From a virus: a DNA stretch of 46,607 bases. How positions within the stretch are numbered: position 1 is the stretch's first letter; each line of letters opens with the position of its first letter. Under the pieces are notes generated by a model. That model did no database searches. It saw only the letters and a program-made list of their open reading frames with translations, and was not told the origin of the DNA. Made by a program: the position numbers and the translations under genes. Positions 1-46,607 of this stretch are shown piece after piece. The stretch covers positions 1 through 46,607 of IMG/VR virus record IMGVR_UViG_3300008448_008798, one strand, 5' to 3'.

Positions 1-1
1 C

Positions 2-196
2 AACTTGATTGAAACATCTCCTAACGGTTATGTATGGAATGTTAATCCTGTAGCTGTAGATTATTTTAAAGCTCCTGAGCAAAACAAAAGGTTCCGTCAT
101 AATGTAAACAAAGTGTTCTTAAGAAGAAATGTTTCTGGTGACACAAAGATTAACTTCAAGACTATAAATACAAAACTTCAAAATTCTAGCAGATAA
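2..196 (+). CDS. C-terminal end of an unidentified plus-strand protein (partial)
   Basis: An open frame enters from the left edge and ends with TAA at 194-196. A TTG at 5-7 could be read as a start, but the frame stays open to the edge and the gene most likely begins upstream, so I treat this as a C-terminal fragment of about 64 residues. The fragment is basic and hydrophilic, with aromatic residues near its start, and shows no motif I recognise. The stop overlaps the ATG of the next gene by one base (TAATG), so the two are probably translationally coupled in the virion-protein operon. No function is proposed. Confidence 0.6.
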   Translation, partial: NLIETSPNGYVWNVNPVAVDYFKAPEQNKRFRHNVNKVFLRRNVSGDTKINFKTINTKLQNSSR

Positions 197-3100
197 TGAA
201 AAAATGGTTAGATAGATATGACAAAGGCGGACCTACTGGTAAAAAACTATCTCAAGCAGAAATAGCAAACATTAGAAATTTTGTTGCAAATAATGCAGAT
301 GTAAATGATATTAATGATCCTAGATATTATATGGGTAGACCACCTGTAAATAAATCTTATAATGTAACCAATAGATTAAGTGCAAGTAACCTTCCAAGAT
401 ATGTAGATCCTAATGTTAAAAATGATCCATCACTTAAATGGGTTAATGCAGCTGCTATGTTAGGTCCTATAGGAGTTTTTGCTGCTCCTCAAATTGCTGG
501 GGCAGCTAGTGTTATTTCTCCATATTTAACAGCTCCAGCAGTTGTTGCAGGAACTGAATTAGCAGGTGTTACACCAGCTAGTATTGCAGCAGCATATTTT
601 GCACATGAAGGTTATAAGAAATTACCACAAACTCAAGCTTCTGTAGTTAATGCATATAGAAACCCTACAACAAGAAATATAATAAGTGCTACAAATGATG
701 TTGGTTGGAATACAATGGATTTTTTAGGTCTTGGAGAAGCATCAAAACTAGTAGGTGAAATAGCAAATCCTATTTCTAAATTACCAGAATATTATAATAA
801 ACTAAAACCTGTTAATTCAATAAACTTTTCTGATTATTTAACTCCAAAAGAAGCAGCTGTTGCAAGAGCACGGAGAATGCTAGCTCAAGAATCTAAATGG
901 AAAGTAAATAATCCTGAAAATCTAAAAGATAAATTTGAAAATATTAGTAATAATTTTGATGAAGTTTATTCATATGAAGTAAATAAAAATCCAAGTGCTC
1001 TTGGCACAAATAGTGATAAAGCATATGTTTTTAAAGATAATGGTTTATCTAGTGCAAATCAAGCAAGAATTGCAGCACATGAAACCGGACATTTTTATAG
1101 AAATATGCCTGATGAAGCTAATGAATGGAATTCTTTTTTTGACTTTTCAAAACTTAAAAGTTCAACAAGAAAATATTTAGAAGGAAAAAGTTCAGCAGCT
1201 GAGCCTATTAATACTGAATCAAAAGCTGAAGGAGTAATTAAATTAGAAAAAGGTGTTCCACATGGAGATGAAATAAGAGAAAGAGCAGCACAATTAAAAG
1301 ATTATATAGCTAAAAAAAACGGTATACCTTTAGATGAAGATTTTGTAGTTACAGAAAAAGATTTAGATGATGCTATTAAAAATTATGTAAAAGATACAAA
1401 TTTAGATAATACAATGAGTGAAATGCTTAGCTCTTTAATAGATAAAAAAGGATTTTTAAATGCAATGAATAAAAGACCTCTTGCTATAATCCCAGCAGCC
1501 ATAAGTGGAAAAGCAATTTATGATAGTTATGCAGAAGGTGGTGAAAGTATGAATCCAGGTTGGTTAGATAGATATGCAAAAGGAGGACCTGCAAATAATT
1601 TTACTATGCAGTCTGCACAACAATATATTCCTAGAGTACAGCTGGATAATTTAAGAATACCTGTACAACAAGAACCATTAAGTTTTATGCAGCAATGGCT
1701 TAATTCACCTATGCATGAGCAAATGCTTTTAAATAGTCTTACAAAAGATGGATTTTATAATAATCCTGATAGGGTTACAAAAAATCTTACAAATATGAGA
1801 AAAAAAGGACTTGGAAAAGCTTTTGTTAAATATTATAATGAAAGACCTGATGGAGTAGGTATAACTACTGGAGGTGATGCAAATAGTAATACACATGAAA
1901 TACGTATTTTTAATAATAATCCAGATATAGTTAAAGGTATAATAACACATGAAAAATCTCATATATCTGATCTTGGTGGAAGATTAATGCCGTTTAGTGA
2001 TGTAGAACTTATAAAAAAATATGTTCCTACTATATATGAAACTCCATATTTTAAAAAATATAATCCTAATAATCTTGAAACAATTGAAAATGTGGCTGAT
2101 TGGGTAAATTACATTAATAAACCAACAGAAACTAGAGCAAGATTAAATGATTTAAGAGAAAGAGCATTTAATAAAAAAGTATATAATCCCCTTAATGAAA
2201 AAATAACACCAGCTCAATATAATAAATTATTAAAATTAGAAAGTACTGATAATACAGGTTTTGGCCCTCTTATCCAATTAAAAAGTGTTTATTCAGATGA
2301 TGAAATAATGAATATGTTAAATACTATTTCAAAAAATGAAAATAGTGATATTACATCTGATAATATGTATACTGCAAAAAATGGTGGTGAAAATATTAAT
2401 GTAGGCTGGTTAGATAAATATGCAGATGGTGGACAAAAAGATAATAAATTATCTGCTGAAGAAATAAAAAATATTAGTGCTTATACGGATTTTTTAAATG
2501 GAGATTCACCTTTTTTAAATAGATTACGTGCTGATAATACATCTAGTTATATTCCTGCTAATAATAATCCTATAAACATAGTTAATACACCGGGGGCTTT
2601 ATTAAATAGAAAAGGTGATCAAAATGTTTTTAATAGAGGTGCTTCATTTTTAGAATTTCAAAATAGAATGAATGAAGCTAAACCTGTATCATTAAACCCT
2701 AGAGTTAGTAAACAAAATGATATTATAAGAAGTCTTCCAACTAATGGTAAAAATTATGCTATTGTTGATAAAAAAGCAGATAGTATATTTTATTTTACTC
2801 CTCAAGGTAAAAATATAACTGGTGAACCTGTAATCACAGGAGCAAGTAGAAATGATATAGATAAAGGATTATCTATGGCTGAATGGATGAAACAAACAGG
2901 AGATCAAGATCATGAACATTATTTTGAATATTTAAAACAAAATAGTTTACAAACAACACCATCTGGTATATTTCATTTAAACAGTTTACGTACTGATGTT
3001 GCTCAAGATCCAAATAGAGCATGGAGATTTATTAATAGTGCATTTAGACCGGATAGAGCAAGAACAGTTTATGAAAATAGGATTAAAGATTACGGACCTA

Positions 3101-5268
3101 GACAATTAATGTACACTTTTTCAGATGAAAATAATAAACCATCAAGTAAAGCAATACATGGAACTGCCCGTCAACAAAGATTAGATGCTTTTAATAATCC
3201 AAATTCAGATAGAGCATTAAGTAATGGGTGTATAAATGTAAATGGTAAATCAATATGTTTTAATGCTTTAACACCAGGAAGTAATTTATATGTACTACCA
3301 GAAAAAAGTGATGATTACTTATATCCTCAAAAGAAAATGGATGTTAATAAGTTTAATCCTTTAAATGAATATTATGAAAATGGTGGAGATACAACAGACT
3401 ATAATTTTCCAGCATGGCAATTAGCAGATCCTATAAGAGCATCATATCATGTAGTTAATCCTAAAAGGTTTCATGGTCCTGATACATATAAGTATCCTAA
3501 TCATATGACATTTAGTAATGAGTCTATGTATTCTACACCAGAACATATGGGTGGTACATGGACAGAATTAAAAAATGGTAAATGGCAGTTTGAACCATCT
3601 CAATGGAATATTCAAAATGCTGGAGGAAAAGAAAACTTTTTAAATTTGTGGAAACAAACAGAAGGTAAACAAGGTAATAAAGTAAAATTTGATTATGGTG
3701 GATCTTTTGGTAGTGCATTTGCAGAAGCTAGAAAAGACTTAGGTGCCGGTAAAATATTTACTTGGAATGGTAAACAATATACTACAAACTATGCTGAAGA
3801 AACTAACACTGTAGATAATTCTGCATCTGTAAGAAGATATACTGCTCCTATAAGAAAACAGGAACTTGTTGATAATAATGCTGATATGGCAGCCATTGCT
3901 GAACAGAGAATGCAATATTATAATCAGCAAAGAAAAGCTGTTCCTCCAATACCTTATCCAGTTCCTGTTAAAGCTAATAACATTCCTGCTAATAAGTCTA
4001 TTGTAAATAATCCATTTTTAAATTTAGCAGCTCCTGCTCAACCGCAACCTTTTGCTAATTTAACACCATCATATAGTAATCTTACACAGTTTGCTTATAA
4101 TCCACAAGATAATAAAAACATTCCTGTTAAAGAACAAAATAAAAGAGTTATACCTAGTAATGAAAAAAATGTTAAATTGGATTTTTCTAATATGACATTG
4201 TCTCCAGCTGGCTTTATACCAGAAAATCCTCCAGTAAAAGGTGGATCACAATTTCCATTAGAAATGTATATAAATGGTATTAAAAGAAAAATTAATAAGC
4301 TTTTTGGAGATGATGAATCATCAGCAAGTAAATTAGATTTAACAAAAGTTAAAGCAAATGTTCCTAGTAAAAATATAGGTTATAAAAAAGTTATAACTCC
4401 AGCTGAATTTGAAAACACATATGCAACACCAACAATAACTGGAGATACATTATGGGATGATAAAAATAAAGGTGTATATCATATGCCAATGGTTGTAGAT
4501 TTAAATCAACAATCATTTGGTTATAGAAATAGAGGTGATGTAAGTGATGTTGAAAGTCCAGGTTATTTGTTTGGTGCTGTAGATGATCCAAACAATCTTA
4601 GAAAGTTTATTAATGCAAAAACTACAAAATTAAATCCTGACCAGTTTTATTCTGGTGTAGATCCTAATACTAAAAAAGTTAGAATACAAAAAGGAAAATG
4701 GTTTCAAGGTAAAAATATAGATGTATTACCACATCAAGGTTTTGAAAATGTAGTTAGTTTAGCTAAAGATAAACAAAATAAATTTGTATTACAAGATGCT
4801 TCTGGTGCAGCAAGAAATTATTGGACCCCTCAATATTTACGTTCAGATAACACTATAAGTGGAGGACCTGGTTTATTAATACATAAAAACCAAAAAGATA
4901 AAGGTTATTATGGTAGTATAACAGGAGGTAATGTAATACTTACAACACCTGATTTTAAACATCAGATATATGTATCAGGTAGTGTAAATGATATTAACAA
5001 TGCTATTGAACAATTTAAAAAAGATACAGGTAGCAAAACAATAAATGCTGTCACTGTAGATAACGGTTCATATGCTAGAAATTATTTAAAAGCAAATAAT
5101 AAAATGTCATCTGTAGATTGGCAAAGTTTAGATAATAGAAATGAAGCCGGTGGATTAGGTTATTATATGTTACCTGGTAAAAAAGATGGAGGTCAAATAC
5201 ATAACTGGAGAGAGGTAGAAGTTCCTCATAAAAAGAATCAATTATCTGGCTGGTTAGATAAGCTTTAA
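196..5268 (+). CDS. Giant multidomain virion protein with peptidase-like and L,D-transpeptidase-like domains (1690 aa)
   Basis: This looks like a string of separate domains, each introduced by a short W-L-D-(R/K)-Y-x-x-G-G tag (W4, W456, W738; a last copy ends the protein at W1686). Unit 1 has a long hydrophobic Ala/Gly/Pro/Val-rich stretch (about 86-135) that could insert in membranes, then an HExxH motif (H295-E296...H299). Unit 2 has a second HExxH (H585...H589). Unit 3 resembles L,D-transpeptidases (YkuD type), with H988 and S1009-N-G-C1012; the usual Arg two residues after the Cys is Asn1014. A later segment near 1180-1200 has an AF-x-x-AR...F-x-WNGK-x-Y motif that I associate with other phage proteins. 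The C-terminal domain (about 1395-1680) is unknown. A role in the virion or in ejection, acting on the cell wall or on proteins, is inferred from domains and neighbours. Start ATG overlaps the upstream stop. Confidence 0.75.
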   Translation: MKKWLDRYDKGGPTGKKLSQAEIANIRNFVANNADVNDINDPRYYMGRPPVNKSYNVTNRLSASNLPRYVDPNVKNDPSLKWVNAAAMLGPIGVFAAPQIAGAASVISPYLTAPAVVAGTELAGVTPASIAAAYFAHEGYKKLPQTQASVVNAYRNPTTRNIISATNDVGWNTMDFLGLGEASKLVGEIANPISKLPEYYNKLKPVNSINFSDYLTPKEAAVARARRMLAQESKWKVNNPENLKDKFENISNNFDEVYSYEVNKNPSALGTNSDKAYVFKDNGLSSANQARIAAHETGHFYRNMPDEANEWNSFFDFSKLKSSTRKYLEGKSSAAEPINTESKAEGVIKLEKGVPHGDEIRERAAQLKDYIAKKNGIPLDEDFVVTEKDLDDAIKNYVKDTNLDNTMSEMLSSLIDKKGFLNAMNKRPLAIIPAAISGKAIYDSYAEGGESMNPGWLDRYAKGGPANNFTMQSAQQYIPRVQLDNLRIPVQQEPLSFMQQWLNSPMHEQMLLNSLTKDGFYNNPDRVTKNLTNMRKKGLGKAFVKYYNERPDGVGITTGGDANSNTHEIRIFNNNPDIVKGIITHEKSHISDLGGRLMPFSDVELIKKYVPTIYETPYFKKYNPNNLETIENVADWVNYINKPTETRARLNDLRERAFNKKVYNPLNEKITPAQYNKLLKLESTDNTGFGPLIQLKSVYSDDEIMNMLNTISKNENSDITSDNMYTAKNGGENINVGWLDKYADGGQKDNKLSAEEIKNISAYTDFLNGDSPFLNRLRADNTSSYIPANNNPINIVNTPGALLNRKGDQNVFNRGASFLEFQNRMNEAKPVSLNPRVSKQNDIIRSLPTNGKNYAIVDKKADSIFYFTPQGKNITGEPVITGASRNDIDKGLSMAEWMKQTGDQDHEHYFEYLKQNSLQTTPSGIFHLNSLRTDVAQDPNRAWRFINSAFRPDRARTVYENRIKDYGPRQLMYTFSDENNKPSSKAIHGTARQQRLDAFNNPNSDRALSNGCINVNGKSICFNALTPGSNLYVLPEKSDDYLYPQKKMDVNKFNPLNEYYENGGDTTDYNFPAWQLADPIRASYHVVNPKRFHGPDTYKYPNHMTFSNESMYSTPEHMGGTWTELKNGKWQFEPSQWNIQNAGGKENFLNLWKQTEGKQGNKVKFDYGGSFGSAFAEARKDLGAGKIFTWNGKQYTTNYAEETNTVDNSASVRRYTAPIRKQELVDNNADMAAIAEQRMQYYNQQRKAVPPIPYPVPVKANNIPANKSIVNNPFLNLAAPAQPQPFANLTPSYSNLTQFAYNPQDNKNIPVKEQNKRVIPSNEKNVKLDFSNMTLSPAGFIPENPPVKGGSQFPLEMYINGIKRKINKLFGDDESSASKLDLTKVKANVPSKNIGYKKVITPAEFENTYATPTITGDTLWDDKNKGVYHMPMVVDLNQQSFGYRNRGDVSDVESPGYLFGAVDDPNNLRKFINAKTTKLNPDQFYSGVDPNTKKVRIQKGKWFQGKNIDVLPHQGFENVVSLAKDKQNKFVLQDASGAARNYWTPQYLRSDNTISGGPGLLIHKNQKDKGYYGSITGGNVILTTPDFKHQIYVSGSVNDINNAIEQFKKDTGSKTINAVTVDNGSYARNYLKANNKMSSVDWQSLDNRNEAGGLGYYMLPGKKDGGQIHNWREVEVPHKKNQLSGWLDKL
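205..5265 (+). repeat. Four dispersed copies of a WLD(R/K)Y-GG tag-coding repeat
   Basis: Inside the 1690-aa gene the stretch coding W-L-D-(R/K)-Y-x-x-G-G occurs at about 205-231, 1561-1587 and 2407-2433. A truncated copy (W-L-D-K-L then stop) is at 5251-5268. The first two share the 14-base core gttagatagatatg exactly. Each of the first three stands just before a new domain, so the repeat marks domain borders rather than forming a tandem array. Confidence 0.75.
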
Positions 5269-5290
5269 TTGTTTATCCCGGCATTTTTTA

Positions 5291-5306
5291 GTATATTATA
5301 TTGTAG
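5291..5306 (+). promoter_or_regulatory. Candidate phage promoter motif (copy A)
   Basis: GTATATTATATTGTAG lies in the 52-base gap, 14 bases before the ATG at 5321, and is preceded by a T-run. Nearly the same 16-mer stands before the gene at 46002 and a 15-base version before the gene at 11042. The shared position and sequence suggest a promoter for virion genes. In such AT-rich DNA chance cannot be excluded, and no known sigma factor is assigned. Confidence 0.4.
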
Positions 5307-5320
5307 CATAAACTTATAAA

Positions 5321-8300
5321 ATGAATAAGCAACAAATTTTAAACATTACAGGTTTAACTGAGAAGGAATTCTACAGTAGATATCCTGATCAAGAATCATT
5401 CTGTAATGACTATCCTGAAGCATGTGCACAACTTGCACAGGCTGCTGAAGGTATAGAAGTAACAGGTTCTTTAACTTCTCCTGAAGAAATACAAAAGCTT
5501 GGTAAAGCTTATGGTTTTAGAACAGATAGTAATAAGAACTTTCAGCAAGATATGTATAATTATGTTGCTAAAAACAAACCTGAGTTATTTAAAGAATCTA
5601 TTAGTAAGTTTGGGCCGGCTAATGCTGGCTTAACCAATTATGGATCTGTTCAAGGCTACAGACCAGATGCATATATTGGACCACGTGTTGCTGATATGAT
5701 GGGAAGATTAGGAACTCCTCAAGCTCCTAGACAACCTCAAGCTCCTAAGTATGTTGAGTATAGTAATGCTAATGTACGTCAACAGTATGATTTTAATAGA
5801 GGTATGCAACAAAAATATGTAGGATCTAATGTTGCACCTACACCTATTCCTTCTCAGCCTGCTATGCCTGCTACATTTCCTGGTCAACAACCTGTAGGAG
5901 GATATGCTCAAAGAACTGCTCAACAACCTAGTCAACAATATCCAGCACAACCTTTTACTAAAAATCCTGCTGGTGGTTGGAACATAGGTCCTGCTCAAGC
6001 TCCTAGTCAGCCAGCAATGCCTGCAAGACAACAAGCTCCAGCACAGGCTGGTCAACCTCAAATGTCTCATATTGGACCTTGGCATACTAATCCTCAAGGA
6101 GAGTATACAAGATATTACACCAACACTCAAGGAGATATGAATCCTGGTGTAACTCCTGGAGCTGCACTTGGACAACAAGCTTATGGTGGTATTATGGCTA
6201 AAGGTGGAGAACATGGTGGTTTAGATAGATGGTTTGCTGAAAAATGGGTTGATGTAAAAACAGGTAAAGAGTGTGGTAGACAAGAAGGTGAAAAACGTAG
6301 AGGTTATCCTGCATGTAGACCTTCTGTAAGAGTGAATGAAGATACACCTAAAACAAGTGGTGAGCTTTCTTCTGCAGAACGTGAGAAGTTTAAAAGATCT
6401 AAAACATCTAGCAAACGTATTGGTTATCAACACAGTAGAAAAGAAGAAGGTGGTCTTGTAGAAGACTTTAATGATTATTCATATATACCAGAAAATCAAA
6501 TGATAATGGCAAGTGGTGGAAATGTACCTACAAATCCATCATTATGGAGCAGAGCTAAAGCTGCAGCTAAAGCAAAATATGATGTTTATCCTTCAGCATA
6601 TGCAAATGGATTTGCTGCAAAATGGTATAAACAAAAAGGTGGTAGTTGGAGAAAAGCAGAATATGGTATGGAAATACCTATGATGGAAGAAGGCGGTAAA
6701 CCTGAATGGCTTATAGAAGCTCAACTTAAAGCTCAAGGATATTCAGGAAATGCTTTAGAACAAAAATTAGCTACAATGGCAAATGGTGGTGAACCTAATG
6801 GCGGTATGGCTTTAGGACAAATGGCAGCTGTTGTTGATAAGATGAGCAAACTACGTAAGTTTGTTTCTCCTGATCAAAACTTAGATCCATGGATTGCGTC
6901 TAAACTTGCTGTTATGGACCATTCTGCAGATGCTATTAGTGATTATATGATGTATAATCCTGAAGCACAAGGTGAAGGTATGGAAGATATGATGGCATAT
7001 GGTGGTGTGTTTGCTGAAGGTGGTGAACAAGATGAAACACAACAAAGTATTATGGCTGCCTTAAAACAAGGTATGAAGCCACAAGAAATATTAAAAAAGC
7101 TTGTTGCTATGGGTTTAACTAAAGAACAAGCTGTTGCATATATTAAATCTGCTGTAGCACATCCTGGATCTCAATATGATAACACTTATGTAAATGAGTC
7201 ATCTTATAATCAAATGAGTAATGGTGGGGAACCACAAAATGCTGGTTTTCAAGCACTTCCAGATTATGTTCAAGAAAAGATAATGGATAATATGGCAGAG
7301 GGTGGTGAGCTTGATATGTATGGTGGAGGCGGATATGTTGTGAAAAGAAGCAGTGCTAGAAAAGGTAAAACACATGTTGTTATAGGACCAGATGGTACTA
7401 AGAAATATTTTGGTGATTCTAACTTAGGACAACACCCTAAAGATCCTGAACGTAAAGCAGCATTCTATGCTAGACATAAAACTAATTTAAAGAATAATCC
7501 ATACTTCAGAGCATATGCTAGAGCAACATGGGAAGAAGGTGGTGAGATAGAAGATCAAGGTGGTGGTATGTTTGCATACGGAGGTATTCATTTAGACCCT
7601 GCTAAAAAAGGTACATTCAAAGCACAAGCAACAAGAATGGGTATGAGTGTTCAACAAGCAGCATCTCATATTCTTGCTAATAAAGAAGACTATTCACCTG
7701 CTATGGTAAAGAAAGCAAATTTTGCTAAAAACTTTGCTAAAGAAGAAGGTGGTCAAATAGATCAATATAAAAATGGTGGTTATATAGGAATGGATGGTAA
7801 ATTCCATATGGCTAAAGGTTCTGGCACATTCTCTGGTAATGCATACTATGCAAATGGTGGAGAAGAAGATCCAAACTTAACAGCTCCTTATGATGGTAGC
7901 AATCCTAATGCTCCATTGCCTCCGTTTGACCCTAGTGCTTATCAAGCAATGCAATTACCTACAGGATATGTAGGATATAGTAAAAAAGATCCTGCCACTG
8001 GTCAATTTGTTCCTATTGATAATGTAAGAAAAGATGATTTATGGAAACATTTATCAGGTAGTCAAAAATGGAATACTGGTCAAACAGCTACACAAAAAGT
8101 AGGTAGAGCTATAGGTGATGTAGGTAGTGCTGTGAATTATGGTATAGCTGCAGCTGGTGCATACTCTAATTATTTACAAAATAATGAGAGACAGAATGAA
8201 TATAATAAGTACATGGAAAACATGGGCACAACTGCTTCATTATATAATCCTAGTGCTGTTGGAACAAGTAGAGGTGATTATTCTGTAACTGGTAGTTCTT

Positions 8301-9082
8301 ATGGTCAATTAAGACCTAATCAAATGGGTAACTTCTCATGGAAAGGTACAACTTCAGGTAAACAATATGGTGCATATGGTGGACAAACAATGTACACTAT
8401 TGGTGGTGGTGTATTTGATGCATTACTTACAGATACAGATGCTTCATCTCCAGTGGTTTATAATCCTTTAGCAAGTATGCCTTCATTCCGTCAACCTAAT
8501 GCTGTAGATAACACCTATGTTAATAAACCTGCATATGTTGGTAAACCTAAAAATAATGATGGAGCAGTAAATATAACTTCAGGTACTGATATTGCAACAA
8601 AATTAAATAACCCTACAAATATGATTTATCATTCATGGATGTCTAAGTTGGGGGCACAACCTTCAAGTATTAAACAACAAGATGGTGATGGTGTTTTTGC
8701 ATATTTTCCTGATATTGATACAGCTCTTAAAGCTTATGAAACTCAATTATTTGGAGAAGTGGATGGTGTATTTGATAGTAGATATTATAAACCAAATACC
8801 ACTATTGATAAAGCATTAAGAACATGGAGTGGTAATGGATATGGTGGAAACATATATCCTGAAATTGCAAACAAAACACTTGCTCAAGTAACACCTGCTG
8901 AAAGAAGAGAATTAGCAAAAAGACAAATTAAAAGTGAGTCTGGTGCTATGTATTCTAAACTAAAAAGTAAAGGATATTTTGAAATGGGTGGTAGCTATCA
9001 AGAAGGTGGTATTGTAGAAATGTCTGATACAGAGATAAAACAATTCCTTGCAAATGGTGGACAATTAGAATTTTTAGATTAA
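5321..9082 (+). CDS. Modular Gly-Gly-rich virion protein with lysozyme-like C-terminal domain (1253 aa)
   Basis: The N-terminal 120 residues are a compact unknown domain, followed by a Pro/Gln-rich linker (about 128-285). From about 286 to 849 short basic modules are separated by Gly-Gly motifs such as AKGG, EEGG, ANGG and AEGG. Modules include one with C-G-R...YPACRPS (about 309-374), one with YPSAYAN...WYKxKGGxW (407-444), a module with FGDSNLGQHPKDP and FYARHK (about 672-740), and one with KKGTFKAQA...FAKNFAK (760-810). I remember similar short modules from other phage and giant-virus proteins (one as DUF5872), which needs a domain search. The region about 1085-1214 has N-N-P-x-N-M, F-A-Y-F, L-K-A-Y and L-R-T-W-S-G-N-G, resembling P5-like phage muramidases. 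The likely role is a packaged or ejected protein that binds nucleic acid and cuts peptidoglycan; this is inference. Confidence 0.7.
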   Translation: MNKQQILNITGLTEKEFYSRYPDQESFCNDYPEACAQLAQAAEGIEVTGSLTSPEEIQKLGKAYGFRTDSNKNFQQDMYNYVAKNKPELFKESISKFGPANAGLTNYGSVQGYRPDAYIGPRVADMMGRLGTPQAPRQPQAPKYVEYSNANVRQQYDFNRGMQQKYVGSNVAPTPIPSQPAMPATFPGQQPVGGYAQRTAQQPSQQYPAQPFTKNPAGGWNIGPAQAPSQPAMPARQQAPAQAGQPQMSHIGPWHTNPQGEYTRYYTNTQGDMNPGVTPGAALGQQAYGGIMAKGGEHGGLDRWFAEKWVDVKTGKECGRQEGEKRRGYPACRPSVRVNEDTPKTSGELSSAEREKFKRSKTSSKRIGYQHSRKEEGGLVEDFNDYSYIPENQMIMASGGNVPTNPSLWSRAKAAAKAKYDVYPSAYANGFAAKWYKQKGGSWRKAEYGMEIPMMEEGGKPEWLIEAQLKAQGYSGNALEQKLATMANGGEPNGGMALGQMAAVVDKMSKLRKFVSPDQNLDPWIASKLAVMDHSADAISDYMMYNPEAQGEGMEDMMAYGGVFAEGGEQDETQQSIMAALKQGMKPQEILKKLVAMGLTKEQAVAYIKSAVAHPGSQYDNTYVNESSYNQMSNGGEPQNAGFQALPDYVQEKIMDNMAEGGELDMYGGGGYVVKRSSARKGKTHVVIGPDGTKKYFGDSNLGQHPKDPERKAAFYARHKTNLKNNPYFRAYARATWEEGGEIEDQGGGMFAYGGIHLDPAKKGTFKAQATRMGMSVQQAASHILANKEDYSPAMVKKANFAKNFAKEEGGQIDQYKNGGYIGMDGKFHMAKGSGTFSGNAYYANGGEEDPNLTAPYDGSNPNAPLPPFDPSAYQAMQLPTGYVGYSKKDPATGQFVPIDNVRKDDLWKHLSGSQKWNTGQTATQKVGRAIGDVGSAVNYGIAAAGAYSNYLQNNERQNEYNKYMENMGTTASLYNPSAVGTSRGDYSVTGSSYGQLRPNQMGNFSWKGTTSGKQYGAYGGQTMYTIGGGVFDALLTDTDASSPVVYNPLASMPSFRQPNAVDNTYVNKPAYVGKPKNNDGAVNITSGTDIATKLNNPTNMIYHSWMSKLGAQPSSIKQQDGDGVFAYFPDIDTALKAYETQLFGEVDGVFDSRYYKPNTTIDKALRTWSGNGYGGNIYPEIANKTLAQVTPAERRELAKRQIKSESGAMYSKLKSKGYFEMGGSYQEGGIVEMSDTEIKQFLANGGQLEFLD
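6178..7865 (+). repeat. Array of Gly-Gly motif-separated modules
   Basis: Coding repeats of the type (A/E/N)-(E/N/K/Y)-G-G recur at irregular spacing, for example near 6181, 6447, 6516, 6694, 6786, 6997, 7020, 7223, 7300, 7537, 7749 and 7856. Codons are mostly ggtggt or ggtgga. They fall between recognisable small modules rather than inside them. The same style of motif appears in the 1690-aa and 621-aa neighbours. Confidence 0.65.
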
Positions 9083-9087
9083 CTTTG
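9080..9087 (+). promoter_or_regulatory. Possible Bacteroides-type -7 box
   Basis: TAACTTTG overlaps the stop of the upstream gene, 14 bases before the ATG at 9102, and fits the Bacteroidota -7 pattern TAnnTTTG. No TTTG stands 19-21 bases upstream, so the site is weak. Confidence 0.3.
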
Positions 9088-9101
9088 AACATCTTATAGA
9101 T

Positions 9102-10967
9102 ATGAAATATAGAGTAAAAATATTAAAAGCTCCTCAACAAGAAACAGAGGAAATGAAATATGGTGGTCAGCAAGGCTTTGGTCTTGATATTGGATCCCGT
9201 AGAATCTACACAGATTATACACCGGATCCATACACTACCGGTATATCAACTAATCTAGAGGCTGTTCCAAGAGATCAAGCTAATATAGAAGCTGAAAAAG
9301 GTGAAACTGCTCTTGTCCCTACACAAGATGGGTTAAGACATTTTAACATTGGTGGTAATAAACATGTAGATGGTGGAACTCCTTTGAATGTACCACAAGG
9401 AACATTTATATATTCAGACACTAAAAGAATGAAACTTGGCGGCTCTGTATTAGGAATGTTTGGTAAAAGTCCAAACTCTAAAAATAAATATACACCAGCT
9501 CAGTTAGCTAAACAGTATGATTTAAATAAATACACCGCTATTCTTAATGATCCTAATGCTGATCCTATAAAGAAAAGAACTGCTGAGCTTATGATTGAAA
9601 ATAATCAAAATAAGCTTGCCCAATTAGCTTTAGTACAAGAAGGTAAAAAAGGATATCCACAAGGAGTGCCTGCTATAGCAAAAGGATATGTAGAAAAGTT
9701 ACAATCTAAAATGCAACCAGAACAAGAAGAAATGGAAACTTCTGAAGAACCAGGTATGATGTATGGTGGCATGCATCAATATGGTGGTGGTTTAATGCAG
9801 TTTGATCCAGGTGGTTATGTACCTTATGGTGGTAATAAAATAGGAAGTGTATATAAAACAAATTATACACCAGAAGAAATTGCTAGCATTGCAAAAAGAA
9901 AAGGATATACTGGAGAAGCAGATAACTTAGCATTACAAAAATGGATTAATAAAACAGGTAAAAATATACCTGAAGATAGTAAAGTTGGTGATTTAACAAT
10001 GAGTGCTTTAAATTCTCTACCTAATGTAGATGCAAATTTAGAACCAATTAATCCTATCACTAATCCAACAGTTAGTCAACAAAAACCATTTAGTTTTCCA
10101 GCTATGGGACCTACGGCATCTTATCCTGGTGATCCTAATGACTATAAAGATAATAGCATAACTCCTGGTACAGCTACTGCTCAAAAGAGTAAAATTAAAT
10201 ATGGCTGGACTAATCCTGATAAGTTAGCTATGGCTAATGAATTATACAACTTAGGTAGCATTAAAAAATATACACCTTGGGCTCCGCCAACACCTAATAT
10301 GGTAACTGCTGATTATACTTTTTATTCTCCTGAAAGAGCTCTTGCTGAAAATGCAGGACTTGCAGCTGATATGGCTAGAGCAAATGCAATGTTATCTGGA
10401 CCAGCTAGTAGACTTGCTAATACAAGTTTATATGGTAAAGCAGCTGATTCAGCAGCAAGTATTATAGGTAAGTATGCTGGATTAAACACTAATATTGCTA
10501 ACACAGCTTCTGAAACAAATGCAACATTAGCAAATAAAGAAATGTTAATGGGCTGGCAACGTGCTAAAGATCTATATGATGCTGGTGTTATTTCTAACCA
10601 ACAATATGATAATGCAACAAGAGCTGCTAGAGCTGCTGCAGTTAAACAATATGGACAAGGTTGGAATAATGCTTCTACACTATACAATATGAATAGAACA
10701 GAAAGTCCTTATTATGCTATTGATCCTGCTACTGGTAAAATGGTATTCCATAGTCCAAGAGCTGAATCTGATTTCTATAGTGGTAAGTTTGGTCAACAAC
10801 AAGATCCATTAGCAATGTATGATCAATTAAGAAAAACATATGGTGATGAAAGAGCTTTAGAATTATGGAAGACGTTGTATGGTAGATCATCTAGTAGAGA
10901 TAAAACAACTACAACTACTAAAACAGCAACTGGTACAACCAGAAAGACAAGTTATGATGATGAATAG
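9102..10967 (+). CDS. Virion-associated protein with Gly-Gly motifs and peptidoglycan-binding-like segment (621 aa)
   Basis: The N-terminal region has a pattern common, as I remember it, in large virion proteins of Bacteroidota phages: E-A-E-K-G-E, then H-F-N-I-G-G, H-V-D-G-G, F-I-Y-S-D-T-K and L-G-G (about residues 65-115). Gly-Gly motifs recur at about 20, 115 and 220-250. A segment at about 253-307 (RKGYTGEADNLALQKWI...VGDLTMSALN) resembles peptidoglycan-binding domain 1. The second half is Ala-rich and helical in character (about 400-520), as in internal virion or ejection proteins. The end is a basic Thr/Lys/Arg tail and then DDE. It lies 19 bases after the 1253-aa gene and most likely works with it. 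The peptidoglycan-binding call is a guess from pattern only. Confidence 0.65.
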   Translation: MKYRVKILKAPQQETEEMKYGGQQGFGLDIGSRRIYTDYTPDPYTTGISTNLEAVPRDQANIEAEKGETALVPTQDGLRHFNIGGNKHVDGGTPLNVPQGTFIYSDTKRMKLGGSVLGMFGKSPNSKNKYTPAQLAKQYDLNKYTAILNDPNADPIKKRTAELMIENNQNKLAQLALVQEGKKGYPQGVPAIAKGYVEKLQSKMQPEQEEMETSEEPGMMYGGMHQYGGGLMQFDPGGYVPYGGNKIGSVYKTNYTPEEIASIAKRKGYTGEADNLALQKWINKTGKNIPEDSKVGDLTMSALNSLPNVDANLEPINPITNPTVSQQKPFSFPAMGPTASYPGDPNDYKDNSITPGTATAQKSKIKYGWTNPDKLAMANELYNLGSIKKYTPWAPPTPNMVTADYTFYSPERALAENAGLAADMARANAMLSGPASRLANTSLYGKAADSAASIIGKYAGLNTNIANTASETNATLANKEMLMGWQRAKDLYDAGVISNQQYDNATRAARAAAVKQYGQGWNNASTLYNMNRTESPYYAIDPATGKMVFHSPRAESDFYSGKFGQQQDPLAMYDQLRKTYGDERALELWKTLYGRSSSRDKTTTTTKTATGTTRKTSYDDE

Positions 10968-10974
10968 TAAGTTT

Positions 10975-10994
10975 AAACTAAATAAGTTTAGTTT
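10975..10994 (+). terminator. Weak AT-only hairpin between virion genes
   Basis: AAACTAAA (10975-10982), the loop TAAG and TTTAGTTT (10987-10994) form a perfect 8-bp stem directly after the stop at 10967, followed by CATTTTG. Only two stem pairs are G-C, so it may be a weak terminator, a processing site or chance. It sits just before candidate promoter copy B, which fits a border between transcription units. Confidence 0.3.
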
Positions 10995-11014
10995 CATTTT
11001 GTTAAACTTTTAAC

Positions 11015-11029
11015 GTATATTATTAATAG
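11015..11029 (+). promoter_or_regulatory. Candidate phage promoter motif (copy B)
   Basis: GTATATTATTAATAG lies 12 bases before the ATG at 11042, in a 74-base gap. Its first nine bases equal the copies at 5291 and 45950, and it ends with the same TAG. The gene is not coupled to its upstream neighbour, so a promoter here is reasonable. Confidence 0.4.
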
Positions 11030-11041
11030 AGACACCAATTT

Positions 11042-14000
11042 ATGGCTACATATTTACAAGGAGTAACAGACACAGGTTTAGAACCTATAGGTGTCAGCCC
11101 TAATTTCCCATACATGATGAATGCCTTGCAGAAAGCAACGGCAACATATGATGCTAATTTCAATAAAATAGCAGCAGGATACAGTAGTATTCTAAATGCC
11201 CCTATTACTAATACTGAAAGACTTAAACTTAGAGATGAATATTTAAATAAAGCTAAAGAACAAATTAAAAATTTAGCTGGGGCTGATTTATCTATACAAG
11301 CTAATGTAGAACAAGCAGATAATGTATATTCTCCATTTTGGCAAGATAAAGGTATGATTGCTGATATTAGTTGGACAAAACAGCAAGACAATGAGATTAG
11401 TAAGCAAATGTCAATGTTAAACTCTAATGATCCTAAGGAAAGAGAATTATATTCAAATATTCCTATGGATTTGATGAATTATAATAAGAACAAAGTTAAG
11501 AATGCTGATGTTAATGACATGTCTATTTATAACACTCCTGTTATAAAATCTACTCCTTTTTATAATCAAGGTAAAGATTTTATAGAGTGGATAAAAGCTA
11601 ATAACTATGAAATTAAATCTGTTAGAAACGGTGATGGTTATATAACTACTGTAACTAATGGTCCAGAAACTGTAGGTACATATTATGATTTATTTAGAAC
11701 TTTTGCTGGTAATAAATATGATCCACAAAATATGCTTACTGGGCAATACCAAACTAATCAAGGTATAAATGCTATTAAGAATGAGTATAAAAGAACTACT
11801 GGTCAAGATATAGATGATAAGCAAGCATTAACCATGCTTCCTCAGTTTTATAAAAATCAAACTGTAGAAACATTAAAAAATGCTAATAAGAATATAACAG
11901 AAAAGTTAGCTATATATAAAACACAAATGGAAGAAAAGCTTGCTGCTGATGATATGGAAGGTGCACAAGTTATTGCTAACAATGTTAAGTTATTAAGAAG
12001 TACATATAAAGAAAATGAAGATCATATAACTGCTTACAATAACCCTAATTCTGAAGAGTATCAAAATATTTTAAAAGGTATTAATAATGATCCTAATACT
12101 TATTTTGGCCGTTTATATGCAGATGCAGAAGCTATGAGAGCTGCAAAGGCTGCTGCTAATAAACAAACTTTGGAAATTAAAAAAGATGATGGTTATTGGG
12201 AAGCTAAAAAACTTCAGCAAGAATGGGCTATACATACTGATGATAAAGCAATAAAAATTGCTGAAATAAAAAAAGATTATGATTTAGCAGCTATTAAAGG
12301 AACAAGTAAAAAAACATTAGGTACTGGAAAAAGTTCTTTAGATAGTGATAATGATGGTACACCAGATGTATTAGAAAATATTGTTCCTACTGTTAATCCA
12401 TCAAAAATTTCTTATTTATTAGAGGATCCTTTTAATAAGTTTGAAAGTATGATGATGAATATTAAAAATGATGCATTAGCAAATAGTTATAGCACCTTTA
12501 CAACTAGTTCACCAGCAATGGATAAGATCATTTTATCTAGACAAGCTGATGCTATTTATAGTGCTATTAAAACTAATAATTATAGTAGTGATAATTATAA
12601 GCAAGCTTTTAATGCAGTTAAAGAAAATTTAAAAAAGCAAGGAGTTGATGTTTCTAAAATAAACGGACCTTATGCTTTAATGAATGCTGCTTCTAGTAAA
12701 TATCTTACAGATGCTGCTAACATTATTGATTTAGCTAGCAGACCTGAAAATGCTGGTAATAAAGATTTACAAAAGCAAGCTCAAGATGAACTTAAAAAGT
12801 ATGTAGATTTACAAAAAGCTCAAACTGAGTTGAATAATGCATATGCTAATGAGCAAGCTTATCAAAAAGAACTTACAAATAATTTAAGTAAAAAACAGTT
12901 TGAGAATACAAGTACAGCTTTATATAGATATAAGTTAGGCAATGACTATAAAGTAGTTACGGCTCCTAACTTAATGACAGACTTTAAAATAAATAATGCA
13001 ACTGCCTCAGCAATACTTGAAGGCAAAGTAGAAGTTAAAGAAGGTTTAAGTCCTGAAGCTGCTAGAGATTTTGCTGAATATAAACAAGAAAATGATGTAT
13101 CTCCAGCTGAAGCTGCACAATGGTATAATGAAAATAAAGGTTATACATATTTAGTAAAAGAAAATGGTAAATTGCATGATGTAACTGCTGTTATATCTAA
13201 ACTTAACGGTGTACAAAACGGCTATGAATATAATAAAAACTTAATGGTTGGATTTAAAGACCGTGTTAAGAATGGTAAAGAAACATTAAGCAAAACACTT
13301 AATTTCCCTAATCAACAATATTATAAAGATATTGCTGGTCAACAAGGAGTTACTCTTACATATACAGCTGTAGAAAATAAACCTGATGTTGCAGATAATA
13401 TAGCTAGAGATGCATTTACAGGGCAAAAGATAGAAATGATTAATGATAAAAGAACTATTGTAAATGCTGGTAATAGTGATCAACAAGATGCTGCTAATAG
13501 TTTAATAGATCTTATATCTGGTAATCCTACCACTAATTTGGCTACTGTAAACTTATATCCTATTTCTCCTGGTGATCCAAGTAAAAGAGCTATAGGTTTA
13601 AAGTATGATTTGACAAAGTTTACTAAAGAACAACTAAAAAATATTACTGTTGAAAACTTACCACAAGGTGGAGAAATTATTATACAATTAAATGCTGATG
13701 CAGAAGTAGCTAATTTTCCGAGAATTACAGATAGAGGTTTTTATAATTTGATAGCAAGTACAAATACTGATATATCAAAACCTGCTATTGTACAAGATCC
13801 AGTTGAAGAAAAAGCTGGACTTAAATATGCTATGTATAAAAGACAAGATGGAAAAATCATGTTTAATACCGGTGTAAGAATAGCTGTTCTTAATAATGAC
13901 AAAACATCCTACAGTTATAAATGGATGGATGCTACTGACCCATCTAGAGAATATAACCCTAATGTGTTTTCAGAAATGCCTAATACGGTTAGTATTGATG

Positions 14001-14143
14001 AATTCATACCTAACATTAGAGCAAACAGTATAGATAATATGGCAACTAACTTCCAAATTATTAATTCTGTGGTTCCTCCTAAAGATGTAACTACCACAAT
14101 TCCTTTAGATAAAAAAGCTGAATATCGTAGGGTTTTTGAATAA
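11042..14143 (+). CDS. Large internal virion (cargo-type) protein of unknown function (1033 aa)
   Basis: I do not recognise a full-length family. The protein is hydrophilic, rich in Asn, Lys, Ala and Tyr, with long predicted-helical stretches (about 255-420 and 530-640), no signal peptide and no clear membrane segment. At residues 434-442 it has D-S-D-N-D-G-T-P-D, the shape of a calcium-binding loop of the thrombospondin type 3 or dockerin kind. This follows a Lys/Ser-rich linker and may mark a domain border. It lies between the 621-aa protein and the polymerase protein, where crAss-like phages keep proteins packed inside the capsid or tail, so a cargo or ejection protein is the likely role. 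That assignment rests on position and size only. It has its own upstream gap with a candidate promoter. Confidence 0.6.
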   Translation: MATYLQGVTDTGLEPIGVSPNFPYMMNALQKATATYDANFNKIAAGYSSILNAPITNTERLKLRDEYLNKAKEQIKNLAGADLSIQANVEQADNVYSPFWQDKGMIADISWTKQQDNEISKQMSMLNSNDPKERELYSNIPMDLMNYNKNKVKNADVNDMSIYNTPVIKSTPFYNQGKDFIEWIKANNYEIKSVRNGDGYITTVTNGPETVGTYYDLFRTFAGNKYDPQNMLTGQYQTNQGINAIKNEYKRTTGQDIDDKQALTMLPQFYKNQTVETLKNANKNITEKLAIYKTQMEEKLAADDMEGAQVIANNVKLLRSTYKENEDHITAYNNPNSEEYQNILKGINNDPNTYFGRLYADAEAMRAAKAAANKQTLEIKKDDGYWEAKKLQQEWAIHTDDKAIKIAEIKKDYDLAAIKGTSKKTLGTGKSSLDSDNDGTPDVLENIVPTVNPSKISYLLEDPFNKFESMMMNIKNDALANSYSTFTTSSPAMDKIILSRQADAIYSAIKTNNYSSDNYKQAFNAVKENLKKQGVDVSKINGPYALMNAASSKYLTDAANIIDLASRPENAGNKDLQKQAQDELKKYVDLQKAQTELNNAYANEQAYQKELTNNLSKKQFENTSTALYRYKLGNDYKVVTAPNLMTDFKINNATASAILEGKVEVKEGLSPEAARDFAEYKQENDVSPAEAAQWYNENKGYTYLVKENGKLHDVTAVISKLNGVQNGYEYNKNLMVGFKDRVKNGKETLSKTLNFPNQQYYKDIAGQQGVTLTYTAVENKPDVADNIARDAFTGQKIEMINDKRTIVNAGNSDQQDAANSLIDLISGNPTTNLATVNLYPISPGDPSKRAIGLKYDLTKFTKEQLKNITVENLPQGGEIIIQLNADAEVANFPRITDRGFYNLIASTNTDISKPAIVQDPVEEKAGLKYAMYKRQDGKIMFNTGVRIAVLNNDKTSYSYKWMDATDPSREYNPNVFSEMPNTVSIDEFIPNIRANSIDNMATNFQIINSVVPPKDVTTTIPLDKKAEYRRVFE

Positions 14144-14149
14144 TAATTA

Positions 14150-14164
14150 GTAACTTTGTAATAG
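14150..14164 (+). promoter_or_regulatory. Candidate promoter before the polymerase gene
   Basis: GTAACTTTGTAATAG begins 36 bases before the ATG at 14186. It contains TAACTTTG (14151-14158), a fit to the Bacteroidota -7 box TAnnTTTG, and also matches motif copy B at 11 of 15 positions. There is no TTTG at the usual -33 distance. It may be a host-type promoter or a variant of the phage motif. Confidence 0.35.
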
Positions 14165-14185
14165 ACACATACACATTAGATTTTT

Positions 14186-17100
14186 ATGGCTGATAACAAT
14201 ATAACTGTACCTGGAGTTTTTGATAAAATACTTGACACTGGTGCTAATGTACCTGATTTGTCTACTGGCATACAAGGAGTTCCTGACTACCAATATTTTG
14301 GTTCAGATTCTTTAAATCTTAGAATGCCTTCTTTTGGTAATTCTATGCCTGCCATATCTAATAACAATCCAGTTGCAGATGGTATTAAAAATATGTTTGC
14401 TCAACAACCAAGTTTTAATACTTTAGGTCAATCTACTGAGTTCAATCCTGAACAAGTTAATATAAATAGATATAAAGCTTCTCCTGACTTTTTTAAGTTA
14501 GGTGTTAGTTTAACTGATAATAATGAAGAAATTTATGGTCAAAACCAATCTTGGAGTGAGGTTTTAGGTAATGGTATTACCGGAATGAGAAACCTTGCTT
14601 ACAATGGTTTTGTGGATAATGTAAGAGGTTGGGGACGTTTAACCGATGCATTAATATCATGGGATTGGAGCAAACTGCATGGTGATGCTGCATCTATGAT
14701 GGAATTGGATAATAACATGAAAAAAATCATGAATGACAATCCAATTTATGCTACAGAAAAAGGAACAGAAACATTTTGGAATAGAGAAACATTTGGTAAT
14801 TTTTTACAACAATCGGGTTTTACTGTTGGAGCTCTTGCTGAAATAGTTGCTGAACAAGCAATTACAAAAGCTATTGAAGGTGGTTTAGCAATGAGTGGTA
14901 TTGGAGCAGGTGCTGCAGCTACTATAGAAGCTGCTGAAGATATTAGTACTACAGCTAAAGTTGGTAGACTTGCAAGTTTTTTCAGTAAATCAAAAGAGTT
15001 TTTTGATGCTGCTAAAAACTTTAAAGCATTAAAAGCAGCAGGTGATATATGGAAAAGTGAGTCTGCAGTTAAAGCAATCATGAGTGGTGTTGGTGATGTA
15101 AGCATGCAAATTGCTAAACGTTTACCAGTTGTAGACTTAGGATTAGAAATGTACAGAGCTGGTAAGGCTGGAGGCACTGCAATGGAATTAACCAAGATTG
15201 GTGTTGGTGGAGTAAAAAGATTATTAAGTGAATCAAACTTTGCATTCACTGAAGCAAGAATGGAAGCTGCCGGAACTTACACTGATTTAGTAAATCAAAT
15301 GAATGCTGACTACTATAATAGAAATGGTCAGTATGCACAAGGATCTGATTTAGAAGCTATTAATCAAAAAGCTATGAAAGCTGCTGATGGTAACTTCAAC
15401 TTTAATAGTGCTATATTATTTACTTCTAACCGTATAATGTTTAACAACCTTTTCAAAGGAAGTAAAGCAACATCTAAAATGCTTAGTGCATTTGGTGAAC
15501 AATTAGAAGATGGTAGCATTAAAGTACTTGGTAAAATAAACGGCCGTACAACTGCACAATTATATAAAAGTGCAATAAAAGATTTTGGTCAAATATCAGC
15601 TGACTTTGGTAGAACAAAAGCATTAACTGTTGCCGGTAAAAGCATCATGGCTAGTGCATTAAACTTTGAAGTTATAGAAGGTATTCAAGAGTTATTACAA
15701 GAAGGTTCAAATGAATACTTTAAGGATTACTACATGGATGCTTATAAAGCAACCTACAATCCATTAATCCAACCTGATAGTGAAAAGAGTTTAGATGAGG
15801 CAATAGAGTCTCAAAAAAGTATGCAAGGGTTGAAAACTTTTGCATCTGGTGCTTTAACTGGTATGTTAATACATGGTCCTACCGTATTGGTAACCAAGTC
15901 TTTAGAAAAAGCTTCAGATAAAATCACTACATATAGTGATACTAAAAATCTCACTCCTGAAAAGAAAGCTGAGTATTTAAAAAATAAAGCTGAGAGAGAA
16001 TCTGCAGGAGAAGAGTTTAGAAATAACTTTAATGCCATAGCAAAAGATCCTAGTAAGTTCTTTGGTGAGCATGTTAGAAATTACAATGTTCAAAAAGAAG
16101 GTGCTGCAGCATTATCATTAGCAGCTAAGCTTGGAGATAAATTTGCATATGAAAATGTCCGTACAGACATGATGCATAACATATTAATTCAAGCTGTAGC
16201 AAACAACACTCATGAAGCTTTAGTTGATACAATGAGATCTTATGGTCAGAATATGACTAAAGAAGAATTTGAACAAGCATTTGTTGGTATGGATTATACA
16301 GCAGCTAACAAGAAAACTGCTGAAGATTATGTAGGTAGAGTTGCTGATTCTATTGAATCTTATGTAAATACAAGAGGAAAATTAGTTGCTAAGTATGGTC
16401 ATATAGCAAATCCAAATAAGTATAAGTTTGGATCAAAAGAATGGCTTGATGAAAGTATTAAGTTTAAAACATTAAACAACTACATTGACATCTTAGCAGG
16501 TAATGAATTTAAAGCTGCTGATGCATTAAACCGTAATATTGCTTTATTCCAAAAAGCTGCAGCTAACAAAAACTTAGGTTCATCTTTAGCAGCTGCTTTC
16601 CAAATCTTAGGATCTGAAAGAAACATGCAACAAGAAATGGCTGTTCTTAAAGCTGAGTTAGCTAACAAGAAAAGTCAACTTGATGCAGCTACTAATGCAG
16701 ATGATAAAGCATCTATCCAAAAAGAGATGGATCTTAAACAAGAACAACTTGATGCATTAAACAGTTGGAATGCTAATAAAGAAAATGTTACAGATGGTAA
16801 CAAACAAGAAACTTTTGAGGCTTTCAAAAAGTATGTTGAAATAAAAAATAGAGAAGCAGGTAAAGATCAGACTATTAATATACAAGATATTGAAGATCAT
16901 TACCTTGACTTTGTAGATTATATTAAACTTAATGCAAAAGCTCAAGAACACACTGATGCTTTAAACTTCTTAAGTAACCCTGAAAACTTTAAAAATATTC
17001 ATGACCGTTTACAAAATGGTGCTAAAGATGCATACTTTGAATTATTAAAAGATGCTGGTTATGAGTATGTTAAAAAGAATAGTGTAGATAAAAACAAGCA

Positions 17101-20100
17101 CTTTATCATACAAGCTCATGGTTATTATGCCGTATATTCTCCAGAAGGAAAATTAGTTGGTATATCTGATAATCAAGAAGATGCAAATAAAATAAAGAAT
17201 GATAGAGATGCAGCATTAGCTGAAAATCCAGATCTTAATAAAAATACTGTTGATATAACTTACACTACTGCTAGTGGTGAAACCAAAACATACCAAGTAA
17301 ATGAAGGTGATGTTTATGTAGGTAATTTATATAAATCTACAAAATACTCTGGTGTTAAACCTGTCACTTTATTTAATAATGACAGAGTTAAGATTGTTAG
17401 TATATCTGATGATGGTAAATCTGTAACTATCAAAGTTAACCAAGAAGAACCTAAAGTTATAGATGCTAATGAGTTAGCTCAAATAATGTTTGAAAACAAA
17501 TGGAGAAAGTATGAAACATTAAATTCTGATCAAAAGTTATATTTAATATTAAGAAATTCTAAAATAGAATACCGTGTTATTAAAAGAGATGCAAAAGGTA
17601 AACTTGTTAAGAATAAAAATGGTAAGTATGAAACTATTGAAGTGACTGGTAGAGTTACTTTAGATAAGAAAACCAAACAAAACTTAATGTTTACATATAT
17701 TGATCCAGCAAGTGGTAAAATAATAGATGTAGATTATAAACAAAAGCATGTAATTGAAACAACAGAACTTAAAGCTATTCTTAAAGATGAAGAAGAAATT
17801 TTAAAAGAACAGGAGAAAAAAATAGCTGAGAAGTTTACAAAACAACAACAGTATTTATCTAATCTTATATCTCAAGTTGAAGCTGAGCTTAATACTATGC
17901 AAGCTCAAAGAGATAATAATGAAAAAGAATTTGAGGCTTTACAACAAGAACTTGAAGATTTAAATAATAAAGTGGCTGAGGCTGCTGCATATATACAAGC
18001 TAATCCATATGTAAGAGGTAGAAAATCTAATGCTTACAAACAAATGGAAGAGCTTGTTGCTACACTTCCTGCTACTATTGAACAAAAAGAGAAGCAGTTA
18101 GAAATGTTAGCAAAAGAAAAAGAAAATCTTTCTAACATATTAGAAGCTTTAAATCAAGCAAGTGAAACTTATTATAGTGGTTTAATTGAATTAGAAGAAA
18201 CAGAAACACCGTTTTTAGCGGATGAAACTGGAACTCTTTATGGTAATGAGCAAGAACAGCTTGATAATGTTGAGCAAACAAGAATAACTACAAGATTTAC
18301 AGCTGACCAGTTAACTAAAATGATTGGTGATACAGAGGCTGAGATTGATGCTATAGATGAAAGAGTTAAATACTTAACTTCTCATATAGATAATATAAAG
18401 TCTTTATTAAAAACTGTATTAAGCTATAAAGATGTAGTAGATGCATTAATGGATATTACTGACCGTGACATGTTACGTAATCAGTTAAAATTAATGGAAA
18501 GTCAATCTTCTGATGATCCTGCTAAAATGCAGCTTATTAAAGCTATCCGTACAGGATTGGCTAAAGGTGAAAAAGGTATTGAAGCACAATATCTTTTAGA
18601 GTTAATGAACCGTTATAAAGAGTTTAATAATGAGTTTGAAAATTTGATTAAAGAAAGAGATGTGTTAGCTCCTAAGTTATTCAGACTTAAACAATCATTA
18701 GAACAACAAAATGCTGCTGACTCATTAAAAGAAAGAATAGACTTCTTAAAGTTTATTCAAGAAGGTTTAATGAATGAATATAAAAGAGGTAAAACAACTG
18801 TTCAACCTACAACAAGTTCAAGTGATGCTGAGCATAATCTATTAACAAATCCATCAGATCAAGAAATTAGTAATGAAGATGGTGTGTTTGACTATGATGT
18901 TAAAAAGCCTTTATTAGCTGTTAATAGTTTATATGTAACTACCGGTAAGCACTTTGTTGATGATGCTGATACTCAAGTTAATGAGGAAAGTGGTAATGCA
19001 AGATTCTTTAAGTTTTCTCAATCAGTAGACTTAGCTAATTCCAATTATTTCTTTTTACCAATAACTGTAGCTAATGATACTTACGGAATAACAAGATCTG
19101 ATTTATATGCAGATGATATTAAACTTGTTGCTGTTAAATTACAAGACGGTGTATATAAGTTTGTAGATGAAAATGGTGAAGTATTAGAAAACCCTACAAA
19201 AGATAACATGATCTATACTTCTATGAGAGGTAATGATAAAATGTTAGGATCAGATGTAGCAGCCGCAGTTGACTATGTAAAAAGTACATTTACCACAAAA
19301 GGATTTACAGATGCTGAAATAGCTCAAGAAATAGCTAAGTATAAAGCATTTAGAGAAGCAATCAAAACTGCTCCTGCAGATAGCCCTATGTACTTACCTA
19401 TTAAAGGTAAAACTAAAGGTATAGCTGTTATTCTTCCTAAAGATGCTGCAACTGGTCTACCTCAAGAATTATCTTTAGAAGGTAGATTAATTCAACCTGG
19501 CACTACGGATTTCATGAATATGAAACACCCTGATGGTCAAAGTATAAGAATATTTATATCTACTGCAAAAAGTGTTAAAATAGGTGTTAAACCTGGCCGT
19601 TTAGTAATGATGAAAGCAGACGGTACTGTATTTAGAGTGTTTAACCGTCAAGCTACTGAAGCTGAAAAAGATAACTTTATTGAGCTTTTAAAAATGCTTA
19701 CAGGTTTATATGGCCGTAAAGCTGATAGTTTATCACGTCAAGAAAAACAAAATTTAAATGACATATTAAGTTATTTAACTGGCTTTACACATTGGACAAC
19801 TACGGATAGTGAAAGTAAAAGTGCTAATAGATTTTATATTAGTTCTCAAGATGGTATGCTATATAAAGGAAATAAAGGTATTCCATTTACTGTAGCAAGT
19901 ATAGAAGAAAATAAAGCTGATTTAGTCAGTGGTTTATATCATCAAGTTAATAATAAGTTGTTACTAAGTGATAAACAATTTGTTCAACCTATTGTAAAAA
20001 ATGGTAAACTTTCTGTAGAAGAATATAAAAACTACAGTGAATATGTATTAAGTGATAAAAATGCTAATGGTAATGACCGTCAGTTAGGCCCTGCTGTAGT

Positions 20101-23100
20101 GTACACTAATATACCTGTATACACTGCTGATACAACTACTCCACAGTTAAAAAGTGTAAACTTGTTGTATGATAATCCTAATGAGCCGGTTCTTCCTAAA
20201 AATATACAAGTTGTTCAAACTCAAGCTGGAACACCAGCATTAACTGTTTCTAATACAGGTTTTGTAGATACAAGTTCAACACCAATACCTTCTACTCCTA
20301 GTGCTGGTAATAAATGGGTGATATCTGCAACTCCGGCTCCTGTTAATCCAGAAGCTAATACAAACAACTCTCAGATTCAAAACCCTAATCAGACTGTTGC
20401 TCAACAAAATCCTGTGCAACAAAGTACTGTTAACAAATGGGCTATTTTAGCAAATCCTCCAGCTTCAGCAAATACACAAGCTACTGTAGATACTACTCCT
20501 GCTCCAGCGGCACCAGTTAATCCAGTAACCGTAGATCCGGTTGCTACTGTAACTCCTGCAGTTGCGGATATATTAGGAATGACACCTTCACAAAAAGCAA
20601 TGTTATTAACAAGCATGGATCAAAATACTACTTTTGATATTAATGATGTTGATGATATAAATGCTACTGGAGATATTTACTATAGACTACATATTCAAGG
20701 TCAAGTAATTAGAACTGAAGAATTTAGTGCATTGAAAGAATGGTTTAATAAAAACCTTCCTAACATACCTGTTAATAAAGTAGCAGAACTTATAGATGGT
20801 AAAGCTTGGGGTGCATTTAAAAATGGTGCAGTTTATATATATGAGAATGCTGAAGAAGGAACTGGATTCCATGAAGCATTTGAAGCAGTTTGGAATGCAT
20901 ACTTATTACCTAGTGAACAACAAGATTTAGCTAAAGCTTTCCAAAGTAGACAAGGTGAATTTACTAATCCTTTCACTAATGAAACTAAAGCATATGCTAA
21001 TGCATCTATGTATGATGTAAGAGAAATGCTAGCTGAAGAGTTCCGTAGCTACATGTTGAATGAGAAAACTGCAGCACCTAAAGAAAGTGCTATTGTTAAA
21101 TTCTTTAAAGATTTATGGAACTTTATTAAGTCTTTAGTAGGTATGTCTAAAGAAGAAAAACAAACTTCTGAAGATTTAATCAATAAGTTATTTACTAAGA
21201 TTAATGAGGGTAAATTTGCAAATGCTGTTCAAGTAAGAAACTCTAGTGAGATGGGTACTTACTATAGACAAGTTATCCCAGAAACAACACAAGAGTTTAC
21301 AAGTTTAGTTACAGAAGGTTTAACTGCATTCTTTTTCCAAAACTTGTTTGCTAATAATAAAAATATAGATTCTTTAGTAGATAAGAATGCTAACACAAAT
21401 GAGCTTTTGAAAAAGATCTTTATGTTAAGCATGCGTAATTTACATAATAACCTTATGGGTAAAAACTCTATATTCTATAAAGAATATGTATTACCTGAGC
21501 AAAACAAAATTGGTAGAGAGTTTACACATGAAGAAATAGCTAGTTTATTTGAATTTTACTTTACTCCACAAAATAGATTTGCTAGCATGTATTCTAGCAT
21601 TTTCTTAAATCCAGCAGCTGTTTTTTATAACCTTAAACAATCTCTTTCTAAATTTGGTATAGAGTTTAAAGAAAAAATATCTGATGAGGAAGAAGCACTT
21701 GTAGAGGATAAAGAAAATATCTTAACAGATAGACTTGGTATTAAGGACAGCATGACAATTGATCCTAAAAAACTTTCTAGTGTTTCATTTAGAATGTTGA
21801 TAGGTTCATTAACAAATGATGAGTATAATGCTAAAATAACAGCTGAAAACCCAAATCCTATAATCAGTAAGAATAATACAATAGGTGTTCCACAACTAGT
21901 TAATTATGAAGCAACTATGAATATGTTGTTAAATGAATTAAATAGCACTGTGTCTAGATATAAGGATGGTGAGTTTGTAGATGCTCTATCTTTAATGATA
22001 GAAAAACTTGATAATAAATACTACAATAAAACTACTGGCCGTTATAAAGATAATTATGTTTGGATTGAAAGACTTAAGAAAAGATTAAAAGCAGGTAAGT
22101 ATGGTGAAAATATAGAATTGAGTAATGATGATATCCGTTCTATGATTGCTTTTGAAAAAAGTTTATCAAACAAGCAAAACATTCCTTTAAAAACCATTAT
22201 AGATAAAGATGGTGTAATATATGATACCAATCCTATTCAAACAGGTAATGGTAAAAGAGTTCTTGAAGTATGGGAAAATAATGTTATTAAAGATATCCAA
22301 CCATTAACAACTAAAGGTAAAAATAACTTATTAGGTATTGATGATAAAGGTATGGTTGTTATAGATAAAAATAGCTACCAATATGTAGGAAACCCTAATG
22401 ATAAAACTCAAGCATTTATATTAACTTCTAACCCTAGTTTTGAACAAAAACTTAATATTTTAGAATTATTAGGTATTAAGTTTACAGCTCCAGCTGCAGA
22501 ACTTAGACCATATGCAAATGTAATTAATGATAGCTATATTGCTATTATGGAACAATTACAAAGCATTGCTAATCCTATAGTTTCTTTAGATCAAGTATTT
22601 AAAACAGACAGAGTTTCTTCTAGAATTAACAAATTAGTTGAAATTGAAGCAGCTTATACATCTGAAGATAATGTATTAATGCACACTAATGCAAAAGGAG
22701 AATCACAATATTCTATTACATCTCCTTCAGCAATAACTTATGTATTATCATCATTAAACTCTGCAGCAAATCTTAATGACTTTATTAAATCAAATCCTCA
22801 ATTTGGTAGAGTGAATACTGATGGTACAGTGGAATTATTCCCTTATCAAGCAGGATCAGAGATATTAAAACTTGGTGGATTAGTATTTGATGCTAAAGGA
22901 AACAAAAGAAGTAATATTCAGTATCACTTGATATCTGGTATGGCACATGCTGAAAGTGACGGTAAAAATACAGATGTATTAGAATACCCTGATAGAGTTT
23001 CTCAAGAAATACATTATTTACTTAAGAACATTCATTATACAGTTATTAATTCAGATAAGTCTAATGAATTTGGTCTTGGTTATGATAAAGCATTTATAAA

Positions 23101-26100
23101 TTCAAGAATGGTTTCAACATTAATGGATGAAACTACTAATGTTGCTAATGAAGCTTTATTAAATATCTACCGTAACTATTTATTAGATGAGGTAAATGCT
23201 GCTATCCGTGAAAAAGAATTACCTAGCAATATTAATTATTACTCTAAAGATGTTGTAAAACTTGGTCATTTTAATGAAATATTAGGTGAGAAGTTGATGC
23301 AACAGTTTACTACTAAAGTTCTTGATAGTAAAGCTAAAAAGAAAATGACTGCTGATGCTTTTGTTAATCAAGCTGAAGTTGACATTGCTATAACTAAATA
23401 CTTAAAAGGTTTAACTAAAGAAACATTAGAAGGTTTAATTGATTTAGATATTCTAGAAAGAGTTCAAGTTGGTGTTGCAGATAATGGTAAACCTACATAC
23501 CAGTACACTACTAATTCTATTTCACATGAGTTATTAAATAAAGTTTTAGGAATTACTGATGTTGAAAAAATGGATGAGTATGATGCTGAAATAATTGCAG
23601 CATATTTAGCAATAAACAAACAAATAGGTGTTGTTGAACAACATAAAATGTTCTATGGTCATCCTGCTTTATATAAAGACTTAGCAAAACGTGCTAATGG
23701 TGTAAACTCTACTAAAGATGCAATTGTGGATAACCCAACTGTGATCAAGTGGATGGATGAAAGAATGAAACGTTTTGATGGTAAAGTTAGAAGTAAAGAT
23801 GATATTCAAACTTTTAATAATGTATCATTCAAAGATGTAACAGCTGTAGCAAAAATGTACAAAGACATTGCTGAAGGTATGTATGCATCATTAAAAAATG
23901 ATCTATCTAAAGAAGAGGCTGAAAAGAATATTGGAGTTAAATTTGATAGTAAAGGTAAATTCAAAAACTTTATCTTAGATGGTAAGAAATTTACTGGTCA
24001 AATTAAAGCATATGTAGAATTAAATGAAGCGGATGGTCAAGGATGGATTATGCCAGACATGTTCCGTGATATGATGTTCTTAAGTAGTAAATTCAGTAAA
24101 CAACAAGAAAGACAATGGGCTTATGAAATGGCTTATGAGGTTGTTGCTAGAAATAACAAATCTAAAAAAGATGTAGGTTATAGAAAAGCTACTGAAGAAG
24201 AGTTAAGCAGATCTAAAGAAATACTTAAACAGGGTAATCCTGGAGTTATATTACAGGTGTTAAAACCTCAATACTTTGGATATGCTGCTAACAATAGCAT
24301 GATGCAAACTGTATTCTTAAAACACTCGGTTCAACCTAAGTTTTTCCGTCATGTAGAAGGAACTCAGTTTGAAAAAATGTACTTAACTGCACAGAAAAAT
24401 CAAATAGATATTATTGGTTTTGAATCTGGTGAAAAAGTGGGTGCAATGATTAACTCTAAAGGTGAGTTTACATCATTCTATAATGATGAAGGTAAAATCA
24501 ATTTACAGGATGATTTATCATTAACTGAAGGAATGTCTATGCAGACTCTTTATACCAGATATTATGGTATTCAAACAGAGCAGTCTTCATTGGCTAAAGA
24601 TAAAGTGGTAAGAGGTACTCAGGTTACAAAACTTATTATGTCTAATTTCAGAGATGAGAATGGATATACAAGTAAGAAAGCTGAAAGTCTAATTAAGAAT
24701 TATAATTCTACTTTAGAAGAAATGATTGCTTTAGGTAAAGAAGAGTTATTAGATGAACTTGGAATTACTAAAATGGCTGACGGTAGTTACCTTACTACAG
24801 ACATTGAAAAAATGATTAAGCTTTTAAGAGCTGAGATGGATAAGAGAGACCTACCTGATAACTTAATTGATTCTATCAATATTAATCAAAACAGAAACGG
24901 TTTACTATATAAATTTGATACTTCTGCTAATAGAGATAAGATTGATAATATATTAAGTTCTATTGTAGACAGCCGTGTTATATCTGATAAAATGCACGGT
25001 AAAGCAACCGTTCAAGTTGCTAATACAGGATATGAGTTTGCTGGCCGTGAAATGATGTACTTAAATGAGAATGGTGTATATGAATCAGCTACTGATAAAG
25101 AGTTAACAGAAGATCAAGAAAAGTCTTTAGTTGCTGCTTCATCAGATCTTAAATTCTATACAGCTGAGAATGGTGGTATATCTAAAATGGAAGTTTACTT
25201 ACCTTGGTATTTTAATGGTATTACTCCAGAGGAATTAGGATTAAAATTACAGAATGGTGTTTACTTAGTAGGGGATAAGATCAATAAGTCTTTATTAGAA
25301 GCTGTTGGTTTCCGTATTCCTACACAAGGTATGAACTCTATTGAGAACATGGTTATAAAAGGTTTCTTACCTACATCAGCTGGTGACATGATTGTTGTAC
25401 CATCTGAGATTGTTGGAAAGTCTGGATCTGACTTTGATATAGATAAATTGCAGACATACCTTCCTAACTATTATATATTAGGAAAAACAATTAATGTTAT
25501 TGATCCTAGTTTATCTACAGAAGAAATAACTAAAATTGCTAAAGCATCATATGCTGAAAGTATTAAGTTAAGTGAGCAAGGTAATGAGTTGATAAACAAC
25601 TTGTTAGCTGATTTGGGAACAGATCCTGAAGAAGAAAAGTATGTTTCTAAGTTTGTTAAAAACTATAAAAAACAAATCTTACAAGATAGATTTAGAACTA
25701 TCATGTCTGATATTATTTCTCTTCCTGAAAACTTCCGTCAACTTATCACTCCTAATGGAGCTGAAACTTTAAAATCATTGGCTAAAGAAGTTAATGAACT
25801 TAAAGGTGTTAAAGATGCTGAGTCTTCAAAAGTAAAATTATCTGAGTTTATACCTATGTCTGAAACCAGAGAAAGATACTTAACTGGTAAAAGAATGGTG
25901 GGTATTGCAGCATTACAAACTACATCCCATACAATGTCTCAAATTGCAGGTATTAAACTTAGTGGTAAGTATGATGCTAAAATGTTATACTACTTGTTTG
26001 AAAATACTAAACAAAGAGAAGTTGTTATTAGACTTGACCATAATGAAACTGATAAAGGTGAGCTTTACTTATATGCTAAAAAAGGTAAAGATGGCCGCTG

Positions 26101-28498
26101 GATATCAGAAATGTTATCTGAAGGTCTTACTGGATTTGTGGATGCAGCAAAAGATCCATTTGTATTCTCATTAAATTTAAGCATGAATACAGCAGGAACT
26201 TGGTTCTATTTAACTAAACTTGGTGTACCTACTAAAGACATAGCTTACTTGTTTAATCAGCCAGCTATTGATGGTTACTTTAAACTAACAGCTAAGAATA
26301 ACACTTTTGCTAAACAAACCAATGGAGATAAATCAAATAACATGATGCTTGTTTATAAAGCAATGGACCCTTATTTCCAAGCAGCATTTGGTGTTGATTA
26401 TTATAATGTTATGTCTAAAAACTTAGATGAAATAAGTAATACAGATAGCTCACAAACTAGAACATTAATTGCATTAAGAAGTGCAAATAAAAAACTTAGA
26501 GAAGAGTTAGCAGGTAAAATAGCTAAGTTAAAAGATAAATACTCTAATGTTAGCGGGGATGTAATGAAAGAAGCAATCAAGAATCTTAATACTCCTGGTT
26601 ACAAAATGACCAAAGAAGATGCTGAATTACAGGTTTCATTATTAACTGATTACTTGGAATATAACACTCAAGCAAGACAATTATCTGAGTTTATAAGTGC
26701 TATTGGATATGACAACAGTAAAACAAGAACTATTGTAGAAAATGCAATGCAGTATTACCGTTGGGAAAAAATGTTAGATGGTGGGTTTATTGCTAATCCA
26801 GAAAATATTCTTAATGATACTTTTATAGGGGAGATGAAAACCCAAAAAGATGATATGAAGAATGTATTTAAAGATTACTTTATATCCTTATCTGATAAAG
26901 CAGCACCTATATTTGAACCTTTATTTGAAAGAATTTCTAATAGAGATGTATTTGCTAGCAAAGATGACCAAGTTAACTTAATTAACCGTTACCAAAATTT
27001 TGTAATAAGTTACTTAATTCAGAACATGCCATATATGAAAGATGGTAAAGAAACTGTTTTGAATTCTCAATATAAAAAGTTATTTTTAAATAGTGACTCT
27101 TTAGCAAAACAGCTTAAAGCTTTAAAAGAAAGTAGTGATCCTAATATTAGTGAAAACCTAGTAGTTAAAGAATTACTTCCAATATTGGCATATGATACCA
27201 CTCAAGTGGATAGTATTAAGCTTTTCAAAAATAAAATGGATACATATAAAAATAATGTATTGATTGAGTCTATTGAAAACTTAAACTCTTATGCACAAGC
27301 TTCAGGTAATGTTCAGTTACAAAACTTCTTGGAGAACTTAACAATGTTTAGTATATTGCAGTCAGGACTTCAAAGTAATATGATGAATTATTCTAAAGTA
27401 TTGCCGGCACATATGTATAATGGTTTTGTAAACAACATTCTAAATGTATTTACAAGTTCTACATATACTGTTGATCCTCAATTAGTTTGGAAACAATTCC
27501 ATCAAAACAATTGGAAAAATGATGATATTGTACCTACAGTTAAATACATTAAAGGTAAAGCTGATAATTTAAATGGTATTATAAAATTATCTACGGACTT
27601 TTCAGACAGTCAATATGACTTTGTAAAAAGAACTACAGTAAGACCTGACATGGTAGGTAAAGCTAATGCAGTTAAACGTAAAGAACTTATTAGTTTAGGT
27701 CAAGGTTATAAAGTTTTCCAAACTGTATTGTATATGAAAGTAGCTTCTAATGAATTAGAAACTACATACCAAGCTATCAATAAACTTGGTGATGGTTATA
27801 AATTTACAGAAACATATAATGTAGATACAGATTCTATTCTTCCACAAAACAACAATGTAGGGTCTATGGGTATTGTAAGTTCTTATATTCCTCAAAGAGA
27901 AGAAGCTGCAGCACAACCTACTCCTGTATTAGGTGGACAGAAATTTGCAATAAAAGCAACACCTGCTCAACCTACAGTAAATTTATTTGATAAAGCTGAT
28001 TCTTTAACTCCTATAGAACAAAATTTTAAAGATGGAGATGAAGGTAGAAAAATGCAACCACAATTTGCAGGTAAATCTACTATGGACCTTATTATTTCAG
28101 GAGATAGAACTAGAACAACTAGAGCTAACACTGATGTACAGAGAATGGCTAAAGATTATAATTTATCCAAAATATCAGATCTTGTTGGTAAAGTTATAAG
28201 AATGACTGATAAAACAGGAAGACAAGTATATACTAGAATTACAAAAGTTACACCATTTACTCAAGAGTATCAAGATGCTACATGGGAAAAAGAAGGTTGG
28301 GAAAAAAGTGTAACAGATTCTTTAGTAGGAAAATATCCTTATGCTATTGAGTTTGAAGTAGTAAATAAACAACCTAAAGAAAAACAAATAGAACTTAAGG
28401 GTAAAATTTATAATGCTAGTGAAATAAATGCAGCAATGCTTGAAAAACTCGGATACTCTCCAACAGATATAGGTAAAATTTTAAAACAACTTTGTTAG
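14186..28498 (+). CDS. Giant virion RNA polymerase polyprotein, crAss-like YonO type (4770 aa)
   Basis: Residues 3749-3753 are D-F-D-I-D, the catalytic metal-binding motif of the single-chain, two-barrel RNA polymerases of crAss-like phages (phi14:2 gp66 is the studied example). It sits in a context of that family (GFRIPTQG, GFLP, K-S-G-S before it). Upstream residues such as LKHSVQP fit the first barrel, and VGIAALQTTSH after the motif may be the bridge region. Order: N-terminal virion-type part (1-2020) with a hydrophobic stretch (about 211-250) and coiled coils (about 1205-1310 and 1370-1530); Pro/Thr/Gln-rich linker (2020-2130); damaged HExxH module (H2229-E-A-F-E2233, E2280-E2285); polymerase (about 2350-4500); second linker; ASCH-like domain (about 4633-4727). 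The family enters the host with the DNA and transcribes early genes. Stop is TAG, one base before the next ATG. Fusion of all parts in one chain is unusual. Confidence 0.88.
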   Translation: MADNNITVPGVFDKILDTGANVPDLSTGIQGVPDYQYFGSDSLNLRMPSFGNSMPAISNNNPVADGIKNMFAQQPSFNTLGQSTEFNPEQVNINRYKASPDFFKLGVSLTDNNEEIYGQNQSWSEVLGNGITGMRNLAYNGFVDNVRGWGRLTDALISWDWSKLHGDAASMMELDNNMKKIMNDNPIYATEKGTETFWNRETFGNFLQQSGFTVGALAEIVAEQAITKAIEGGLAMSGIGAGAAATIEAAEDISTTAKVGRLASFFSKSKEFFDAAKNFKALKAAGDIWKSESAVKAIMSGVGDVSMQIAKRLPVVDLGLEMYRAGKAGGTAMELTKIGVGGVKRLLSESNFAFTEARMEAAGTYTDLVNQMNADYYNRNGQYAQGSDLEAINQKAMKAADGNFNFNSAILFTSNRIMFNNLFKGSKATSKMLSAFGEQLEDGSIKVLGKINGRTTAQLYKSAIKDFGQISADFGRTKALTVAGKSIMASALNFEVIEGIQELLQEGSNEYFKDYYMDAYKATYNPLIQPDSEKSLDEAIESQKSMQGLKTFASGALTGMLIHGPTVLVTKSLEKASDKITTYSDTKNLTPEKKAEYLKNKAERESAGEEFRNNFNAIAKDPSKFFGEHVRNYNVQKEGAAALSLAAKLGDKFAYENVRTDMMHNILIQAVANNTHEALVDTMRSYGQNMTKEEFEQAFVGMDYTAANKKTAEDYVGRVADSIESYVNTRGKLVAKYGHIANPNKYKFGSKEWLDESIKFKTLNNYIDILAGNEFKAADALNRNIALFQKAAANKNLGSSLAAAFQILGSERNMQQEMAVLKAELANKKSQLDAATNADDKASIQKEMDLKQEQLDALNSWNANKENVTDGNKQETFEAFKKYVEIKNREAGKDQTINIQDIEDHYLDFVDYIKLNAKAQEHTDALNFLSNPENFKNIHDRLQNGAKDAYFELLKDAGYEYVKKNSVDKNKHFIIQAHGYYAVYSPEGKLVGISDNQEDANKIKNDRDAALAENPDLNKNTVDITYTTASGETKTYQVNEGDVYVGNLYKSTKYSGVKPVTLFNNDRVKIVSISDDGKSVTIKVNQEEPKVIDANELAQIMFENKWRKYETLNSDQKLYLILRNSKIEYRVIKRDAKGKLVKNKNGKYETIEVTGRVTLDKKTKQNLMFTYIDPASGKIIDVDYKQKHVIETTELKAILKDEEEILKEQEKKIAEKFTKQQQYLSNLISQVEAELNTMQAQRDNNEKEFEALQQELEDLNNKVAEAAAYIQANPYVRGRKSNAYKQMEELVATLPATIEQKEKQLEMLAKEKENLSNILEALNQASETYYSGLIELEETETPFLADETGTLYGNEQEQLDNVEQTRITTRFTADQLTKMIGDTEAEIDAIDERVKYLTSHIDNIKSLLKTVLSYKDVVDALMDITDRDMLRNQLKLMESQSSDDPAKMQLIKAIRTGLAKGEKGIEAQYLLELMNRYKEFNNEFENLIKERDVLAPKLFRLKQSLEQQNAADSLKERIDFLKFIQEGLMNEYKRGKTTVQPTTSSSDAEHNLLTNPSDQEISNEDGVFDYDVKKPLLAVNSLYVTTGKHFVDDADTQVNEESGNARFFKFSQSVDLANSNYFFLPITVANDTYGITRSDLYADDIKLVAVKLQDGVYKFVDENGEVLENPTKDNMIYTSMRGNDKMLGSDVAAAVDYVKSTFTTKGFTDAEIAQEIAKYKAFREAIKTAPADSPMYLPIKGKTKGIAVILPKDAATGLPQELSLEGRLIQPGTTDFMNMKHPDGQSIRIFISTAKSVKIGVKPGRLVMMKADGTVFRVFNRQATEAEKDNFIELLKMLTGLYGRKADSLSRQEKQNLNDILSYLTGFTHWTTTDSESKSANRFYISSQDGMLYKGNKGIPFTVASIEENKADLVSGLYHQVNNKLLLSDKQFVQPIVKNGKLSVEEYKNYSEYVLSDKNANGNDRQLGPAVVYTNIPVYTADTTTPQLKSVNLLYDNPNEPVLPKNIQVVQTQAGTPALTVSNTGFVDTSSTPIPSTPSAGNKWVISATPAPVNPEANTNNSQIQNPNQTVAQQNPVQQSTVNKWAILANPPASANTQATVDTTPAPAAPVNPVTVDPVATVTPAVADILGMTPSQKAMLLTSMDQNTTFDINDVDDINATGDIYYRLHIQGQVIRTEEFSALKEWFNKNLPNIPVNKVAELIDGKAWGAFKNGAVYIYENAEEGTGFHEAFEAVWNAYLLPSEQQDLAKAFQSRQGEFTNPFTNETKAYANASMYDVREMLAEEFRSYMLNEKTAAPKESAIVKFFKDLWNFIKSLVGMSKEEKQTSEDLINKLFTKINEGKFANAVQVRNSSEMGTYYRQVIPETTQEFTSLVTEGLTAFFFQNLFANNKNIDSLVDKNANTNELLKKIFMLSMRNLHNNLMGKNSIFYKEYVLPEQNKIGREFTHEEIASLFEFYFTPQNRFASMYSSIFLNPAAVFYNLKQSLSKFGIEFKEKISDEEEALVEDKENILTDRLGIKDSMTIDPKKLSSVSFRMLIGSLTNDEYNAKITAENPNPIISKNNTIGVPQLVNYEATMNMLLNELNSTVSRYKDGEFVDALSLMIEKLDNKYYNKTTGRYKDNYVWIERLKKRLKAGKYGENIELSNDDIRSMIAFEKSLSNKQNIPLKTIIDKDGVIYDTNPIQTGNGKRVLEVWENNVIKDIQPLTTKGKNNLLGIDDKGMVVIDKNSYQYVGNPNDKTQAFILTSNPSFEQKLNILELLGIKFTAPAAELRPYANVINDSYIAIMEQLQSIANPIVSLDQVFKTDRVSSRINKLVEIEAAYTSEDNVLMHTNAKGESQYSITSPSAITYVLSSLNSAANLNDFIKSNPQFGRVNTDGTVELFPYQAGSEILKLGGLVFDAKGNKRSNIQYHLISGMAHAESDGKNTDVLEYPDRVSQEIHYLLKNIHYTVINSDKSNEFGLGYDKAFINSRMVSTLMDETTNVANEALLNIYRNYLLDEVNAAIREKELPSNINYYSKDVVKLGHFNEILGEKLMQQFTTKVLDSKAKKKMTADAFVNQAEVDIAITKYLKGLTKETLEGLIDLDILERVQVGVADNGKPTYQYTTNSISHELLNKVLGITDVEKMDEYDAEIIAAYLAINKQIGVVEQHKMFYGHPALYKDLAKRANGVNSTKDAIVDNPTVIKWMDERMKRFDGKVRSKDDIQTFNNVSFKDVTAVAKMYKDIAEGMYASLKNDLSKEEAEKNIGVKFDSKGKFKNFILDGKKFTGQIKAYVELNEADGQGWIMPDMFRDMMFLSSKFSKQQERQWAYEMAYEVVARNNKSKKDVGYRKATEEELSRSKEILKQGNPGVILQVLKPQYFGYAANNSMMQTVFLKHSVQPKFFRHVEGTQFEKMYLTAQKNQIDIIGFESGEKVGAMINSKGEFTSFYNDEGKINLQDDLSLTEGMSMQTLYTRYYGIQTEQSSLAKDKVVRGTQVTKLIMSNFRDENGYTSKKAESLIKNYNSTLEEMIALGKEELLDELGITKMADGSYLTTDIEKMIKLLRAEMDKRDLPDNLIDSININQNRNGLLYKFDTSANRDKIDNILSSIVDSRVISDKMHGKATVQVANTGYEFAGREMMYLNENGVYESATDKELTEDQEKSLVAASSDLKFYTAENGGISKMEVYLPWYFNGITPEELGLKLQNGVYLVGDKINKSLLEAVGFRIPTQGMNSIENMVIKGFLPTSAGDMIVVPSEIVGKSGSDFDIDKLQTYLPNYYILGKTINVIDPSLSTEEITKIAKASYAESIKLSEQGNELINNLLADLGTDPEEEKYVSKFVKNYKKQILQDRFRTIMSDIISLPENFRQLITPNGAETLKSLAKEVNELKGVKDAESSKVKLSEFIPMSETRERYLTGKRMVGIAALQTTSHTMSQIAGIKLSGKYDAKMLYYLFENTKQREVVIRLDHNETDKGELYLYAKKGKDGRWISEMLSEGLTGFVDAAKDPFVFSLNLSMNTAGTWFYLTKLGVPTKDIAYLFNQPAIDGYFKLTAKNNTFAKQTNGDKSNNMMLVYKAMDPYFQAAFGVDYYNVMSKNLDEISNTDSSQTRTLIALRSANKKLREELAGKIAKLKDKYSNVSGDVMKEAIKNLNTPGYKMTKEDAELQVSLLTDYLEYNTQARQLSEFISAIGYDNSKTRTIVENAMQYYRWEKMLDGGFIANPENILNDTFIGEMKTQKDDMKNVFKDYFISLSDKAAPIFEPLFERISNRDVFASKDDQVNLINRYQNFVISYLIQNMPYMKDGKETVLNSQYKKLFLNSDSLAKQLKALKESSDPNISENLVVKELLPILAYDTTQVDSIKLFKNKMDTYKNNVLIESIENLNSYAQASGNVQLQNFLENLTMFSILQSGLQSNMMNYSKVLPAHMYNGFVNNILNVFTSSTYTVDPQLVWKQFHQNNWKNDDIVPTVKYIKGKADNLNGIIKLSTDFSDSQYDFVKRTTVRPDMVGKANAVKRKELISLGQGYKVFQTVLYMKVASNELETTYQAINKLGDGYKFTETYNVDTDSILPQNNNVGSMGIVSSYIPQREEAAAQPTPVLGGQKFAIKATPAQPTVNLFDKADSLTPIEQNFKDGDEGRKMQPQFAGKSTMDLIISGDRTRTTRANTDVQRMAKDYNLSKISDLVGKVIRMTDKTGRQVYTRITKVTPFTQEYQDATWEKEGWEKSVTDSLVGKYPYAIEFEVVNKQPKEKQIELKGKIYNASEINAAMLEKLGYSPTDIGKILKQLC
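20309..20458 (+). repeat. Linker peptide repeat, copies 1 and 2
   Basis: Two copies of (N)-K-W-x-I-x-A-x-P are coded at 20309-20335 (residues 2042-2050) and 20432-20458 (residues 2083-2091), inside the low-complexity linker between the N-terminal part and the polymerase part. A third copy (Q-K-F-A-I-K-A-T-P) lies at 27938-27964, in the linker before the C-terminal domain. Confidence 0.6.
27938..27964 (+). repeat. Linker peptide repeat, copy 3
   Basis: Residues 4585-4593 read Q-K-F-A-I-K-A-T-P, close to the copies near residues 2042 and 2083. It stands in a Pro/Gln-rich stretch between the polymerase core and the ASCH-like domain. Confidence 0.55.
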
Positions 28499-28499
28499 T

Positions 28500-31400
28500 A
28501 TGGCAACTTGTCCAAATATAAATTTAGATTCTTGGAAACAATTAGTAACCTCAAAAGGTGAGGATATGGCATATTATTTATGGGATAAATATGAAGGAAA
28601 TGTTCCTGAGTCTGAAAGTAATATTTCTGAATTAAATGCTAAAGTTCAAGCATTTTTAGAAGGTATCGGTGTATCTGTTAACACTGTAAATAATATCACT
28701 GATGCTTTAGGTAATCCTATAAGTGCAATAGCTAAAGCTGACATGATTAACAAAGTTATTGATGTTGTGCAAGGTAAAGCTGATATAACTACTCTTCCTG
28801 AGGAGGCTGCTCACTTCTTTGTAGAAATGCTAGGAGTAGATAGTCCTTTATATAAACAAATGTTAAACTCAATTACAGGGTTTAAGATATATAAAGATAC
28901 TGTTGACTTATATAAGAATGATAAGCTTTATAGGAATGCTAACGGCACAATTAACTTTGATAAGTTAAAGAAAGAGGCTATGGGTAAACTCATAGCTGAG
29001 CATATAATTAAGCAATCTTCAGAAGAAAAACCTGAAAAACTTAATGAGTTGAATAAATGGTGGTCTAAACTTTGGAACTTTATTAAGAATATTTTTGTTA
29101 AAGTTGATGATAATAATCCATTTAGAAAAGCGGCATCACAAATTCTTGCTGGTGAAACTACAGGTTTAGATAGTGCTAATCTAACTACTGAGACTTATTT
29201 ACAAATAGATCCCCGTATAAATAAAATAGAAGAGGATCAGTCTAAACTTGTACTAGATAACAGTATTGATCCTGTTACAAAACAAAAAAGACACATCTAT
29301 AAGTATGATGGTAAACAAGTTAAGGGATCTGTAACTTCTATTAAAGTGGATGCTTATATGAAAAGCATTTTCCCAACAGATAGAAGAGCTGAAAGACAAA
29401 AAGAAATTGACTTGTTAAAAGCAGAATATGGTGATTTAATCCATGAAACTATACAAGATATTATAGATTCTTATGTTGATCCTGCTACACACTTAGTTAG
29501 ACCGGTTCCAGCTGCATCAAAAAGTAAATATGCTAATGAAGCTTTTTATTCTAAACTTGATGCATATGTTCAAGAACTTATTTCTAATTTCCCAGCAGGG
29601 TCTACATTTATGAGAGAAGTTAAGATATATGATCCAGTTCAAGATATGGCTGGTAGTATTGACTTTTTAATTATAGAACCAGATGGAACTGTAAATATCT
29701 ATGACTGGAAAAGCCAGGAAATAGGCCAATACCAAACTGATGTAAAAACTTACAAAGAGAAAGCTTACCGTATACAATTATCTGAGTATAAGAAAATACT
29801 ACAAACTATATATGGCTTTGATAAGTTTGGTAAAATGAGAGCTATTCCTATTAAAACTGTATTTAACTATACAGGTAAAGGTCAAGAGAAAGAACTTAGT
29901 AGCTTAAAAGAAATTGAAATTGGTAGTGTTGATCCAGCATATATTCCTGGAGACAAAAACTACTTACTTCCTATTACATTAAAAGAAGAGGCTGGTGAAG
30001 ATGAACAACTTCAAAAGCTTTTAGTTAAACTTGGTGATGTAATGGAACGTCTTGAAGCTAAAAAGTTTAAAGGTGATGAGAAACTTAAAAGAGAAGAGGA
30101 GCTTAAGAACTATAGAAATGCCATCAGAGACCTACATTTAAGAGGAGATATTAGAACCTTTATAATGTTAGGTACATATGAAGCTGAAAAGTATAGAAGC
30201 TTGATTAATAGTAATACTCTTACTCCTAAAGATGCTCTAGAGTCATTAGCTATTCTTGGTGTGTTTAGTAATACAACATACAACTTTGAAAAGTATATGT
30301 TGGATTTAAAAGCACAAATGAAGAATGCTACAACTGATGCTGAAAAAGCAGCAATTCAAAAAGTTATTGATGATTATAACTCTATGAACTCTAATGTAAA
30401 TAGTATATTAGGTAAGTTAGAAATAGAAGTTAATAACATTGCTAATCAGTTTGCTACTACAGAGGCTGGTATTACTAACATATTAGCAGAAGAAAAAGAA
30501 ATAAAAGGTGCCACTGCATTATTCACTCAACTTAGTGATTTACCTACAAGAGCTGCTCAAGTATTCAGTAGAGTTTTAAGCCGTGCTCAGAATAAAAGAG
30601 ATTACTTATATAAAGAATACCATGAGAATATAGTAAAAATTAAAAAAGACTTAGAAAAATGGGCATCTGGTAAAGGTTTATCTGGTATAGATATGTTTAA
30701 AGGTATACTAAACATAGATGAGAAAGGTAATTGGACTGGTGATTTCTTAAGTAAATATAAAAAAGAGTTTTATTCTTTAAGAGATAAAGCAATCAAAGAA
30801 CATGATCTTAAATGGATTGCTGATAACATGGAGTTTGATGATGCAAAATATGAGGCTGATGCAAAGAAAAGATGGGAATTTTATCAGTCAATTGTATATG
30901 ATGCTGATCCACAAATAAATGCAAACAAACAAGCTCAAGCATTTAATGCATGGGTTGAGAATCATAACATTAATGCTAAGTTAAAAGATGGTGGTATAAA
31001 TACTACAGCCATCTTTAATAAAAACAATCAGTATTTAAAACCTGATGCTAAATGGGAGAGTGATAAATGGAAGGATTTAAATAAAGCAGAGAATGCTCCA
31101 TTGCTAGCTGCTTACAATCAGTTCCAAACTTTGATTAGAGACTCTGAAAAAGCAGGTATTTTAGATGATTATTCACCAAGATTTATTCCTAACATGCATG
31201 CTACTAAGCTTGATCAGTTAGTTTTTGGTGGTGATTTATTTTCTAAAAAAGGTATTCTTGAATCATTAGAAGTTGCTGATGGTAGAAATTATGCTCCTCA
31301 AGTTGACCCATTAACGGGTAAAGTTATGCATAGAATACCTACACATTTTATTAGAGATATAGGTATGGAGAAAGAAGATGGTACGGTTGATTATTCAAAT

Positions 31401-33095
31401 AAAAGCAGAGACTTATTTAAAGTTTTTGATATTTGGGCAGCTCAATTAGCATCTTATGAAGCAATGAGTGATATAGAAGATATTTCACATGTTCTTGTAC
31501 ATGTAGAAAGAAATAAAGGACATCTTGTTACTGATACATTTGGTAATGTAATCAGTGAGGCTGGTGCAATTAAAACTGCTGTTGGTAATGAGAACAATGC
31601 TAAAATGCTAGAAAACTTTGTAAATTTCTATTTATATAATGAGTTGAATGGTAAAATGAGTGATACTAAGATTAAAATAGGAAATAAAGAATATTCTGGT
31701 AGTAAAGCTTTACAATGGTTTATGAGATTTTTCTCATTAAAAACTTTAGCATTAAATCCAATATCTGGAACAGCTCAGTTTGTAGGTGGTTCGGGTAATG
31801 CATTCTTCCAAGCTTCTAAAGGTATATTATTTAATACAAAGGACTGGGCAGAATCTGTTTATCTTATATCTAAAGCAGATAAAAAAACACTTGCTTTATT
31901 ACATTTTACAGGAGTATTATTAGAGGATACTAAACAGGCAACAGCAAATAAAACTTCTGTATCTAAAATTGTTAATTTTAATACTATAGATAAACTTTAC
32001 TTTATTCAAAGAGGAGCAGATAGGGCTGTACAGTATCCTGTTGCAGTTGCCCTTATGAAAAATAGTATGGTGGATGAAAATGGTGCCATAGTAGATATTG
32101 TTAAGTATGTAAAAGCTAAATATAACTACAATACAGAGTTTTATAGTCTTCCTGAAGCTAAAAGAAAAGAGTTAAAAGATAAGATTGAGGCTGAGGTTAC
32201 AAAGCTTAAAAAAGAAAAGTCAATATTTGCTACAGCTAAAATTGAGAATGATAAACTTGTTATTCCAGGTGTAGATGTGTTTAGTAAAGATTGGTCTGAC
32301 TTTAGATCTAAAATTAAAAAGGTTCATAAAAACATCCTTGGTAATAGTACCAGAGATGATATAAACCAAATTAGAACTTCACAGCTTGGTATGGCAATGA
32401 TGCAATTCCGTTCTTGGATGCCACAAATGGTTAAGGAAAGAACTGGTAAGTTGCGTTATGATAAAGAGACTGACACTTACACATTTGGTAAGGCTAGACT
32501 ATTCTTTGGTGAAATATTCTCTAAAAGAGGAGTGTATTTAGCTAAATCAATTATCAATTTATCAGGTAATAGTATGATTGAATCTGCTAAACAAAAATAT
32601 CTTATTGAAAGAGCAGCAGCTTTAGAACAAGGTGAAGAGTTTAATATTACAGAAGGTGAGTTTATTGATATGTATATTGGTAATATCCGTTCTATGATTA
32701 AAGAATTATTAGTTATTCTTGGATTTGCTAGCTTATTATTATACATTAAACCGTCAGGAGATGATGATGATGAATATAAAGGATTAAGAAAATATGCATC
32801 AAGAGCTGTTGGTAGATTTAATGATGAGTTTAGCTTCTACTATCTTCCTACATCATTTACTGATCTTGTAAATAAACCATTACCTGTAATTGGTCTTGCA
32901 AATGATTTTATATACTTTTCAAATAATGTATTTAAAGAAGGTTATGGTTTTGTAACAAATGATGAGGATTTACAAGAAAGAGCACATCCATTAAAATATG
33001 CATCTAAGTTAATGCCAATATTAAAAGAAGGAGTGAATATAAGAGCTGTGTTTGATGATGACTTCAGAAAAGATTGGGGTGTAAAAATAGACTAA
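28500..33095 (+). CDS. Large virion protein with embedded RecB-like PD-(D/E)XK nuclease domain (1531 aa)
   Basis: Residues about 300-450 form a RecB/Cas4-like nuclease: a GDLIHETIQ helix (311-319), D388 in GSIDFLI, D402-W-K404 in IYDWKS and a following R-I-Q-L-S-E-Y helix, matching the order H...D...D-x-K...Q-x-x-x-Y. Before it, E101-E-A-A-H105...E109 and then KLWNFIK (about 190) repeat the plan of the damaged HExxH module in the polymerase protein. The middle is long, charged and helical. A transmembrane segment lies at about 1399-1418, followed by an acidic G-D-D-D-D-E stretch. The start ATG follows the polymerase stop by one base, so the two are probably co-translated and may act together. 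The nuclease might trim DNA in the head or attack host DNA on entry; the sequence does not decide this. Confidence 0.72.
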   Translation: MATCPNINLDSWKQLVTSKGEDMAYYLWDKYEGNVPESESNISELNAKVQAFLEGIGVSVNTVNNITDALGNPISAIAKADMINKVIDVVQGKADITTLPEEAAHFFVEMLGVDSPLYKQMLNSITGFKIYKDTVDLYKNDKLYRNANGTINFDKLKKEAMGKLIAEHIIKQSSEEKPEKLNELNKWWSKLWNFIKNIFVKVDDNNPFRKAASQILAGETTGLDSANLTTETYLQIDPRINKIEEDQSKLVLDNSIDPVTKQKRHIYKYDGKQVKGSVTSIKVDAYMKSIFPTDRRAERQKEIDLLKAEYGDLIHETIQDIIDSYVDPATHLVRPVPAASKSKYANEAFYSKLDAYVQELISNFPAGSTFMREVKIYDPVQDMAGSIDFLIIEPDGTVNIYDWKSQEIGQYQTDVKTYKEKAYRIQLSEYKKILQTIYGFDKFGKMRAIPIKTVFNYTGKGQEKELSSLKEIEIGSVDPAYIPGDKNYLLPITLKEEAGEDEQLQKLLVKLGDVMERLEAKKFKGDEKLKREEELKNYRNAIRDLHLRGDIRTFIMLGTYEAEKYRSLINSNTLTPKDALESLAILGVFSNTTYNFEKYMLDLKAQMKNATTDAEKAAIQKVIDDYNSMNSNVNSILGKLEIEVNNIANQFATTEAGITNILAEEKEIKGATALFTQLSDLPTRAAQVFSRVLSRAQNKRDYLYKEYHENIVKIKKDLEKWASGKGLSGIDMFKGILNIDEKGNWTGDFLSKYKKEFYSLRDKAIKEHDLKWIADNMEFDDAKYEADAKKRWEFYQSIVYDADPQINANKQAQAFNAWVENHNINAKLKDGGINTTAIFNKNNQYLKPDAKWESDKWKDLNKAENAPLLAAYNQFQTLIRDSEKAGILDDYSPRFIPNMHATKLDQLVFGGDLFSKKGILESLEVADGRNYAPQVDPLTGKVMHRIPTHFIRDIGMEKEDGTVDYSNKSRDLFKVFDIWAAQLASYEAMSDIEDISHVLVHVERNKGHLVTDTFGNVISEAGAIKTAVGNENNAKMLENFVNFYLYNELNGKMSDTKIKIGNKEYSGSKALQWFMRFFSLKTLALNPISGTAQFVGGSGNAFFQASKGILFNTKDWAESVYLISKADKKTLALLHFTGVLLEDTKQATANKTSVSKIVNFNTIDKLYFIQRGADRAVQYPVAVALMKNSMVDENGAIVDIVKYVKAKYNYNTEFYSLPEAKRKELKDKIEAEVTKLKKEKSIFATAKIENDKLVIPGVDVFSKDWSDFRSKIKKVHKNILGNSTRDDINQIRTSQLGMAMMQFRSWMPQMVKERTGKLRYDKETDTYTFGKARLFFGEIFSKRGVYLAKSIINLSGNSMIESAKQKYLIERAAALEQGEEFNITEGEFIDMYIGNIRSMIKELLVILGFASLLLYIKPSGDDDDEYKGLRKYASRAVGRFNDEFSFYYLPTSFTDLVNKPLPVIGLANDFIYFSNNVFKEGYGFVTNDEDLQERAHPLKYASKLMPILKEGVNIRAVFDDDFRKDWGVKID

Positions 33096-33100
33096 AAAGT

Positions 33101-33129
33101 AGAGGGAGCCATAAACTCCCTCTTTTTTA
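33101..33129. terminator. Bidirectional terminator between the two convergent arms
   Basis: AGAGGGAG (33101-33108), a 7-base loop and CTCCCTCT (33116-33123) form a perfect 8-bp stem. On the plus strand it is followed by TTTTTT; on the minus strand the stem is followed by ACTTTTT. It lies 5 bases past the stop of the 1531-aa gene and just past the end of the minus-strand 55-aa ORF, so it can end both arms. Confidence 0.85.
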
Positions 33130-33297
33130 TTATCTTATTCTTTTGTACACTGCAAGTTGTATATCTCCAATAAGAAATCCAAAGTGGAAATTGTGGAGTG
33201 TTAATTCTTCTGGTTCATAATAACTTTGAAAATATCTGAAGCCTAATAAAGAACTTGCTTTATTGAAAAAGGTCATTGCTAATTCTACGTCTACCAT
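33130..33297 (-). CDS. Small hypothetical protein (55 aa)
   Basis: The ORF runs from ATG at 33297-33295 to TAA at 33132-33130 and codes 55 residues starting MVDVELAMTFF and ending YKRIR. It fills the space between the dCTP deaminase-type gene (ends 33316) and the convergent terminator with no spare room, which supports a real gene. It is rich in Phe, Leu and Tyr but has no clear transmembrane helix. I do not recognise it. It would be the last gene of the minus-strand arm and has an AT-rich leader without a Shine-Dalgarno site. Confidence 0.55.
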   Translation of the reverse strand: MVDVELAMTFFNKASSLLGFRYFQSYYEPEELTLHNFHFGFLIGDIQLAVYKRIR

Positions 33298-33315
33298 GTT
33301 TTTTGTTTTTATAAG

Positions 33316-33867
33316 TTAAAGTTTTCCTTCATTATCAAAGTTCTTGTACATTAAACTTTCTTGTACTCCACTTTGATTATGGTATTTACTACCTGCTTTT
33401 TGATCATATGTCTCTATAATGTTTCCTTGTACAAAGGCAAACTCTACTTGGCATATTTTCATATTAGGGTAGATTCTTATTGGCTGTGTTGCCACTAGCT
33501 CTAGTACTAAGCTTCCTTCAAAGCCTGGGTCAATAAAGCCTGCTGTAACATGTACAAACAAACCAAGTCTTCCCAAAGAGCTTTTACCTTCCACTTTAGC
33601 ACGGATGTTTTTACCAACACCTATTCTTTCATTTACAGCATATAAATATACTTTTCCTGGTTCTAGTACGTAACCTTCTTCAGGGATTGTTAATGATTCA
33701 ACAGGGTTAGGTTGTCTTACATCTAATACATCAGATTGATATATTTTAAAGTCTGGGTGTAGTGTTAAATCCACACTGCATGGATTCAAATATTCCTTAT
33801 TAAAAGGTTCTATAATAATTCTTTTCTGTTTTAATTCTTCAAGAATGTAGCTGTCTGATAATATCAT
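33316..33867 (-). CDS. dcd: dCTP deaminase / dUTPase family enzyme (183 aa)
   Basis: The sequence follows the dCTP deaminase family closely: N-P-C-S-V-D-L-T-L (28-36), E-G-K-S-S-L-G-R-L-G-L (93-103), V-H-V-T-A-G-F-I-D-P-G-F (106-117) and the catalytic Glu in V-L-E-L (E123). Family members convert dCTP to dUTP, or directly to dUMP in the bifunctional type. The TAGFIDPGF form, with Gly where E. coli Dcd has TAH, is like the bifunctional deaminase-dUTPases of mycobacteria and archaea, so direct dUMP formation is possible but not shown. Length is normal for the family. The product would feed thymidylate synthesis for the AT-rich phage DNA. A minus-strand terminator separates it from the upstream HTH gene, so it depends on readthrough or a promoter I cannot identify. 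Confidence 0.88.
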   Translation of the reverse strand: MILSDSYILEELKQKRIIIEPFNKEYLNPCSVDLTLHPDFKIYQSDVLDVRQPNPVESLTIPEEGYVLEPGKVYLYAVNERIGVGKNIRAKVEGKSSLGRLGLFVHVTAGFIDPGFEGSLVLELVATQPIRIYPNMKICQVEFAFVQGNIIETYDQKAGSKYHNQSGVQESLMYKNFDNEGKL

Positions 33868-33876
33868 AAATTAAAT

Positions 33877-33909
33877 TTAAAAAAAAAGGCTGAGCATTAC
33901 ACCCAGCCC
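33877..33909 (-). terminator. Minus-strand terminator after the HTH gene
   Basis: On the minus strand GGCTGGG (33908-33902) pairs with CTCAGCC (33894-33888), seven pairs including one G-T, around the loop TGTAATG. It is followed by a run of at least seven T. It lies between the stop at 33928 and the start of the next gene at 33867. On the plus strand the wobble becomes an A-C mismatch and there is no T-run, so it acts in one direction. Confidence 0.75.
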
Positions 33910-33927
33910 TTTAATCACTATGAACAA

Positions 33928-34305
33928 TTAACCGAATATTCTTTTGTACCAAGGTTTGTTGTTACATGCTCGGTAGTTCTCAATTGTTTTGTTCAAGTAG
34001 GCAATATCATTGTTTGCCATCTTCAACATAAATTCTGCAGACTTTAACTTTTCAGTTAACTCTTTTACTTCTTGTCTGCATTGTTCTAATTCACCTTTAA
34101 CTGGACCTGGCTTTTGAGTTTTATACTCAATACCATGTTTTTTAAGGTTGTTCCATACAGTACCCTTAGATACTTTTAAAATCTTTGCAAGGTCATATAA
34201 ACCTGCATCAGGATTTTCTAATAAGGTTTTTTCTAAAAGTTCTTTAGAAAGGTTTGTCCTTTTACCTTCTTCTTTCATTTGTGGTTTTTTTTCTGCTTTT
34301 GCCAT
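33928..34305 (-). CDS. Small HTH regulator with coiled coil (125 aa)
   Basis: Residues about 25-62 (LEKTLLENPDAGLYDLAKIL, then KVSKGTVWNNLKKHG) read as a helix-turn-helix of the kind that senses a start such as A-K-I-L-K-V-S-K-G-T-V. Residues about 70-112 are heptad-like (ELEQCRQEVKELTEKLKSAE), which fits a coiled coil for dimerisation. The N-terminus is very basic. It is likely a DNA-binding transcription regulator of the phage. The gene stands alone between its own promoter (34323-34354) and its own terminator (33877-33909), inside the replication arm, which suggests separate and possibly strong expression. Its target sites are unknown. Family assignment is weak, but the fold reading is fairly clear. 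Confidence 0.65.
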   Translation of the reverse strand: MAKAEKKPQMKEEGKRTNLSKELLEKTLLENPDAGLYDLAKILKVSKGTVWNNLKKHGIEYKTQKPGPVKGELEQCRQEVKELTEKLKSAEFMLKMANNDIAYLNKTIENYRACNNKPWYKRIFG

Positions 34306-34322
34306 AATGTATATTTATTGTT

Positions 34323-34354
34323 CAAAGATAAGAAATGATATATTAAATACCAAA
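34323..34354 (-). promoter_or_regulatory. Bacteroides-type promoter of the HTH gene
   Basis: On the minus strand TTTG (34354-34351), exactly 20 bases, then TATCTTTG (34330-34323). This is a full match to the Bacteroidota housekeeping promoter TTTG-N19-21-TAnnTTTG. The start point would be near 34316, only about ten bases before the ATG at 34305. The -33 box overlaps the 3' end of the dNMP kinase gene. Confidence 0.65.
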
Positions 34355-34930
34355 TTTTTGTTTAAATATTTTTACACTGTTTATTAAATTTTCTAATGTT
34401 CCGTCATTCTGAATCTCATAGTCAAATTTCCACTGATTTAAACCAGTCTCACTAGGGTGGTCATTTACGGGTCCAATGCCTGGTCTTGTTACTCTAATTA
34501 TAATTCCATCAGCATCTTTAATAGCTTGAGCTTCATTAGGAAATCTGGTGTCTGTAATGATCCAGTTGTCACAATCCCATCCGTTAGGAGCACGGTCAGC
34601 CGGTACACATTTATAATCAGCCATAAGAGCATTAACCCATGTGTTAGTATGTAAACCATCACGTAAACCTTCTGTGCCTAGTTTTTGTAGAAAATCTCTT
34701 ACAGACATAGGATTATTTATACGGTCATTCCATTGTTTACCAAGATTGGTCTTTTTAAACTCTTGATCTTCAAACTTTTCTACAGGAATTCCTGTTAGTA
34801 GTTCTGCAACCTGCTTGAGTTTACCTGCCCATTTCTTAATTTCCCAATGTGAATCTTTGTCAATTTGTTGTAAGATAGTGCCGACAGTATCTTTTCCACT
34901 GCCGGCATATCCGTTGATTCCAATTATCAT
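34343..34930 (-). CDS. Deoxynucleoside monophosphate kinase (195 aa)
   Basis: The N-terminus has a P-loop G7-Y-A-G-S-G-K13-D-T of the type G-x-x-x-x-G-K-D-T found in phage dNMP kinases and AAA-type small kinases. The region WIITDTRFPNEAQAI is typical of the phage T4 gp1/T5-type dNMP kinases, where the R-F-P-N-E segment binds the nucleotide. The enzyme would phosphorylate dNMPs with ATP in the cytoplasm to supply dNTP precursors for phage DNA synthesis. Length fits the family. The start ATG overlaps the upstream stop by four bases (ATGA), so translation is coupled to the zinc-finger-like gene. Substrate range cannot be read from sequence. Confidence 0.82.
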   Translation of the reverse strand: MIIGINGYAGSGKDTVGTILQQIDKDSHWEIKKWAGKLKQVAELLTGIPVEKFEDQEFKKTNLGKQWNDRINNPMSVRDFLQKLGTEGLRDGLHTNTWVNALMADYKCVPADRAPNGWDCDNWIITDTRFPNEAQAIKDADGIIIRVTRPGIGPVNDHPSETGLNQWKFDYEIQNDGTLENLINSVKIFKQKFGI

Positions 34931-35262
34931 ATATGTTTACAATTTTTAGGTGGAGGTATATGACCATCCTCAAAAGGAATAGAGTCATTCTTCCAGTTAG
35001 TAATATCAAAGTCTTTGAAGAATTTTCTTCTAAGAACAAATTCATCCTTTTCTAAAAAGCCTTTGGTTTTATAAGCTTCTGTAGATGTTAAATGATAGCT
35101 TATACAGTGTTCACAAAAGTAAGCTCTTTTCTGTGAAGACTTACCTGTATAGTTGTTTCCTGTTGTGCTATTCATACCTTTTATATAATCCATGGCTATT
35201 TTAGCCTCTCCTCTGGTTTTGAACATTGTTTTACCAGTGGCATTACATTTGTTCCTCTTCAT
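34927..35262 (-). CDS. Small protein with Cys-His metal-binding pattern (111 aa)
   Basis: The protein is basic in its first half and has K-C-N-A-T-G-K (5-10), then C-E-H-C (about 50-53) followed by Y-H-L-T-S. This Cys...C-x-x-C...His arrangement fits a zinc ribbon or small zinc finger. The C-terminus ends in a Pro-rich segment and a further Cys-Lys-His. I recognise no named family. It overlaps the upstream gene by 20 bases and the downstream kinase by four, so it belongs to the same co-translated group. A DNA- or RNA-binding role is plausible but unproven. Confidence 0.55.
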   Translation of the reverse strand: MKRNKCNATGKTMFKTRGEAKIAMDYIKGMNSTTGNNYTGKSSQKRAYFCEHCISYHLTSTEAYKTKGFLEKDEFVLRRKFFKDFDITNWKNDSIPFEDGHIPPPKNCKHI

Positions 35263-35614
35263 CTTTAGGTGGATAATGTATGTTTAAATAATCATTTATT
35301 ATATCTGCAATAGGTTCAAGATGTTCTTCAGGTATTCTAAGAGCTTGGTCTATAAAATAAACTCTTGAGATCATATCATCTGACTTGTCATCTAGGTCTT
35401 CCATCACAGCTTTTTTGACTTCAGGGTCAGGATGAAGATTGATTATATCTTCTATCCCGGCCTTTAGTCTATTTACCACAGAATTAAGTCTGTGTTTATC
35501 ATTTCCTTTAAATTTTATATATGCATTAGCAATTTCCATTCTAATCTGCATATTCTTTATATTAACCAACATAAATTTTATGAGGTTTCCAATGTCATCT
35601 TTCTTGTTGTTCAT
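35243..35614 (-). CDS. Hypothetical helical protein (123 aa)
   Basis: The product is hydrophilic and probably all-helical, with a basic middle (KFKGNDKHRLNSVVNRLKAG) and an acidic end (PPKDEEEQM). No catalytic motif, signal peptide or membrane segment is visible, and I do not recognise the family. It starts two bases after the DNA polymerase stop and overlaps the next gene by 20 bases, so it is in the replication operon. It might be a polymerase accessory protein by position, which is inference only. Confidence 0.5.
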   Translation of the reverse strand: MNNKKDDIGNLIKFMLVNIKNMQIRMEIANAYIKFKGNDKHRLNSVVNRLKAGIEDIINLHPDPEVKKAVMEDLDDKSDDMISRVYFIDQALRIPEEHLEPIADIINDYLNIHYPPKDEEEQM

Positions 35615-35616
35615 AG

Positions 35617-37548
35617 TTAAAATAATTCACCTTGTATTAAACCTCTACTTACTTTGTTATTTATGTTATTTATCTCTTTATAGATACCTTCTAAATAATA
35701 AGCTTTGTCAATATTTAATTCATCAAATGGTATGTTTTCAATTTGTGACATATCATTGCAGATAGTTTGTCTCCATCTGCCCGCTTCTGTCTGTATTTCT
35801 CTTCCATCAGGATGAACTTTAACCATCTTGGTCCCTGTAGTACTTACATAATACCTGTTAAGCTTTTGAAGATTTGTAATGCAAACTTCACCTTCTTTCA
35901 TTTCTTGAGTTTGGAAAGTCCATTCACCTTTTGCTTTAACAGCACCACAATAATCCATAAAGTCTTGATTCTGGTCCAGATAGTCTTCTGGCTTAATATC
36001 ATTTACAAAATAGTTATATATGGCTTTTGGTATAATAAGAAAGCTTTTATTCTTGTGTAATGCTAAACCACTGAATTCAAAGAAACCTTTGCATTTAGTC
36101 TTGCCATTTTTGTATACAGCAATATAGTTATTTACATCTCTAAGAATAAGTCTCTTATACTCATCATGTTCTAGAGCTAGGTTAGTTAGTATTTCCCAAT
36201 CAGAACAGATTGTATAATACAAATCTTTCTTGTTCTCGGGAATCATCATTTCCAAACCATCAGTATTTTGCATCAAAGGTACAGCTTCAGGAATACCCTC
36301 GGCTAACATCTCATACAACATGCTTAATAGCAATTGACCGTTGATAGTAATCTGCATAGTAAACATAGGATCATATAAGAAGCTATTAGCATCATTACTC
36401 AAACCATATGTAGAATTAAGAATAATCTTGTACACATAGTTTCTAGGGTCAGACTTTGGTATTAGTTTTCTCTCATTAAAGAACCACTCATATAATTCTA
36501 AGAAATCTTTTTTAGGAAGATGAGCAGGAGCAAATCCGTTTTTGATAGCAAGATTAGGATAAAAACTTACAACATCTGAAGTCATAATGGTCCATCCTGG
36601 CTTTGCTTCATAGATACCAGCTTCTCTTGCACCATGGATGCCGCCCAAACCGTAATCAGTTTTTACACCTTTGTATTTAATACTATAGTTTAGGGCCCCT
36701 TTAGTTTCTGTGATCACCTTTGATTTAAAATATTCATGGACCTGTTTGAAATATTCAGTGTTGAATTTTACATAAGGAAGAATACAATCTTTTAAAATGA
36801 TCTCAGATCTTGGAGTTCTAAGTTCTCTAAGTTCTTTCTTGTCCCATCCTAACTTTTCACAAAGGAAATGGGCAAATAGTTCTTTAGAGATTCTTGGCTC
36901 AGATGCAGAATAAAGATTAATACCATATTCATTTGTAAGATCTTTTCTAAGATTAACTTGGTCCTTACATAAGAATAGTATTTGCTTGGTACTTTCTACA
37001 TCATTAATACAATAAGATACTATCTCATCTATCTGAGCTTGTGTAGTAATTTCTGTAGTGTGATGGATAGGCATCTCCTTTACATTATTCCAGTCCATAG
37101 AATACTGTATCCATTTTAAGCTAGATGACTTAGCAGGATTATCCCAATGATTAAGTTTGAATAAATCTATTTGTTGGATTTGCATCTTCCATAAAGGATA
37201 GTCACTAAACTCCTTTCTATTAGCTTTTTCAATTGTCTTCTGAGCATAGGCAGACATCTCTCTAGCAAATTGCTCACCGGTCATACCAATAAATTTTACT
37301 TTATTGTGTAATACATAGTGAGATATTTGAGCATCAAATGCTATACCATTAAAGGAAATGTGCCATTGGTTGTATTGGATACACTGCTCTAGGAAGTTAA
37401 TATAAGCTATTACATTATTGTGTAATCTAGAACAAATAAAGATTTTGGTATGTTTGGTGGTATAGTGTTGGAACACTGCTATGAAACAATTAGAAAGGGT
37501 CTCATAGTCCATTACCCAATGTGTGGGCTTTGTAGTTTTGTTGTTCAT
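35617..37548 (-). CDS. Family B DNA polymerase with 3'-5' exonuclease (643 aa)
   Basis: Exonuclease motifs are present: Exo I D14-Y-E16, Exo II N67...D72 and Exo III Y179-x3-D183. Polymerase motif A is S-D325-V-V-S-F-Y-P, motif B is K374-I-I-L-N-S-T-Y-G, and motif C is Q-N428-T-D430-G-L. The usual first Asp of motif C (DTD) is Asn here, a variant I recall from other phage family B enzymes; the catalytic second Asp is kept. A Y-G-L-G-G-I-H-G stretch (299-306) resembles the YxGG link region between the two domains. At 643 residues it is a short, phage-type polymerase. It would copy the phage genome with proofreading. A minus-strand terminator stands just upstream (37583-37610), so the gene needs readthrough or a promoter in the 70-base gap, where I see no clear one. 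Confidence 0.9.
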   Translation of the reverse strand: MNNKTTKPTHWVMDYETLSNCFIAVFQHYTTKHTKIFICSRLHNNVIAYINFLEQCIQYNQWHISFNGIAFDAQISHYVLHNKVKFIGMTGEQFAREMSAYAQKTIEKANRKEFSDYPLWKMQIQQIDLFKLNHWDNPAKSSSLKWIQYSMDWNNVKEMPIHHTTEITTQAQIDEIVSYCINDVESTKQILFLCKDQVNLRKDLTNEYGINLYSASEPRISKELFAHFLCEKLGWDKKELRELRTPRSEIILKDCILPYVKFNTEYFKQVHEYFKSKVITETKGALNYSIKYKGVKTDYGLGGIHGAREAGIYEAKPGWTIMTSDVVSFYPNLAIKNGFAPAHLPKKDFLELYEWFFNERKLIPKSDPRNYVYKIILNSTYGLSNDANSFLYDPMFTMQITINGQLLLSMLYEMLAEGIPEAVPLMQNTDGLEMMIPENKKDLYYTICSDWEILTNLALEHDEYKRLILRDVNNYIAVYKNGKTKCKGFFEFSGLALHKNKSFLIIPKAIYNYFVNDIKPEDYLDQNQDFMDYCGAVKAKGEWTFQTQEMKEGEVCITNLQKLNRYYVSTTGTKMVKVHPDGREIQTEAGRWRQTICNDMSQIENIPFDELNIDKAYYLEGIYKEINNINNKVSRGLIQGELF

Positions 37549-37582
37549 GGTTATATATGTTCAGTTAAGCTGTCCCCCCGAA

Positions 37583-37610
37583 ATTAAGAAAGAGGGTTTT
37601 TACACCCTCA
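37583..37610 (-). terminator. Minus-strand terminator before the DNA polymerase gene
   Basis: On the minus strand GAGGGT (37609-37604) pairs with ACCCTC (37597-37592) around a 6-base loop, followed by TTTCTTAATTT. It lies just past the stop of the 120-aa gene at 37628. The T-run is interrupted by one C. Confidence 0.6.
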
Positions 37611-37627
37611 ATCTTGGTTGGTTTATA

Positions 37628-37990
37628 TTAAAGGAATTTCTTCCAATCAAAGTCTGCATTAATTGCAAACATATTGATGAATGTTTCAATGTCAGATGTG
37701 TTGTCAATATAATACTCATAGAAGTTTTCCATGATTTTTCTTTCTTGGGCATATGCCATACCAGTTGTAGTTCTGATTTCTACTGGTCTTCCTTTGTCAT
37801 CTAACTTAGGGACCATTCTATAGGCCTGTTTCTTTTCTTTACCTACTACGGCAAGTACTTTATTTTCAGGATCATAAATAACTTCATTGTACGGACAATC
37901 CACACTTGAAGGCATCATTTTAAAAGTTGGTTTATCTCCCAACTCAGTTTTCCAGATGCTAGAAAACATTAGCATAGTTTTAGCTGCCAT
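37628..37990 (-). CDS. Hypothetical protein, separately bounded (120 aa)
   Basis: I do not recognise this family. The protein starts MAAKTMLMFSSIW, has a likely beta-rich middle (YNEVIYDPENKVLAVVGKEK) and an aromatic, acidic C-terminal helix (MENFYEYYIDNTSDIETFINMF). No catalytic motif or membrane segment is seen. A terminator follows it and a possible -7 box lies just before it (38008-38015), so it may form its own transcription unit inside the replication arm, like the HTH gene. Such an arrangement is often used for proteins needed in high amount, but this is inference. Confidence 0.5.
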   Translation of the reverse strand: MAAKTMLMFSSIWKTELGDKPTFKMMPSSVDCPYNEVIYDPENKVLAVVGKEKKQAYRMVPKLDDKGRPVEIRTTTGMAYAQERKIMENFYEYYIDNTSDIETFINMFAINADFDWKKFL

Positions 37991-38007
37991 GATTATAGTT
38001 TATTTTA

Positions 38008-38015
38008 CAAATTTA
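38008..38015 (-). promoter_or_regulatory. Possible Bacteroides-type -7 box
   Basis: TAAATTTG on the minus strand (38015-38008) fits TAnnTTTG and ends 17 bases before the ATG at 37990. I see no -33 TTTG at the right distance, and the site overlaps the upstream stop codon. Confidence 0.28.
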
Positions 38016-38579
38016 AATTAATTCTAGTTCTTGTTCTTCAATATTTATACACTCTTTATCAACATTATACAAGTCACAAAGTTCTTGCACCTCATCTAAT
38101 ATAGAAACTGGTACATCTAATAGCTTAGCATAGTCATCTCTATAGTATTCAGGAAACAAAAATGACCTCATGTAAGTGTATTCCAAAGTGTAATGACCGT
38201 AATATTCTTTTATCTTAACCTTAGCTAAGTTACTGAACTCAGAATATTTACCTTTTAGAAACTTGTTCCAGTCACCAGCATGTTTCTTTAAATTAAAGAT
38301 GTACAGTTTGCTTGTCATGGGACCCGGTATAGTTTCTAAATAGTAAGGATTGTTTATAAGATAGGCTTGTTCAAAAGCTTTGAATTCTTTAGAATCAGTG
38401 TCTTCAAATAAACATATAAGTTTTTTATCCTTAGGTTTAATTACCAAACCACTATGATGTTTCATACAGATGTATGTTTGCATAGGTTGAGCATAAGCAC
38501 CCTTTGCTATACCCAATAAAGGGTATAGAAAGGATTTAGACTTTTGGAAATATCTTGTATAAAGTGATGTAAGTTGCAT
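38013..38579 (-). CDS. Hypothetical protein of the replication arm (188 aa)
   Basis: The protein is rich in Tyr, Phe, Leu and Lys, with a short hydrophobic stretch near the start (FLYPLLGIAKGAYAQP) that is too polar to be a sure membrane helix. The second half is charged and helical and ends in an acidic, Glu-rich tail. There is no motif I know. It overlaps the exonuclease-type gene by one base pair group (ATAATG-type junction at 38579), so the two are likely co-translated, which hints at a shared role in DNA processing. Similar unnamed proteins occur beside replication genes in crAss-like phages as far as I recall, but I cannot check it. Confidence 0.5.
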   Translation of the reverse strand: MQLTSLYTRYFQKSKSFLYPLLGIAKGAYAQPMQTYICMKHHSGLVIKPKDKKLICLFEDTDSKEFKAFEQAYLINNPYYLETIPGPMTSKLYIFNLKKHAGDWNKFLKGKYSEFSNLAKVKIKEYYGHYTLEYTYMRSFLFPEYYRDDYAKLLDVPVSILDEVQELCDLYNVDKECINIEEQELELI

Positions 38580-39607
38580 TATAATACTACTTTTTTAGTA
38601 CAGAAATCATATGGAAGATTGAACTTGTTGTTAGACAAGTGATAGTCAGCTATCTTAAATGAATCATCAAGCTTCATAAGCCAAGCATTGCTGGTGTATT
38701 GACTAACCGGGAATGCATAAGCTTGTAGGTTTTTATCTATAACAATAAAATGGAACTGCATGTTGTAATCAGGATACTTATCTTTGATAAAGTTACCATA
38801 TACAATAGCAGAATACATTGCTGCTTGCATCCAATAAGAATAGTAATCTATAGATTCTCTGAAGTCTTTGAGCTCTTTGCTTGTAGTCTTAAGGTCATTA
38901 ATAAATATTACTTTCTTTTCATGGTCAATAACTAAGTTATCTATGATACCTTTTATACCTTTGAATGCGTGGTTTTCCATAGTGTATGAAAACTCCTGTT
39001 CATTATAAACTTCTACATTGTCAAAATCTGTAGGAGCTAATGCCATAAGTTTAGACATCTCAGGGTCATCCTTAATGATATCTGCAGCTTGGATACAATA
39101 GTTAAGTGTTGCCGTATCAATTATTTCTTTACCTTCTTTTTCCATAAGAAAGCTCCAATAATTTAAAGCTTCACTTGTAATAACCTTTGCAACTCTTTGA
39201 TCATCAGTCTTTAATGATTGATGAAGGTTGATATCTTTAAGAACATCTATTATTGCATCAGCATATTCTTCTAGTTGTGTACGGGCATCCCCATGCTTAA
39301 CTAATTCTAAATGGTGTGAAAACACACGGTCCACTACATTCTTAATACTGTCTCCTGGAAGAGATGTAGGAGATGTAATGTAATTTTTGTTTATACTTTC
39401 CGGATCTAACAATAATGCATGTATAAGTTTACCATTCAATAAGAATGATGAAGTTTTCTCTTCTCTTATACCCATTACATATATTTGATAGAATGCAGCC
39501 GGGCTCCATAGTAATTTATTTAAACTGCTATAAGAAAGATAGAAATCTTTCTCTTGGAATGCTTTCTCAGCAGCTAGCATAGACTCTTCAAGTAATTGGT
39601 CCATCAT
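38579..39607 (-). CDS. PD-(D/E)XK exonuclease, RecB/RecE-like (342 aa)
   Basis: The order of motifs fits a phage RecB/Cas4/RecE-like nuclease: L-N-G-K-L-I-H63-A-L-L-L-D-P-E near the start, E205, G-I-I-D223, I-N-D238-L-K240-T-T and Q261 in W-M-Q-A-A-M-Y. Asp223, Asp238 and Lys240 would form the metal site. Such enzymes chew double-stranded DNA ends for recombination or replication. Two Met codons start the frame; I keep the first. The gene ends one codon overlap into the next gene and begins two bases after the thioredoxin gene. Together with the AAA ATPase at 42.5-43.2 kb it could make a two-part recombination system. Confidence 0.8.
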   Translation of the reverse strand: MMDQLLEESMLAAEKAFQEKDFYLSYSSLNKLLWSPAAFYQIYVMGIREEKTSSFLLNGKLIHALLLDPESINKNYITSPTSLPGDSIKNVVDRVFSHHLELVKHGDARTQLEEYADAIIDVLKDINLHQSLKTDDQRVAKVITSEALNYWSFLMEKEGKEIIDTATLNYCIQAADIIKDDPEMSKLMALAPTDFDNVEVYNEQEFSYTMENHAFKGIKGIIDNLVIDHEKKVIFINDLKTTSKELKDFRESIDYYSYWMQAAMYSAIVYGNFIKDKYPDYNMQFHFIVIDKNLQAYAFPVSQYTSNAWLMKLDDSFKIADYHLSNNKFNLPYDFCTKKVVL

Positions 39608-39609
39608 AA

Positions 39610-39876
39610 CTATAAATGTTTTTTAATTTGTGTTTCTAAATCTCTCTTATTAGTAAGACCTATAATTCTTTCTACCTCATCTTCATCTTTTAAAAAGATA
39701 ATGGTTGGTACTGATCTTATAGAATACATGCTTACTAATTCAGGACTTTCATCTACATTATATGAATGCACCTCAAAATCTTCTGAAGTGTATTCTTTTT
39801 TTATACTTTCAATGATAGGTTCTATCATTTTGCATGGACCACACCAAGGTGCTCCAAATTTTAGCATCTTTACCAT
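39610..39876 (-). CDS. Thioredoxin-like protein (88 aa)
   Basis: The start has K-F-G-A-P-W-C-G-P-C-K, the active site W-C-G-P-C of thioredoxins (Cys at about 12 and 15). S-V-P-T-I-I-F-L with the cis-Pro stands at about 56-63, as expected. At 88 residues it is a short, glutaredoxin-sized form. It would reduce disulfides in the cytoplasm, for example those of a ribonucleotide reductase or of replication proteins. It overlaps the previous gene by seven bases and sits between replication genes. A structural role like that of thioredoxin in T7 polymerase is possible, though the polymerase here is family B. Confidence 0.88.
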   Translation of the reverse strand: MVKMLKFGAPWCGPCKMIEPIIESIKKEYTSEDFEVHSYNVDESPELVSMYSIRSVPTIIFLKDEDEVERIIGLTNKRDLETQIKKHL

Positions 39877-40094
39877 ATACCTTGCTGTTTTAAAAATTGT
39901 GCAATCTTTTCTGCTGTAGCAGGATCTTTAGTCAATGCCTCAAGTTGCTCTAAGAAATCATACACTTGTTTGTCATCATTCTTTTCATTAGCATTCTCCA
40001 TAGCATTTGCTATACGTTTGAGTTGATTACCTATATCAGGTAGTGTATGCTCTATTAATTTCTTACCCATTAATGTTTCATGTAATTCTGCCAT
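39870..40094 (-). CDS. Hypothetical small helical protein (74 aa)
   Basis: The product is hydrophilic and likely all-helical, with charged runs (NAMENANEKNDDKQVYDFLEQ). No motif is visible and I do not recognise it. It is tightly packed between the 71-aa gene and the thioredoxin gene and overlaps the latter by seven bases, so it is expressed with the replication group. Confidence 0.5.
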   Translation of the reverse strand: MAELHETLMGKKLIEHTLPDIGNQLKRIANAMENANEKNDDKQVYDFLEQLEALTKDPATAEKIAQFLKQQGIW

Positions 40095-40105
40095 AATAAT
40101 TATTT

Positions 40106-40321
40106 TTATTTTTGTGGTATATCTTCATACCAAATCTGAGCTGTATGAATGTCTTCTGCTGTTTCAGCACTGAAACAATCTATAACTACTCCTAATTCAT
40201 CATCTGTTTGATTAATACATATATCAAGTTTTCCAACTCTCACATATATTTTGCCATCTTCAGGCATAGCTGCAGCAAACATCTTGTCATCTACAGTAAT
40301 TTCAAAAGGTATGTATGCCAT
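40106..40321 (-). CDS. Hypothetical small acidic protein (71 aa)
   Basis: A small acidic, probably beta-rich protein (MAYIPFEITVDDKMFAAAMP start; KIYVRVGKLDICINQ). No motif is visible and I do not recognise it. Its ATG lies two bases after the HNH gene stop, so it is co-transcribed with the replication genes. Confidence 0.5.
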   Translation of the reverse strand: MAYIPFEITVDDKMFAAAMPEDGKIYVRVGKLDICINQTDDELGVVIDCFSAETAEDIHTAQIWYEDIPQK

Positions 40322-40323
40322 GT

Positions 40324-40722
40324 CTATTTAATTTTTTCATTTTGGGTCTTGATATTGTGACAGCCCTCACAAAGAACTTGTAGGTTATCTACTTCACAAA
40401 ATAATCTTTCTACAAAAGCAGGTAGGTCATTAGCATTTCTCAATGTACCTGCAGGAACTATATGGTCCACATTAATTTGTTTATCAGGAAACCATTTACT
40501 ACAATGATTACACTGGTATTCAAACTTCTGTCTTTTGTTAGGACCTTTATATACTCTTTTGGCATTAGCTTTACATTCAGCAATAGGTTTCCACCATCTT
40601 GACTTCTGTCTTAATGCACTTCTTATGAAGCTCCAGAAAGCACTTTCAGTCATGGTGCCGGAGTTTCTAGTTTTAGGTGCTGCACCTTTTCTAGGTTTTG
40701 CTGTTTTCTTTTTAACTGCCAT
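40324..40722 (-). CDS. HNH endonuclease (132 aa)
   Basis: The C-terminal half is a standard HNH nuclease: C71-x-x-C74, V-D86-H87-I, L-Q-V-L-C118-E-G-C121-H122-N-x-K-T. The two Cys pairs form the structural zinc site, and His87 with Asn113 and His122 the active site. The first 45 residues are very basic and may bind DNA. It could be a packaging-type or homing nuclease, or act in replication and recombination. It sits between the primase and small genes and is not inserted in another gene, so a homing role is less likely. The ATG lies 5 bases after a TAACTTTG box. Confidence 0.85.
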   Translation of the reverse strand: MAVKKKTAKPRKGAAPKTRNSGTMTESAFWSFIRSALRQKSRWWKPIAECKANAKRVYKGPNKRQKFEYQCNHCSKWFPDKQINVDHIVPAGTLRNANDLPAFVERLFCEVDNLQVLCEGCHNIKTQNEKIK

Positions 40723-40726
40723 ACTA

Positions 40727-40734
40727 CAAAGTTA
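40727..40734 (-). promoter_or_regulatory. Possible Bacteroides-type -7 box before the HNH gene
   Basis: TAACTTTG on the minus strand (40734-40727) fits TAnnTTTG. It lies only 5 bases from the ATG at 40722, so transcripts would be almost leaderless, and the -33 box is missing. The ten bases TAACTTTGTA are identical to the site before the RNA polymerase gene. Confidence 0.25.
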
Positions 40735-41733
40735 TGAATTCTTTTCTAATATTGGAACGTTGCTCAACATTGGAATTAATTTCACTTTAACTTTATCCAC
40801 ACCATGTTCTTTTATAGAGTCACTAATATCCTTACTCATTGTTAAGAGTATAGGAGTGAAACCATATTGATCACGGTATTTTTTCATAGCTGCTATGCCG
40901 GCATCATCATTATCCAACATTACTGAGATGTAAGAATACTTCTTAATAAGTTCTTTCATCTTTTCTTTTGGGATCATTGTGTTCTCACTATCAGGAGCAA
41001 CTGTGTCAACTTTTAATCCAAGACTCTTCAAAGATAAAATATCCTTAAGACTGCTTGTAATAACTAAATGATTGTGACCTGCAAGTTGATCAGAACCTTG
41101 TATATAATCTGTAACCTTTATGAACTTTTTCTTTTGTACTTTAGGTTGATAGATTTTATATAAGGTGCCGTCCTTTTTGTAATAACCATAGATGTGGTCC
41201 CCGGAAATAACTAGCTCATCCACTACACCGTTCTCATCTGTCTTACTTAGTGTATAAGAATCTAATGGACAGATATAGTGGGAGTTTAAAAGCTTTGTAC
41301 CAATATTAAATTGGGTCCAGAAATATTGGTCTTTAGTATTCCAATTTCTTATCTCAGAACTTATCACTTTATATTTAGAATGCTGCTTAAATTCTTCTAC
41401 ATCATAGCTACCATTATTGTGTAATGTATACTCATTATAGTCAGCTACAATCTTTCTAGCAGCATCTTTAAAGTCAAGTTTAAATATTTCTTTTACCAGG
41501 TCTACACAGGATCCCTGTTTACCAGTTGAAAAATCTTTGAACTTATACTTACCAGTGCCTCTATGTAAATAAACACACATACTAGGAGTTTTCTCCTTAG
41601 GATTAAAAACACTTTTAAGTTTTACATCCTGCCCGGTTAGTTTTTCAGATAGTTTGCAATAATGTTGAAACACCCAGGTTTCTGGTACAGCTTTATAATC
41701 ATTTACCAAATATTTAGTGGATAGCATGACCAT
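40732..41733 (-). CDS. DnaG-type primase with Toprim domain (333 aa)
   Basis: The Toprim domain is at about 220-300: L-V-I-T-S-S-L-K-D231 in the place of the usual Glu motif, A-P-D-S-E250, and L-D274-N-D-D-A-G for metal binding. The N-terminal part (F-N-P-K-E-K-T-P-S and F-K-D-F-S-T-G-K-Q-G) follows the fold of the zinc-binding primase domain but lacks the CHC2 cysteines, as in several phage primases. It makes RNA primers for lagging-strand synthesis and would work with the SF4 helicase at 43.8-44.8 kb. A second Met three codons in is an equal start candidate. A terminator lies just upstream (41745-41776), after the SSB-like gene. Confidence 0.82.
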   Translation of the reverse strand: MVMLSTKYLVNDYKAVPETWVFQHYCKLSEKLTGQDVKLKSVFNPKEKTPSMCVYLHRGTGKYKFKDFSTGKQGSCVDLVKEIFKLDFKDAARKIVADYNEYTLHNNGSYDVEEFKQHSKYKVISSEIRNWNTKDQYFWTQFNIGTKLLNSHYICPLDSYTLSKTDENGVVDELVISGDHIYGYYKKDGTLYKIYQPKVQKKKFIKVTDYIQGSDQLAGHNHLVITSSLKDILSLKSLGLKVDTVAPDSENTMIPKEKMKELIKKYSYISVMLDNDDAGIAAMKKYRDQYGFTPILLTMSKDISDSIKEHGVDKVKVKLIPMLSNVPILEKNS

Positions 41734-41744
41734 TAAATTTTTAA

Positions 41745-41776
41745 GATAAAAATAGGGGAGATGATATATCCCCCCT
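41745..41776 (-). terminator. Minus-strand terminator after the SSB-like gene
   Basis: On the minus strand AGGGGGGAT (41776-41768) pairs with ATCTCCCCT (41762-41754), nine pairs with one G-T, around the loop ATATC, followed by ATTTTTATC. It lies between the stop at 41797 and the primase start at 41733. Part of the transcripts would stop here, which would give more SSB than primase. Confidence 0.75.
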
Positions 41777-41796
41777 TATCTTTACAAGATTATAAA

Positions 41797-42459
41797 TTAG
41801 AATTCAAAATCACTGTTGCCTTCTGGTTCAAAGTCACTTACAGTTTCTGCTGCTTTCTTTTTCTCAGCAACTAAATGTTCTGACTCATCAAATTCAACTA
41901 CATTGTCTGCATGGTCAATGTCAGCAAATGCATATTTCTTATTTTTAGATTTAACTAAATGTAAGTCATATTTAGTATAACCATTTTTATCAGTATATGC
42001 TCTACCACCTAAACATAAGTATAAGTAACCTGCTTCACTGTCAGTTAAAATAACTTTTGCTTTTGCTACAAAATCTTCAATAGTATCAGCAGTGATGCTG
42101 TCTAATTGCTCACTTAATCCTAAAGACTTTGCAATAGCTGCTAAGCTTCTTAAGATGTTTTGATCACGGTTAATAACTATACCTGAAGGTAATGTTTTAT
42201 CCTCAAAAGCATATTGAGAATATTTCACTCTACCAATTTGACCTTGGAATCTTCCTTTAGATTGGTCATCTTTATCAATAAAAAATCCTTCAAAGTCACC
42301 ACCCATTGGAGCTGATTCTAAAGATAATACTAAATGATAAGAATCTGCATTGAATCCTGGAGTTAACTGGATGTCATAAATGCGGGCAGTGATGTTACCT
42401 GGGTATAAAGTTTTACTTACTTTACTTTCTGTTTTAATGTTCTTAGTACTTAAAGACAT
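41797..42459 (-). CDS. Single-stranded DNA-binding protein, phage type (220 aa)
   Basis: The body is beta-rich and Gly-containing (NITARIYDIQLTPGFNADSY and later GRAYTDKNGYTKYDLHLVK), as in OB-fold proteins. The last 16 residues are acidic and end in D-F-E-P-E-G-N-S-D-F-E-F, the acidic tail with terminal Phe by which SSB proteins bind partners. Position in the replication arm, between the AAA ATPase and the primase, supports SSB. Primary sequence is not clearly E. coli SSB-like, so this is inference from tail, fold and context. The N-terminus M-S-L-S-T-K-N-I resembles that of the 212-aa protein. A strong terminator follows the gene. Confidence 0.65.
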   Translation of the reverse strand: MSLSTKNIKTESKVSKTLYPGNITARIYDIQLTPGFNADSYHLVLSLESAPMGGDFEGFFIDKDDQSKGRFQGQIGRVKYSQYAFEDKTLPSGIVINRDQNILRSLAAIAKSLGLSEQLDSITADTIEDFVAKAKVILTDSEAGYLYLCLGGRAYTDKNGYTKYDLHLVKSKNKKYAFADIDHADNVVEFDESEHLVAEKKKAAETVSDFEPEGNSDFEF

Positions 42460-42482
42460 GATTTCTGTTTTTATTAGGTTAA

Positions 42483-43166
42483 TTAATTTTCATAGTTTAA
42501 TATTGCTTCTCTTACAAGTTGCAAGTCATTTGGAATAGCTGGTTCAGCAAACATTCCTTTAGGTGATTTACATGTATTGTCACCTGAGTTTACAGTTTCA
42601 AATACATAAGAGATAACACCGTCTTTATCTTTTTTCACTTTACCAAATAGTACAACGGTGAATAAACCTTCCAAAGTTAGCTTCTCATCAACCATTTTAC
42701 CAATAGTTTTAGCTTTATATTTCTTTCTACCTTCAATATCAGTACCTTCCTCAACATGAGTTAGATAGAATACCATCAAATCTTCTCTCAAAGATAAAGG
42801 AAGTTTTGATATTCTAGCCAATGCGGCACCAATTTGTGTAAATTTTTCAAAACCTTTCTCATCTGATCTATCAAAGAACTCAAATGAAGACATGTATTGA
42901 AAGTCATCCACTACAATATTTTTAATTTCAGGTCTTTTCTCAGATACATATTTCAAACAAGCCTCAATTTGTTTGTGGTTTGCTGACATGTACATGTTAC
43001 CATCTGGATTTTCTTTAGACCAAATAGTATATTTTGATTTCCAACCTTTGAATGGTAATGCTTTACCACTAATATTTATAATAAATGTTTCTTTTGGGTC
43101 CAGGTTTTCTATAGATGTACTCTTACCTGAACCAGATTCTGCAATTACAAGAATGCCTTGTGCCAT
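42483..43166 (-). CDS. AAA/RecA-like phage ATPase, Sak4-type (227 aa)
   Basis: A Walker A motif A9-E-S-G-S-G-K15-S-T and Walker B V-V-D87-D88-F-Q lie in a RecA-like core of the size of phage Sak4/AAA_24 proteins, which assist single-strand annealing or recombination in many phages. I place the start at the ATG at 43166, one base after the upstream stop; a TTG 27 bases earlier would add nine residues (M-N-Q-L-K-N-L-S-N) but overlaps the upstream gene. With the PD-(D/E)XK exonuclease and the SSB-like protein it would form a recombination set. The identity as recombinase is likely but not certain; a replication clamp-loader-like role cannot be excluded. Confidence 0.72.
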   Translation of the reverse strand: MAQGILVIAESGSGKSTSIENLDPKETFIINISGKALPFKGWKSKYTIWSKENPDGNMYMSANHKQIEACLKYVSEKRPEIKNIVVDDFQYMSSFEFFDRSDEKGFEKFTQIGAALARISKLPLSLREDLMVFYLTHVEEGTDIEGRKKYKAKTIGKMVDEKLTLEGLFTVVLFGKVKKDKDGVISYVFETVNSGDNTCKSPKGMFAEPAIPNDLQLVREAILNYEN

Positions 43167-43167
43167 G

Positions 43168-43806
43168 TTACTTAGATTTTTTAGCTGATTCAATATTTGT
43201 TTTTCTTATAAGATCATTTAACCACTGCTTATCTGAAACAGGTAGTCTCCACTCAATGGCACAATGATCCTTCATTGTCATTTTACTCATTGGAGCATCT
43301 TTAGGCTCGGGACTGTCTTCTTCATCCATTTCAAATGGAGGTTTTTCATCAAGAACGGTATAGTCAGAAGTAGCTGTGGACTTAAGAGCTAAGGAAGTCA
43401 AATTGATCTCTTCTAGTTCTTCTATCGGTACAAACCATCTGTCATAAGTTTCCTCAGACTTCTTGTAATACTCATTCAAATAATCTGGATTACCTTTCAA
43501 TCTATACAATGATCTCTTTTCAGGATCAAGTGGATTGTAAAAGTTATCCGTTAGTTCTGTAAAAAAGTTTTCTGCCGTTAATTCTTTCTCATACAAAGAA
43601 ATGTAAAGGCCGTCTTTCCATTTGAAAGCTGCTTTAGGATAGAAATAAGGATTAGATATTCCTAACATTTCAAATGCTAGTGAATGATTAGCTCTCATTT
43701 CCTCCACAATCAACTTTCTTTCTTCCGTTGATGGTCTTTGTGTAAGCAAAGGTTTCTTTTCAGCAACCGTACTCTTCTTACCAATTGACCTAGTGCTTAA
43801 AGCCAT
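43168..43806 (-). CDS. Hypothetical protein between helicase and ATPase (212 aa)
   Basis: I do not recognise the family. The middle is rich in aromatic and charged residues (FYNPLDPEKRSLYRLKGNPD), then comes a disordered acidic part (PPFEMDEEDSPEPKDAP), and a basic tail (IESAKKSK). Its N-terminus M-A-L-S-T-R-S-I-G-K resembles that of the SSB-like protein (M-S-L-S-T-K-N-I-K). The stop is one base from the next start, and its own start lies three bases after the helicase stop, so it is translated with both. A replication accessory role, such as helicase loading, is possible from position only. Confidence 0.5.
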   Translation of the reverse strand: MALSTRSIGKKSTVAEKKPLLTQRPSTEERKLIVEEMRANHSLAFEMLGISNPYFYPKAAFKWKDGLYISLYEKELTAENFFTELTDNFYNPLDPEKRSLYRLKGNPDYLNEYYKKSEETYDRWFVPIEELEEINLTSLALKSTATSDYTVLDEKPPFEMDEEDSPEPKDAPMSKMTMKDHCAIEWRLPVSDKQWLNDLIRKTNIESAKKSK

Positions 43807-43809
43807 GTT

Positions 43810-44817
43810 TTAAGGTTTAGTGGATAATACTTGTTTTTTGGCTGATCCAAATGCTGGTGCTGCTCCCTCTTTAACTTCAAAATGCTTAAGGTCTTGATCA
43901 AACAAAAGCATGCACTGCTCACCGTAACGGTTCTTGATAAGATGGAAAACCATCATACCATTGTGCACTTTAAGTTTTTCTGGACCATACTGTGATATTC
44001 CAAGAACGTCAGGTCTGTTCATTGCAATAGTTACATCAGCATTTTGCATGAGGGCATCAGCTCCAAAGATATCAGATGCCGTAGGATAGTTCCCAACTAC
44101 CCCATTTTCTTTTCTTTTTGGGTCTTCAATTGTCCTATTCATTTGTGATAGGATTATATACATGCTATCTGGAATTCTTTTCTTCAGATAGACAAGCTCT
44201 GTAGAAAGAGCATACAAAGTATCTATTTGACTTTGTTCATCTGTACTTCTTTTAGTTAGTACAGAGTGGTCAATAGTTACAATGATAGGTTTTTTTACAG
44301 CTTGGTAGAACTTAATAACTTCTTTACGGAAATCCGTAGCTGTTAATGGATCTGTAACATAGTAAATGTCATCATTCTTTCTAGCTTCATGATACTTCTG
44401 GATATTATCCATGTCTTGCTGACTCAGATAAGTTCCAGGTTTTGCACTAAATAGTTGAGCCATTTCCATGTTCATTGGTTTTGTAAGTTCTCTGGCACCA
44501 ATTGACCTGTCACTCATTTCAAATTGAAAGTTCAGAATAGCAAAGTCCTGGTCAGGGTTATTATAATGTGCATAGTTAGTTATTTGTGAAACTACAGCGG
44601 TCTTACCAGTGCCGGGTCTACCAGCAATTACATAAACACCACCCCATTCCAGTCCATCTAACATAACACCATTAAGTTTGGCCCAAGGAGTTTTAATGGA
44701 TCTGATCAAACCGTGTTTTCTCTTGTTAATATAACTAAGAGTTTCTTTACGGATCTCAGAAACATGCCTCCATTTAGGAGCTTGTTGTGGGTTAGGACTT
44801 TGTTGTTGTGTACTCAT
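43810..44817 (-). CDS. dnaB: Replicative helicase, DnaB-type SF4 (335 aa)
   Basis: Walker A is G66-R-P-G-T-G-K-T73, and Walker B is P-I-I-V-T-I-D183-H, both as in DnaB-type helicases; S-Q-M-N-R (about 224-228) and G-A-D-A-L-M-Q-N-A-D-V are also typical. The protein is only 335 residues, the size of the C-terminal RecA-like domain plus a linker, so the DnaB N-terminal domain is missing, as in many phage helicases. It would unwind DNA at the fork as a hexamer with the DnaG-type primase. A Bacteroides-type promoter (44852-44883) with a 28-base leader lies before it, though it may also be read from the upstream DnaA-domain gene. Confidence 0.85.
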   Translation of the reverse strand: MSTQQQSPNPQQAPKWRHVSEIRKETLSYINKRKHGLIRSIKTPWAKLNGVMLDGLEWGGVYVIAGRPGTGKTAVVSQITNYAHYNNPDQDFAILNFQFEMSDRSIGARELTKPMNMEMAQLFSAKPGTYLSQQDMDNIQKYHEARKNDDIYYVTDPLTATDFRKEVIKFYQAVKKPIIVTIDHSVLTKRSTDEQSQIDTLYALSTELVYLKKRIPDSMYIILSQMNRTIEDPKRKENGVVGNYPTASDIFGADALMQNADVTIAMNRPDVLGISQYGPEKLKVHNGMMVFHLIKNRYGEQCMLLFDQDLKHFEVKEGAAPAFGSAKKQVLSTKP

Positions 44818-44851
44818 TCTTTAATTTGTTGCTAAATTATTAGCGGGTCTA

Positions 44852-44883
44852 CAAAGATACAACCTGACATGCAAATAAGCAAG
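44852..44883 (-). promoter_or_regulatory. Bacteroides-type promoter before the helicase gene
   Basis: On the minus strand CTTG (44883-44880), exactly 20 bases, then TATCTTTG (44859-44852). The -7 box fits TAnnTTTG fully and the -33 box fits TTTG at three of four bases. The start point would be near 44845, about 28 bases before the ATG at 44817. Confidence 0.55.
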
Positions 44884-44889
44884 TTTTTT

Positions 44890-45468
44890 CTAAGATATTT
44901 TATACATTTGTACATCACTCTCATTATCACTTGCATCATCTCCATTCTGGATTCTTTCTATATACTCCAGTATGGTATAGTTATTTACTCCAGCTTTTTG
45001 TACCATAATAAAATTGGAGGCTTTCATCGTGTACTTCTCTTCTACTATCTCAGATAGATAAAGGTCCGTAGCACTTTGTATAGTTGGCCAGTCCAGGCCG
45101 GGATTCATATAAAACAACTTTGCAAATTTCTCACTCACCTCTGCAATAGTTGCTTTTTTCATTTTGGGAAACTTATTCCTGTAAGTAGCAATCTCAGTAA
45201 GATATTCTTCCCCGAGCAGGTTAGTGCTAACATTGGGCTTTGTCTTTCTATACAAAGCATCCAATGCACTTAGCACTTCTTCTCCTCTTTTGGTAACCTT
45301 ATTGTCTTCAGTTAACATATTCATAGCTTTTAGCATGACTATGTCTCCTTTTACAACAGTACCGGAAAGAATATTAAATGTAACATTGTTACTAAAGCAA
45401 TACAGGATGTAATGCTGATTGGGAGTTATCCCACTTTTCTTTAACTGAGTGTAATAATGCAAACTCAT
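44890..45468 (-). CDS. Probable winged-helix replication protein (192 aa)
   Basis: The first 65 residues (M-S-L-H-Y-Y-T...I-L-Y-C-F...M-L-K-A-M-N-M-L-T-E-D-N-K-V-T-K-R-G-E) read like a winged helix, with a C-terminal wing at T-E-D-N-K-V-T-K. The rest is helical and acidic at the end. No catalytic motif is seen. It overlaps the DnaA-domain-IV gene by 77 bases and precedes the helicase, so a replication-initiation or helicase-loading role (like DnaD or phage O/P proteins) is a reasonable guess. I do not recognise the family by sequence. Confidence 0.55.
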   Translation of the reverse strand: MSLHYYTQLKKSGITPNQHYILYCFSNNVTFNILSGTVVKGDIVMLKAMNMLTEDNKVTKRGEEVLSALDALYRKTKPNVSTNLLGEEYLTEIATYRNKFPKMKKATIAEVSEKFAKLFYMNPGLDWPTIQSATDLYLSEIVEEKYTMKASNFIMVQKAGVNNYTILEYIERIQNGDDASDNESDVQMYKIS

Positions 45469-45904
45469 CTCCGTGGTTTTTTACTAAGTCATAAATAATA
45501 TTATCATAAACACTGATAAAGATAGGGTCAGTTGCAAGTAGGTTACTGGCAGTTCTAACTGAATGAATAACAGTTGTATGATCACGGTTTCCTAGCTTTT
45601 CCCCAATAGGTTTAAGATTATATCCTTGTTTTTTAGCAATATAACAGAATATTTGTCTTAGCATGACAACTTCTCTGTATCTATAGCCAGATTCAAGGGT
45701 CCAACCATTGGTTTTAAACTTTTCAGGCAGGTGACTATCAACAATCTCTTTAAGATCATCTAAGCTTAGTACTTTCTGTACAACTTTTTCTTCTTCTCTG
45801 TTTATAATAACAGTAGGCATAAAGCCCACTTTATCATAAAAATTTTGCTGGAATTCATCTACCAGTTTTTTGATAAGCTTTTCTTCATATTCTTTTGGAT
45901 CCAT
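45392..45904 (-). CDS. DnaA domain IV-like protein without ATPase domain (170 aa)
   Basis: Residues about 76-120 (Y-R-E-V-V-M-L-R-Q-I...I-G-E-K-L-G-N-R107-D-H-T-T-V-I-H-S-V) match the DNA-binding domain IV of DnaA, including the G-x-R-D-H-(S/T)-T-V-x-H signature that reads DnaA boxes. The AAA+ ATPase and other DnaA domains are missing. The first 60 residues are charged and helical. It is the first gene of the minus arm, beside the divergent intergenic region. It may bind a phage origin or host DnaA boxes, or titrate host DnaA. The 77-base overlap with the next gene supports co-expression. Presence of domain IV is clear; the role is inferred. Confidence 0.82.
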   Translation of the reverse strand: MDPKEYEEKLIKKLVDEFQQNFYDKVGFMPTVIINREEEKVVQKVLSLDDLKEIVDSHLPEKFKTNGWTLESGYRYREVVMLRQIFCYIAKKQGYNLKPIGEKLGNRDHTTVIHSVRTASNLLATDPIFISVYDNIIYDLVKNHGDEFALLHSVKEKWDNSQSALHPVLL

Positions 45905-46001
45905 AAGGTGTTAATTTTAAAATTTAGTTGGTGAGTAGAGTAAAATGTGGTATATTATTATGTAGATACTATATTATTTTTTATTCTTAAATATTTTAAT
46001 T
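45905..46001. promoter_or_regulatory. Divergent intergenic region between minus and plus arms
   Basis: The 97-base gap separates the minus-strand DnaA-domain gene from the plus-strand 92-aa gene and must hold starts for both directions. It is extremely AT-rich. TATATTATT occurs at 45951-45959 and again at 45970-45978, 19 bases apart on the same strand. I see no TAnnTTTG box for the minus-strand start. It is a candidate for a regulatory or replication start region, without direct proof. Confidence 0.5.
45950..45965 (+). promoter_or_regulatory. Candidate phage promoter motif (copy C)
   Basis: GTATATTATTATGTAG lies 36 bases before the ATG at 46002. It matches the 16-mer before the 1253-aa gene at 13 of 16 positions, and shares its first ten bases with the motif before the gene at 11042. 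The leader is longer than at the other copies. Confidence 0.42.
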
Positions 46002-46280
46002 ATGGCAGTAACATTAGCTTATTATGCTCATACAGATGAATCTGGTTTCCCGATTCCATCTACAATGATGGGTTTTAAAGCAGAACCTACAAGTTATAAC
46101 AACTTAGTATTGTTACCAACTACACAAATGACTGTAGGTGGTGGAACAAGAGTTTATCAACCAGAAGGTTTACGTTATTTTTACCGTTTAAACAAAGCTG
46201 GTAAAATTCAACCTAACAGCTTGATTATCAGCAAGAAAAGACCAGCTGGTAACGTATTAGAGTATATTAAAGTAATATAA
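46002..46280 (+). CDS. Small conserved-looking protein, first of a plus-strand unit (92 aa)
   Basis: A complete ORF with ATG at 46002 and TAA at 46278-46280. The sequence is beta-rich (M-A-V-T-L-A-Y-Y-A-H-T...G-F-P-I-P-S-T-M-M-G-F-K and Y-F-Y-R-L-N-K-A-G-K) with no signal peptide or membrane helix. It resembles small proteins I have seen near the structural genes of crAss-like phages, but I cannot name it. It opens the plus-strand unit at the divergent region, behind promoter motif copy C, so it may be a strongly expressed virion protein. This is inference. Confidence 0.6.
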   Translation: MAVTLAYYAHTDESGFPIPSTMMGFKAEPTSYNNLVLLPTTQMTVGGGTRVYQPEGLRYFYRLNKAGKIQPNSLIISKKRPAGNVLEYIKVI

Positions 46281-46294
46281 GTTTATTTTAACAT

Positions 46295-46607
46295 ATGTCT
46301 AAGATGTCTACTACTAATGAAAGTAAGATGCTTGATATGATTAAGATATGGTTATTTCCATCTCTTATATCTGTATTAGGCTGGTTTCTCATTACATCAG
46401 TTAATGAAATGAAATCAGATATCAAGAAGCTCCTTGCACAAGCTAGTGCTGATCAGGTACAAATTGAGAATTTACAGAAGCAAGTGGATGCACTAAACCA
46501 TAAAACATTTGGTATGCGTAACCCTATGCCTCCTAATGAAATACCTAATTATGTACATTCTGACCTTGCTTTTTTACATCAAGAGGAGGACAAAAATAAG
46601 TATAAAA
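46295..46607 (+). CDS. Single-span membrane protein with coiled coil, N-terminal part (partial)
   Basis: An open frame starts with ATG at 46295, 14 bases after the previous stop, and runs to the window edge without a stop (104 codons). Residues about 16-36 (I-K-I-W-L-F-P-S-L-I-S-V-L-G-W-F-L-I-T-S-V) form one transmembrane helix. Residues about 40-66 (K-S-D-I-K-K-L-L...I-E-N-L-Q-K-Q-V-D-A-L) look like a short coiled coil, then a Pro/Asn-rich segment. This plan fits a small holin-like or spanin-like protein, or a membrane-anchored virion part. Without the end I leave the role open. Confidence 0.65.
   Translation, partial: MSKMSTTNESKMLDMIKIWLFPSLISVLGWFLITSVNEMKSDIKKLLAQASADQVQIENLQKQVDALNHKTFGMRNPMPPNEIPNYVHSDLAFLHQEEDKNKYK

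Follow-up and report, generated by a model that had tools for sequence, protein, structure and literature searches.

The question raised by this locus is why one giant viral protein carries the same short peptide tag at its start, at its end and in front of enzyme domains that bear no relation to one another. The window (the whole stretch of DNA that was analysed, 46,607 nucleotides of the IMG/VR record IMGVR_UViG_3300008448_008798) contains the gene of a tagged multi-domain protein of 1690 aa at positions 196–5268; this and all window features located below lie on the plus strand. A previous sequence-only reading had described a WLDRY-xx-GG repeat at the protein start and at residues 456 and 738, and the copies are indeed found at residues 4, 456 and 738; the start that it gave, 205, is the Trp codon of the first tag, whereas the ORF begins with the ATG at 196. 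Tag 1 (MKK-WLDRYDKGG, 205–231) stands at the gene start, tags 2 (GWLDRYAKGG, 1561–1587) and 3 (GWLDKYADGG, 2407–2433) were located by pattern match, and the fourth copy, SG-WLDKL-stop (5251–5265), closes the ORF. In a six-frame scan of the window, WLD[KR]Y-xx-GG was found in three in-frame copies, all in this ORF and none elsewhere, versus no occurrence in 100 dinucleotide shuffles of the window. The terminal WLDKL had been regarded as a cut copy, but it is the ordinary, untruncated C-terminal form of the tag; among 87 C-terminal copies, exactly one residue follows the five-residue tag in 78 and none in 4.

As had been proposed, each tag copy introduces a separate domain. Module 1 consists of a hydrophobic stretch (about residues 83–118, 442–549), similar to stretches that recur about 100–130 aa past a tag in three other loci (L103, L151 and L195), and of an HExxH motif (HETGH, residue 295, 1078–1092). 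Module 2, whose folded core (1654–2325) was delimited by homologues, a sequence profile and a structure model, contains a second HExxH motif (HEKSH, residue 585) and a conserved Glu in the sequence PTETRARLN. It is common to at least eight other tagged proteins; in L163 and L110 it is the first module after a tag at the gene start, and in L116, L022 and L054 the tag ahead of it is internal. Behind tag 3, Pfam recognizes an L,D-transpeptidase (YkuD) domain (residues 853–1016, 2752–3243) with its HGT motif and the catalytic Cys motif SNGC at residue 1009; the match has an E value of 9e-6 with the whole protein and of 1.9e-7 with the module alone, and its score of 32.2 bits compares with a Pfam gathering score of 23.4. 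Several unrelated effector domains, namely two putatively zinc metallopeptidase-like HExxH modules and YkuD, are found in a single polypeptide.

The tagged gene lies between the muzzle gene, gp44 in crAss001, and the virion RNA polymerase genes (gp47). Upstream, the muzzle gene is truncated at the window edge, and its remaining part (2–196), which encodes the C-terminus, is 98% identical to the end of a 1551-aa ORF of the relative L150, which in turn matches crAss001 gp44 (E 9e-8). Downstream are found a gene for a 1253-aa protein with DUF5872 (5321–9082), a virion RNA polymerase ORF of 4770 aa (14186–28498) and, by comparison with crAss001, a gp49-like RNA-polymerase-associated protein containing a PD-(D/E)XK nuclease domain (28500–33095). 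The polymerase ORF matches both gp47 (tblastn, E 6e-9) and gp50 (E 6e-4) of crAss001 and appears to be a fused enzyme, while gp45 gave no tblastn match in the window at 1e-3. In other loci, tblastn with the crAss001 virion proteins places the muzzle upstream and gp45 or gp47 downstream of the tagged genes; most of these loci encode the C-terminal part of the muzzle separately, as a protein of about 288 aa that shares homology with the muzzle C-terminus.

This separate protein allowed a tag-blind test, in which 45 non-redundant loci were fetched by its alignment. The tag was present in the next gene in 39 of the 45 and in the second gene in 3 more, and these stretches contained no other tagged gene. 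The loci left are L292, which is cut, and L293 and L318, whose proteins end in KAIKNL and KALKNI, respectively, both like the following gene; these endings suggest a merged or lost slot. Likewise, in 24 records, mostly of 100–128 kb, the tag pattern was found at one place per genome or was absent, and a reversed-pattern control gave 0. The crAss001 portal protein matches all 20 tagged genomes tested; in most tagged genomes the major capsid protein has diverged too far for this. The gene that follows the tagged one has its own recurrent features: across loci it starts with a conserved module (xILKIAGVKSEKEFYKKYPTEEAFMxxHGK in relatives, MNKQQILNITGLTEKEFYSRYPDQESF in the window) and, in relatives, it has a conserved C-terminal end, RNGSIVKAIKNL before the stop, so that more than one slot seems to be marked at its ends.

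Well over 100 contigs of uncultured crAss-like phages carry the WLDKY-type tag, almost without exception in one gene slot. A first scan of IMG/VR with back-translated WLDKYxxGG retrieved at least 118 stretches, in most of which the tag lies in frame just behind the start Met (M-x-x-WLDKY) or after GG within a long ORF. Genes starting with the tag, which the sequence-only reading had expected in related crAss-like genomes, were found (MANWLDKYEQGG and MKKWLDKYNDGG among others), with M(A/N)(N/K)WLDKY in relatives corresponding to MKKWLDRY in the window. In these loci the letters W, L, D, K and Y occur 157 times in the order WLDKY, about 120 of which were pre-selected by the scan, and never in another order. 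Moreover, about 40 distinct ORFs end in a C-terminal copy (GGWLDKYN-stop, GGWLNKYK-stop), a form that the WLDKYxxGG pattern does not select. A second, independent scan with GGWLNKY gave 110 matches, 80 of them at most 12 residues from the ORF stop, and most such ORFs have a tag near the start that was likewise not selected; these N-terminal tags indicate that an adjacent GG is common and not required. The core of the tag is W-L-(D/N)-(K/N)-Y, or more broadly W-L-(D/N)-(K/N/S)-(Y/F), with W, L and Y nearly fixed.

Tag positions, counted in over 100 non-redundant multi-tag ORFs, follow a regular scheme: tags are found at the gene start or just past a small N-terminal module, between modules, and one residue ahead of the stop. 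GG directly precedes 73 of 87 C-terminal and 97 of 110 internal copies. In the 74 complete ORFs the median length is 583 aa with two tags, 967 with three and 1811 with four, a series with which the window protein (four tags, 1690 aa) is consistent; 48 of the 74 have only two tags, and tags are near both ends in most complete proteins. Thus n modules tend to carry n+1 tags, joined to the modules via Gly-Gly linkers. Several other sequences recur around the tags. An N-terminal module, KAKEILHDKSVHGHPLTDKQRRFFGAIAGGAKP, precedes the tag in L008, L075, L004 and many others and occurs alone, tagless, in L293 and L318, and a zinc-ribbon-like module (CHICGKDNTM) is found ahead of the tag in other proteins. 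Two conserved modules lacking a Pfam match, GRNYSPAWGGQF and PGAVGFTYART...SDTGD..MxPGxxYxFxGxxVTEYP, are shared by L008 and many tagged proteins, and NFTNYN often stands just ahead of the C-terminal tag.

No more than 25 stretches were retrieved with the Arg form of the tag. Many are not in the reading frame or fall within short chance ORFs, and they provide a yardstick for noise; the same scan yielded the close relative L141. Among cellular genomes, GGWLDKYxxGG was confined to three Oscillospiraceae bins, in a single family of hydrophobic, transporter-like proteins. Searches of INPHARED phages with the whole window protein and with its modules gave no match or noise only, and a near-DNA search gave no match. 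A peptide-pattern search of viral contigs with the whole protein also found nothing, because the payloads are not conserved. In the literature, 'WLDKY' appears in no relevant paper.

The payloads are rich in predicted effector domains. The tagged proteins, 113,600 aa in total, contain 50 HExxH motifs, versus 8 in the 331,677 aa encoded by other ORFs at the same loci, an 18-fold enrichment, and the motif is present in 45 of 145 tagged proteins. Pfam domains among these proteins include ADP-ribosyltransferases, ART-PolyVal among them, SLT transglycosylase, LysM, histidine phosphatase and YkuD, and a putative metallopeptidase family is also matched. As far as can be predicted, this mix is that of the polyvalent proteins, large multi-domain polypeptides with zincin-like metallopeptidases, ADP-ribosyltransferases and peptidoglycan-attacking domains that are thought to be packaged and injected (PMC5512222). 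Unlike these, the tagged proteins carry a short motif at each end and at the joints between modules, are found in one slot and are exchanged at the motif; the text of PMC5512222 does not contain 'linker', 'short motif' or crAss.

An AlphaFold model was obtained for positions 1552–2451, that is module 2 with its flanking tags. The pLDDT is about 57–88 in the core and about 31–36 in the tag-bearing ends, and the first tag forms a lone five-residue helix. The tags lie outside the folded domain; the sequence-only reading would have been contradicted by a tag buried in one continuous fold or by homologues lacking it at the gene start, and neither was observed. The low-confidence ends would suit a linear motif that is exposed and presents W, L and Y on a single face. 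Foldseek yielded no PDB match for the model at E ≤ 0.001, and alignment to zincins such as PPEP-1 by VIA-align gave a Z of only about 4, near noise, with a model of middling confidence. A model of a 301-aa tagged protein was set aside for its mean pLDDT of 37.

The link to virions comes from the same module. When the module-2 model is compared with BFVD, the top hit is a structural protein encoded by Cellulophaga phage phi14:2, and phi4:1 and then human-gut crAss-like phages rank next. A module-2 profile, in a search of five proteins, matches phi14:2 gp081 twice (E 5e-19); this protein (L340, 9361–11142) carries two HExxH modules in tandem and has a short match to crAss001 gp45 (E 4e-4), and its gene immediately follows that of the muzzle homologue gp082. 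The GenBank entry of gp081 reads 'annotation based on experimental MS/MS proteomics analysis', and phi4:1 gp041 is likewise annotated from MS/MS; for relatives of gp081 the annotation says no more than tail or structural protein. The crAss001 proteins encoded in the muzzle-adjacent block are virion cargo (PMC10172136), and gp45/gp46 of this phage, as well as phi14:2 gp081, occupy the slot directly after the muzzle gene, as the tagged genes do. Unlike the latter, they have no WLDKY-type motif, which is absent from phi14:2 gp079–gp082 and from crAss001 gp44–gp46. Since gp081 is reported in virions and has no tag, the tag is not a general packaging requirement and is a feature of the uncultured lineages. 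Homology nevertheless supports the identification of the window-type tagged protein as virion cargo, in agreement with the cargo role proposed from the sequence, since the slot holds virion cargo in these cultured relatives.

Comparison with a close relative (L150/L141), in which gene order is the same as in the window, reveals how the payloads differ. The DNA is 96% identical across nt 1–221, into tag 1, and about 94% identical from nt 5186, just ahead of the C-terminal tag, into the next gene; the segment enclosed by the first and last tag regions (222–5185) is replaced by 2.8 kb of different sequence. Short tag-to-tag matches aside, all that aligns over any length between these flanks is a 72-nt island (1519–1590), 92% conserved, which holds tag 2 in the midst of unrelated payload. 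The tagged protein of the relative is 980 aa long and has a different payload with another HExxH, and its tag 2 shares 30 of 31 nt with window tag 1. Payload is exchanged between tags in close relatives. The Met preceding tag 2, read earlier as a former gene start, is an Ile in the closest relative, so it is no conserved start codon. Among related loci, 57 alignment breakpoints fall at -15 to +33 nt of tags, versus 10.2 ± 3.4 for displaced tags, a descriptive comparison, since the loci are kin to one another and the counts are not independent events; a second cluster of breakpoints is found at the end of the conserved module behind the tag. The window also encodes a Sak4-like annealing protein and an exonuclease. 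Within the tags, synonymous codon usage for D, K and Y is close to background, which indicates that selection acts mainly on the peptide; Leu TTA (0.70 vs 0.49) and Asn AAC (0.51 vs 0.27) deviate from it, and an effect on the tags at DNA level is possible.

These data are best accommodated if the tagged ORF encodes a polyvalent, injected virion cargo protein of a crAss-like phage (Crassvirales), produced from a hypervariable muzzle-adjacent slot and built of modules that are bracketed by a docking motif and exchanged there; we consider this reading fairly probable. The tag would probably be an address or coupling of exchangeable injected cargo. It may act as an exposed docking motif, to which a conserved virion or scaffold protein would bind, loading or holding the modules, and its repeats could double as joints where the phage's own Sak4-like annealing protein/exonuclease system can swap them. 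The stronger proposal, that a conserved virion protein reads WLDKY as a transferable coupling motif, so that any module between two copies in the slot would be loaded and delivered, is plausible, and we hold it tentatively, at somewhat below even chances. The fusion of tagged genes suggested by the sequence-only reading fits as one route, but exchange at tags within one slot describes the data better.

The tag had also been suggested to be a processing signal. A phage peptidase, for which the HExxH modules are themselves candidates, would then cut the polyprotein there, before packaging or after ejection. The position of the tags in flexible linkers between folded modules in the structure model and the HExxH enrichment agree with this, and cleavage by their own zincin peptidases has been proposed for polyvalent proteins such as DdrB of phage P1 (PMC5512222); yet a cut one residue before the stop or three residues past the start Met would free only a few residues, a majority of the complete ORFs have just two tags, most tagged proteins lack HExxH, GG is often missing at tags, and the crAss001 virion paper contains neither 'cleav' nor 'proteol' in its text (PMC10172136). 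Processing is thus considered unlikely. If, instead, the tag had no peptide role and were kept only as shared DNA for homology-directed cassette exchange by annealing, the payload swap, the breakpoint enrichment, the near-identical tags of window and relative and the Sak4-like and exonuclease genes would all be explained; the near fixation of W, L and Y while D, K and Y codons vary like background, the retention of terminal copies in single-module proteins and the strict positions relative to start and stop make such a role very improbable. Both of these explanations fit the terminal copies less well. Finally, the tags could bind each other, between subunits or between the two ends, or a gp45-like ejection protein, and so build a periplasmic conduit, with no part in virion loading. 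The slot adjoins gp45/gp46-like ejection genes and tags are near both ends of most complete proteins, but the same data fit docking equally, and self-assembly is regarded as distinctly unlikely.

Short peptides that mark cargo proteins are known from phage T4, where the capsid targeting sequence (CTS) is found at the N-terminus of unrelated internal head proteins and of Alt, including an ADP-ribosyltransferase; this sequence occurs at the N-terminus alone, and the prohead protease cleaves it off. The window protein resembles these proteins in having a short conserved peptide at its N-terminus (MKKWLDRY), and differs from them in that WLDKY tags also occur as internal and C-terminal copies. Polymorphic toxins combine constant parts with variable effector modules that are exchanged by recombination (PMC3482391); the tagged proteins differ in being constant at both ends, in repeating the motif between modules and in belonging to a phage virion slot and not to a secreted toxin.

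The finding bears on the signals that load proteins into crAss-like virions and on what these very abundant phages inject. A five-residue motif at the ends and joints of variable cargo would reveal injected effectors in uncultured genomes by sequence alone, and the tag offers a concrete handle for tests of virion loading. The tagged slot displays modular effector exchange inside one virion gene slot and, if the coupling-motif reading is true, phages would have in it a natural plug-in system for the effectors that they inject.
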